Positions 1 to 64,000 of a stretch of 64,000 bases of DNA are shown in pieces. Source of the DNA: Artocarpus heterophyllus (lineage: Eukaryota; Streptophyta; Magnoliopsida; Rosales; Moraceae); assembly GCA_025403435.1 (NCBI GenBank), contig CM046351.1, forward strand, positions 1,461,796 through 1,525,795. Reading direction: 5' to 3'. Both the position numbers and the translations under genes were made by a program. The notes below the pieces were generated by a model. The model searched no databases. It saw only the letters and a program-made list of their open reading frames with translations, and was not told where the DNA came from. Position 1 is the first letter of the stretch. Every line of letters starts with the position of its first letter.

Positions 1-567
1 TTATACTCTAAAAAGAACAAGTTTATCATATTCTAAGGAAAACAAATGTTCTGTGTTACCAAAGAGAAGGGGGAAAAAGAACCAGCAGCTTTCAAGCGAA
101 TAAGAACTCATACAGAAGGCAGACGTCTAGAAATACCGCAGGGAATTCTACAGGTTCACTATATTCTCCCTACAGAATTGGATGCCTATTTCTGGTCAAT
201 GATGTATCGGCACAACAGGACGGTGCTGCATATAGATGAGAATAGGCGGCCACTCTAACCTAAATTTTCATCTTCCTCTTAATTTTGTATGTATATTTTG
301 TAGAAATTTGCAGCTCTTCAGCATCTGAAATAATGTGTCCGCCCCCTCTCACTTATTTTTCTTAACTCTCCCCCGAGCACAGACACCAATTGGGAAATTT
401 ATAATTAAACAACACAAAAGAAAGCAAAAGAAGCTTTTTCTACAAAGAGCCAAAAAGAAAGAAAAAGGGAGTAACTTGATTAAAAAGAAGGGAGGAGGTA
501 GTTAAAAAAAGAATGAAGACAAGTTGTACGACATTAGAATTTGAACAAACAAAAAAAAATCAGTTAC
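1..567 (-). other. Last intron of the PRR7-like gene (partial)
   Basis: Reads from the GTAACT donor after CFRKR toward the left edge. No CCT-domain remainder, rRNA or tRNA is visible. The short plus-strand ORF at 46-258 resembles nothing I know. Confidence 0.6.
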
Positions 568-3500
568 CCTTTTACGAAAGCATCTCTCCTTTCTCTTCTG
601 GCGAAACTTGGTCAATGCAGCTTCCCTCGGTGCAGACTTCTTGTCATCTGCTCCCCCACTCCCACTAGCATCACCACTGCAATTTTTACCAGAAACTCCA
701 TTCTCACTTTCAATGTTTATCCCTCCAACTTTAATCGCAGCACTCCTCCCATGGTTGCTGCCTGAAGCACTTCTATTGATGCTGCAATTTCCAGCGTTAG
801 CATCGACCGGCCTACTCAGGATATTGGATGAACCACAACGTGGAGCAGCTGTAGCCAATTTCTTAAGCGGAAGATTGTTATGATCGGTTGGATGCTGTTG
901 TTGAATACCATGAATGGGATGATGATGGACGTGATAGTTATCATAATGGATATGAAGGTGCTGACTATGATGATCCTCGTGGGCACCCTTTGATTGAGCT
1001 GGCATCATACTAGCCGTCTCGTCATCGGCATTATCAATTATTACTTGCTGTGGAGCATAAGAAAGGTCATTTTTCACAGGATGGAAAGCAGACGAAGGAT
1101 AAAATTGTTGGATGGTCGATGCTGCAGCTGAATTGATATAAACAACATGCCTAGTAAAAGCATTATTGGTTGTATAGCCCATATCAATATTGTTGCTAGC
1201 TGCATTTGAGGTGTGATTGGGAGGACTGCCACTCATTTGAGATCGAATATCGTGAAATTCCTTCTTCGTAATTTCCATGCTATTATCACGTGGAAAAGTG
1301 CTTCCCGCATTCCCATTAGGAGCCTTGTTAGCATTTGACGCTGCATTGTACCTGCAGAAAAACAATAGCGCTTGCTCCAGATAAATGAACTGCTCATATA
1401 GACTATTGAAAAGTCCAGATCTTCAGTAATTCCTTATACCTTGAGAAGGCTGAAGAGTCCGAACGCCTCAAGACATTTCTATCATCTTGTGTGGTGGTGC
1501 CAGTGCTTTTTTCTCCTCTGAGTCTTTTAAAACTGAGCTCCAGGGATGGCATTTCATCCGTATCATCAATGTCTTTATTCTTAATGTCCGATTTGCAATG
1601 TCCATTTGAAGCCTGAAACTCTGTGCTGTCCATCTGAAGATCAGTTGCGTTAGTGACAACACCAGTCAACATATGACTTTCACAATTCAGCTTGTTAGAT
1701 GGCTTCTCATAATCAAAGTCAACCTGTCCCTCGTTAATCTGCTCATTGAATTTACTAGAACCCATCTGAACCAGGTTAATTTGCCTCGTGAGAGTGCTTT
1801 TGTTTGGAATGTCATTTGGATATTCAAGTTGCACTTTCATTTTAATGGACATGCCAATCTCCAAGTCTTTTCCCATTGCACCGCCATCTGGAAGGAATTA
1901 TTCATTGTTACAAACATACACATTGGCAAATAATATGGAACAGTACATAGAAAACTTTGATATAACTGTACAAAGCCACAAAAGGTCGATGAAACTTGAG
2001 GCATACCTATATTTTCCTTCTGTTCAGGGGACTTATTTCTTGCAGCTGCAGAGACCAACTTGTCATTACTCGTTTCAGCATTTGGATGGACAACCCAGGC
2101 ACAAGTACTATCAGGACACTCGGCTGTTTGATCCCATGAAGACGTCTGTCTTGGGCTGTCAACTTCGACAGCTTGTTTAGTCCAAGAACTCTATGGAATG
2201 GATCAGCGGAACAAATTAACAGCTTTGACAATACACATCCATTTATGTTTCAAAGCAACATGATGGATTTAAGATTGACAACTATGACTAAAATATAATT
2301 CACCAAAAGCCTACGGACACATCGGCAGTTTCTTCCTAGATGTCTCACTATTGTTTTTGCCTGAGCTCAAATTGCAGTAAAATGGAAACCAATTGCTTGA
2401 AACCATTTTACCGCGTGTGCACAAACAAAATATAATTTATTGGAATTTTGTATGAAATCACATTGATGTCACCGTTATTTTAACTGCTTCACAAGCAGAA
2501 TATGAATGCATATTGAAGTACTCATATGCTCTTAGACAGTACATATGCATATTGAAGTACTCATTTACTCAATATGAATGCAAATTGAATTACTCATTTT
2601 GTATGAATGCATATTTTAACTGCTTCACAAGCAGAATATGAATGCATATTGAAGTACTCATTTGCTCTTAGACAGTATATGTGGAAAAATTGTGAATAAT
2701 ATCTAGAAACTATAAAAGATATTACTTTTTTTTTTAATAAAATTAAAAAGACTATCAAAGATCTTGGACTTGCTAATTTATATTATAATGTTATACCTGA
2801 GTGCCACTCCCATTGTCACTTCCATCGCCGGCATTCAAACCAACACTTCCATTCTCTTCCTCATCATTGCTTCCAGTGTTGTTGTCAGATTTTTCAACAC
2901 TCTTTGACTCGACAGATTTTTGAGTTTGTGCACCACTTTCGCTGCCGCTCCCACTAGACTGAAGAAGGGCAAGAATTAGAATTGATAATTTGAGACAAGC
3001 AACAAAAACAGATAATTCTGATTTTCAATAATGGATTGAATATGAATCCACTAATATTATTTTACAAAAACAGAGATTTTCAAATTGATGTTAGTAAGCA
3101 AGATGCTGAATTGAAAAGGGGAAAATACTGATGGTCTTTGTAGCCCGTAACTTATGAAGGGAGCTACCGTCTTCAAACCTTTGCCAAGTGACAGCACCTG
3201 ACCATTTGATGCCCCCTAGATGAGGAACTACTATACTATTCATACGTATCAAAAATATATATATTCTTTTGTACTACGAATGCTGCACGAGAATAACTTG
3301 ATTTAAATGAAAGTCGCAAATTGGTTGGGCAGAAATCTAACAAAATCAAGAAATTGTAATAACTCACACTGTGACATCTCCTCCAAACATGCTGCCAAAG
3401 GTTTTTAAGCTCATTCTTCCGTATGGGCTTCCCCAAAAAATCAACAGCACCCTTCGACAAACACTTAAAGACTAGACCCATTGAGTCATGAGATGACATC

Positions 3501-4860
3501 ACTGCAGACAAATCTCACCAAAGGAACAGTTTAAAGTATCTATCTTGTAAACTGTAACAAGAGTTTCGTTCCTACTTCATAAAACAATTACAAGATGGAT
3601 GTGAAGAGAAACTTACTAATCACAGGAACATTTTTGCGTGTCTTATGGCTCATGATCTTGCATAAAAGACCAACGCCTGACAAGCAAGGTATGACTACCT
3701 CAGTTAAAACGAGATCAACATGATTGGTCAAATCTTCAAGTATCTTCCATGCTTGTAATCCATTTGTGGCTTCAATAACTGACAATACACAAGTAAATAC
3801 CTTAATTGTTAGATACTCCCAAAAAATAAAAAATAAAAAATAAAAACAACAACAACTACTCCTACTACTCTACCAATATCTTTTGGAATACATTGAAATT
3901 TCTGATTCTAGAGAATAAGTAGTGGAAAAATTAAAAATAGATAGTCCCTGGACAGAAGAGACCTCCTTAAAGAAATTAGAATAAAACCGAAAAAAAAAAG
4001 GAAAAAAACACACATTAATAAAGCTAATAAAGTCAAATGCGGCTCTCATTGCACTCTCAATGGGCTATGTTGACTACAGACCGTAATGTTATCTGGACAG
4101 CAAGCCAATTGATTGTCCCTTAGTTTTCCTTAATCTTTTACCAAAGGATGTTTTGCCTTTGCAGAGATTCAGTCTCTTCAGATTGCATCAAAATTACGAA
4201 GCCAAAAGTTCATAAAACATGAATAGGAATCTATAGAAAACATACATGAACATAAGATATCCTTGGTGGGCGCCTTAAAATAATATATGGAAGTCTTGGA
4301 AGCATCAGGACAGAGAAAATTCACACAATGAGCTACCCTTTTTGGCCTAGGTTCTAGATAGTGATAAAAAACTTACACAAAAGGAAAGGTATTAAAGCAA
4401 CTACATACTCTCATGTTCTTAAAGCAACATTTGTATTTTTAAAAATTGCAATGTACAAACACCATGTCCTTTTAGATCAACTATATGCATAGATGAAGAC
4501 CAAGTTACTTTACCAACCTTCATAACTGCAATTTCGAAGTAGTGCAGTGACAACATGGCGAGTAGAATCATCGTTTTCCACCAGCAAAACCTTGAGAGAC
4601 CTAAGATGTAGGAACCTCTCCCAACACACCATTGCCCCTTGAGGCTGCTGCTGCTGTGGCATTTGCAGGACACCCTGGGCTTCGGCCGCCCTGCCCCGCC
4701 CATCTATCGCATCCCCTGCTACACTACTGTTACCTACCTCATCGTCCTCAAGTAACCTTTGTTCCTGAACCCCAACGTCATTGTTAACACCCTTCTTCCC
4801 ATCCTGCAGCTGGTAATTTATTTCCAGAAGCTCTTTGGACTTGTCGTCATCGAAGCTCAT
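568..4860 (-). CDS. PRR7: PRR7-like pseudo-response regulator (circadian clock), 3' end off window
   Basis: Transcriptional repressor of the plant circadian clock, acting in the nucleus. Seven coding exons are visible (high to low): 4518-4860, 3617-3778, 3368-3501, 2797-2958, 2007-2190, 1440-1887, 568-1351; they join in frame to 739 codons. Residues ~89-205 form the pseudo-receiver (VLLVENDD, then KPIRKNEL). The phospho-acceptor Asp is Glu (E141 in LVLTEVV), as in all PRRs. The middle region has the PRR7 block [17 protein letters not shown]. The last visible exon ends inside the CCT domain ([17 protein letters not shown]) at a GTAACT donor. The remaining CCT half (the RYQSRK part) is not found in 1-567, so the last exon should lie beyond position 1. 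I chose the ATG at 4860 because the upstream in-frame extension contains no further ATG before a hydrophobic, intron-like stretch. PRR3/PRR37 are close relatives, but the linker fits PRR7 best. Confidence 0.93.
2477..2685. repeat. Direct repeat inside a PRR7 intron
   Basis: A ~70-bp unit starting ATTTTAACTGCTTCACAAGC occurs at about 2477 and again at about 2613. Shorter copies of its inner part (TGCATATTGAAGTACTCAT) lie between them. It is wholly within the intron 2191-2796. Confidence 0.75.
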
Positions 4861-5800
4861 CAGGACAATCCCTGCAGATCGGATTCGAAAACACTGATCA
4901 CAACTGGTAAAAACCCCTCTCAAAAAACTTAAAATTAATATCAAAAAATGTATGCTTTTCAAGAAACTAACCTCGGAACTTATGAGCCGGTTAATCTACT
5001 AGAAGCCGCAAATCAGTGATAACAGAAGTATTCATTAAGTTACTTTAACCCTGTAAAGCCAAGAGCATCATATCAGATAATTAAAAAATATATATATACT
5101 TTATAGCTCAATTCGTAGAACAATAAAATAAAGCAAAAGTGCATATAAGCAGAGAACTGCTCAGAGACTAGTACTTCTAGAAACTTCCTCAATAACCATA
5201 CCAAAAAATATTTAAAAAATTAAAATTAAAAATTTGTTGAAACCCTAAGTCAATACAGGAGAAAACTCCAGTCAAACAAAAACATGAACCCTAGAACAAA
5301 AAATAGAAGATTCAAAGATGAAAATCTGAAAGTACCAAATAAATTTCAGTTCTTACAGATTCAATCTTACAAAAATGGACTAAAAACGAAACAAAAATGG
5401 CCACTTTTGAACAATAATAAACACAAAAACATAAATAAAACCTCACCTTGAAAATTCATATTTTCTCCATTATCGAGCTCGATCCAGCTGAGAAAAAATA
5501 TCAAGAAAATACAAATATTTCCACCAAAAAAAAAAAAAAGAAAAATCTCAACTTCACAGATTAAGAATTACTTGCTAAAAAAACTATTAAAAATCAGAAA
5601 TATCTTTACTTTAAGCCAATACAAATTGTTATTTTCAGCTCAATTTGCAGAGAGAAATAGAAGGAAACAAAAAATAAATAAAGAAATTAATTGACCGTTC
5701 TGAGAAAGGGAGAGACTTTTAGAGAGAGAAGCTGAGAAAATGAGGAGAGAGAAATTATCGCCCTTTTTTTTGGGTAATTAAGGAGGAGGAGGAGAAGACA
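4861..5800 (-). other. 5' leader region of PRR7-like gene
   Basis: AT-rich, without coding potential. It probably holds the 5' UTR and one or more leader introns, as is common for PRR genes. A CT/GA-rich stretch at ~5698-5760 (GAGAGAGA) fits the transcription start area. No exon borders can be fixed by eye. Confidence 0.45.
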
Positions 5801-5822
5801 TTCCGACGACTCATCGAGATGC

Positions 5823-5980
5823 TGACGTGGCAAAACTGGAGGTGATGAGGCGCTAGGGGTGCCACGTAGAATGGAGATATTTAGGAGTAAGCCATTTTAG
5901 TCAGCCACGTGGCACGTGAGGTGGACGCGAATCTAAAGCCCTTAGCTCAACGTCTCTCAGATCTTCTGGGCGTACACGTG
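5823..5980 (-). promoter_or_regulatory. PRR7 promoter: G-box cluster plus evening-element-like site
   Basis: Three CACGTG G-boxes lie at 5906-5911, 5913-5918 and 5975-5980, the first two 1 bp apart. ACGT cores lie at ~5824 (TGACGTGG) and ~5862 (CCACGTAG). AAATATCT, the core of the evening element, reads on the minus strand at 5875-5882. G-boxes bind bHLH/bZIP factors and AAATATCT binds CCA1/LHY/RVE-type MYBs. Their combination directly upstream of a clock gene supports this as its promoter. Binding is inferred, not shown. Confidence 0.65.
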
Positions 5981-6338
5981 GCAAGTTAGAGGGGTGGGTC
6001 TCCTTTTTTGTTACGGCGTCGTTGTCAGCCTAAATCTGTTTTGGCGTCGTTCGTGAGGCCTGTTTGTCTTTGACGGTGTTAAACTTGCTTTAAATTTTAA
6101 ACATGTTTTTAAAAGAAGGTTATTAAGTGTAGTCTTTAATTTTTTTTTTTAACAGAAGAAAGAAAATATTGTGATAAAAATGTTTTAATTTTGGTTCAAA
6201 CTAGCAAAAGAAAAAGGGCTTAAAACTTAAGAACACATTTTTATAACATGTTTCGGTGGTGTATAAAATTGCTTTGTTTGACAATGTTGTTCTAATTATA
6301 TAATTTTAAGTACTATTGTGTACAACACTTACTTGTTA

Positions 6339-6667
6339 GACCATCTCTAATGTAAATATTAATGCCAATATTGTATTTACATTTTATCATAATTATTAAA
6401 CATTGAAACTTATAAAAGTAAACTTTTACTATTAAAATAATTAAAAAGTAAGAATGTTGCAATTATTAAAGCAAAAAATCAATCTTCAAACCAATTGGAT
6501 TTAAATGTCAAATTTGCTATATGTTAAACTTTGTGTCAAATTTACTACAAAGTTTTGTACACAACAAATTTAGCATTTTTAACGGCATTGCATTGGAGAG
6601 TATTTTTTTCACTTAAATGCTAAATTTGTCATTAGCATATCAATTTAGTATTGCATTGGATATGCTC
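6339..6667. mobile_element. MITE, Tourist/Harbinger-like, ~329 bp
   Basis: Imperfect terminal inverted repeats GACCATCTCTAATG (left) and GAGCATATCCAATG (right, reverse complement) are flanked by the trinucleotide TTA on both sides (6336-6338, 6668-6670). The interior is AT-rich and non-coding. TTA target duplications point to PIF/Harbinger-type mobilisation. Confidence 0.6.
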
Positions 6668-7144
6668 TTATAGTTTAAAGCAAAAGTATATTACAATATA
6701 AAACTCTCACATGCTACAGTAGATTGGTTCCCACTATATAGTTCCAACTGATTTCCAAAATACACTAATATTTTTATAAATATCATGTATGATTATAAAT
6801 TATTACTTTTTATTCTATTGTTATGGCATGCTTTTAATATGATTTTCCCCTATAATTACATAATAAAATCAAAGAATGCTGATGATAAAAATTTCCTGCG
6901 TCATATTTTTAAGGAATTTCTTGTATCTTTTAATTAAACAATAAAATGTTGCATTTAAAATTGGAAGATAAGTCTTAGGGCATGTTTAACACACCATATT
7001 GTATTGCATAATATTGTATTGTATTAGTATTATACAATACATTGTTTGGTTTTATACCTATTAGCATATTGTATTACACCCTACAATATTTGTTTACCAT
7101 CGTATTGTATTGTATTAGTATTTAAACTTTAAATATAGTAAATT

Positions 7145-7638
7145 TGAGTCATGGTTTTGGGGTCATTATTCAGATTCAAGATTGGGGTCGCGATTTGAGA
7201 TCGAGATTGGGATTGGTATTTGAGACCGAAGTCAAGGTTGAGATTTGGGATTGAGGTTGAGGTCGTGATTTGGAGTCGGGGTCAAGGACAGGATTCGAGA
7301 CCATAGTCGGGATTGAGATTCGAGGCCGAGGTCAGGGACAGGGATGGATTTGGGACCAAGGTCAGGGTGAGATTTAGGGCTAGGGTTAGGGTCGAGATTT
7401 TGAGCTGGAGATGGGGACAAGGTTTGGGATCGAAGTCAGGATTCAAGATAGAGGTTGGGATTCGAGACCGATGTCATGGTTGAGATTCGTGATTTTAGGA
7501 TCATGGTTAGGGTCGGCATTCAGGGTTGAGACCAAGGTCAGATCCGGATTCGGGGCCGAGGTAGTGGGTTAGGATTTGAGACCAGTGTCGGGGTCGGGAC
7601 TGGTGTTGGGGTCAAGATTGGGCTAGGGTCAAGGTAAG
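7145..7638. repeat. G-rich degenerate tandem repeat (left arm)
   Basis: Repeating GAT-TYGGGACC-RAGGTC-RGGGT-like units, G-rich on plus. The repeat is continuous with 16612-16905 once the LTR retrotransposon is removed. GGGTTAGGG-like pieces inside are part of this unit, not a telomere array. Confidence 0.75.
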
Positions 7639-9997
7639 TGTAACGCCCCTATATGGGGGTTAACAGTTTTTAATGAGATAAAATAAAAATAAATAATAAA
7701 AGTAAAACCTTAAAGATTAAAATTTGCCCGGGACTTAAATGAAAACTCTCAACTCAAAAATAAAAATATAAACGACAAATAAACCACAGTTTTAATGTAG
7801 CACCTTAAATTTAATAATATAAACTGTTGTCATCATCATTTTAACCCTCAACACATTATAATACAGTCACAGAAAGTAACAATTGATGCTTACATTATCA
7901 TGAAGAACATTCTTTACAATTGAGCAGTCCCAATGTAATATAGTTACATCGCTTCCTCAACTATATTTCTCGTAGCCACCTCACACTTAGTGAGTCCTGA
8001 AAAGATATAAACATAAGGGAATGAGCAACACTATGCTCAGTAGAGAAAGCCATTACTCACCTTTAGGTTTTTATCATTACCACATTAAAATCTGCATGGT
8101 TAGTAGGTTACATCATATTCCAGATTATGAGGTTTATTATGATCACATCTTATGGATACCGTAGTTAATCATTACCAAGTGTCATAATTACACATTTATA
8201 CAAATATTACCAATCATCATTGTTCCTAGGTATCCATGTTAAATTGAGTATCACTCAACTCATCGAGACCCAAATGGGCGCACTTGATCACCCTATAAAC
8301 ATTCCAAGGGTGTTCCGGTGAGGGGACATCAAGCCCCGAGTCCTCACCAAGTCGATTCCTGTACAGTGTGTTCTGGGACTTTCAACCCAAGGAAGCGTCA
8401 TCGCCTTCCCCCTATTTTACCTTTTAGGGTATTCATGCCCAAGGACGTAACCGTCGCCCTCTTCATGTCTTACAATTTCTCTATATTGAATCATTATCAA
8501 TAGAGTTAGTTTTCCTAACCATGCTTCTCAATTTATAACATGTGTAAATTCATTATGTTCCTCGCCGTACAATACAAGACGAGTCCATGTCATAGTTTCA
8601 TATGTGATACTCATATAATATCAGTTCAACATAGATATATATATTGCGGCAAAACAATCAATTTTAATTCTATAAAAACCTTACAAAAGATGAGTAATAG
8701 AATCCCTACCTTTCAAGCTTATCAACAATCTTTTAATCCTGGAATCAGTTAACGTTAGCTCCATACTCCCTTGATCCTAAGGCGTGCATAAGGACAATTA
8801 AAACTAAAGCACAACATACAACTACATTCATAAATAAATCATGTGTAAACCTATCTTACTAGTATGCCATTAAAGCTTTTATATAAATCTCTTTTGAATA
8901 CCACAGTAAACAATTTTTGTCTTAACACAATATAAAATGTGAACAAGTAATCTATATGTTTTAGTCCCTAATAAGATTCATCAATCACTTAGGATAATAT
9001 TGGAAAGGTTGCAAGACATTAAAGAATTAGGTGGTGAGCAAAGATGGGTTCTTGGTTCAGGTTAGCAGCTGGTATACCATAACAAACTGGCAGATTTACT
9101 AGTTTCCAATACAAAAATTAAATAATTCTTAGAAAATAAAATACAACTCCGATTTAGGTTTATGATAGCTCGTTAGAAAGCCTAGGATGCTACTTTTCAA
9201 ATATGCAAACCAATTCATAAAATTCATTTTAATTTAATCTTAGAATTTCAAGAAATAACCACTGCCCATAGAGGTATTACAAAGTTTAACAATATAAATT
9301 TTCTGTCTAGGGCATATACACTTAGACTTCATACATATGCTCCAAAATAGCAACAAACATATACTTAGGTTTAAGAACGCAAATTTGAATAATCCTTTAG
9401 TATAAAAGAAAATTTATAAATGAAAGACTAAATTTGTTCATAAGATTCTAACCTCGGATTATGGTTAGTTGGAAGCTTGAAATGGCTTCAAAACAGGTTC
9501 CTTTACTTCGGTATGACTGAAATTCTTGCTCAAATGGAGGTGATGGTGGCTGATTTTTATGGCTGCCTTGAAGAAGTTCTCTAAGTATTTTGCTTCAGCA
9601 AAGAAATGAGAAGAAGAGTGTGGGAACCGTGGAAGAGAAAGGAAGAAAAGATGAAGTCTTTGAAGAGAAGTGATAGAAACAATTATAGAGGAGACATGTT
9701 GAAGCATGTCACGGAGGAAATAAAGAAAATGAGGGTCAAGAGTAGTTGGAAAAGATATCCTTATGTCTCATCCAAAGACTTTAACACACATAATGCCAAT
9801 ATGACATTTTTGAGATTTATTAGAAGTTCTAAGGCTTTTTAGTAATCATACTAAATAAATATAGGAGAATTTTAGAAAACTTAAAAATAGATAAAAATAA
9901 ATATTATAAAATAAATTTAAATGAAGCAATTTTTTTTTATACATTAAAAATTAATTTAATTACCTCAATACCCGTTAGGAGAATAACGGGTGTCACA
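7639..9997 (-). repeat. 3' LTR of the LOG-bearing retrotransposon
   Basis: 2,359 bp, apparently identical to 14248-16606 at a constant offset of 6,609 bp. Short ORFs inside it (for example near 8318-8503 on plus) recur in every LTR copy only because the LTR itself is conserved. Confidence 0.92.
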
Positions 9998-10000
9998 GCT

Positions 10001-10015
10001 CTACCCCCCTTAAAG
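10001..10015 (-). promoter_or_regulatory. Polypurine tract of the LOG-bearing element
   Basis: The minus strand reads CTTTAAGGGGGGTAG just before the 3' LTR start TGTGACACCC. This is the expected primer for plus-strand DNA synthesis in LTR retrotransposition. Confidence 0.8.
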
Positions 10016-10952
10016 AAATTTCGTCCTCGAAATTTCAATTCTAGCAATACTAGTAAAAATTTTGATTCCATTATGATTCCAATTCCGAGTCTAAACCGTT
10101 AATGTTGTTTATCTTCCAAAGTTAAGTTATCGTATCTCCACTTATTTACTTGCATAATAAATCTTACTCCTAAATCCCTCAATGAGAGTATTTCTGATAA
10201 GTTTCAACTTATAACACCGTATAATAGTCTAAGAATCTGATCAGGCATACATATTGACCATATCATGATTCCAGTCCTTCATTGTCCATGGACCGTGATT
10301 TACAATCACATTTAAGGAGATTGCTAGAGAAATTTTATATACTTCATCTTTAGGTTCCTTTTCCTTTTTGAGTAAGGAAAAGTCAAATATATTTGATTTC
10401 ATACCTCAACTAATAAACTAAAACATAATCATAAAACATATATCACAAACACTTATATTCAAAACTATACATTAAACTTACTCATAGAGATATTAAACGG
10501 AATCTCAGAGTTGCAAACATACCCGACATATTTTTCATTAAACAGCTATCCTCATGACACAAACATTCAACCCAAATACTATACTCATATTTCATATGGA
10601 ATATCCCCATAACTGACTCTGGTACTTCCACATAATATTAACAGAATATTACACATTACAAACATAATACGGATACGTTTCGAGAGTACAAGGCACTCCG
10701 TATACCAGCTATCCATATCATGCATGCTTATAGGATACAAAAACATCGATAAACAAAAGATCGGACCTTAAGAAGGATGCGTTTCGAGAGCATCAAGTAC
10801 TCCGTATCCAGCCATCCCGGCATTAGGCTCAATGAATCTAAAAGATTGAACAACGACGTACCACAAGAAACACAAAATACAAGGTAAACGGTTATTCGTA
10901 ACACACGAAATACGGACACACATGCCTACATGCCAAAGATAAAACAAAAAGA

Positions 10953-11603
10953 TTACAGATGGAGATTCAAATCAATTGGCCGCTCCCGGCTTTCCCTTTC
11001 CCATTCAAGCTTGGATGTTGCAGTGTCGAATTCTGGATGTATGATTTGCATTTTATCTATCAATTCCTCAGCTGTTGAAGCAGTAACAAAGATTTGTCTC
11101 TCCGATTCTGTAGTGATGTTTTCTTCCACAGCGTAATCTAGAAATTTCAAAAGACCGTCATAAAAACCCTTTACGTTCAGCAGACCCAAAGGTTTGGAAT
11201 AAAAGCCCAACAATTGCCCACAAGCAACTATAAATATTTCCTCAAGAGTACCTAGACCACCAGGTAATGCTATAAAAGCATCAGAATTATAGATTATGTC
11301 TTTAAAATTTTTAGGGATACTCCTGACTCCTTCTCCCTTACCTATGGCTTCCTTACAAAGGTTTCCTTCAACTGGAATATGAGGCCAAATTCTTACATCA
11401 GTAGCGTCGCTAGACCTAGCTGCTAGTGCCATATTTACCATCATTTTTATACTACCACCCCCATAGATTATGTTAATCTTCTTGCGTGCTAGGACTTGCC
11501 CTAAGTGATTTGCAGCTTCTAAATAAGCTTTATCTTTTCCAAGGCTGGAACCACAAAAGACACAGACATTCTTTATTTTCTTCGTGGACTGGGAGGTAGA
11601 CAT
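10953..11603 (-). CDS. LOG-like protein carried in an LTR retrotransposon (intronless)
   Basis: 216 aa from the ATG at 11603; the frame stays open upstream to a GTG at 11642. LOG enzymes release active cytokinin bases from riboside monophosphates through a Rossmann-like fold. Seen: N-terminal VCVFCGSSLGKDKAYLEAA (13-31), YGGG (47-50), DAFIALPGGLGTLEEI (108-123, the PGGxGTxxE signature with Leu for the usual Tyr), KPLGLLNVKGFYDGLL (137-152), and a C-terminal SKLEWE. Plant LOG genes have several introns; this copy has none and lies in element sense between the primer site and polypurine tract, so capture from a spliced transcript is likely. In my alignment the Arg of the family's HxRK motif falls on Asn99, and GLMG after the glycine stretch is KMMV. 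Cytokinin-releasing activity is therefore doubtful. The frame has no stop or frameshift. Confidence 0.85.
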   Translation of the reverse strand: MSTSQSTKKIKNVCVFCGSSLGKDKAYLEAANHLGQVLARKKINIIYGGGSIKMMVNMALAARSSDATDVRIWPHIPVEGNLCKEAIGKGEGVRSIPKNFKDIIYNSDAFIALPGGLGTLEEIFIVACGQLLGFYSKPLGLLNVKGFYDGLLKFLDYAVEENITTESERQIFVTASTAEELIDKMQIIHPEFDTATSKLEWERESRERPIDLNLHL

Positions 11604-12246
11604 ATTTGGTTTATAGAAGTGGTTGCTTAATGTCTGCTCCACTTAGACTTCGGGTTCTACATGAGATTTTAAAGATGAGAAATATACAAAAAGGGCTAAA
11701 GAGATAGACGAGTAGGTAATGAAAAGGTAATCCAAAGATTTAAACAAAATCTTGTGCGGATAAGAAAGTAAGATAAGGTGATTGATAGTTTACAGAAAAT
11801 CTGATTCACTTTTTGAAAAAGATTAGACTCTAATTGTATAACTTTTGACAATTGAGAACAATTCGACAGAAGACCCTCATGACACAACTGTAGACTTTTT
11901 GACAAATATACACCAAGTCTAGAAATTTAATATAAACGACAAATACTGTAGAACTTTTGAAATTTGAGACACAAATCTTGAAATATCTGGATAAGCTTTT
12001 CAAAATTCAAACATATTACTGTACCGTATGTAACGTGTCTGATAAGATAATATATTTTATTATATATATATTTAAGAAAATCATAAATTAAATAAGATAT
12101 TAACACTTACTGTATCAATCTAATAATCACAATTATTTCAAACACAAAAGCAAATATTCTGAGTAAAAGAAAAACACAAACTGTTGAACATCAGCTAAAA
12201 CTGCTTCAAATAAGTAAAGACTAAATAACCTTTATAGAGCGATGAC

Positions 12247-12768
12247 TTATTCCCCATCCAGTTTTCTTATGGCTTGGCAAACAGGATCTAGAAATACCAT
12301 ATTCCTGAGGCGTTGTCTTTCTGTATAAAATTTAGGCCAGAGTTTAAAAATAGCTCCTTGAACATATCCACTAGGGTGACCGTGGAGAGGAGGATGGATA
12401 CTATCCAAGTTCTCCTTTGAAAGTCCATTCCTACAAAACCTTATTTTATCCTCTCTATTCGTAGACATATAACCAGGTGAAGTACATTTACCGTTACAAT
12501 TTTGTCTTCCACATTTGTTACAAGTGACCACGATGGCACGAGCTCTTCTTTTCATTGCACTACGACTGGTACCTGTTCCTGGTAAACCGACATCTTGACT
12601 AAAGTCACTCGGACGGATCTTCCCCTCTATTAACATTCTCACATCACAAGGGATACCAAAACGCATAAGAATCCACAACCGAGTAATTCTAGCCTTATAT
12701 TTCTTTCTGAGAATCTTTTGGGAGAGTGATGGGAAATACTTTCTCATGTGTTGGTACTTTGGGTCCAT
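12247..12768 (-). CDS. Basic Cys-rich protein of unknown function in the retrotransposon
   Basis: 173 aa, ATG at 12768, upstream of the LOG-like ORF in element sense. Strongly basic throughout. The N-terminal third (RKKYKARITRLWILMRFG, ~21-38) is followed by KRRAR (73-77) and a four-Cys cluster at C83, C86, C91, C95 (C-x2-C-x4-C-x3-C). The spacing resembles a retroviral zinc knuckle in which His is replaced by Cys. The layout of a basic patch followed directly by a compact Cys cluster also resembles cysteine-rich nucleic-acid-binding proteins of some plant RNA viruses such as carlaviruses. Either reading suggests RNA/DNA binding, but that is inference; I do not recognise a family with certainty. 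No introns or frameshifts. Confidence 0.6.
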   Translation of the reverse strand: MDPKYQHMRKYFPSLSQKILRKKYKARITRLWILMRFGIPCDVRMLIEGKIRPSDFSQDVGLPGTGTSRSAMKRRARAIVVTCNKCGRQNCNGKCTSPGYMSTNREDKIRFCRNGLSKENLDSIHPPLHGHPSGYVQGAIFKLWPKFYTERQRLRNMVFLDPVCQAIRKLDGE

Positions 12769-14228
12769 GATGAGATGAAAGAAGAGTAAATAGAAAGGAA
12801 AAATTAAGATAGTAAATTGCAGAATCCTAGAATTCCTTCTTCTTTTAGAGGAAAAGAAGAATTTCTAATGAAAAAGAAGAGGATTTGCGATTTAGAGAGA
12901 AAATAACAAATTAAGAGAGAAAAAGTGAACTCGGAGAAATAAACTCTTATGCACAGTAAACGTATATGTAAACAATAATTAAACCACTGTATATGACACG
13001 TATAGAGACCACGTGGGAGAGACAGTGTGAATCAAACTGATTTAAGATTTGAACTAGGCCCAAATGTTCTAAGTTGAAAATGGTCAGGTTGTTTCGGGCC
13101 TTAACACATTTGGAACGAATTAAATAACAAACATAAAATTGAAAACCAATTTGTATAAATCTTAAACCCAATTCAAAGTCCACTATAGATAAAGTTAACT
13201 ATAAACAACAAATCTAATTTAACGACAACAAGGATCTTCCTGAATGATATTTAAAATCATTTCATAACAACATAATCCTCCAGCAACTCAAATAATTTTG
13301 TTTTAATCAAAACTTTATTGAACAATACAAACACCCATATGTTATTCATAATACTTAACATCTATCAATGGATTCATCATCATTGCTACCAAGGGTTTAG
13401 AATGCGACTAACCTTGAAATCAATACGATTTACGTCTTCCAACGTAGACCATATAAATGAACAAAGACACTTGATGTTACTACTTAAGAACATCTACAAT
13501 CCCCACAATTCTACTTATACAATATATAATTTTTTTCATATAACAAAACCTTAGGTAACCAAAAGATTCACTGATACACTTAAATACAATGTACGTAACA
13601 AAATATTCCAATTTTGAGATTCATGCATTCTAGACTTTACACAGTCTCAACAGACCAAAAGTCTAACATTTATCTCTCTCAAGATTCAATACCATGATTC
13701 CCAACTTATATCATATTCCTCAAATATATAGAACTTTTAAGAAAAGACATTGACACTTATGTGCTCCATCGAATCCACACATAATCATTACTTAGGTTTG
13801 AATCAATTACGAAAAATATGCCAAACTTTAAAATCAATAAATCAAGCCTTATATTTCTTATTGTTTTTCACGAGACAAAAGGCTCTTAAATCCTCGTATC
13901 TATACGAATTTCTCATCGTTTATACGAATTAGATATGCTTATAGATCCAAATATTATACGAATCTCTCGTAAGCATTCTACTTATAAACTCATTCCATAT
14001 AATTATCATTCCCTTATAACTATTAATACTTTCCTTCTATATAATTATTGTACTCATATAACTATTGATATTTTCATTCTATGGCCTTTCCATGTTACAT
14101 CCTTCTAGACTGTATAAATTAATGTAAAGGTTCATTTTGATGATGACACTGAAAATTCAGCTTCAAAACCATCTCAAAAATATATTTTTTTAAAGTGGTG
14201 CTACACTCCCTAGGTTAACCGAACCTAG
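12769..14228 (-). other. 5' internal region of the LOG-bearing element, non-coding
   Basis: AT-rich DNA between the primer site and the first ORF in element sense. Short ORFs on both strands show no protein-like composition. It may hold the packaging and leader signals of the element RNA. Confidence 0.5.
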
Positions 14229-14240
14229 GCTCTGATACCA
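14229..14240 (-). promoter_or_regulatory. Primer binding site, initiator tRNA-Met
   Basis: The minus strand reads TGGTATCAGAGC, complementary to the 3' end of plant initiator tRNA-Met, seven bases after the 5' LTR end (GTTACA). This fixes element orientation and marks 14248-16606 as the 5' LTR. Confidence 0.92.
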
Positions 14241-14247
14241 AAAATTC

Positions 14248-16606
14248 TGTAACGCCCCTATATGGGGGTTAACAGTTTTTAATGAGATAAAATAAAAATA
14301 AATAATAAAAGTAAAACCTTAAAGATTAAAATTTGCCCGGGACTTAAATGAAAACTCTCAACTCAAAAATAAAAATATAAACGACAAATAAACCACAGTT
14401 TTAATGTAGCACCTTAAATTTAATAATATAAACTGTTGTCATCATCATTTTAACCCTCAACACATTATAATACAGTCACAGAAAGTAACAATTGATGCTT
14501 ACATTATCATGAAGAACATTCTTTACAATTGAGCAGTCCCAATGTAATATAGTTACATCGCTTCCTCAACTATATTTCTCGTAGCCACCTCACACTTAGT
14601 GAGTCCTGAAAAGATATAAACATAAGGGAATGAGCAACACTATGCTCAGTAGAGAAAGCCATTACTCACCTTTAGGTTTTTATCATTACCACATTAAAAT
14701 CTGCATGGTTAGTAGGTTACATCATATTCCAGATTATGAGGTTTATTATGATCACATCTTATGGATACCGTAGTTAATCATTACCAAGTGTCATAATTAC
14801 ACATTTATACAAATATTACCAATCATCATTGTTCCTAGGTATCCATGTTAAATTGAGTATCACTCAACTCATCGAGACCCAAATGGGCGCACTTGATCAC
14901 CCTATAAACATTCCAAGGGTGTTCCGGTGAGGGGACATCAAGCCCCGAGTCCTCACCAAGTCGATTCCTGTACAGTGTGTTCTGGGACTTTCAACCCAAG
15001 GAAGCGTCATCGCCTTCCCCCTATTTTACCTTTTAGGGTATTCATGCCCAAGGACGTAACCGTCGCCCTCTTCATGTCTTACAATTTCTCTATATTGAAT
15101 CATTATCAATAGAGTTAGTTTTCCTAACCATGCTTCTCAATTTATAACATGTGTAAATTCATTATGTTCCTCGCCGTACAATACAAGACGAGTCCATGTC
15201 ATAGTTTCATATGTGATACTCATATAATATCAGTTCAACATAGATATATATATTGCGGCAAAACAATCAATTTTAATTCTATAAAAACCTTACAAAAGAT
15301 GAGTAATAGAATCCCTACCTTTCAAGCTTATCAACAATCTTTTAATCCTGGAATCAGTTAACGTTAGCTCCATACTCCCTTGATCCTAAGGCGTGCATAA
15401 GGACAATTAAAACTAAAGCACAACATACAACTACATTCATAAATAAATCATGTGTAAACCTATCTTACTAGTATGCCATTAAAGCTTTTATATAAATCTC
15501 TTTTGAATACCACAGTAAACAATTTTTGTCTTAACACAATATAAAATGTGAACAAGTAATCTATATGTTTTAGTCCCTAATAAGATTCATCAATCACTTA
15601 GGATAATATTGGAAAGGTTGCAAGACATTAAAGAATTAGGTGGTGAGCAAAGATGGGTTCTTGGTTCAGGTTAGCAGCTGGTATACCATAACAAACTGGC
15701 AGATTTACTAGTTTCCAATACAAAAATTAAATAATTCTTAGAAAATAAAATACAACTCCGATTTAGGTTTATGATAGCTCGTTAGAAAGCCTAGGATGCT
15801 ACTTTTCAAATATGCAAACCAATTCATAAAATTCATTTTAATTTAATCTTAGAATTTCAAGAAATAACCACTGCCCATAGAGGTATTACAAAGTTTAACA
15901 ATATAAATTTTCTGTCTAGGGCATATACACTTAGACTTCATACATATGCTCCAAAATAGCAACAAACATATACTTAGGTTTAAGAACGCAAATTTGAATA
16001 ATCCTTTAGTATAAAAGAAAATTTATAAATGAAAGACTAAATTTGTTCATAAGATTCTAACCTCGGATTATGGTTAGTTGGAAGCTTGAAATGGCTTCAA
16101 AACAGGTTCCTTTACTTCGGTATGACTGAAATTCTTGCTCAAATGGAGGTGATGGTGGCTGATTTTTATGGCTGCCTTGAAGAAGTTCTCTAAGTATTTT
16201 GCTTCAGCAAAGAAATGAGAAGAAGAGTGTGGGAACCGTGGAAGAGAAAGGAAGAAAAGATGAAGTCTTTGAAGAGAAGTGATAGAAACAATTATAGAGG
16301 AGACATGTTGAAGCATGTCACGGAGGAAATAAAGAAAATGAGGGTCAAGAGTAGTTGGAAAAGATATCCTTATGTCTCATCCAAAGACTTTAACACACAT
16401 AATGCCAATATGACATTTTTGAGATTTATTAGAAGTTCTAAGGCTTTTTAGTAATCATACTAAATAAATATAGGAGAATTTTAGAAAACTTAAAAATAGA
16501 TAAAAATAAATATTATAAAATAAATTTAAATGAAGCAATTTTTTTTTATACATTAAAAATTAATTTAATTACCTCAATACCCGTTAGGAGAATAACGGGT
16601 GTCACA
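14248..16606 (-). repeat. 5' LTR of the LOG-bearing retrotransposon
   Basis: 2,359 bp, TGTGAC...TTACA on the minus strand, followed outside by the GTAAG duplication (16607-16611). It should contain the promoter that transcribes the LOG-like ORF. Confidence 0.92.
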
Positions 16607-16611
16607 GTAAG

Positions 16612-17393
16612 GATTCAGGACCAGGGTCGGTCAAGGTCGGGGACAGGATTTGGGACAGATGTTGAGGTTGAGATTTGGGACTAGTGTTAGGGTTGAGATT
16701 TGAGATCGAGGTTAGGGTCGAGGTAAGGATTCAAGTTTAGTGCCAGGGTCGAGGTCGAGGCAGGGATTTGGGACCAAGCTTAGGGTCAGGATTTAGGACC
16801 GGTATCGGGGTGGGGATTCGGGGTCAAGGTTGGGATTAGATCAAGACCAAGGTCAGGATCGAGATTTAGTACTGGGTCTAGGTCGGGGTCCGAATTTAGG
16901 AAACCCAACCTCGGCTTCGAATCTTTACCTTGACCTCGATCCTAGTCCAAAATCCTGACCCTTACCTCGGCCCCAATTCTCGATCTCGATTCCAAATCCT
17001 AATCCTGACTTTGGCCTCAAATCCTGACCCCAACTCCGACTTTGGTCCTGAATTTTGATCCAAAATTCCGACACCAACCCTAAATCCTGACTATGACCCC
17101 TGGTCTTAAATTTCAACTTCCACCCCAACCCTGACCCTAGTTTCAAATCCCGGCCTCGAATCCTGACTCCTGTCCTCCCAACCCCAATCCCGATCTTAAA
17201 TACCGACTTCGACTCTAGTCCCCAATTTTGACCTTGAAACTTGACCTCAACCCAGGTCCTTAATCTTGACCCAGAATCCTAACCTGACCCGACTGCGAAT
17301 CATGACCCTGACACTAGTCTCGAATCTCGACCCTATTCCCTAATCTCGACCCCAATATCAGTTCTAAATCCCAACCCTAACCCAATCACAGCC
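16612..17393. repeat. Degenerate repeat, G-rich to C-rich switch
   Basis: At about 16905 the repeat flips strand: GGTCGGGGTCCGAATTTAGG runs into CCCAACCTCGGCTTCGAATC. This marks the centre of the foldback-like inverted repeat. Confidence 0.7.
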
Positions 17394-19773
17394 TGTAATG
17401 TCCTTATATGGGGGCTAACAGTTTTTAATGAAATAAAATAAAAATCAAAAATAAAAGTAAAACCTTAAAAATAAAGTTGCTCGAGACTTAAATGAAAACT
17501 CTCAAATCAAAAATAAAAATATAAACGATGATTAAACCACAGTTTAATGTAGCACCTTAAATTTAATAATATAAAACTATCGTCATCATCATTTCAACCC
17601 TCAATGCATTTTAATACGGTCACAGAAAGTAACAATTAATGCTTATATTATCATGAAGAACATTCTTAGCAATTAAAGCAGTCCCAACATAATATAGCTA
17701 CATAGCTTCCTCAACTATTTTTCTCGTAGCCACCTCACACTTAGTGAGTCCTGAAAGGATAAAAATATAAGGGAATAAGCAACAATATGCTCAATAGAGA
17801 AAACCATTACTCACTTTTAGGTTTTTATCATTACCACATTAAAACCGGCATGGTTAGTTAATACTCATCATTATCCATATTATGAGATTTATTATAATCA
17901 TATTTCGTGGATACCATAGTTAATCATTGCCGAGTTTCATACATATACATATATACAAATATTACAGTTCATCATTATTCCTAGGTACCCACGTTTAATA
18001 GAGCATCACTCAACTCATCGAAACCAAAATGGGCGTGCTTGATCACCCTTTAAACATTCCAAGGGTGTTCTGGTGAGGGGACATCAAGCCCCGAGTCCTC
18101 ACCAAGTCGATTCATGTACAGTGTGTTCTGGGACTTTCAACCCAAAGAAGCGTCATCACCTTCCCCTTATTTTACCTTTTAGGGTATTCGTGCCCAAGGA
18201 CGTAACCGTCGCCTCTCTTCACGTCTTATCATTTCTCTATATTCAATTATTATTTATAGTTAGTTTTCCTAACCATACTTCTCAATTTATAACAACATGT
18301 GTCAATTCATTACATTATTCGCCGTACAATACAAGACGAGTCAATGTCATAGTTTCATATGTGATACTTATATAATAGCGGTTCAACATAGATATATATA
18401 TATATATATATATCTTGCGGTAAAATAATCAATTTTAATTCCTTAAAAACCTCACAAAAAATGAGTAATAGAATCCCTACCTTTCAAGCTTATCAACAAT
18501 CTTTTAATCCTGGAATCAATTAACGTTAGCTGCATACTCCCTTGATTCTAAGGCGTGCATAAGGACAATTAAAACTAAAGCACAACATACTACTATATTC
18601 ATAAATAAATCATGTGTAAATCTATCCTACTAGTATGCCATTAAAGCTTTTATGCAAGTCTCTTTTGAATACCGCAGTAAACAATTTTTGTCTTAACATA
18701 ATATAAAATGTAAACAAGTAATCTATATGTTTTAGTCCCTAATAAGATTCATCAATCACTTAGGATAATATTGGAAAGGTTGCAGGACATTAAGGAATTA
18801 GGTAGTGAGCAAAGATGGGTTCTTGGTTTAGGTTAGCAGCTGGTATACCATGACAAACTGGCAACTTTATTAGTTTCCAATCCAAAAATTAAAAAAGTTC
18901 ATAGAAAATAAAATACAACTCCGATTTAGGCTTATGACAGCTCGTTAGAAAGCTTATGATGTCTACTTTTTAAATATTCAAACAAATTTATAAAATTCAT
19001 TTTCATTTAATCCCTGAATTTCAAGAAAGAGCCACTACCCATCAAGGTATTGCAAAGTTTAACAATATAAATTTTCTGTCCAGGGCATATACACTTAGAC
19101 TTTATACATATGCTCCAAAATAGCAACAAAACATTTACTTAAGTTTAAGAACGCAAATTTGAATAATCCTTGAGTATATAAAAAAATTATAAATGAAAAA
19201 ATAAATTTGTTCATAAGATTCTAACCTCAGATTATGGTTAGTTGGAAGCTTAAAATGGCTTCAAAATAGGTTCCTTGACTTCGGTATGGCTGAAATTTTT
19301 ATTTAAGTGGAAGTAATAGTGGCTGATTTTTATGGCTGCCTTGAAGAAGTTCTCTAAGTATTTTGCTTCAGCAAAGAAATGAGAAGAAGAGTGTGGAAAC
19401 CGTGGAAGAAAAAGGAAGAAAAGATGAAGTCTTTGAAGAGAAGTGATAGAAGCAATTATGGAGGAGACATGTTGAAGCATGTCACGGAGGAAATAAAGAA
19501 AACGATGGTCAACAGTAGTTGGGAAGGATATCCTCATGTCTCCTCTGGAGACTTTAACACACATAATGCCAAAATGACATTTTTGAAATTTATTAGAAGT
19601 TTCAAGGCTTTTTAGTAAACATACTAAATAAATATAGGAGAATTTTAGAAAATTTAAAAACAGATAAAAATAAATATTGTAAAATGAATTTTAAATGAAG
19701 CAAATTTTTAGTTGGTACACTAAAAATTAATTTAATTACCTTAATACCCGTTAGGAGAATAACAGGTGTCACA
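17394..19773 (-). mobile_element. Solo LTR of the same Ty3-type family (older copy)
   Basis: 2,380 bp from TGTAATGTCC to GGTGTCACA on plus, so the LTR sense is minus. Colinear with 7639-9997 but with many substitutions and small indels, including an (AT)n expansion near 18392. Flanks CAGCC/CGGCC match at 4 of 5 positions, consistent with an old target duplication. No internal sequence, primer site or second LTR adjoins it. Confidence 0.85.
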
Positions 19774-20155
19774 CGGCCCCAAATCATAGCCTTGACCTTG
19801 GTATCGGTCACGAATCTCGACCCCAACCCTTGTCCTAAATTTCGATCTTGACCCCGATCTTAAATCCTAAACCTGACCCCAAATCTTAAACCCTAATCCC
19901 GACCCTGACCAGGGTCGTAAATCCCAACCCCGACCATAGTCTCGAATCTCGATTTCAACCCTGGCCTTAAATCCCGACTCTTGTCCTGAATCCTGACACC
20001 GATCAAAATCCTGACCGTGACTCTAATCTCGAATCCCAACTTCGACCTAACCCTAAACCCTAATCCTGAATCTCGACCCCCAATCTTAGTCCTAAATCCC
20101 ATCTTCAAATCCCGACCCTAGACCCTGGTCTTGAATCTTATTCTAAAATTTCAAC
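19774..20155. repeat. C-rich degenerate repeat (right arm of the foldback-like element)
   Basis: Continues the C-rich unit (AATCCTGACCCCGA-like) interrupted by the solo LTR, and ends in AT-rich sequence that mirrors 6995-7130. Confidence 0.65.
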
Positions 20156-20664
20156 TTCTATGTCAAAATTTATATCTTCTAAATATTTGATTGGTTTATT
20201 AATGTGAACTTTTCGTTTAAATTATAAAATACGGTTTAATACTGAGATTTTTTGTTGTATTTAATGTCACGACTTTTATTGTATTAATTTTTAATTTCGT
20301 ATTAAATACTACAATACATATATGTTACCAAATATTGTATTATTTTTAAATAATACAATACAAAATGTTAATACGGCTTGCCAAATGTGTCGTAATGTGA
20401 CATTTAACATGAAGATTCTAACGAGGAGCAAAGATGGTAAACTAACCTAATAACTTTTAGTTCTAAAAAAAAAAAGAAAAACTTAACAAATTTTAGTATG
20501 ACGGTTCTATCAAAAACAAATTTCAAGGAGACGATCCTATGCTTGATAACTTTTCAAATGGAAATTCACACGTAATACAAAGTTCATATTACAAGAGCCT
20601 AAACTTTTTTGTTAAAGCATAATTTCATATATATATGTGAGCCTAACCATTTCCACAATATTGA

Positions 20665-23061
20665 TGTGACACCCGTTATTCTCCTAAGGGTATTAAGGTA
20701 ATTAGATTAATTACCTAGTATATATATAAAAAAAAAATCAGAAAATCTCTCATAATTCGAAACTCTCTCTCTCTCTACTTTCTCTCTCTAAAAAAAAATT
20801 CTCTCTCTCTCCTCAAAGATCGTTTGAGATTTCGGCATCCGTTTTCGACACCTCCCGCACCAATGGAAAGCTCTCGACGAGCTGAGTCCAACGAGGTGCC
20901 GCGCCGCCCAAAACGCCGCCGGAGGAGACCACACGCGCCGCCCAAAGTGGCGGCAAAACCCATTTCTTTCCGACGAGATATCTTCGCCGTCCGACGTCCG
21001 ATCGACGTGATTCTTGTTCCTACACGACCACCGTGATGAGAGGAACAAAACCCACCCTTGGTGGCAGCTCAACAATCGCCGGATTGCTCTGCCCGCCTAT
21101 TGCCGCCGTGCACCGCCGCCCCCATGGTGGAACTCCACCTTGCCGGAGGAGGTGACTGACACCACCCCTCCCAATGAGTTCAGAGGATCAAGGGGAGTAA
21201 AACCCCTCGATCAATTGCACGGAAGGAGCCGGTTTAGCCGGAGAACGGCCAACGCCGCCGTCAACCGCCGCGGGAGCCTCCGTTTTGGCTCTTCCCAGCC
21301 ACGTTTCTTCAAATTGGATGAGTGGAAATGCTCATAGGAGGATGGGTAGCAAAAGCCCTCAGCCAATTTCAGGTTTCCATCGTCGGAGAATCAAGATCGG
21401 AGCTCATCCATTTCTACCGACGTTGTACTTCACGACCCGCTATGTTAGAGGCAGAATTGGGTGAAATTGACCCCGCCATTGGACTCAGAAGGGTCAATTT
21501 AGGGGGGGTAGGCCCGAGCCCAGCTGCCAACGGACCCCGATTGACACCGGTCAACGACGGTCAAAGTCGGTCAACGCCGGTCAACGGTGGTCAACGTCGG
21601 TCAACGGCCAGTCAAAGGCTAAATTGGAATTTTGTGATCCGGACCTCCGATTGAAGATCTGAGACCGCCTCCTGACTCGTTTCGATGCTCTGGATGCAAT
21701 GGTGACCTCCGTTTGAGCAAATTCTACTCCGATGAAAATCATCCGGTACCGACTGCACGCGAATCGAGGCGATTCAAACAGCAGTATCGGAGTCCAGAAT
21801 GACGTTTTCAAGAATGTATGATCTCCAGGAAGCATTCCTAGCCATTCATAGTAGCTCGAGGAGCACTACAGATGATGCTTCATAGATACAGCGAGATACA
21901 ACTGGATCTGTTTTGCTTGGAGTTCAAGATCAAGGGAGTATGGAGCTAACGTTAATTGATTCCAGGATTAAGAGACTGTTGATAAGCTTGAAAGGTAGGG
22001 ATTCTATTACTCATCTTTTGTGAGGTTTTTATAGAATTAAAATTGATTGTTTTGCCGCAATATATATATATATCTATGTTGAACTGATATTATATGAGTA
22101 TCACATATGAAACTATGACATGGACTCGTCTTGTATTGTACGGCGAGGAACATAATGAATTGACATATGTTATAAATTGAGAAGCATGGTTAGGAAAATT
22201 AACTCTATTAATAATGATTTAATATAGAGAAATTGTGAGACATGAAAAGGGCGACGGTTACGTCCTTGGGCATGAATACCCTAAAAGGTAAAATAGGGGG
22301 AAGGTGACGACGCTTCCTTGGGTTGAAAGTCCCAGAACACACTGTACAGGAATTGATTTGGTGAGGACTCGGGGCATGATGTCCCCTCACCGGAACACCC
22401 TTGGAATGTTTATAGGGTGATCAAGTGCGCCCATTTGGGTTTCGATGAGTTGAGTGATACTCAATTTAACATGGATACCTAGGAACAATGATGATTGGTA
22501 ATATTTGTATAAATGTGTAATTATGACACTTGGTAATGATTAACTACGGTATCCATAAGATGTGATCATAATAAACCTCATAATCTGGAATATGATGTGA
22601 CTTACTAACCATGCAGATTTTAATGTGGTAATGATAGAGGTGAGTAATGGCTTTCTCTACTGAGCATAGTGTTGCTCATTCCCTTATGTTTATATCTTTT
22701 CAGGACTCACTAAGTGTGAGGTGGCTACGAGAAATATAGTTGAGGACGTGATGTAGCTATATTACATTGGGACTGGTTCAATTGTTGAGTATGTTCTTCA
22801 TGCTAATGTAAGCATCAATTGTTACTTTCTGTGATTGTATTACAATGTGTTGAGGGTTAAAATGATGATGACAACAGTTTATATTATTAAATTTAAGGTG
22901 CTACATTAAAACTGTGGTTTATTTGTCGTTTATATTTTTATTTTTGAGTTGAGAGTTTTCATTTAAGTCCCGGGCAAATTTTAATTTTTAAGGTTTTACT
23001 TTTATTATTTATTTTATTTTATCTCATTAAAAACTGTTAACCCCCATATAGGGGCGTTACA
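20665..23061 (+). mobile_element. Solo LTR, opposite orientation, variant 5' half
   Basis: 2,397 bp, TGTGACACCC...GGGGCGTTACA, with perfect ATTGA duplications (20660-20664, 23062-23066). The first ~60 bp and the last ~1.1 kb (from ~21930) match the LTRs at 7639/14248. The middle ~1.2 kb (about 20730-21920) does not match them. It is GC-rich, starts with a CT microsatellite (20763-20812), and contains the six-fold GGTCAA array at 21549. This looks like a different LTR subfamily or a recombinant. Confidence 0.85.
21549..21604 (-). promoter_or_regulatory. Six W-box cores (TTGACC) at exact 10-bp spacing in an LTR
   Basis: GGTCAA begins at 21549, 21559, 21569, 21579, 21589 and 21599, i.e. TTGACC on the minus strand about once per helical turn. 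TTGAC[C/T] is the WRKY-factor core. The array sits in the 5' half of the LTR, where retrotransposon promoters lie. WRKY responsiveness is inferred. Confidence 0.55.
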
Positions 23062-23444
23062 ATTGATTAGAAAGAAGCCAGTCATATCCATTTGCATTGT
23101 CCATTAATGAAGAAAATAGAATTAATGTATAAACGTCGGTAAGCGCAAAACAAGAAGGCAAAAAAGAAGAGCGACATTGCAACTATAACAACGACAATAA
23201 ACTTGAATTTATTTTCACTCTTTTGATGTCGTTTTTAGAAAAAATGTTTAGTCGTCGTTTTAGTATCCTTCAATTTCGATTCCCAAATAAAATATTATCG
23301 TTGTCGTTTTTTCCCGACAAAGAAAGCCGCGAAGAATATTCCTTAGGTTATAATGGCCGGTTCTTAACCAAATCATCTTCTGTCTGTCACACGCATCAAA
23401 CTCAACGGCCCCGTTGCTTCCTCAGATTCGGAGCTCCCCCTCCA

Positions 23445-25728
23445 ATGGCGGGCCTAATCCGCCTTTCCAAACCTTCCTCCTCCGCCTTCTCTTCCTCCAT
23501 GGCCTACATCTCCAGGTCCTTCTTCTCCGCCATGGCGTCGAAGCCCAACGCCCCTTCTTATTCTTCTTCTTCTTCTTCCTTGTCTTCTCCTCCGCCGCCG
23601 TTCGCTCTCAAGCCCAACCTCCCACGCAGAGATCCCAAGGACAGGAACGTCCAGTGGGTCTTCCTCGGCTGCCCCGGAGTCGGAAAAGGCACCTACGCCA
23701 GCCGCCTTTCCAACCTCCTCGGCGTCCCTCACATCGCCACCGGCGATCTTGTACGCGAAGAGCTCGCCTCCTCCGGTCCCCTCTCTCAACAGGTCGGCCT
23801 TTTTCTTCGTCGAATTTTCTCTTTCAATTCAATCAATTGAGCTCAGATCTTTCGATTTGATTCAGGGTTTAGGGTTTATATAAATCTTGTTGATAAAGAT
23901 AATCAATTTATCTGTCTTCATCGGATTTCCTTTCTTTTTAATTAATTAAGCTTAGATCTTGAGTTTTCTTTTGGCGCTTTTGCATGATTTTTGTAGTGAA
24001 GTTTTAAGCTTTTTTGCGAAACAAGGAGTTATATCCAATCATTTTGGACAAAGGCTATCGATTTAGCTGTTTTAAAGTCGTTTGGGAAATAAGAATATTA
24101 TGTGCTTTGTTTTTGCTTAATTTCAAAGCTTTACCGGGATTGGTTTTCGTGTTGAATTGGTTGTGAGAACTGAAGTTGACTTTTTATGGATAAGAAAGTG
24201 TATTCCTCATGAAGAATGGATATATATTGACTAGGACAAAGAAACAACCTTTTTTTATTTTTGGGAAAAGAACCTTTTTGAATAAAGGTAGGTGCTTTAA
24301 CATCTCCTGTTTGTTTCGTTGTTCGAATCACAATTTAAACCTTTTTGCCAGAATATCGTCTCCCACATAAATATAAATTTCTGTTAAAATTTTATGTCCA
24401 AATCTATGAACCAAACTAGCCATTAACTGTTCTTCAACTAATTTAATCTGCGTTTATATGACTGTCTACTTACTAAAAGTCTAAAAGATCCGAGCTCAAG
24501 TCACTTTATGGACTTGTCTTTTGAACAAGCAAGTTTGAGCTTAAAACACATTGGATGAGCTTGGAAGCTACGTGGGCAATGGGTTTTTGTTTAATATTTG
24601 TTACGTCAAGCTGGTATGGAAATTGGAATATATGGAGCTGATGTAGAACCCATTATGTTTCAGGCTTTTGTTAAGATTATGTCTGAGATTTCTTTAATGT
24701 TATTATTAATCTTTTCTGGTTTTTGTTGCAGCTGTCTGAAATTGTTAACCAGGGAAAATTGGTTTCAGATGAAATAATAATAAGCTTGTTGTCGAAGAGA
24801 CTGGAGGCCGGGGAAGCTAACGGTGAATCTGGGTTTATTCTTGATGGTTTCCCTCGAACAATAAGACAAGCGGTAAGATGTTGGTGCTTAAAGCATTTTG
24901 TATGTACTAGTTACTTTAGTAGTCCATTCTTTTCAACTATTAATTATAAGACACATCTGATAAAATGGATAATTTTATATTCCCTGTTGTTACATTTCTT
25001 CTCCAAATAAAATAGCATTCTTAACGTATTAAGAATCCTACTGAAACCATGAACAGTTGCTAAATGTTTTGGCTTAATTGTTCTTCAGGAAATACTAGAA
25101 GAGGTCATCAACATTGACATGGTGTTAAATTTGAAGCTTCGGGAAGATGTATTGCTTGAAAAATGCCTCGGTAGAAGAATTTGTGGTCAGTGTGGGAAAG
25201 GATTTAATGTGGCATCCATTAATGTCAAGGGCGAGGATGGTGGACCTGGAATGAGTATGGATCCACTCCTTCCCCCTCCAGATTGTATGTCAAAGCTGAT
25301 TACCAGATCAGATGACACTGAAGAAGTTGTAAGAGAACGTCTCAGAGTATACCATGAAAAGGTATTGCTTCATTCTCTTACCACTCTTTCTAGCAAGGGG
25401 GAACTTGAACATCACATGACAATGTGACGTAAAAAGCACTTATATTTATATGTTCTGATATTGGACATTTGAACGTGTTGTTTTGTGCACTCAGTCTGGT
25501 TTTCTTTTAATTATTCATCTTGGAACTTTTACAAATGGTCATGTCATACTTATTGACGTGTTTGTTTTCCTACTGTTCTTCCAGAGTCAACCCGTTGAGG
25601 AATTCTACCGTAGTAGAGGGAAGTTATTGGAATTTGATTTGCCGGGGGGAATTCCCGAATCATGGCCAAAGTTGCTTCAAGTTCTTAATCTTGATGATCA
25701 TGAGGACAAGCGGTATGCTGCAGCATAA
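23445..25728 (+). CDS. ADK: Adenylate kinase, organelle-targeted (plastid/mitochondrial type)
   Basis: Catalyses ATP + AMP to 2 ADP. Four exons: 23445-23792, 24732-24872, 25089-25361, 25585-25728; all junctions are phase 0, giving 301 aa. Residues 1-~60 are Ser/Ala/Pro-rich and acid-poor, a typical organellar transit peptide. P-loop GCPGVGKGT at ~75-83, AMP-binding GDLVREEL, the [11 protein letters not shown] segment, LID with CGQCGK, then [15 protein letters not shown]. Closest remembered relatives are the Arabidopsis At2g37250/At2g39270 kinases. The ATG at 23445 is preferred over the one at 23223 because the extension is not protein-like and CCAATGGC is a good plant start context. A solo LTR in the same orientation ends 383 bp upstream. 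A damaged second copy of the gene lies near 30-33 kb. Confidence 0.95.
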
Positions 25729-26079
25729 ATTATTATACCACCCCTATTTAGTGATCAGTGGTCAACATGCCATTCTTTGCATGTTTTAGGTGCATGCTAC
25801 CAAAGAAACCTTATTTTCCCTTGAGAATAAATTATTCGAAATCTCTGGAAATTTTTTTCAGCAGATGCCGAGCTGACTCTGCAGTTTTTGTTTTGTCATT
25901 TTGTCATTTCAAAGAGGATTCGAATATTATTGCAATATGAGAGAGAGAGAGTTATAGTATTTTTTTTTTTTTTTGGTAGGGGCATAATTGAAGAGACAAT
26001 TTTGTGATGACAATTAGGTTGAAACAAGGTGGCCGTTTGAACTTGTATAATCTGAAAATAATGTTGTATTTCTGTGAAG

Positions 26080-26235
26080 GTTTGTTGAGCTAGTAAAGCT
26101 GGCCGATCTGGTTGGCTCTAGTGTTGCCAGGCGGTAAGTTAATTCAGCTGCAACATTAATTAAATGGGGCGCAAAACCAGCTCTTGACTGCATTAGTTTA
26201 AGTGGTGCAAGATAGATTGTGCTGTATACATTAGG
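26080..26235 (+). repeat. Duplicated ADK 3' segment, copy 1
   Basis: From TTGTTGAGCTAGTAAAGCTGG to the TGTGCTGTATA motif this stretch matches 32780-32945 with small changes. It marks the tandem duplication of the ADK region. Confidence 0.7.
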
Positions 26236-27319
26236 TAATTACCTTCTTTATTATCAAAATTTGCATGCTTCAAAACCATGTTGTCAGCATAAAAGAGGAT
26301 ACTTATCACAGTGGAAAGGAACGTGGTTTAGAATTTTATAGGGACATTTTGTACCTGATGAATCGTGTTGCTTTTTATTATAAGCATTCTGCATGGCACA
26401 TGCACAGATAAAAGATAAAAATTAGAGCAAGTTGCGGACAATGTTCATCATTAGTAGTAAATCTTCATCCTTGCCGAAAAAGAACTACTAAAGCACTTGA
26501 TTATAATGCAAGGATGAAAATTGCTGAACTAATCCGGAAGAAGCTGAATTTGCCAAATGTCATGATTGTTGGAAAAAAGACATGATTTTTGATGCTTAAA
26601 ACGACACAGATTATATAGAACGTGCATTTTATACATGGCAGGCGACATACGGGTTGTAGGATCTGCAGTATTACACATGACACGTTGAATGTATACATAC
26701 ACCATACATTTTCCTCAAGGACCTTTGTATTGCACATCATGTTGGGAACATGTCTCTTACGTACACGTTTTGAAAATATCTTTCTTGTGGCATCTGTTGC
26801 GAGTTGTAATGCCCTACAATATTGGTGTCCTAATAGCTCTGCGCATAAGCCAAGGAAGGAATTGCCCCCAACAGTCTCAACGTCTTTAACACGCTGCAAC
26901 TTGGAGGGTCAGCTCTCAACAAGCAACCAACAACATACGCTGCCATGACGCTGCGAAGGCATGATTACCTCTTCTCCGACACGCTTGACTCCAACCCATT
27001 ATAATCAAGGGTCTCGTTTCGCCTTGCCTCGTATTTTTTGTCAACTATCTCAACAAATTGCAACCTCAGCTATTCCTTCTTTCGGAATCATGACATAGCC
27101 TATGCAGTTTTTGGCTCTCGGGGCTTTTAGCTCTATACTGATGGGATCATCTGTTTGGCACTTTTAGAAAGCAAGCATAGGAAAAGAAAAAGGAATCATT
27201 TATTTCCTTTGTTTTTGCATAAATCCAGAGTCCAGACAGATAAATCCTAGTCAGAACCACATTAAGATATGTTTATGGAGTCGCAACAACATTCACACCG
27301 AAATTTGGTTAATGGGGAT

Positions 27320-27525
27320 GGGTGTTCGTGAAGCTCTTTAGCCTTATTCTTTTAATTGATTTCAAGGCTCGTCAAATTTCTTATTTGAGTTCCTTTGATG
27401 CTCTCTAGACAGGTCTCAAGAATAGTTATACCTGGAAGGATATTCGCAAGGCCGAGAGCATTCATTGGAATCATTTTCAAAGGACATTGTAGGTAGAGGT
27501 GGCTGCGACGTGCCTTATTGGGTAG
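27320..27525 (+). pseudogene. Fragment of AAED1-like gene (exon 7 equivalent)
   Basis: The stretch from about 27409 (ACAGGTCTCAAGAATAGTT) to ~27505 matches exon 7 of the AAED1-like gene at 44700-44791. The preceding intron (GTTCGTGAAGCTCTTTAGCC) matches 44628-44648. Small indels and TTGTAG in place of CTGTGAG break the frame. No other exon of the gene is convincing here, though GCAGTTTTTGGCTCTC at ~27103 recalls the end of its first exon. It sits ~1.7 kb downstream of the intact ADK, the position expected for the copy-1 partner. Confidence 0.65.
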
Positions 27526-27897
27526 TTTTATAGGTACTTACACCAGATATTTATAGAGTAATACTAAGATATTAACCCCAATACTAACTCTTGAGTTGTC
27601 ATTAATTTATTAGTAGTGTAGCCAATTAAAAGAATAATTTTTTAAATACCTACTAATAAAAATATAACAACTCATAAATTGGTACACAAATTGAGCGAAT
27701 ATGCCAAAATATCGAGTGGCTGTTTGGGGACGTTTTCAACTAAACTGAATATTAATCTTTCTTTCTTGTGGATGCTTTTCTAACTTGTATTCCTTTCATT
27801 TAAAGGCCGCTAAGTTGCTCTTGAGCATTACGCTTCACAGACTTCTGTATGGTACAATATGAGTGCTTTGTACTTTGAATTGACTGTGGGGTGTACT

Positions 27898-28715
27898 TTT
27901 TTTTTTCTTTTTTTTTTTTCAAGGGAGGAGGTCAAGGCAAATCACCCTTATCCTCAAAAGCGATACAAATAGGAACGGCATACTGCCAATAACCCAAAGA
28001 GGAACATAACAAACCTCTTTCAGCTAAACGATGCGCCACAGAGTTGCAATGTCTAGGAACAAAAATTAAAGGAAACACAATCAACTGTTTGAGCCAAGCT
28101 AAGAATATCCTCTATAATTGGGCCAAAAGGCGCCAAAGAGGGAGGATTGATTATATTTGCTACTGCAGCATTGGCATCTGACTCCACCACGACTTTCCTT
28201 AAACCGTGATCAGCAGTAAAGGCTAAGCCAGCTCCAATAGACTATAACTCCGCTAAAAGAGGCCAGCAAATTTTGAATGGGAAAGCAGCCAACACCCACC
28301 CCATCTGAACCCTCTTTAGCAGAAGCAGCCACTTTCAGTTTGACAACATCCGGAGTGGGGGGGATCCAAGAAGCCTGGGCAGGAGACAATGGGACGATTG
28401 GTTGGACATGAATCACTAGGCACTTAATGAATTCTTCCAAATAACTTGAGGCATGAGCGGCCAAGCTAAAGCCATCTCTCCTGCTACTCCCATGGAATCT
28501 AAGGTTCCTATCATTCCAGACACACCAAAAGAGAAACACAAAGGAGACTCATGGGTATATTTTTCCATCAGAACCCGGCAAAGATGGATGAAATTCATAC
28601 CAGAAAGAGTACCAACATCAACAATATTGTCACAAGACCAGAGAGAGTGCATAACAGTTTCATATTCGAACCCACACCTAAAGCAAAAGGCAGATTGGCG
28701 AACTCTTTTGTGGTT
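27898..28715 (-). mobile_element. 5'-truncated LINE (non-LTR retrotransposon) with RNase H-like remnant
   Basis: Minus-strand sequence encodes broken pieces of a plant LINE C-terminus: FGVSGMIGTLDS, PPTPDVVKLKVAAS, VVVESDANAAVANI and HRLAERGLL. These are the RNase H-like domain that follows the RT. It ends in an A-rich tail (27898-27920 read on minus). The 9-bp duplication GGGTGTACT flanks it at 27889-27897 and 28716-28724, so target-primed insertion and 5' truncation are clear. Frameshifts and a stop make it dead. Confidence 0.85.
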
Positions 28716-28724
28716 GGGTGTACT

Positions 28725-30322
28725 ACTTAGTTACCTAAACTATAAACTAGTTACTATTGAAAAAGATACATTAAGCTTAGATTATCTGAGTCTTTTTTAA
28801 ACATGGGAATCATTGAAGTTTACAAAGTGTAATTGATTCGAGGGTTGCGCAATATTGATCCCCTATATTTACATTAATCCGTGATATTGATCCACTATTA
28901 ATGGTTATGAAACTTTTTCAAATAAATAAATATAAATGTTGAGATGACACTTTTTTGTTATTCACTATCTTATCTTTCTCAACGTGTTTCAACTCTTTCC
29001 AAAAAAATGAAACCTAACTGCAAGGTATTTCTTTCACAATTATTATGAATTTATCATTTTAATGTAAGGTACTATTTTTTCTTTTCTTGTTCTTGAGTAA
29101 TTTGCATTTAAATTTTTGATAGGTGATACTTTGATTACTCTTTTTTTTTTAATATTGACAAAATAATTTTCAAGCTTTTAAACCTTGACAATTAATGTAC
29201 TTCCGTCAAATTAAACTCAAAAGAAGTGCTAAACATACTCTCTTTCTCACTCTCTTTTATCCTCTCTTTGTTCACTATCTAACACGTAGACTCTACTATC
29301 TCATTTTCTGTTTATATAATAATTTATAAAGTGTTAGGTGATGATTAGAGAAAGTGTAAAATAGAGTATTGTTAGCACTCCCCTAAACTCAAAACCTAAT
29401 GGAATCAAGCATGTATGCATCACGTGGCCATTTTTCAAGGGTATAATGGTATTTTTACCCATACCCGTTGAACTCATCCCTCGTACCCAAATGACCAAAA
29501 CTAGAGCCCACAAGATCACCCTCAAAACTCCCATCCCCTTCCTCTTCGGTGAAACCCACCAACGCTCAACCCCCTGGTCCCGCATGACTACTAGTCCCTC
29601 TCGTACGAAAAACCCCACTACCTTGGAACCCCTCCCTCCCACACGACAACTGTTATCAATGCCACAGTCGACTCAATCGCTGCTGGCTAGACCAGAACGA
29701 CACATGCCAGAGAACATCGCCATATAGGTCACGATCAGTTGCAAGCATAGCTCAGCTTCTCTGCTAAATTAGGACAGATTTGAACATTGCTTGTAGTGGG
29801 AAGTTTAGCGTGACAAATCTATAGCTACGAGCCATTTTTTAAAACTTTTTTATAAATATTATAAATGTTTAAATGTGACATAATTTAAATATATTATATG
29901 AGTGATAATATGATGTAACTTTTTTAAGTATTGACATGAAATAAACATGTTTTCTAAAAATGAGGCATCACATGTAGGTTATCAAACAGCGCTGCAACTT
30001 CACATCTCCTTTGATGGATTTGTTCAAAAAATTTTCTTCCTTTTTTCTCTCTCTTTAGACCGTCTCCAACGTAGTTTGAGCCCCTTTTTTTCCCTGTTTC
30101 GTTTTTTTTCTTTAATTGCCGTTTCCAGCTTCCAACACTTGCTTGATAATGTTGTCGTTTTCTTGCTCTGGAAGAAATGTTGTCGTTTATTTCTCCAGGG
30201 TCGTTTTCCTCTGTCCACGTTTTCTCGTCTCTTATTGTCGTTCTTCATTCAACTTTTAGGTCAGTCGCTCCAACTCAATCAGTCTCCCACATTTCTTCCA
30301 GAGTTCCATCCCTACCTCTCCA
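28725..30322. other. Intergenic, no gene recognised
   Basis: AT-rich. An antisense/sense ORF pair near 29334-29727 is not protein-like. The last ~300 bp (CT-rich, repeated GTCGTTTTC) is the leader of the L16 gene. Confidence 0.5.
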
Positions 30323-30811
30323 ATGGCGGCCCTAACTCGCCTACTCCGCCCCACCACCACCGCCCTCTCTTCCCTCACTCGCTCCTTCGCCTCAAAGCCA
30401 AGCAACCAGATGGGATACCCCAAGCACCACAAGGGAAGAATCCACGGCATCTGCCACAAAGGCGACAGAATCTCCTTCGGCTCCTTTGGTCTCCAAGCCC
30501 TAGAGCCAGCCTGGATCACCGCCAGGCAGATCGAGGCCGGCCGGAGAGCTATCACTCGAATCGCCCGAACCGGAGGGAAGCTCTGGGTCAGGGTCTATCC
30601 CGACAAGCCTATCACCGGAAAACCAGCCGGAGTTCGTATGGGACGAGGTAAAGGAGGTGTGGAGTACATGGTCGCGGTCGTGAAGCCGGGAAGAGTGCTT
30701 TACGAGGTCGGCGGCGTGGCTGAGAGCTTGGCCAGGAAGGCGATCGCGGTGGCGGCGTCGAAGATGCACATGCGGACTCGATTTATTGCCGATCGAACTC
30801 CTTCTAGTTGA
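30323..30811 (+). CDS. RPL16: Organellar-type ribosomal protein L16, nuclear gene
   Basis: 162 aa, single exon. Part of the large ribosomal subunit near the peptidyl-transferase centre. Residues ~1-30 ([17 protein letters not shown]...RSFASKP) are a Ser/Thr/Arg-rich, acid-free leader fit for mitochondrial or plastid import. The body begins [20 protein letters not shown] and has [46 protein letters not shown] and [10 protein letters not shown]. It lacks the first ~10 residues of organellar L16 (the LSPKRTRFRK part). ALEPAWIT recalls plastid L16, while PITGKP and VRMGRGKG recall mitochondrial/bacterial forms, so the target organelle is unsettled. The leader resembles that of ADK at 23445, and DNA downstream resembles ADK introns and exon 4: the gene occupies a duplicated ADK locus. 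Confidence 0.9.
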
Positions 30812-30934
30812 GGCTTCTGAACCAGGTTAGGGGTTTTCAGATTTTGTTCAATTTAATGTAATATAATTAACTTTTTTTTTAACTAAGATGGCTTATTAAT
30901 GTTCAGTAGAATTGATGAGTAAAGTTTGATTCTT

Positions 30935-31225
30935 TGATGAAGAATGTATTTTTCTGATTAATAATCTGTTTAAGTTATGTTTAGAGTGAAATTTTAGCCT
31001 TTTAATGGATTTTTCTTCATGAAGAATGGATTTTTGTGACTAATGATCCTTTCAAGCTATGTTTAAAGTTGACTTTTAGCATTTTAATGGATTTTTTGTG
31101 ATTAAGAATAGATTTTTATGAGTAATGATCCTTTTAAGTTACGTCCTTTTGATGGATTTTTGTGATGAAGAAGTGATTTTTGTGACTAATGATCCTTTCA
31201 AGTTATGTTGAGGGTGAATTTTAAC
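30935..31225. repeat. Degenerate ~95-bp tandem repeat downstream of L16
   Basis: About three to four units carrying GATTTTTGTGACTAATGATCCTTTCAAGTTATG and AATTTTAGCCTTTTAATGG-type segments. The unit shares GAAGAATGGAT with ADK intron 1 (~24210), so it may be amplified old ADK intron. Confidence 0.6.
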
Positions 31226-32317
31226 CTTATTTTATTCTGTTTTTTGGTTCGGCTGTTACTTTTTGGAATAAATTTTTAATCTTTGTGAGGAAACAAGTTG
31301 TTATTGTGCAAATCATGTAGACGAAGGAAATTTAATAAGAATTTTGGGCTTGCCCTTTTCTTTTTAAGTTCACTCGTTGATTTCTGAGCTTAACTTGGAC
31401 TGGTTGTTGTGTTCAAAAGTAGGTTCTTTGATGGATAAGAAGTGGTATTTGTCATGACAAATGGAATTTTGGAATTTCTTTTTTTAATTATCAATTATTT
31501 TCGTGAGTTATGTTTAGAATAAAGTTGGCTCCTTTTTAGTATGCTTAGAAGGAAGTTAGCTGCTTTAGTGTTCTTCCTAGATTCAGTGACAGAAATGGAC
31601 TAAGGTATTCAGTGTGTTTGTATATGTATTTCTTGTTAGTATAAGAGCCTACCTCAGAAGCCATTGTCTGTTAAAGGAGCTAAAATATGTTGTATTGGTT
31701 GATTGAGTTTGGAATTGGAAGCAACCTGGGCAATTGGTTCATGTGGTTTTCTTTTTTGTCAAGTAGGTGTTGGATATATGGAGCTCTTGTGTCTCCCATC
31801 ATGATAAATATGGACAATGTTCGATGATTTTTTTTTTGTTAATATTGAATTTGGAATTTTTTTTTCCTTGATGCTTAGAACATAATTTTGTTAGGTAGAC
31901 TGCAAGTAGATAAGTTCTAAATTGATAGATTAGTTATTAGTTACTCTGGACTTGATCTGTAGGCTCGAATACTTGGAGAAATCTAGATTTGCTTGCAATG
32001 TTAAGATCAAGTAAAAGTAAAAGCCTACTTTATCTTCCATTTTGTTCAAACTTTCCATGCGTTATGTCTGTATGCCAACATATTTCCATCGACGGTGACC
32101 AAAATCGAAGAGTATTAATTGGAACTTTTGAATGAAATGGGAAATTACTTCTATTTGGTGTTTAATCTAATCTTTTATTCAAGCCAAGGAGCAAAAAAAT
32201 TTCTGGGCCACTTACGGGTTTTATTTGTGCACTCTATGCCTTTCTTCAGATATCCCTCTAATGCTTTGAGGGATCATTTTATAATTACTGACACTTTCTT
32301 TCCAATTCTTCTTCCAC

Positions 32318-32950
32318 AGTCAACCTGTAGTGGAATTCTCCCGTAATGAAGGGAAACCATTAGAATTCGATTTGCCTAGATCTTGAGGAAAGTCACTTCT
32401 AGTTCTTAACAGATGATTACGAGGATAAGTGATGTGCTGCAGCATGGTTCACCATACTTCACCTGTTAATGATGAACATGCCATTCTTGGCATTGAAGGT
32501 GCGCTCTACCAATTTTGCAAAGAAATTTCCTATTCCTTGACAATAAGGTTGTTACTTGAAGTATCTGGCACTTCTTTTTTGGCGAATGCCCGGCTAACTT
32601 TTCTCTATTATGCTGTTATTTTCTCGTTTCAAAGAGGATCTAACGTATAATGGAACAATTTTTTTTTTATTAGAAGTCAGTGTAAAATTAGTAAAGCTTG
32701 CCATTCTAGGTTGAAATTGACACAATTAAGGAGGTTTATTGACTTTAACTGTCGTATTCTTGTAAAGAATTGATGAACTAGTAAAAAAAAAAAAAAAAAG
32801 AAATCTTGAAATTTGCAGCTGGCCGAGCTGGTTGGGTCAAGTATTGCCAAGCAGTAAGTTAAATTCAGCTGCAACATCAAAAGGGGCACAAAACCAGCTC
32901 TTGACTGCAATAGTTTGGGTGGTACAAGATAGATTGTGCTGTATATTTTA
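32318..32950 (+). pseudogene. Remnant of duplicated adenylate kinase (exon 4 and 3' region)
   Basis: 32318-32447 aligns with ADK exon 4 (25585-25728). AGTCAACCTGTAGTGGAATTC and GGATAAGTGATGTGCTGCAGC match, but deletions and an early TGA (...CCTAGATCTTGA) break it. The CTTCTTCCAC acceptor tract is also kept. 32780-32945 matches the ADK 3' flank at 26080-26235. ADK exons 2 and 3 are absent, while intron-like traces persist at about 31380-31790. Confidence 0.75.
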
Positions 32951-33034
32951 CCTAGCTGACTTATCTATTATCACATTAAATGATTCATATACTTCTAGTT
33001 AAGATCGTCAGCATTGAAATGATAACCACCTCAC

Positions 33035-33620
33035 TGTAACGATAATATTTCCTCTCCCTCGCTCTTGAACGATATCATTTATGAGAACGACAACAATATC
33101 ATGGAAACGGCAATGTTTTATCAAACGGCATTCTCACAAGAAAACGATATCATGGCAGTAGTACCTCAACTTTTCCTTTGAAAGATATCATTTGTGCGAC
33201 AATATACGGGAAACGACAACAATATCTGTGGAGACAACAGCATTTTATAGAAAACGACAATACCATGGGAAACGACAATGTCTATGCAAAGAGTAGCATC
33301 TTGGAAACGTCATAATGAAAGAGGGGTTATTCGGAAAACGATCTGTGTCAACATAATAAAAAGGGCCTAATAGGATAAAAATATCTGAGGAAACGACAAC
33401 GTTAAAAAAACGACGTAATCGTAAGAAACGACAATGTATCTTCAATCGACAATATGTAAGGAAATATCTCCAGAATACATCAACAGAAACAGTTATCTTT
33501 AAAACTCGGGACAATTTCCAAAAAAAAAAAAAGACGACGATAACGTATAAACGACAGCAACTAAAAACTAGTATGCAAGAGAACGACAACATCCTTGGAA
33601 AACGACGACATCTAAATAAA
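33035..33620. repeat. Degenerate AACGAC-rich repeat
   Basis: Many irregular copies of a GGAAACGACAAYRATATCATG-like unit. Low complexity, non-coding. Confidence 0.6.
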
Positions 33621-33639
33621 AAGGAAAAAATTCATCTAC

Positions 33640-34377
33640 CGCGTGCTTAAATAAGCGGAATTTTTATGAACATCGTCAAAAGAAACTTATTTTTATAAAA
33701 GCAAGTAATTCGGTTGGTTCTTAATTTTAAAAAAAATATAAGTCAGTGTTAATTTTTTTTATTTAACTGAACCTAACATTTTAATTTTGGTTGTCAAAGG
33801 ATCATTTAGTGGTCAAAGTTTAACATCATTCTTCACTTGAAATTACCAAACTAACCTTCAAAATGTTTTTTAACTCGTTTTATACACCCTCAAAATAATT
33901 AATATATTCAAAAAATAACTAGTAAATTAAAAAAAAGGCCTGAAGCCATCGAAACTTTGTTGATCTAGGTGAAGGGAGAGACCGACAGTGTGGGCAAAGT
34001 TGCCGTCACGATCTGGGCTAAAGGGAGAGTTTTCAGATGCAATCTGGTGCGAGATGACGAATCACCATTGCGAGATGATCTGGTTTCTCACCGGAGAGGA
34101 TGACGAGGGTCGCGAGCTTAGAGAGCCGACCATCGCATCGCCCCCACCTTGCCAGCCCAGCCATGCCGACTCTCTCACAGCCCGCACCTAACGAGCCCAG
34201 CTTCTTCTCCACGCCGACCACCTCCTAGCACCACCCTTAGAAGTGACGACTGAGGAAGGAGCGACGAACTCAGTCCAACCACTACCAGCCCTCTTCCGTC
34301 ATAGTCAAGGTTTCACCCACCCATGCTTTTCTTAAAGCATCTCTTACCTTTCAATCTTTCATCCTATTAAGTGCCAA
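33640..34377. other. Intergenic, no gene recognised
   Basis: AT-rich, then a GC-richer 33950-34310 stretch with short antisense ORFs that do not resemble known proteins. Confidence 0.4.
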
Positions 34378-35131
34378 CATATTGTAAGTGCTTAATGCAC
34401 TAACACGTGTGTGCTCAATGCAGTTATATATTAAAGTGGCCGTTATGTAAAAGAGTGCTTAATGCATTAACGCATGTGTGACTCATATTCAATTTGTATA
34501 TATGTATTTTGTTAAGAAAAATTGAATGATGGAATCAATTTCTATAGAGAGAGCATTCTTTGGGTCCTTGGTTTCCACTCTAATTCATTCTAGAGAGAGA
34601 GAAGGAACTGGAAGCTCCGAAAGGCAGTAAGTTGGAATGAGCATCCAAAGTAGATGAAGGTCGAGTTCCAAGCAGGAGCAAGGATGGGACGGCGTGCTCC
34701 AATCAAAGGAAAGGTTGCAAGCATGGAGATGACGTTGTAACCGTCAGTATGCAGGGCAAAGTTTAATGGCAAGAGGTTAGTCGATCCACGTTTCCACGTT
34801 TAGTTTATATGCTTAAGGTTATTGCATATAATTTAGTCTAACAATTGGCATCAGAGCTAAACAATTACCTCTGCTTTGAATATGTGCATACTGTGTTTCT
34901 GGAAAAAACATACCGTGGAAAAATTTTTCAATTTTTGGGTTATTGATTTTGGAGTTTTTTTAGAGAAAAATTAGGTTTGAAATCATTAACATATTTGATT
35001 TCTAAGTTTTCTATTATTTGAAACATCAAAATTGGTGTCCGGATGGTGAAAGACGAGCCGAGTTTGCAACCGGGTTGAAATTTGAGTCAGCCGGGACAAA
35101 ATGACCTGTTTAAGAGGTTAAAGAAGATTCC

Positions 35132-35345
35132 AAACGACACGTCGTTTTGCTCCTCCCTTGTCAAAACGACGTGTCGTTTCATGTGGTGTTTATCGTTTTT
35201 CAACAAAGAAAAACGACAAGTCATTTTTTCCAGGAGGGGCAACAAGTGACAAGTCGTTTTATTGATGGAAGATATGCCTTTCATTATTTCAAACGATGAG
35301 TCATTTTGGGGCCTTAATCCCAAAACGACATGCCATTTATTGTAT
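35132..35345. repeat. Array of imperfect AAACGAC-GTCGTTT palindromes
   Basis: AAACGACACGTCGTTTT (35132-35148), AAAACGACGTGTCGTTT (35163-35179) and four or five weaker copies up to 35345, about 30-45 bp apart, in the untranslated 5' interior of the decayed copia element. Confidence 0.7.
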
Positions 35346-38300
35346 GTAGAAATTATTAAAAAAACTATGAAATTATTAAAAAAAATTAGGTATTTTTTCC
35401 ATAATTCTTTTTTCAATAATTTGGGGAAAATTTTCATAAAATTTGCACATTGCAATATTTTATGAAATATTTTCATAAGATTGAAATATTTGTGAAATTT
35501 TCATAATATCCACAATTTAGATATTTTTATAAAATTTTTCATACCATAGGATAATTTATGAAAAATTCATAATTTTGGTGCATGTTATGAATATTATACA
35601 TTTTTTGGTGTGGATATAGTTTTGTAAATTTATGTACATACATTGTTCATTATGTATAATTTATGATTTTAATTATGCATACAATATTATGTTGTATAAT
35701 TTAGTACATTAAAATTTTGCATAACAATGTGCTAGATTATGCTTTTTGAATGTATAATTTTAATTTATACATAATGAATATTCCTACATAAATTATTGGT
35801 TCTTTGTTCATATTTATTTATATTGCGTTAAGTTAATGCAATTTACTATGAACAAAATTATGGAATAAAATGTCTAGTGATCCATGTAATTTTATTAATT
35901 AGAGTGCAGCCACAGTAGCTTTAATTACATAAAATTATATAATAAGTGGTTTAGGATCACATTTAGATAATTGACATTTATTGTAATTAATTAGAATTGA
36001 TATAAAAAATTTTATCCCACAAGAATTTTTATTATAGTTCTATGATTACTTAGGATAAACTATCAAATTATATTTCTTAATTTACCCACAGGGATTAAGA
36101 AAATAAACATAATTTGATAATTTTATCATAAAGTTATGTGAATCTAATTGAATTAAAACTTTAACCCACAGACAAGTTTTATGTCACTAGATTCATAATC
36201 CTAAAGAAGATAATTTGATAATTTATCATAAAGTTATATGAATCTAATTGAATTAGAGCTTTAGCCCACAGGCAAGCTCTATGTTGCTAGATTCATAAAC
36301 ACCAAATCATGATTTACATTGGTAAAACATGATATAAATTGACTAGTCTCAAAAATTATGAAATGTAAGCATGAAATTATTATTACAACCTTACGACTTG
36401 TGAATTATTCTAACATTAAATAAATTTCCTGAACTTAAAAGGGGCAATGATAAAATTAGGTAGATAGACATAGATTATGCTATAAGGAGAAATGAACTTG
36501 TTATTACTAACACTAGCAATATGAATAAAATGAGCTCTTGAAGAAAATTAGGACCGATCTAATCGTTTCTATACGATAATTATAAAGACCGATATTATGT
36601 AGTTTTGGAGGTTCCGTCGATAAGCATAAAGAATGTCAAGGCATTACTGAAAAGTAATTGATGAGCACTTTGCATCATCACATGTAGAGTTTGCCATTAC
36701 CTTAATAATAAAATTTACATCCTTAAAAAACTCACCGATGTTAAATGTGTGCGAAAACACAACCTGGGGACAAGGAACACTAAGGCTCAATTAAAAACAC
36801 ACGAGATTGATATAAGTAAATCTTTTCTTGTGCACTATACAGTAATCTCTCTTTCACAACATTATCAATTCTTCTTCAACATCTTAGAATACACATAAGG
36901 ATAAATGGTCAATTAATGAATTTATGACCATGTGCTTCAAAAAGAAGGGATGCTGATAACGGAAATGAGTGAAAATGCATTATTGGCAATACAAGAAAAG
37001 AATAAAATAATAATAATAATTCAATCTCATTTATGAATCTAATATGATTAATATCATTCATAATACTTAGTGGATTGATTTATGTTATACAGTCCATATT
37101 TCAAATACCTTACAAGGTACGTGAAACTTAAGGATACTAGTAGGATGTGAACAATTCATCTATTTGGGAAACTAGATGTATTCACATATATAAAGGCAAT
37201 TTAAGCATGCACATTAAAAAATATATATTAATTAAGTAGTGATTTTATTCAAATTTAGAAAAGACCTTGTAAATTCCTATTTTCTTTAGGAATTTCAAGA
37301 CTTGTACGTTTGGGATATTTAATCAATTTTTCAAAGACTGATTTCATTAGGAATGGTACATTGTCTGATGGTCTTTTTTCGGTTAATTTGAAAATAATAC
37401 CATTTATAATGTTGCGCATGTTCACGCTGGTATTGTGTTATGAATAAAGATTCTGTTATAGAGAGGCGCCAAATTGAGATAAATTTATCTAAAGAGAATT
37501 AAGAATTAGTAAATAATGAAGTATTTGATACTTTAGATTTTACTAATTATAACACTTGTATGGACTGCATTAAGCAAAGTGGACGAACAAGTTTAAGAAA
37601 GGTGCAAAGAGGAATACAAACATATTAGAAATCATAAAAATCAGATATGAACTCTATAGTCCAAAAACTTCATCTCTTTCACAGATAATTACTTACGATA
37701 CATGTATATTTACTTGTTTCATAATAAGAACAATATATTAAATATTTAAAACTAAGTAGAGAGAAAATATAGAAAACAAATTAAGATTGTAAGAGCAGAT
37801 AGAGATGAAGCATATTATGGTAGATACATTGAGAATGGACATGCATCTAGCCTAATTGTGAAGTTTTTTCAAGAACATGAGATAATTACCCAATACACCA
37901 TTCTTGGTTCTCATAACAGCATGGTGTGACAGAAAGAAGAAACCGAACTTTAATGGATATGGTGTGACTAAATTCTTGTGGATTACAAATCATAAACTAG
38001 TTATGTATATATTAAACTGATTTCCAACTAAGGTTGTCCCAAGGACACCATTTTAATTATGAAAGTTTGGAATTTGCGACATATACATATTTGGGATGCC
38101 CGTCTAAAATAAGAGTTCATAACTCACAAGAAAGGAATATGAATTCAAGGACTATTAGTCGGTATTTCATTAGATATGCCGAAAGGTCTATGGAATATGG
38201 ATTTTATTGTTCATGTCATAATACTAAGATTGTGGAATCAAGAAATGCAAAATTTCTTAAGAATTACTTGAACGGTGGGAGCGATCTATCACAGAATATT

Positions 38301-40052
38301 GTTTCTAAGAAAGATCATACTGATGCTTAATTTTTCCTGCTCAAGTAATTGATTGGTCACTATTCACAACACTCCTTAAGTTCAACAAGTGTTGATCAAC
38401 CGATTATTGAAATTCCACAATTTTGCTTATTATGATCCAATAGATCAAACAGTTTGGGTAATGCCTGAAATTATTGAATAAATAGTTGAACAACATGTTC
38501 CTCAGGAAAGTGTTGATACAACATTAAGAAGGTCTACTAGAATAAAGAAATTAGCAACTTCTTGTGATAATGATGCGTATCTACAATAGTGGGACTATAA
38601 CATTAAAGCCAAAAGTGATTCTGAAATGTTTTCACAAACCATAAATTGATTCAAATTTATGATTCATTGTCATAAACGATGAGTTGAATTCTATGGCATC
38701 TAACGGAGTCTATGATATTGTCAAGATGCCATAAGTTGTAAATGGGTCTTTAAGATAAAGAACTCGTTGGGCAACATTGAAAGATATAAAGTAAAACAAA
38801 ATGCTAAAGGATTCAATGAAGAAGAAAGGAATCGATTATAAGAAGCTTTTTCTATTGTATCTAAGAAAGATTCTTTTCGTATTATTATGGCATTAGTTGC
38901 ACATTTTGACTTAGAGGTGCAACAAATGGATGTGAAATATAATTTTCTCAATAGAGATCTAGAGGAAGAGGTTTATATGAAACAACTATAGAGAGTTTCC
39001 TTTAGTAATGGTGAGTACTTGATATGGAAACTTAAGAAATCCATATATGGGTAGAAACAAGCACCCTGATAGTGGTAATTCACAATATTAACTCTTCATT
39101 TAATTTTGTAGAGAACATTATGGATTAATGTATGTACTAGAAGGTTAGTGGGAGCATAATTTGTTTTCTTACTCCATATATGGATAACATTTACTTGCAA
39201 CCAATGATGAGGGTTCGCTACATGAGGTGAAACAATTTCTCTCTAAAAATTTTGATATGTCTTATGTCATTGGCATAATAATCTATAGGGATAGATATAA
39301 AGAGATTTTAAGTCTGTCACAAGGAACCTATATCAATAAGTTTTTAGAGACATTTTAGATTAAAATTGTTCACCAAGTATAGCTCCTATTTGTGAAGGAT
39401 CATAAATTTAATTTAATCAGTGTTCCAAAATGAATTATGTAAGAAAATAAACGAAGAACATTCCATATGCTTTAGTTATGGAAGACCTATGTATGCTCGG
39501 GTCTATGCAAAACCTAGCAATGCATTTGATGTGGAAATGTCAAGAATATGTTAGTGTAATCAAGTTAAAGACCACTAGAAAGCTGCAAATAAAGTGAAAA
39601 GGCATGAAAACCATAGACTACATGCTTACATATAAACGAACTGAAATTTTGGAAGTGATATGCTACTCTGATTCAAACTTCCTTAGCAATGTTGGATATA
39701 TTTTGCTAGAAAAGCTATATATTAGAGCAACGCAAATCAAACTTTAACTGCTACTTCCACTATAGAGATTGAGTTCGTATTTGTTTTGAGACTAGTTTGT
39801 ATGGTGTATGGATAAAGAGTTTCATTTAGGGCTAAATGTGGATCCAATTTCTAAGCCATTGAACATATATCATGACAATTCAGTTATGGTTTTGTGGTTA
39901 AAATTAAGTGGTGGTCGAATCAAGCATATCAACATTAAGTGTTTAGCCATAAAGAGAACATTTTAAATCATAAAACAGTGGTCATTGAACACATTAACAC
40001 TAAATTGGTCAAAGTTGATCCTTAGCTAAAGACTTGTTAACATACAGATTTA

Positions 40053-40908
40053 CCCTCTGTTTGGTACGATTGAAAAGTGGAAGGAAAGAAAATGTTGGAG
40101 AGATTTTAGGATGGAAATTGATAAGTTGAGATGCTTGGTAAGAGGAAAGATTGGATGGAAAGGCAAATAGGGAGGAAAAACTACTAGGTGGGTCTTCTCA
40201 TTTTTTTCCTTCCAAAAGTGGACGGATTATCAGATGGAAAAAGTTATAATTATTTAAATGGGGTAAAATTACTAGATTATCCATTCAAACTACACCAAAA
40301 ACAAATGGAATTATACAAGAACAGTTGATGAATCTGAAGAAGGAAAAAAGATGAATGCAAACTACCAGGGCATATGAATTTACAGTAGATTTTAATACAT
40401 ATAATGCTAATATATATAAGAAAATTATTGGGAATATATATATATATATATATATATAAGAAATATATATATCCATAGAAAAGAACAATTAAAAATATTG
40501 TTTTATTATATATAAAAAAGAGCACAGAAAACTATTTATTATATTGCATCTAATTAAATTAGTTGTTCTTCATTTCGATGTCACATAACATGTTAATTAC
40601 GGAAAAAATTTGTAAATTTTAATAATTATTTAGATGTGTTCTTGTTTTGGTTAATGGAAGCCTTTTTCAAGTTTCAACTAAAGAAAAAAATTTAACGTTT
40701 TGGATTATATTATTTGGGCAAAAAAGTAATTGCAATGATTATAATTTTTCTATCATTTGGGTTTTACTTCCAATAGCAAATAAGTAAAGGGAAATTCATT
40801 TCCTTTCTACCCTGTCATACCAAACAACTAAAGAGAAAACTAAAATCTTTTCTTTCCTTTCAATTTTCTATCTTTTATAATTTTCTTTTCCTCCTACCAA
40901 ACAGAGGC
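40053..40908. mobile_element. Harbinger/Tourist-type MITE nested in copia element
   Basis: Terminal inverted repeats CCCTCTGTTTGGTA (left) and GCCTCTGTTTGGTA (right, reverse complement) are flanked by TTA at 40050-40052 and 40909-40911. The interior is AT-rich with an (AT)n tract near 40436-40460. No transposase. Confidence 0.75.
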
Positions 40909-42328
40909 TTAAGGATCATGCATATAGTATGGGACTTGGTTCCTTTGTGTAAATTTTTGTTGTAAGAATGAATTTATAAAACTCTATTATGATAATTTCT
41001 CATTTTTTGTTTGTATATACATTCAATTGTTTAATTGAGAAATATCATTAAGAGGACCCAGAATAAACATATGGTTTATTCATTAAGAATTAAGGGACAT
41101 AATACATCATGATACATGAAAGATAATACTCGTTTCTAAGAGAACTTATTGTCATGATTCGTGTGTTTTGTTTCCTACTATGGTAAATAATTGAATTCAT
41201 GAGCCTAGTGGGAGATTAAGTGCTTAATGCACTAACACGTGTGTGCTCAATGCAGTTATATATTAAAGAGGTCGTTAAGTAAAAGAGTGCTTAATGCATT
41301 AACATGTGTGTGGCTCATATTCAATTTGTATATATGCATTTTGTCAAGAAAAACTGAATGATGGAATCAGTTTCTATAGAGAGCATTCTTTGGGTCCCTG
41401 GTTTCCACTCTAATTCATTCTCTTAGTACACCATCAATTTAGAGAGAGAGAATGAACTGGAAGCTCCTAAAGGCAGTAAGTTGGAATGAGCGTCCAAAGT
41501 AGATGAAGGTCGAGTTCCAAGCAGGAGCAAGGACGGGACGGCGTGCTCCAATCGGAGGAAAGGTTGCAAGCATGGAGACGGCGTTGTAACCGTCAGTATG
41601 CACAGTAAAGGTTAATGGCAAGAGGTTAGTCTATCCACGTTTCTGCATTTAATTTTTATGCTTAAGGTTATTGCATATAATTTAGTCTAATACATATTAG
41701 TTAAAATTGTCGTAATTGGATTTTATTGTTTTCTGATTATAATTTCTGTTTCTGTTAGATCAAAAGGGAATATGTGAAATCAGTCATATTTCTCTCGTGT
41801 TTTTCTTCTTTGTGTTTTTTTTATTGATTTGGAAATCTCGTCCTTAGAGGGATAGGGGTCGGACCAAGCAGGGGGCACACCAGAGGTAGAGAAGAGGAAG
41901 CTAACAAGTTTTTTTTTTTTTTTTAATTGTGGGCCAATGGCCATGTGGCTGCTTTTGATTGGGCCAACAAGTTTTTTCCCCTTGGATTTAACTTACTTTT
42001 AAATTACAATTACTAAAATACCCTCGTAATAAGGACATGTACACCTTATGTGACCTAAAACAGTGTCCTTTTAAACAGTTGTCTTTAAATGTAGTCATTT
42101 TACATCTAAATCAAAATGTTAGGTTTGGTGAAATAAAAAAGATTAGAGATTAATTATATATTTTTAAAAAATTTAGAGATCAATCAAGCTATTTTTTTAA
42201 AAATACCACATATGTTTAAAATGTGACACAATTTAAACACATAATATATAAAATAAAGTGACAATTTTTTAATAGAATTACAGATTTTAAAAGTGTAGCA
42301 TCACATGGAAATATAACATAATAACTAA

Positions 42329-42448
42329 GGGTATGTTTGATTGAATATTCAAATCAAGGTTTGAATCATTTTGCTACAGTATTTGCTTTCATAAAAATTT
42401 AAATCTTCATTCAAATACTCTACTTAAATACTCGAACCAAACGGGCCC
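42329..42448. mobile_element. Short Tourist-like MITE, 120 bp
   Basis: GGGTATGTTTGATT at the left and GGGCCCGTTTGGTT (reverse complement) at the right, flanked by TAA at 42326-42328 and 42449-42451. It lies ~180 bp upstream of the AAED1-like gene. Confidence 0.65.
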
Positions 42449-42629
42449 TAAGTGTATATAAATGTATAAGAGTATAAATAAAAAAAGGAAAAAGTGAAAA
42501 AAAAGAAAGAGAAATTCCATTAAGAAGCCCAAATACTGCCACGTGTGAGTTCTGTTCCCGCAAATAAAGGCCATAAACGAACGTGCCGCAGGCCAACTCC
42601 GAGGACTACTGACGACTGAGAAAACAGCC

Positions 42630-45600
42630 GTGGCTGCCACTCTCTTCTCCAAAACTCTCACTCTCCAACAACCCATCCCAACGACCAACCCCACTCCGCC
42701 ACGTGTTCTCTCCACCACCCCTGGCAGCCTCAGTTTCTCCCTCACTCCCTCTCACTACGACAACCTACGACTACGACTCTCTCCTCCTCGGAAATCCCAC
42801 CTCTTGCTCTCTGCAGTTTCTGGCTCTCCTCGCAAGTTCTTCAATTTCCCAATTGTTTTTCTTGAGAAAAATCTGGAAATAGATATGCTTAATGTAATGT
42901 TTTTTTCTTTGGATGAACAGGGATTGAATCTCCAGTGGGCAGTGAAGATGCTCCAAATTTGTTGGACACAGCCAAAGTGCTTGATTTGAATGGAAACGAG
43001 ATTCCCATTTCTGATTTATGGAAAGATAGAAAAGCCGTTGTTGCATTTGCCCGCCATTTCGGGTTTGTTATTCTTATTTTTTATTTTTAACATTTCACTA
43101 ATTTAAGCTTCTGGTAATTACTCGTACTGAGCATGGAGATGTGACTGAACTAATCAAATAATTAAATGAGGGGTGAAATTGATTTTAGAGAGGCAAAATA
43201 TAATTTTAACGGAAGGGTAATATAATTTTAAATCGTCAAAATACAATTTTTATAAAATTTTATATACAAAATGATAAGAAAAAAAGTGTCCCTACGTGGC
43301 TATGCCCCTACAACTGTTAAATATTAAATGAATTTTTTGTTTGTTTGTTTGTTTTCAGGTGTGTTTTCTGCAGCAAACGTGCTGATTGTCTTGCGTCCAA
43401 GAAGGTTAATAATTAATTTACTTTGTTTAGCTTGTGAAGAATTAATGAATGCTAAAGACACTAATTTACTTTTTATGTTGCCAGGACATATTTGATGCAT
43501 CAGGGGTGGCACTTGTTCTGATTGTACCTGGTAACATTGATCAGTTATTCACTCAGACGCACATACTTTGTTCTTGTTCTCTCTCTCTCTTTTTCTTTTT
43601 TAATGCTTGAAAAACAAAATATTGAATTATTGGCAACATTTTTAATAGGATTATGCAAGGAAGAAAAAATGAAAGAAGAAGAAGAAGCTATTTGTACTAA
43701 AACACAAACGATGAAAACTTTGAATAGTGCATTTTGAGATGGAGAATAGTAAAACACACTCTTTTCTTTTGTATAGACATAGATAGATGTAGATTAGGTT
43801 GCTTTCATCGATGTTCTTGTAGTCGTTCGAGTGAATTTATGCTAAGACCTTCTATCTGTGCACCGGGGACGTTTTTAATGTCTGTATTGAAAATTTCATG
43901 AGGTTGCTTTCCTCTAAAGTTTAGGTTTTGACAGGTAAATTATTAGTTCCTTGTAAACTCAACTAGTTTAATGATTGTTAACTAAGCTCTACAAACTTGT
44001 GTGACTTGGAATCTGTTACATCATCATTCATTTTTCCTCTCCCTTTCCGGTCTCTGTATAGTTTTTCATGTCATTAGCTGAAAGATATAACTTATGAGTT
44101 ATAACCACAAGTACTTCTTTTCTGTCCAGGCAAAGGCATTTTCCGAGCAGACAAAGTTCAAAGGAGGTGTGTTTATGAAAGAAATCGAGCTATTTGCAAT
44201 CGGTTTTGATTTCTCATATGCAGCTTCAGACGTTATTGAAGTAGGCCTGTTAGATTAAGTGTCGTGATGCGCTGCATCCCTATAACAAAAGTTTCATGAC
44301 AAATATGGTGTTTTTCGTTTTACTATGAACCAAAATGATAATAATATGGATGACGAAAATGACAATATTGAAACGGCCTATCACAAACATAACTACCTTT
44401 GTAGATCAATTGGAAGCATGTCTTGAACGTTAAAAAAAAAAAAAAAAAAAAAAGAAACCTCTTCCTGCCAGACACTGACAAGCTTCCATTCCTGTTTTCA
44501 GAAGTTCATGCGGATCCTAATCGCTCATCATACGAGGAACTAAGATTTGTTTCCGGAGTTGCAACCACATTTACTCCCAAAGTATGTAAGAAATATTGCG
44601 AGCTATCCTCGTAGGTGGCTAAAGATGGGTGTTTGTGAGGTTCTTTATTTTCCAAGGCCTGTCGAATTTATGATTCGAGTTCCTCTGGTAAAATTCTAGG
44701 CAGGTCTCAAGATAATACAATTAGACATGGAGGGATATCGACAAGACTGGAAGCTTTCATTTCAAAAGGACACTGTGAGTAGAGGCAGATGGTATGTGCC
44801 TTAAAAGTTCCGAGTACTTTCTATGTATCAATTACTGTCGATTTATAAGTTTCCGCCTCGTGAAAGTTAGATTTTGACGTCTTTTTTAAGTGTTATTACT
44901 GCACTATATTGAAAAACCAGTTTCATATCAGATGGAGATGTTAAAGAGGAGTTCTGACAGTGCTCAAACAAAGAATATAAAGCTAGTCAATTGGGACCTT
45001 GAATTGACCAAAATATGTAATTGTATCAGAGCGAAACGGTATTGATTTGGACCCGAATTGCTACTTTGGATTTGTCCTTGATGTGTTTGATCTTTTTTAA
45101 CTTGTCATATCCGAAACTTAGCCTCCAACATAAAACCATGTCTTGTTACTTTGAGGCCCGACTTCAAATTTGTAATATATTTTTTGCATTGCCCAAATGT
45201 ACATTGTAGACATTGCATCATGCTTTCTCTCATCTCATGCATAATCTTTAGTCTTAATTTTAAGTTCAACATTTTAGTTAAAGATGTGATACTGGTTGTC
45301 TCAGGCAACAAGGTGGAATTATAGTTGCAGGTCCTGGAAAACCAACATCTCCTACATTCACAACGTTAGTGATAGGCCCACCATGATAAGCTTTTCTTGA
45401 AGTAGAATTTTCAAGATTCAAGACTCTTTATTTATGACAGTTCTTAGGATTTTTTTTTTTTGGGAACTCTTGGTGTAGATTTACTATTAGACTATGCTTA
45501 CAATTAGGGGCAGAGCCACATAGGGACAAAAGTAGGTGGCTGCCTCCTGAATTTTTTTTTTCTTTGTAATTTTGTATGCGAAATTTTATAAAAATTGTAT

Positions 45601-45850
45601 TTTGCCCCTCTAAATAAACTTTTTCCCTCATGTCATTAGTTCAACCACACTTCCGTTTCTCCTCATTAATTTTTTTGGCTCCGCCCCTGCTTGCAACCAC
45701 TTCGTAGGACACTTGGCATGAGAAGTGATCTTTCTTCTTTTGTGGTTGCTTTTATGGTGTGCCCTTTTTCTTATAAATTAATATGAGTAGGACAAAGAAG
45801 CAGGAGATGATCCTGAGATGGAAGACATTTTGAAAGCATGTTGCTCATGA
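42630..45850 (+). pseudogene. AAED1-like chloroplast thioredoxin-fold protein gene, probably inactivated
   Basis: Matches the plant AAED1/PRXL2-like family (Arabidopsis At2g37240), a thioredoxin-fold chloroplast protein. Exon equivalents: 42630-42831, 42921-43062, 43359-43404, 43485-43544, 44130-44166, 44502-44581, 44700-44791, 45305-45364, 45791-45850. Recognisable pieces: IPISDLWKDRKAVVAFARHF, GCVFCSKRADCLASKK, ASGVALVLIVPG, ADPNRSSYEELRFVSG, GYRQDWKLSFQKDTVSRG, QQGGIIVAGPGK, DPEMEDILKACCS. Lesions: the expected start codon is GTG in a good Kozak setting (GCCGTGGCTGCC), with no in-frame ATG back to the TGA at 42546; the exon-4 donor reads CAG|TTATTC, one G short of a GT site; exon 8 is one base short, shifting the frame after PGK. 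Intron 1 would be GC-AG. A plastid-type leader precedes the fold. Annotation pipelines may call this a gene. Confidence 0.75.
45506..45688. mobile_element. hAT-like MITE in the last AAED1 intron
   Basis: AGGGGCAGAGCCA at the left and AGGGGCGGAGCCA (reverse complement) at the right. Flanks GCTTACAA (45496-45503) and GCTTGCAA (from 45689) fit an 8-bp target duplication with one change. Confidence 0.65.
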
Positions 45851-46968
45851 AAGAAAAGAGAAGAGGCATCTCTTCACCTCTATGTTTTTGGCAAAGGGAA
45901 AAGTAGTGCGTGGAATTCTTTCTTGTGCTCTTCTTGGGCTCCAAGCCTGCCTGTTTATGACGCCTTAGAGAACCCCAAAAGTTAACTTATACTAAAAAAT
46001 AGTATATAGTTATTTATAAAAGTAGAACAAGGTAAATTAAAATGTAACATAATACTGAACTGTTACTTTGTTTCGCTTCTTTTTTCTTATTGACTAGCTA
46101 ACAAGTGTAGAGAATAAGAAGTTGCTTCTTAAATGCTAACAAGCCATGAATTTCAATAAAGATTTCCATTGGCAAATTCACTCTTCATAAATTTTGAAAC
46201 TGGTTACTCTGAGTTTATATAGTTTTATTGGTGGACAAGAAAATTATTATGAATGTCTAGAAATTTATTTTTTTAATCTTGTGTCATCAACCTAATTTAC
46301 TAAGAGTAAATTGGTCTTAATTAAATGACAATTTACCCAATTGAGTATCTACTTTAATAGATCAATAATTTACCTTAAAATATACATAAATAAAAAAGAT
46401 GAACATTTTTTGAAACAAAATATCTACAGTTTTGACTATTAAAAAAATGTTTTTACTTTTGGACCCAAAAAATATTAGTTGTTTTACTTTGATCCTAGAC
46501 TTTCAACTAACATGCTAACAATATCTAAGTTGTATCAATGATACTTTGTAACAAAAATATTAAAAAGGGACAAATTGTACAAAATAAAATAAAAAAGAGA
46601 CAAATTTTGAAAATGACGCACTAAGTGCGTCATGTATACCAAAATCTGTTAAGTTTTAAATGTTTTGGTTACAAAGATATCGTAAGTGTAACAATAGCTA
46701 AATAGCTAAGCTCCTTATCAAACAAAAAGAAAAGAAAAGAAAAAAGCTAAGCTCGAGTATTATTATAAGAGTTAAAAGTTTAGAGGTGAAAGTAAGACAA
46801 AAATATTTTTTGAGGGGCTGAAGGTGAAATTACTAAAAAAAAAAAAAAAAAAAAAAGCCCCAAACTAAACTTGCGTTTTTCTTCTTCCCGGTGAATAGAG
46901 ACTCCTCCTTCCCTCTTAATTTTTTTTTTTCCCGCCTTTGCTCCTCATCTCCATCTCTCTCTCCTCCG
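45851..46968. other. Intergenic and TOP6A leader
   Basis: AT-rich, no ORF of note. A poly-A run lies at ~46835-46856. The CT-rich leader of the TOP6A gene starts at about 46860. Confidence 0.5.
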
Positions 46969-48677
46969 ATGGCTGACAAGAGAAAACGCCGCCGGCCGGA
47001 ACCGAGCGACGACGAAGACGGCGACGCCCATCTCCCCTTCAAGAAAAGCCTGAAACCCGACGCCGCCATAATCAAAACCCTCGAAAACCTCACCGCCTCT
47101 CTCCGCTCCCCCTCTTCCTCCTCCTCCAAAACCCTAACCCTAACCGACCTCGCCCTCGCCGACAGCTGCCGCGAGGTCACCGACCTCTCGTTGGCCTCCG
47201 TCCAGTCCTCGATCGAGTCCCTCGTCCTCGCCATCGCCCAATCCATCCTCGCCGGCGAAGGCTTCTCCTTCTCCGTCCCCTCCCGCTCCGCCGCCAACCA
47301 GCTCTACGTCCCCGAGCTCGACCGGATCGTCCTTAAAGACAAGTCCTCTGTCCGACCTTACGCCAACATCTCCACTGTACGGAAGACTGCCATTACTACT
47401 AGGATCCTCCAGCTCATCCACCAGCTCTGCCTCAAGAGTATCCATGTCACTAAGCGTGATCTCTTCTACACCGACGTCAAGCTCTTTCAGGTAAATTCTC
47501 CGATATATATATATATATATATGCATATCGCTGAAATTTCTCTGTACTTTTTGATTTGTTAAAATGTTCTTAAATTTATATTTTTTTCTGGAAATATTTT
47601 CGTAAAATGATCATAGAATGTGTTTTTAAGAGAATGAAATATCTGTAAATTATCCATAAAAAAATCTATAAAATAGGGAAATATCTGTAAAATTTTGCTG
47701 ATAGTTTACTCGGTATTTTTAATAGATTCTGTCTATATTTGCTAAATTTATATTTATTTTTGGAAATTCTTTTTCATAGAATGATCATAACAGCATAATT
47801 TTGAGACTGAAATATCTATAATCTATAATTAATAAAAAAATTGTGACAATTTTGCTGAAATGTCTGTAAATGTATAGTTGTAAAAATTTGAGAAACAGAG
47901 ATTTTTATCTTTGTTTGCTTCCAGGACCAGACGCAGTCTGATTCTGTTCTGGACGATGTCTCCTGTATGCTTGGTTGTACTCGATCAAGCCTCAATGTTA
48001 TTGCTGCTGAGAAAGGTGTGGTTGTGGGGCGTTTGATTTTCAGTGATAATGGTGATATGATTGATTGTACTAAGATGGGAATGGGAGGGAAGGCAATCCC
48101 GCCAAATATCGATCGGGTTGGGGATATGCAGAGTGATGCGTTGTTCATTCTGTTGGTTGAAAAAGATGCTGCTTACATTAGGTTGGCTGAGGACAGGTTC
48201 TACAATCGGTTTCCTTGCATAATCGTGACAGCAAAGGGACAGCCGGATGTGGCAACAAGGCTGTTCCTCAGGAAGATGAAGATGGAGCTCAAGCTCCCGG
48301 TGCTTGCTCTTGTGGACAGCGATCCGTACGGACTGAAGATCTTGTCGGTTTACGGGTGTGGATCGAAGAACATGTCATATGACAGTGCAAATTTGACCAC
48401 ACCGGATATCAAGTGGTTAGGGATCAGGCCGAGCGATTTGGACAAGTATAAGATACCGGAGCAATGCAGGCTGCCGATGACAGAGCAGGATATTAAGACG
48501 GGGAAGGATTTGTTGGAGGAGGATTTTGTGAAGAAGAATCCAGGGTGGGTTGAGGAGCTGACCTTGATGGTGAAGACAAAGCAGAAGGCAGAAATTCAGG
48601 CGCTGAGCTCTTTTGGGTTCCAGTACTTGTCTGAGGTCTATCTGCCATTGAAGTTGCAGCAGCAAGATTGGCTTTGA
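46969..48677 (+). CDS. TOP6A: DNA topoisomerase VI subunit A (SPO11-3 / RHL2 / BIN5)
   Basis: A subunit of plant topoisomerase VI, which passes one duplex through another and is needed for endoreduplication and cell growth; nuclear. Two exons, 46969-47490 and 47925-48677, phase 0, 424 aa, close to the ~427 aa I recall for Arabidopsis SPO11-3. A lysine/arginine-rich N-terminus (KRKRRR) suits nuclear import. Winged-helix part with the catalytic Tyr in [12 protein letters not shown] (Tyr167). Toprim domain with acidic LLVEKDAAY (Glu253) and VDSDPYG (Asp305, Asp307). The C-terminal QQQDWL is intact. SPO11-1/-2 are shorter and intron-rich, so SPO11-3 is the right paralogue. It runs tail-to-tail toward the PPR gene. 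Confidence 0.96.
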
Positions 48678-49640
48678 GAGCTGTGGATTTTTCACTTGTA
48701 CTTGCTAAGTCATGTAAGGACTAGTTCATTTAACTGATGCCAAAACTGTTTTTCCTGTTAATGTATTTTCCAATTCATAAAATAATATTAACATTCGAGT
48801 TTAATCTGTTTGTGTTGCTAATGCTCAGTGTTTACATCACTCTCGGATTACTGTTGCACTCTCAAGTCTCATTAAATCATAATCATTTGCAGAAAATGTC
48901 AGGTCGCTAAAGTGTTTCTAAGCTGCATTTACAAATATTCTAACTTTCAATGCTGAATCTGGCACTGCACATCGTCTTTTGCAAACAAAACAGTGGATAA
49001 GAAAAGAATTGATTAGTGGGTAAAGCTCCAAGAAAACAATGTTGAAACAATGGGACGAAGAGATATGTTTCTATTTCTTTTCTGTTCTGGAATTCCGTTA
49101 GTACTATTTAAATGACTGGATTAGCGAGGGCTGCGACTTTTCACTCGTAAAGACTTTTCTGTAATGGAGTCGTGTAATGACTGGATAATAGTTGAGACTT
49201 GAAACAATGCTGTTCTAATGACGTATTTTTCATTTTCAGACTCATCACAACAATTTCAAGTGTTTATATCAATTTTAGACATGTGGGGCACGCACATTGA
49301 ACGGTAATAGTTTGCAGACGTTAATGTTAAATTCATAAAGAGTTGATATGTCGAGTTGAAAATTTCAAAACAATCAAGAATGGCTCAGTTTGTGCACACC
49401 ATTTCTTGCAACCATATTAAGGTAAGAAAAAAGAAAAGAATAAGTTAGAAAAGCTCTAAGAGAGTATGTTAATCAATGAGACGAATTGATAACTTTTTAT
49501 TCATTTTTATGCTGCAATTTACAATAGGAATGTTCTATAAATGGCGTATGAATGGTATGGTTACACTTTAATTTGGTGCAGTAATGACTAGATATATAAA
49601 AAAGAAAAAAAAGCTAGCAAATGCATCTTTTACAAAATTT
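48678..49640. other. Convergent intergenic region
   Basis: Contains the 3' ends of TOP6A (plus) and the PPR gene (minus); AATAAT-type poly(A) signals near 48780. Nothing else recognised. Confidence 0.5.
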
Positions 49641-52600
49641 TCAATTATGTTCGATAACTAACTTTCTAAGGTAATTTTTTCTCTGTAACCAATGCTGCAA
49701 TGATTCCTTTGTGACCCTTAACCTCTGTATAATTACAGGTCTTCTCGTGGAATATTTCATCTCCCTGGAAAAATCATTTGTTCCTAATCTATCTGAGTCC
49801 GCTTGTCTATTCGGTGCGATTTTGAGTCCTATTGAGAGAATCTCAAGCCCCAATTCGTCCTTCAGAAGTTTAGTTATTGCATCTTTCACCTCTAGTTCTT
49901 GTTCGTCTAGAACCACGTCAAGCTTACTGGCTCCTATGATGATAAACATGTCGTCTTTTAACAAATATCCTGTAATCACAAATTATTTTAACTTCATTGT
50001 CAACTGGGTGAAAGATAAATATGCAACAACCACATGAAAGTTATATGATGAAACATGGAGACGGGAAATATGCAAAACCACACCAGAAGTTCGGTTCTGG
50101 GTGCTAGTTTATCTCTCTTGTAACATTCTCACCAGAGTTCTATTTTACATTTAAAATTATCAATAGCAGAAAGTGTTAATGCAAGGCCTTGTGTAAGAAT
50201 CCATTCATACCCATAGAATAATTCTCTTTGACCATTCGGAGGACCGCAAGAACAACAATCCGAGCTTCAACCTGTTAGTGAATTGCTTCAGAAACTTTGA
50301 CGACATAGAAAACTGTCATCTTTGTGCAAAGCATAACAGAACATTACAAGTAAAACGTTAAGCCAAGTCAAGCTTCAAACAAAGATCTCAAAGTCTTGCT
50401 CGGCTTCTAACAATGCTTTTAAAGCTCACCGACCGATTCTAATCACATACCTTTGTAAGCCCTTGAACGTCGACCGTTAGGGTTACAGCAACATGCTTCT
50501 CCAAGTGTTCAGCAACTTTCTCAAGCAGTAAACTTTGAGGTCTTTTTGTGTCTTTCTTGTTCCAGGAATTGAACTCTTCCTGGTTCTGATTGTTGCCTTG
50601 TACTACTCCTTCACACCACTCCTCAATTAATTGCTTGAGATAATAATCATTGGAGTTGTACCTGTGATAAACAAGCTTAATTAGCTGGGTAAATCCCATA
50701 AAAAATAAATAGCAGGGTAAAGATCACATCTAATTAAGGTATTAAAATTGACGCAAAACAGGACAATACTGAAAAAGCCACATAAACACCATAAGCATGG
50801 CCAAGGAGAATTGTGCAAGCATAAAACAGGAAACGGCGGAACGGAAGACATCTTTGTCGTTTTCTTTTGCACAGGAATCATTAAAAAAACAAAAAAAAAC
50901 CATGTTCATCTGATTCAACATGTGCTAACATACCCTGCTCTTCGCATATCCTGATATACTGCGAGGCATTGCTTTACTTCTTGCAGAGAACCATATCTGT
51001 TGCGTGCCCTTAAAAGCGTATTATATGTGACCTTAAGAAGAAACAAAGCGTGAGTGAACCAGAATTCGTTCTTTTTCTCAATTCATAGCAGTCTCGTACT
51101 TGTTAAATTAGATTTGGCTCGCACCAGATTTGGCTGTATCTGGTATCCTTTCATTTCGGCAAATAATTCAAATGCTAGCTCCAAATCTTTGTGTTCCACG
51201 CAAACCTATTAATAAAAGAGCATCATGTGTCAATATCTAGGGAACTGTGATTTAAGATAACACAATGCAGCATCTAGTCATCTACATAATCATATATATC
51301 AGGCACAACCATTAACCTTTATAACGGTTGTATATGTAACCACATCAGGTTCAATCCCAGTTGCACGCATAGTTCTTAAAATCTGCATTGAAATAAAATT
51401 ATTAAGTTACCAGTGAGAACGAAAATTACAGCAAAGAAAATGATAAATAGTAAATTACACCAATCCTTTGATTGAAATACTAGTAGGATCCTTTCCCATG
51501 AAAGGTTTTCAATCCACAATGCTTTCCACGTTCATGCAAGTTCTTTCAGACAGTAGATTGTAATTTGAAAGATCAAGGTTTAAACCGAGCAGCCCGTAGT
51601 TTGTTTAAGCAATGGACAGAGGAGACAAAGATGGGGTGCATATATGAGTTTCTTGTGCTAAGGCCGCACATGATGAATAACACCATTGAACTTGTGCCCA
51701 AATCCAAATGCATGAAGTAGAAGATATGAATTCATTTCATATATCATTCCTAATCCAACCAGCAGGCATAACTTCAACAAGGATAAGAAAAAATAGACGA
51801 TGATGGAACATGCTAAAGGGAAATTGAATTTCAATATCAGGTTTAATCAACAAACTACCTGTATAGCGCCTTCTAAATTGCCCAAGCTTCCACAAATATC
51901 AATCAATATAGACCACGTTATCTGATTAGGAGAAAGGCCTACTGTTTTCATCTCATCTATCAAGGCTTTTGCATGGTAGTAATTTGAACCACAGGCCTTC
52001 ATCAAAATATTGTATGTCGTAGTTGTGGGTGTAAAAGGAAGATCTCTGGCAAAGTCTAAACCATATAAAGTATAAGTAGATGACTGAGAGATGCTAGTAA
52101 CTCCTGTACTTCTATTGCTATCTCTTCTTCCCCCGCCATCTTCTTCAGAAGTTTCTTGGACTCCATTTTTCTTCCAAGACTCGAAAAGACGAAAAGCTCT
52201 GTCATACTGGCAAGCCTCAACACAAGCATGTAGAAGGATATTACAACACTGAGTGTTAGGTTCGCAGCCAGCCAGAAGCATCTCTTCAAATAGTTGGACT
52301 GCCTTATCCACAAGACCGGCATTTGCACAGGCACTGATCAATGATGACCATGTAACCATATTGGGAGTTACACCAGCTGATAGCATGTCTTCTTTGACTT
52401 TTAGAGCCATTTGCCACAATTTTGCACCTGCAAGAACCTGAGAAAGTTGGTGCATTGATTATGGAGCACCTTACCACATGGAAGTTCATGAGTTGGTTAT
52501 AGTTGCTGATATTATCAGCAGAAAAATGCATAAAGATCTATGTCCAAAGATACCTTCACAATAGTGCTGTATGTGAAAACATCCAACTTCAACAATCCTT

Positions 52601-55231
52601 TTGATTCTAGATGCTGTACTTCCTCGTAGATGTCTTGAGCCAAATCAACTCTTCCAGCAAGACAGCATGCTTTCAGAAGAATGTTGTAAGATGCCATATC
52701 TGCTCGGACACCAAGGTTCTGGATGCATGAAATACTTGTGTTATATTATTGGAGTGTTAACTGGATAGCACGGAAAACTTCACACTTTTAGCAAACAATC
52801 ATAAACAATGAACAAAAGATATTTTCAACGGGAAACAAGGAAGAAAAGTTAAGCATGTTCTCTTGATGCTATCATAGAGGAGTTAAAAAAGACAGAAATA
52901 GAAAATTATGATTTTAGCAAATCTCAGTACAAATAAAGCAGTCTATAATGATGTAGAAAAAGCTTCACATTAAACAGTCTCGCATCCACATGAGAGAGAG
53001 AAAGAGAGAGAGAGAGAGTTACTTGCATATCCTTGTACACATTTAATGTGTAGCTTAAGTCATGGGCGTTCACATTCATGAGGCTGTTAAATACGTAAAC
53101 GTTTGGGGTGACTTTCTCATTGAGCAAATCCTGCATTAGAAAATTCAAGAGTGAAGAAAACATCAAAAGTCTACGTCTTAGTTCAGCATCAAGGTCACAG
53201 AAAGAAAAACACCAGTAATGTCTCATAAAATTCACATAGTAAAATTAAAGGCACACGAATTTGAGGTAGGCACATACAGGTAGTGAAAAACCAACACCAC
53301 ATTCGAATTTCCAGATAAGCAAACCAGTTTGAAATAAGGAAATTAATGTGGTAGATACCTCATAAATGTATCTAGATTTCTGGTAGTCATGACAGCGACC
53401 GCAAACATCAATTATTGTGCGATAAAGATACATATTTGTACTGCCAGAGTTTTTCTTTGCTGCATCATATGCTGTTAAAGCAGACAAGAAGTCCCCTTTC
53501 TTCCCAAATTCGTATATTGTGTCACAAAATATAATATGTGCATGTGGTAAAGTACAAGCATACCTGTAACATATAACACATAAAGCATCAACACTAGAAA
53601 AAAAAATAAAGTAGAAATATTTCCCCATAGAAGTTGAATTCTACGTCAGGCCGGAAACAAACATGTCTTGATAAATAGCATCAACTCATTGGATAAAAGC
53701 CAATCATACCTTATGGCCATTTTTGGTTTTCTTTTCTCAACGCAGATCCTGATAACATCAGAAGGCTTTACTAATTCTTTGATTGAAAAACCATAACCTG
53801 AATCAAGTAATCATATGTCACCAAATGCAAAGAATCTCCTATAATAAAATAACCACATATGCACCCATAACTTTTTTTTTTTTTTTTTTAGGAATAAGAA
53901 AAGAGAACTTATATAAATAAGGATTATTACACAAGTGAAGATCTAAGGATAAGATATCCTCAGATATAATACAATAAGAAAACCATTAAAAACTGACGAA
54001 CCCTTAGATTCTTCAAACTAAGGTCTGTGAAAGCAAAAGAAAAAATTTTAAAAGCTTTGTCCCATAAAGATGCCAAGTGTTTCACACTTATACTTATTGG
54101 TTATGCCAAGCAATTAAATTCTATGCTTTGAATGATCAAAATAAATCTTTAGATTGGACCCAAAAAAAAAAAAAAAAAAACAAACAAACAAAGAAACAAA
54201 AAAGAAAAAAAGAAAACCCTTAAAGTCAACAGTTTTAACTTTGATATACTTTCCTTATAAACTGCTTAGAAGACACTTCTCTTCTTATCCATACAGAAAC
54301 AACGAACCTTGTAACAACTAATATTATCAATGCAGCTAACAAGGATAAGTCCTCGAAAATTGAAATCTTTGAATCGAAAAATATGAACTTCACAAAATTC
54401 TAACACAAAATGACCGATTTATGTACTACAAACGATCATAATTATGCCAAAACAAAAAAACTAAACAAAAAATCCGTTATTTTGAGTAGAATATATGAGT
54501 TTACCAAATCCTAATACGAAATCACAGATTTATATAGCATAAATCATATAAATTACAAAAAAAAAAACCATCACTTTGAATAGAAAATGTGATTTTACCA
54601 AATCCTACAACATCAAAATGACGGATTTATATACTACTAACTGAACATAACAGTCACAAAAAAAAAAAAAAAAGGAAAAATTTTTGAACAAAGAGATAGA
54701 GAGAGAGAGAGAAACAAAAAAAGAAAAAGAAAAGAAAAGCATATTACCTGAAAGAACCTCAAAGAGTTCAACGAGTTCTTCCACTTGCTCCCACTTCAAA
54801 ATCCGGCGACATTCCCTGCGAATCAACTCCATAGCCGAGCCATCAAAGATCTCCAACGGAGGAAACCCTAGCTCGTCCAATTTCCCCAAGAGCCTGACGA
54901 AGCTCCTCCGAACCTTCCCGTCGCGCAGGAACGCCGAGATCCCCTTCTCGGCGGCTAGCTCAGCTCGGAGCTTGGACTTGAGCCGCGAGGCGTCGACGCC
55001 GGAGTCGGCAAGGCTCTCGACGAAGACAGAGAGGTGGTCGCGGAGCTTGGTGTCGCTGGCGGCGAAGTGGCGGAGGTGAGGGAGGCCGGAGCGGACGGCG
55101 GATGAGGAGGACAGAGAGAGGGACAGCTTGGAGGAGGATCGGAAATGGTGGTGGCGGTGGTAATGGTAATGGTGATGGGAAGGGTTTGGAGGAGTGGAAA
55201 TGGAGGAGGAAGAAGAGGAGACGACGATCAT
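49641..55231 (-). CDS. Chloroplast PPR protein, At5g02830-like
   Basis: Twelve exons (high to low): 54748-55231, 53710-53797, 53359-53563, 53023-53130, 52554-52718, 51859-52437, 51317-51382, 51125-51205, 50934-51031, 50451-50661, 50211-50271, 49641-49969. They join in frame to 824 aa; Arabidopsis At5g02830 is, from memory, ~850. PPR proteins bind organellar RNA through 35-residue helical repeats. Typical repeat pieces: DMASYNILLKACCLAGRVD, NMVTWSSLISACANAGLVD, TTTYNILMKACGSNYYHA, NQITWSILIDICGSLGNLE, DVVTYTTVIK, NLVTYNTLL. The N-terminus (MIVVSSSSSSISTPP..., Ser/His-rich) fits a plastid transit peptide. The conserved C-terminal tail ends near WLQRK without an E/DYW editing domain. The many introns are unusual for PPR genes but typical of this orthologue group. 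Confidence 0.92.
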
Positions 55232-55317
55232 TTTCTCACCCTCTCGGCCAACCGTTTTTTGGCGCTGATAATGATGACGAACCGTGGAGGTTTTTCATTT
55301 GTGCGTTTTCGGGGGCT

Positions 55318-55660
55318 TAAACGACATGTCGTTTTAGTTCGATGTTTTGCTTTTCCCCTGTACTTTTGGGTGTATGGTGTGCATTTCTCTGTTATGTTAT
55401 ATGGCTTATCCTTTTTTTTTTTTGAGGGAAATTTAAAATTTTGATTTTTCTTTTCTTTTTGGCATTTTCTCGTTTTTGATATTTTCTTTATTTTTTTGCA
55501 TTACTGATGGTGACGAGTTTGGAGGAGTTTATTTTTATTCGTTTCGAGGGGCCTTCAAAGGACACGCCGTTTTGGTTGTATGGTGTATATTTTCTGTTAT
55601 CCCTTGAGCTTCTTTGAACGTAATTGGGAGAGGCCTAAAACGACGTGCCGTTTTACTTGC
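55318..55660. repeat. Scattered AAACGAC-type palindromes upstream of the PPR gene
   Basis: AAACGACATGTCGTTTTAG (55319), AAAGGACACGCCGTTTTGG (55556) and AAAACGACGTGCCGTTTTAC (55637) recur within 340 bp, 90-430 bp upstream of the PPR start codon. Same imperfect palindrome as at 35132-35345. Confidence 0.6.
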
Positions 55661-58600
55661 ATGGGGTAATTTTTTTGTTATGTGATTCTCATTTTCTTAG
55701 GAACTTTAAAAAATTTTACCTCTTTTAAATTTCTTTTTCCAAATTATAACTTTTTGGAATTGCGTTATGCTTCAAGAAGATGGTGTCTTAAAAAGACCAA
55801 CTCTTCCTTTTGTTGTCGTTTTTTTTTTTTTTTCCTCTAGTGGGTTCTATGGAACCATCAAACGCTTGCCATTTTGCTTTGCATGGTGCATCTTTCTTAT
55901 ATACTTTTTTTTAATGATAATAGTAATAGTAATTATCAACCAACAAAATGCCCTTTATGATTCTGCGTTTAACAACTTTAAAAAGCTTCAAACTTCTATA
56001 AGTAGTGTGCATAAGGACATGGTGTCTGGAAAAGTGTACTTTATTTTTTTCTTTATTTTTTACTCCTCATTTCTAGACCTCTCATGAGATTTTCCATTTT
56101 TCTCCATTTTGTTTGGGAACCAAGTTACAATATCAAAGTTTTAGTTGATACAATGTAAAGCATTTATATATTACAATGTAAAGTAAAAATATATTACAGT
56201 GTAAAGCTATCACATGCTAGTTTTTAGTTTCAACTTAATTCACAAATACTCTCAAGGCATTGGTGTTGGTTCTCAAAATGTCAAAGGTTGAAGCATCAAG
56301 GTCAAGGCTCCTATAATTCTTAGGTAGCATACGCAAATTTAAAACGATTATCAAAATCAATGATTCCAAATACAATATGATACCATGATTACATTGCAAT
56401 GAACCACTTTTAGTCTTGTCTCCCATTTTGACGGGTTTTAACTTGTGTTATACGTTGGGTTCTGATGATAATGTGTCATTACTTTATCACATCTTTTGCA
56501 AGATTAATTTAGTGCCATTAAGAAGAGGATAATGTATAAAAAAATGCCTTATATCCCTACGATTTCAATTTTTATACACATTTCTTCATTGTCAAAGGCT
56601 TTTGACAAATTATATCAAAGCTTTTGAATGATTGTAAAATTAGAAAAGCTTTTGCTTGCTTGGTTTAGTCGCACTGTCTTCTCAAATGTTTGGCTGAAAG
56701 CATTGCTATGTTACTAACTTTTGACTTTCACTCAAAATATTGAAATACCATTAAAGAAAATTATTATGTTTCTTTAGATCAAATCCTTGGCACTACTATT
56801 ATTGGAGTATTATCTTTTTTTTCTTGTAAGAAAAAAGCCGTGTTCTCACGTCCGCGCCTAGCGTCTTAAAAGAAATTTATTGAGATCATAGCTGGAACAA
56901 TGAGGAATTCAAATCTATGTTTCCGTCTGTTAACATTCAAAGAGTTCAAGTCACAACAATAGCCTATTGAGAGATAAAATTATAAAAAGCCTCACTACAA
57001 ATGAAAGAAAATAATTTATAAATAATAAGACAAAGAGCCGTAATAGACCATTCTCCTGTTGATGGTGGTTATTGGAGTACTATGTTAATCCAACTGACAA
57101 GCTTTCCATTATTGATTGGAAAAATTGTCCTAACAAAGGAAAATGTCAAAGGAAATTTTTAAGAACGTGTATGGCCTTGGTCATGGTCTATACTTATAAT
57201 TATAGGCTTCAAGACTTGATATACGGTTCTCCAAATTGCTCCAATGGAGATGAAAAAACATCATGGAGTATTGAGTACGGAATGTGGACAGGACACCGAC
57301 ACTTAAGCAAAAAAGTCCAAGCACACCTACGTGTGGTCTACAATTGAGGGAACACAAAGACATGTTAAATGGTCTAGTGTTTGCTAGAGCTCCAGAAGGG
57401 GTCAATCAAAATATGTAGAAAAAAAGAAAAAAAAGTACACAAGTATGTCGCATATGCAAAATGATTCTATACATGTTCATGTATACGTATCATGTATGTA
57501 TATACGGATGTTAGGTTTGTATAAGCACGCCTCTTAATCTTAATACAAGTGGAAACGCGCGTAAGTCAATAAAAGATAATACGAGAAATGATATATTAGA
57601 GTATGAATAATGTGAGGTCTTAAACTGTTAAAACTCACAAATTGGGTTAGATTTGTATATTTTAAGAAGATGTATTATTACGAATTATCTCTTATGGAAG
57701 TGTGGAAACAATATTTTTCAATATGTTATATCATTATGTAACATTATGTTGTTCATCTCAACTCTAGTCCGTTTTGGTTTGCTTTTGGGACTCAAATCAT
57801 CTCTTCGACTTTAACGCCGAATCCACGTCATTTATAACATTTTAAATGTTCTCTAGTTTAAATTTTTCATGTTAGTGACTTGGAAGATTTGACAAATGCT
57901 TTGCTAATTGCCGACAAAAACAGGGCCAATCAAGCAATTAGTTGGTGGATTAGCTTGAGAGTTACTCGTTCCTACTTTCATTGGCTTTTAAAATAGGTTT
58001 CTTTTAAATAACAGCAAGGGTTTGACAATGAATAGAAATCGTTGCTAATAATAAAAACATAATGGACAGGATAAGTCAACAGCACAGTAGATTATCATCT
58101 ATTCAATGTCTCAAAAGGGTGTTCTAAAATGGCATCAGAAACAGGTTAGGATTAGAGACTCTGTTTGATATTAGAAACCCAGATTTTCCCTAATAGCAAA
58201 GCATAGTAGATGCTGTCTTTGTCTTTACGCTTGTTAGGTTGATTAAAGACCATATCCAAACATTTTATTTATTTATTTTGAAAATCATATCCAAACATCT
58301 TAAGGCTATACATTTGAATCAAAAAGAAATTATTGAATAATATCATCTGATGATTTTAGTGGAGTATACTTTGTTGTTGAATTACTAGCAAATTAAAATA
58401 GTGTTATTATTGGATAAGAATCTATCCTTAGGACAAAAATGCGTTTCCCTAGCCAAAAAAAAAGAAAGAAATGGTACTAAAAAGGGATAACTATCGAAAA
58501 ATGTAGTGTAATAATAAGGACGTTTTTGCTTAGATTCCTCTTTTCATCCCTTCAGAGTTTGAATCCTCATAGCCACACTTTGGAGCCTTTGCGCCAATAC

Positions 58601-58980
58601 GCACCGCCTGTGTGTGACAGGTGGACAAATTTAGTTAGATGGACGAAAGGAGTCTAATTCTCCTTTTTTCACTTATTGGTGGTCCCTGAAACTGCTAATA
58701 TTTTAAAAGAGATAGATGCATGAGATGCACTACTGAACCCTTTTTTTTACACAGCAAAAAATAATAATAATAGTAATAATAATAATAATCATAATATCAA
58801 AGTTAAGCCCGTACAAATAATAATAAATGTAAAAAGGTCAAAAACATGTTCTTGCTCTTCTGAATTTGAAGACTATACTTCTAGCCTTTCAAAGACTATA
58901 TTATTCTTCGTGAGTTTGTGTGTGCTTTTCTGAATTTGAAAGACTATGCTTGGTCTTTTGAGGACAATTGCAGCCCATAT
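55661..58980. other. Intergenic, AT-rich, no gene recognised
   Basis: Contains an ATA/TTA-rich background, an (AAT)n tract near 58764-58790, and an ORF at 57072-57347 that I do not recognise. No transposon ends were seen. Confidence 0.4.
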
Positions 58981-58994
58981 ACTTGTTATCTCTT

Positions 58995-59200
58995 TTATTT
59001 AGAGAGACTAGTTCTACATAAGTTAGAATCTATATATATATATATATATAGCATGGGAATTCTCAGAAGAAAGGCCACTCCAATGATGGAGAGAGAATAA
59101 CTGACACCATTAGAGAGAGAGAGAGAGCATGGTTATACATAAGTTGGAATAATCTATATAGAAAATGGGAATTCTCAGAAGAGAAGGCCCCCATTGCAGC
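58995..59200. repeat. Direct duplication of ~80 bp
   Basis: TACATAAGTTAGAATCTATATA...ATGGGAATTCTCAGAAGA (from ~59015) recurs as TACATAAGTTGGAATAATCTATATAG...ATGGGAATTCTCAGAAGA (from ~59136). A (TA)n run lies in the first copy. Confidence 0.65.
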
Positions 59201-59247
59201 TAGAAAACGACAATGCCTTTTCAGTCTCCAAACCACATGAGCTGTTT

Positions 59248-59442
59248 TTAGCCTTCAGAGCTAAAATATTCCTCTGTGGTTACCTTCTTCCCTCGCAGTA
59301 CTTTTCCAACTCCTGCGGCTATTGTGACCACCATCTTCACAAGACTTGTCATTATCCTGACTTTGATCCGGCCTCTCCTCGGTGGAAGCCTAACCTTCGT
59401 CTGTCCTTTTCCGGACTCGGTTCTCTCAATGAATTCAGCCAT
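59248..59442 (-). CDS. Small basic plant protein, 64 aa, unknown function
   Basis: ATG at 59442, stop at 59248. The sequence MAEFIERTESGKGQ leads into LPPRRGRIKVRI, then a hydrophobic, probably helical stretch (MTSLVKMVVTIAAGVGKVL, ~31-49), then a charged tail (RGKKVTTEEYFSSEG). PPRRGxIKxRI followed by a hydrophobic helix recalls a family of short, uncharacterised plant proteins; I cannot give it a name. A TATA box (TATATAAATA on minus, 59569-59578) lies ~130 bp upstream of the ATG, a normal plant promoter spacing. No intron. The overlapping plus-strand ORFs are shadows. Confidence 0.6.
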   Translation of the reverse strand: MAEFIERTESGKGQTKVRLPPRRGRIKVRIMTSLVKMVVTIAAGVGKVLRGKKVTTEEYFSSEG

Positions 59443-59568
59443 TGATTCAGTGCATGAAAAGAGAAGAATCTGCAACAAGTTTATCTCCAAGAAAAAGAGG
59501 AGAGAAAAACAATCTGTGGGACAATCTGTGTTTGTGAAGAACGTGCGTGTAAAGGGAGACTAGAGGGG

Positions 59569-59578
59569 TATTTATATA
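59569..59578 (-). promoter_or_regulatory. TATA box of the 64-aa gene
   Basis: TATATAAATA on the minus strand, about 127 bp upstream of the ATG at 59442. Confidence 0.5.
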
Positions 59579-59599
59579 TTAGCTGTGGGACAATCTGTG

Positions 59600-61025
59600 T
59601 TGGTTAAGTTACAAGTGCTCAAGAAACAACTTTTCCCACTTAGACCCTCGGTCCGTATGAGAAAACTGATATCATTATTATTGGTGATTTATCACCACAC
59701 ATATATCAATAAAAAAGAACCGTAACTTGACAAAAAGTTAAAACATTAGGGTTCGTATGAACATATTACCGTACTAGTTTATTGGCACACGTATACCAAT
59801 TGCATCACCAATGGTGATAAAATAGCATTTTTCTTCTTACAATATCTACTTTTCTGCCCCAAGTACCTTATAAAACGTTCCAACCATGCAGTGCAAGGCT
59901 GCAAGCAAGGGGTCCACCACTCACATGCAATGATATCAATGGAATCCTATCAATCCAAAATGATGTTATCTAATTCAGCATAGCACTTCACAATCTGACA
60001 CTTCAAAGTGATTAAGCTGTTGGTGTAAGCAGACCGTGCAACGGTGTACATATTTCGATTAAACTAATCGAGATTTAATCAAGTAATTCTCTCAACAAGA
60101 AGAGCGTTGGTTCAAAATTTGACACTTTTAAATGATAAAGTTGATGTAAGCAGACTATTTGTGCCTCAATCATCCTTAATTACGTAAAGACTCCAACAAA
60201 AAGAAAAGAACAAGAACAAGATCAAGATCAAAAAAATATAATCTCATGAACTTTTTAGCTTTTGGGTCCAATCTAAGATGAGAAAATTAGGCAAAAAAAA
60301 TTGTAATAATAAGAGGTACAACTGTTCTGATGGCTCCTTAAGACTTGTATAGCAAAGGGAAGTCAAGGTCTATGCTTTACATTGACCCGACAAGCTCCAA
60401 AACTCTTTGCTATGGCAGAATATAGTGATTTTATTGTCTCCCTGTGAAAAGGACTTGGAGAACACTTGAAGGTATAAAAGCAGACATTTTGGCACAGATG
60501 TCTTCTTCTAGTGAAGGGCAAAACAAAAGTGGAAACAGCACATTAGATAAAAAGGTTCAATATTTTAGCATGTAAAAGTACAGCGCTAAACGCACCATTT
60601 AACTAAGGAAGCACAAGTAACATAAAAAGAAATAAAAGGGTCACTTTGAATAGAAATTTAAAATGGACAACATACTTAGTGGCAAACTTCTTGATGGATG
60701 CCTGGCTTTTAGCAATTTCTCCCCTCTCAGATGAACCTTAAGACATAATTATCAAGAGGCGAACCCCGGTGCGGACCACTAATCTGGCATCGTTGCTTCT
60801 CGGCAGCTTGGGCTTGCTACAAACTCTCTCACATCCTCCTCCTCCTCCTCAGCATCTCAGAATGATCATCAGCTGTTTCTTGCTGCTCTTTGCATATTGC
60901 TTCTTACCTTATCAATAGCCAATGAACAGTAATCCCCATAATATGTGGACAATGTTTTTCATGGTGAAGCCAATATCTATAAAAGAAAATAATAAGACGT
61001 TTAATGATAAGTTTAATATATTAGA
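59600..61025. other. Intergenic, no gene recognised
   Basis: No ORF of note on either strand. A GC-richer patch (60720-60860, with a CCT/AGG run) could be transcribed but has no coding frame. Confidence 0.4.
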
Positions 61026-64000
61026 TGTTAGTTGGTTGGGCAATTAATAACAACCATAAAATACAGAAAACGGAAGCGTATTGGATCGAATTCAATACCT
61101 CCAGCCATTGTGTTTAATGCTCTGTTTTCCACCGAATTTGCACACTGTGTTCCTCCGTGAAAATGTTGTTTTCTGGGCACTCACAATTCTCACTTGATGG
61201 TGTAATTTTTTTGTTCAGAAAAGTATGCCCAGGGACCAGAGAATTTAATACCGTGACCATCACACGGGTGTAACGGTTACCAACCGTTACAAGAGACAGT
61301 TGAATCTCACGTGGGCCAAATCCGTATCACGTGGGCAACACGAATTTTTTAACATTCTCCCACTTGGCTCACGTATTACATCAACTGCTATAAAGAGAAA
61401 CAAAATACATGAATCATGGCGACAGGTCCTCTAAATAACGAGTATTATCTTCCATGTATCACAATATATCTTGTTTCTTAGATTTTCTATCTTATCTTAA
61501 TGAATAAACCCCATGTTTATTCTAGGTCCTAAACTTTAGTGATATTTCTCATAAATAAAGTTGCGCACTTAATTGAAGCTGAAAAGAGAAATTATCATAA
61601 ATATAGAGTTTCACAACAAGTAATTCAAAATTACATAAGGGAACCAAGTCCCATTCTATCCACATGATCCCTAAATTTTACTGGTGGCATGCCTTTAGTC
61701 AAGGGATCGGCAATCATCAATTCAGTGCTTATGTGTTCAATGACCACTGCTTTATTCTTAACACGCTCTCGTATGGCCAGATACTTAATGTCGATATGTT
61801 TGCTTCGACTACCGCTCTTGTTGTTTCTAGCCATAAAAACAGCAGCTGAATTGTCACAGAATATCTTCAACGGCCTAGAGATAGAATCCATAATCTTAAG
61901 CCCAGAAATGAAACTCTTGATCCATACACCATGTGAGGTAGCCTCAAAACAGGATACAAACTCGGCCTCCATAGTGGAAGTAGCAGTCAAGGTTTGTTTG
62001 GTGCTCCTCCATGAAGCAGCTCCACTAGCTAGCATGAAAATGTATCCAGAAGTTGATTTCCGTGAATCAATATAGCCAGCAAAGTCAGAATCAGAGTAGC
62101 CAATGACTTCCAAGTTATCAGTCCGTCTATACATAAGCATGTAGTCTTTGGTTCCTTGTAGGTACCTCATCACCTTCTTTGCAGCCTTCCAGTGGTCTAA
62201 TCCTGGATCACTCTGATATCTGCCCAACATTCCTACAGCAAATGCAATAACAGGTCTTGTGCAAACCTGAGCATACATAAGACTTCCAACAGCTGAAGCA
62301 TATGGAATGTTGTGCATCTGTTCTCTTTCAAGGTCATTTTTTGGGCACTGATTCAAATTGAATCTGTCACCCTTCACAATGGGAGCTATACTTGGTGAAC
62401 AATTTTTCATCCGAAATCTCTCCAAAACTTTGTTGATATAGGCTTCTTGAGACAGACCCAAAGTGCCTTTATATCTGTCTCTGTGTATCTTAATGCCTAT
62501 AACGAAGGATGCATCACCCATATCCTTCATGTCAAAGTTTTTAGAGAGGAATTGTTTTACCTCATGTAGCATACCCTTGTCATTGGTTGCAAGTAAAATG
62601 TCATCCACATATAGAACCAGGAAACAGATTTTACTCCCACTGACCTTCTGGTATATACATTGATCCATGATGTTCTCTACAAATCCAAATGAAGAGATGA
62701 CATCATGAAATTTCAAATACCACTGACGGGAGGCCTGCTTTAACCCATATATGGATTTCTTAAGCTTACATACTAACTGCTCACCATTACTAGAGGAGAA
62801 TCCTTCTGGTTGTTTCATATAAACCTCTTCCTCTAGTTCACCATTGAGAAATGCCGTTTTCACATCCATCTGTTGTAACTCTAAGTCAAAATGAGCAACA
62901 AGTGCCAAGATGATGCGGAGAGAATCTTTCTTGGATACAGGAGAAAAGGTCTCCTTGTAGTCGATTCCTTCTTTCTGAGTGAATCCTTTGGCCACGAGTC
63001 TTGCCTTATATCTTTCGATGTTGCCTAATGAGTCTTTCTTCGTTTTATAGACCCATTTACACCCTATGGCTTTTGCACCATCAGGCAACTCGACAAGATC
63101 CCAGACTCCATTGGATGCCATAGAATCCATCTCATCCTTCATTGCATCGTACCAAAGTTTTGATTCTTGGCAACTTATGGCTTGTGAAAATGTTTCGGGA
63201 TCATTTTCGGCTCCAATGTTGTACTCTGATTCCTGTAGATACACAACATAATCACTAGAAATTGCCGATTTCCTTTCTCTAGTAGATCTCCTTAATGTTG
63301 GTTCAACATTTTCCTGAGGAATCTGTTGTCCAACTTGTTGCTCAATTGTTTCCGTTGGTTCTTGAGCAACTTGACCTTCTAGATTATTATCAGCAATTTG
63401 TGGAACCTCAATGATCGGTTGCACAACACTCGGTTGGACTATAGGAGTGCTATGAACTATGATCAACCTATCACTTGATGTAGATGGTTGAGCTTCAGTA
63501 TGATCTCCTTCAGAAACTATGTTCCGAAATTGATCGCTCCCACTAATCAAGTCATTCTCAAGAAACTTGGCGTTCCTTGATTCCACAAATCTAGTGCTAT
63601 GAGTTGGACAGTAGAATCTATATCCTTTGGACCTCTCGGCATATCCAACGAAATATCCGCTAATGGTCCTCGGATCTAGCTTCTTCTCTTGTGGGTTGTA
63701 TACTCTTACTTCAGACGGACATCCCCAAACGCGTATATGTCGCAAACTCGGTTTCCAACCTTTCCATAACTCAAATGGCGTCTTTGGGACAGCCTTAGTC
63801 GGAACCCGGTTCAATATATACACAGCCGTCTTAAGAGCTTCAGTCCACAAGGACTTAGGTAGGTTGGAGTTACTCTGCATACTCCTCACCATGTCCATTA
63901 ATGTTCGGTTTCTTCTTTCTGCTACACCATTCTGATCCGGAGAACCAGGCATGGTGTATTGGGCAACTATCTCATGTTCTTGAAAAAACCTTGCAAATGG
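61026..64000 (-). mobile_element. Ty1/copia retrotransposon, 3' part, apparently intact
   Basis: The 3' LTR is 61026-61354 (329 bp), starting TGTTAAAAAATTCG and ending ACTAACA on minus. It is preceded by the polypurine tract CCAAGTGGGAGAA (61355-61367 on minus). The pol ORF runs from 61631 off the right edge with no stop. gag, 5' LTR and primer site lie outside the window. The LTR carries two CACGTGGG (ABRE/G-box) motifs near 61298 and 61328. Confidence 0.9.
61631..64000 (-). CDS. Ty1/copia Pol polyprotein (integrase C-part, RT, RNase H), 5' end off window
   Basis: Open for ~790 codons without a stop or shift. From the right edge: the end of the integrase core (TMPGSPDQNGVAERRNRT, with the third catalytic acid Glu in VAERRN), the GAG-pre/integrase tail (GYFVGYAERSKGYRFYCP), a Thr/Gln-rich linker, reverse transcriptase (WVYKTKKDSLGNIERYKARL, LQQMDVKTAFLNGELEEEVY, catalytic YVDDILLA), then RNase H (YSDSDFAGYIDSRKSTSG, STMEAEFVS, CDNSAAVFMARN, SRSKHIDIKY). 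It ends at a normal stop. The ATG at 63952 is internal; the frame continues past 64000. This copy could still supply copia enzymes if gag is intact. Confidence 0.95.
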   Translation of the reverse strand, partial: PFARFFQEHEIVAQYTMPGSPDQNGVAERRNRTLMDMVRSMQSNSNLPKSLWTEALKTAVYILNRVPTKAVPKTPFELWKGWKPSLRHIRVWGCPSEVRVYNPQEKKLDPRTISGYFVGYAERSKGYRFYCPTHSTRFVESRNAKFLENDLISGSDQFRNIVSEGDHTEAQPSTSSDRLIIVHSTPIVQPSVVQPIIEVPQIADNNLEGQVAQEPTETIEQQVGQQIPQENVEPTLRRSTRERKSAISSDYVVYLQESEYNIGAENDPETFSQAISCQESKLWYDAMKDEMDSMASNGVWDLVELPDGAKAIGCKWVYKTKKDSLGNIERYKARLVAKGFTQKEGIDYKETFSPVSKKDSLRIILALVAHFDLELQQMDVKTAFLNGELEEEVYMKQPEGFSSSNGEQLVCKLKKSIYGLKQASRQWYLKFHDVISSFGFVENIMDQCIYQKVSGSKICFLVLYVDDILLATNDKGMLHEVKQFLSKNFDMKDMGDASFVIGIKIHRDRYKGTLGLSQEAYINKVLERFRMKNCSPSIAPIVKGDRFNLNQCPKNDLEREQMHNIPYASAVGSLMYAQVCTRPVIAFAVGMLGRYQSDPGLDHWKAAKKVMRYLQGTKDYMLMYRRTDNLEVIGYSDSDFAGYIDSRKSTSGYIFMLASGAASWRSTKQTLTATSTMEAEFVSCFEATSHGVWIKSFISGLKIMDSISRPLKIFCDNSAAVFMARNNKSGSRSKHIDIKYLAIRERVKNKAVVIEHISTELMIADPLTKGMPPVKFRDHVDRMGLGSLM

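Follow-up and report, generated by a model that had tools for sequence, protein, structure and literature searches.

The window, a 64,000-nucleotide stretch of Artocarpus heterophyllus contig CM046351.1, contains a member of a recently amplified, non-autonomous LTR retrotransposon family. We consider it probable (about 0.7) that this is a gag-pol-less Ty3-type family which keeps a module of its Athila-like relatives, consisting of a basic Cys-cluster protein (ORF2) and an EAR-tailed LOG-like protein, and that the module acts for the element. Judging by its distribution among loci, the ORF2-LOG pair seems to be an ancient accessory module of Athila-like elements that has survived the loss of gag-pol.

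The structural part of the original prediction was borne out, namely complete LTRs, a target duplication, a primer-binding site and a polypurine tract around two intact ORFs in element sense, which is the minus strand of the window (Table 1). All these marks of an LTR retrotransposon, including the direct orientation of the LTRs, are present, and gag and pol of an autonomous element were not detected. The two longest stop-free stretches (229 and 205 codons) exceed the maxima of 1000 first-order Markov shuffles (180 for the longest and 127 for the second longest). The 1,479 bp separating the 5' LTR from ORF2 contain 34 upstream ATGs. The primer-binding site is of a type that we take to be complementary to the 3' end of initiator-Met tRNA. 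This site and the LTR ends resemble those of Tekay/Del, so the LTR lineage of the element may differ from Athila.

Table 1. Features of the element (positions in the window)
Feature	Positions	Strand	Description
5' LTR	14248..16606	-	2,359 bp; 0 differences from the other LTR
3' LTR	7639..9997	-	2,359 bp; identical to the 5' LTR
Left target-site duplication	7634..7638	.	GTAAG
Right target-site duplication	16607..16611	.	GTAAG
Primer-binding site	14229..14240	-	TGGTATCAGAGC; 7 nt inside the 5' LTR; 12-nt match, initiator-Met tRNA type
Polypurine tract	9998..10011	-	AAGGGGGGTAGAGC; adjoins the 3' LTR
Leader	12769..14228	-	many upstream ATGs; no gag-pol found
ORF2	12247..12768	-	173 aa, basic Cys-cluster protein; Carla_C4/Viral_NABP-like plant family
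LOG-like ORF	10953..11603	-	open frame begins at 11642; 216 aa when read from its first ATG

The interior contains 34 other stop-free pieces of at least 40 aa, and 20 of them (15 of 15 sense and 5 of 19 antisense) gave no Pfam match at E 0.1. A decayed gag-pol inside the element was rejected on this result. An integrase from a related contig (L001, see below) had no match in the window either. This agrees with the predicted non-autonomous element with only two intact ORFs, which presumably moves in trans; gag, reverse transcriptase and integrase would be supplied by other elements.

Searching the 985-Mb host genome with the LOG DNA gave 582 first-look candidates, and all 40 scored matches were about 100% identical; with the LOG protein, 6,179 first-look candidates were obtained and the frame was unbroken in 150 of 150 scored matches, these copy figures being lower bounds. 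Twenty copies were retrieved by LOG match, ranked by similarity, which biases the sample to young intact ones. LOG was open in all 20, and ORF2, present in 19, was open in 14 of these, so that the further copies with both ORFs expected from the original prediction do exist. In the 17 copies with both LTRs measurable, the LTR pairs differed by 0-5 mismatches and 0-4 gaps over 1,965-2,361 bp, and the target duplications were perfect in 16, all 16 being different. In an assembly, identical LTRs might arise by collapse or copying, but 16 different perfect duplications mean many independent insertion sites, and near-identical proteins (P0003, P0123) occur in other records. An assembly artefact is thereby refuted.

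In all 18 loci compared (L030-L047), ORF2 precedes LOG and both lie on one strand. Thirteen of these loci are distinct and diverged, their LOG sharing 50-70% identity with that of the window, and all 13 have ORF2 upstream. Relatives of the pol-less element carry a retroviral-type integrase or gag and protease, and may belong to the Athila lineage. In L001, a contig probably from another plant, a Ty3-type integrase (rve, 2.3e-16) is followed about 200 bp on by ORF2, and at one diverged locus (L048/L044) gag (1.2e-22) and protease (3.4e-6) are followed by ORF2-LOG. Thus three arrangements were found: pol-ORF2 (one contig), gag-PR-ORF2-LOG (one locus) and ORF2-LOG (this genome). Several of the diverged copies of ORF2 or LOG are disrupted, among them the ORF2 beside gag-protease (L044), which has 2 stops. 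Neither ORF2 nor LOG follows a recently amplified Athila-like integrase (L049), and no complete gag-pol-ORF2-LOG element was seen among the loci examined. A LOG protein (P0083) and an ORF2 protein (P0143) each lie on a contig of length 4,511, which hints at linkage in another sample and is no proof of it.

These arrangements revise the predicted replacement of gag-pol by the ORFs: since L001 and L048/L044 show that the ORFs form a linked accessory pair in Athila-like relatives, it is more likely that the element lost gag-pol and retained the pair. The three arrangements would then be steps of a stepwise loss, from pol-ORF2 through gag-PR-ORF2-LOG to ORF2-LOG. Ordinary transduction, in which one element would have recently picked up a host LOG together with a stray viral gene in a single event, is very unlikely. 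Gene capture by LTR elements, documented in the consulted part of a review (PMC7264820), and the uninterrupted LOG frame speak for it; but the module occurs in several diverged families, ORF2 adjoins a Ty3-type integrase on a contig that is probably from another plant, and the LOGs of this genome's elements group together. In the tree, nine own-genome LOGs form one clade (support 100/99); its position, surrounded by plant proteins but separate from the ordinary LOGs of plants, speaks against the fresh capture or microbial source proposed originally. A microbial LOG origin was rejected, the nearest named relatives and the clade being of plants.

Both ORFs were predicted to evolve non-neutrally, and between families dN/dS was 0.12-0.48 for LOG (29 pairs) and likewise 0.12-0.48 for ORF2 (28 computable pairs), with dS saturated in the widest pairs. 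For within-family pairs, the values were higher (LOG 0.10-0.66, ORF2 0.17-0.79) and based on few changes. The ORF2 variants among 17 copies (18 nonsynonymous/19 synonymous) have a synonymous excess (P 4e-5 to 1e-3), and the LOG variants (6 nonsynonymous/4 synonymous) do not depart from neutrality. It is improbable, on these data, that the ORFs are passive passengers, of importance solely as RNA or spacer, and are intact through very recent amplification of one source. The near identity of the copies, the 0-5 differences between LTRs and the LOG variants are compatible with it, but the low dN/dS between diverged families, the synonymous excess in ORF2 and the linkage of both ORFs even at 50-70% LOG identity argue against it.

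The LOG-like ORF matched Pfam Lysine_decarbox (1e-21), and its best PDB match was At2g37210 (1.9e-43), confirming an uninterrupted LOG-family frame of plant type. Plant LOG genes typically contain introns. The first ATG of the open frame is codon 14, giving a length of 216 aa, as in the database protein P0003. The LOG fold and PGGxGTxxE (here PGGLGTLEE) are kept. The R-K motif and the glycine-loop residues are presumably catalytic in LOG enzymes; the window protein has lost both R and K (IPKNFKDI instead of MHQRKAEM), G66 of the GGGSxGLMG loop is changed, and of the 60 positions in residues 60-119 only 13 agree with the consensus of the family. A local frameshift behind the altered region was rejected, the frame still aligning there by eye. 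Since the R-K motif and the glycine-loop residue are altered, it is doubtful that the protein is the working hormone-pathway enzyme suggested originally. Accordingly, hormone manipulation, in which an active LOG made from the LTR raises cytokinin and cell division and favours transposition in meristems, appears unlikely. In its favour are the intact fold and PGGxGTxxE, the constraint on LOG in other families and, among the matches listed (the window and 120 of 7,677), the final E kept in 119 of 121 proteins and the R of R-K in 110 of 121; but K is absent in 109 of the same 121, and the window protein is altered as described.

The C terminus of the window LOG, LNLHL, fits the EAR motif pattern LxLxL, the motif being given as LxLxL or DLNxxP in the consulted parts of PMC9956375 and PMC6283911. 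A C-terminal LxLxL was present in 95 of the 121 LOG-like proteins (again the window and 120 of 7,677, among the matches listed) and in 30 of 38 own-genome loci, a set that includes duplicates and 24 copies of the window family. Among the distinct diverged loci, only 5 of 13 have LxLxL; the others end in DWDLSL (6), DLNLSM (1) or a stop-cut tail (1). On the 117-row LOG tree, some rows of which are partial sequences, the LxLxL label requires 14 changes, so a single gain does not describe how it arose.

By profile matching, ORF2 is a member of a large plant family (855 proteins in the profile search) matching the Pfam carlavirus-type nucleic-acid-binding proteins; 14 of 16 members matched Carla_C4 (E 0.1). 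The window ORF2 alone scored below the Pfam cutoff (16.2 vs 23 bits). Its relative in L001 matched Viral_NABP above the cutoff (3.5e-08, 34.1 vs 23) and that of L034 matched Carla_C4 above the gathering score (5.1e-05, 23.6 vs 20.9); L039 scored below the cutoff and L038 had no Pfam match. The predicted structure was poor (pLDDT 68, pTM 0.34), and its best match among viral structures was not significant (E 0.13). Of the 10 rows of weak structure matches, four represent small viral proteins (Cherry mottle leaf, Helleborus mosaic, Indian citrus ringspot and Cowpea mild mottle viruses). Scans of viral contigs with both ORF alignments gave pattern matches and no relative.

As for function, ORF2 might bind RNA or DNA like the viral NABPs, and LOG might be a non-catalytic carrier of the repressor tail. 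Both proteins would serve the element, either by reducing silencing by the host or by a reset of its transcription, and we infer an anti-silencing role of the module. A more specific reading remains tentative: the module would be a counter-defence device of Athila-like elements, joining a carla-/mandarivirus-type zinc-finger silencing suppressor, shared through gene exchange between viruses and retrotransposons in either direction, to a retired LOG acting as TOPLESS-recruiting repressor, and the gag-pol-less satellite family would have multiplied recently on the module alone. Our confidence in it was slightly lowered because the LxLxL tail is kept in so few of the distinct diverged loci. If it is true, anti-silencing genes are maintained by selection even in elements that borrow their replication genes. 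The function of accessory genes in plant LTR retrotransposons is now directly testable with two small ORFs.

LARD and TR-GAG are non-autonomous LTR elements with LTR, PBS and PPT and without full pol; they are non-coding or have gag only, whereas the window family has two accessory genes under selection. Athila-type elements with sense 3' additional (env-like) ORFs resemble the putatively Athila-like relatives in gag/protease, in integrase and in having accessory ORFs placed after pol; in contrast, the window ORFs match NABP and LOG profiles and the window element is without gag-pol. The element kind is not entirely undescribed, as originally supposed: YgdH/LOG domains, likewise inside plant LTR retrotransposons, are reported for Citrus and Populus elements of the Ty3/gypsy type (PMC9289625, in the part consulted, with reference to Steinbauerova 2011). 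Those elements were found via reverse transcriptase, while the window family lacks pol and has LOG beside a zinc-finger ORF; the consulted part of that paper makes no mention of R-K loss or an EAR-type tail. Our literature searches found no virus-type partner ORF, ORF2-LOG linkage or EAR-type tail, and the consulted part of the Retand paper (PMC11963269) does not mention LOG or NABP. Compared with LONELY GUY enzymes, the fold and PGGxGTxxE are common, but the window LOG is without the R-K motif, has the LxLxL tail and an uninterrupted frame, and has thousands of first-look candidate loci in the genome. The cysteine-rich NABPs of carlaviruses and mandariviruses (Carla_C4, Viral_NABP) share the basic stretch and Cys cluster with the plant family, as its Pfam matches indicate, but the match spans only the middle of the plant protein, which is retrotransposon-encoded, and the window copy matches weakly. 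Among such viral proteins, the CYVCV CRP is reported to suppress RNA silencing (PMC12172455, part consulted). Tekay elements have a conserved 5' additional ORF with suggested modulation of RNA silencing (PMC11728184, part consulted), a role like that proposed here; however, that ORF encodes another protein without known domain, lies at another position and is accompanied by gag-pol. For antisense additional ORFs, the consulted part of the 2020 review (PMC7264820) states that they resemble neither other elements nor viruses and are mostly of unknown origin. The accessory family described here is in sense orientation, matches a class of viral proteins having a known silencing-suppressor member and shows conservation between families; it is linked to a second gene, altered and of host type, and outlasts the loss of gag-pol.

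The element lay where the original prediction had placed it, with LTRs, target duplication, PBS and PPT all located there. Its two LTRs were 2,359 bp each with 0 differences between them, the target duplication was GTAAG, the PBS was of a type which we take to be initiator-Met, and the PPT was also placed as a minus-strand reading demands. The 4,250-bp interior held two long ORFs, ORF2 and the LOG ORF, of lengths not reached in shuffled sequence. No gag-pol domain was found there using Pfam on the stop-free pieces of at least 40 aa besides both ORFs (15/15 sense and 5/19 antisense pieces scanned). Other features of the window are listed with the element in the table. The inverted LTR matched the element's family at its ends (96% over 1.1 kb; 84% over 73 bp), while its middle was without match, and it reads as a mosaic or variant LTR. 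The direct repeat pair is possibly an older LTR element.

Features located in the window
Feature	Position	Strand	Remark
Element	7639-16606	minus	
LOG ORF	10953-11603	minus	LOG-like
ORF2	12247-12768	minus	basic Cys-cluster protein
PBS		minus	TGGTATCAGAGC; position fits minus-strand element
Solo LTR	17394-19773		element's family, 90% identical; target duplication 4/5 (CAGCC/CGGCC)
Inverted solo LTR	20665-23061		perfect duplication ATTGA
Direct repeat pair	34385-34841 and 41217-41690		about 6.84 kb apart
Copia-type pol frame	61631-63952	minus	773 aa, by eye; at window edge
CCT motif	502-1365		host gene piece; weak, below cutoff
Adenylate kinase	23223-23840		host gene piece
Ribosomal protein L16	30323-30811		host gene piece
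Topo VI A/Spo11	46891-48677		host gene piece
PPR protein	51847-52455		host gene piece

Further copies, for which the original prediction had proposed a search, were found in the host genome (985 Mb, 334 contigs). The LOG DNA query gave 40 scored of 582 candidates, all about 100% identical at full length, and the LOG protein query gave 150 scored of 6,179, all with an unbroken 229-residue frame; both counts are lower bounds (at least 40 and at least 150), and the ranking favours near-identical copies. Twenty copies were fetched by LOG similarity and were thus selected on the LOG match. LOG was open in 20/20, and ORF2 was found beside it in 19, so that the window is not alone in carrying both ORFs; ORF2 was open in 14 of these 19, with stops in 3 and an indel in 2. 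Among the 17 copies with both LTRs measurable, LTR pairs differed by 0–5 mismatches and 0–4 gaps, and 16 had perfect target duplications, all different. The fetched LTRs fell into classes of about 2.35 and 1.97 kb, the shorter without about positions 1197-1574. The family is young and was active recently. Five consecutive LOG copies at G000:C9:16537152-16564415, spaced by 6.62–6.66 kb (about one LTR plus interior), probably form a tandem array of the element.

The LOG ORF, 216 aa from its first ATG, matched Pfam Lysine_decarbox (1e-21), with At2g37210 as best solved relative; the database protein P0003 was nearly identical to it. In a set of 121 proteins, composed of the window protein and the 120 database matches listed (out of 7,677), LxLxL lay at the C-terminal end or at most 3 residues from it in 95, the K after R in the MHxRKxxM motif was absent in 109, and the tail occurred in 1 of the 12 having R-K. 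On the 117-row tree the LxLxL label required 14 changes, in part because some rows were truncated, and formed no clean clade. In the window LOG the R was gone too and the GGGSxGLMG loop was altered, at positions which are presumably catalytic. Of the 58 columns with at least 95% conservation across the 93 other LxLxL proteins it retained 45, and it matched the consensus worst at residues 60-119 (13/60) and best at 120-139 (17/20). The protein thus retains the fold and the LxLxL tail, while its presumed active site is changed.

Window ORF2 alone matched Viral_NABP (E 0.01) and Carla_C4 (E 0.11) below cutoff; at E ≤0.1, Carla_C4 was matched by 14/16 family members (best 3.5e-7) and Viral_NABP by 13/16 (best 1.9e-7). 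Virus proteins of this class bear the name nucleic-acid-binding. An ORF2 profile search gave 855 proteins, and the organisms named among the 120 listed were Populus, Xanthoceras, Hibiscus, Acer, Rhamnella and Orobanche.

Diverged LOG loci, sought in the host genome with P0013 (another plant's LOG) and P0110 (an ordinary LOG), were found; the frame was open in many of them and interrupted by stops in many. ORF2 stood upstream of LOG on the same strand in 18/18 loci examined around LOG matches, comprising 4 window-family copies, 1 repeat of another locus and 13 distinct diverged loci. In these 13, LOG was 50–70% identical to the window LOG, ORF2 was broken in several, and only 5 had the LxLxL end. 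Nine LOGs of this genome formed one clade (100/99), separate from ordinary LOGs.

Between families, dN/dS among nine element copies was 0.12–0.48 for LOG (29 pairs) and 0.12–0.48 for ORF2 (28 computable pairs), with dS near saturation in the widest pairs. Seven within-family pairs gave 0.10–0.66 for LOG and 0.17–0.79 for ORF2, on few changes. Within the window family, ORF2 variants were 18 non-synonymous and 19 synonymous against 21–27% synonymous expected (P 4e-5 to 1e-3), whereas the 6 non-synonymous and 4 synonymous LOG variants, a small sample chosen by LOG match, did not depart from neutrality. Constraint, on which the original prediction depended, is thus seen for both ORFs between families and for ORF2, but not LOG, within this one. 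Between the window and two diverged loci (L038/L047), dS was 0.40–0.45 for LOG and 0.10–0.16 for ORF2, about 2.5 to 5 times as high for LOG; the two ORFs therefore have partly separate histories, which probably arose by recombination between families (modular exchange).

Relatives bearing gag or pol pieces bear on the module's source. Within the 6 kb upstream of the ORF2-LOG pair at the diverged locus L044 lie a gag frame of 540 codons (Retrotrans_gag 1.2e-22) and, after it, a protease frame (3.4e-6); ORF2, with 2 in-frame stops, and then LOG follow about 0.7 kb past the protease, so there is no room between for RT and integrase. The plant-like contig L001, which is filed under a bacterial MAG, has an integrase frame followed at about 200 bp by the start of a same-strand ORF2, with a PPT-like tract (by eye) about 250 bp beyond ORF2. 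A host stretch downstream of an integrase 68% identical to that of L001 kept a short ORF2 C-terminal remnant (11/15 residues, E 2.3e-4). No complete gag-pol-ORF2-LOG element was seen among the relatives examined. The original prediction held that a captured gene had replaced gag-pol; gag-PR-ORF2-LOG at L044 and integrase-ORF2 in L001 point instead to loss, and the simplest reading is a stepwise one, in which pol-ORF2(-LOG) would have given gag-PR-ORF2-LOG and then ORF2-LOG. The copying and integration proteins would have to come from other elements. A possible source is the recently amplified group of G000:C2:24005017 and other equal-scoring copies, whose open frame of 1,788 codons has an Athila-like integrase at its end; neither LOG nor ORF2 was present in the 2.6 kb downstream of that integrase in one copy.

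The original prediction knew of no described element family of this kind, yet PMC9289625, which cites Steinbauerova 2011, reports that Gypsy-type consensuses of Citrus sinensis, C. clementina and, under a looser filter, P. trichocarpa contain YgdH (LOG) domains. Among open-licence PMC papers it was the only one found on LOG in LTR retrotransposons, and the matches listed for carlavirus-type proteins with retrotransposons and for LOG with EAR held no paper on an ORF2-LOG module. The LOG domain in Gypsy-type elements was therefore known before, and for the module no earlier paper was found in that literature.

Since ORF2 and LOG persist in elements that have lost gag-pol, they probably serve the element itself. 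With 34 ATGs ahead of ORF2 and LOG as second cistron, their expression would require splicing or internal promoters. Elsewhere, silencing modulation has been suggested for a Tekay accessory protein (PMC11728184), and antisense additional ORFs show no similarity to other elements or viruses according to PMC7264820. For ORF2-LOG we favour a module that may act in counter-silencing or transcription resetting, as LxLxL is the EAR repression motif (PMC9956375), and as the viral class matched by profile in the ORF2 family includes the cysteine-rich mandarivirus protein CYVCV CRP, a silencing suppressor (PMC12172455).
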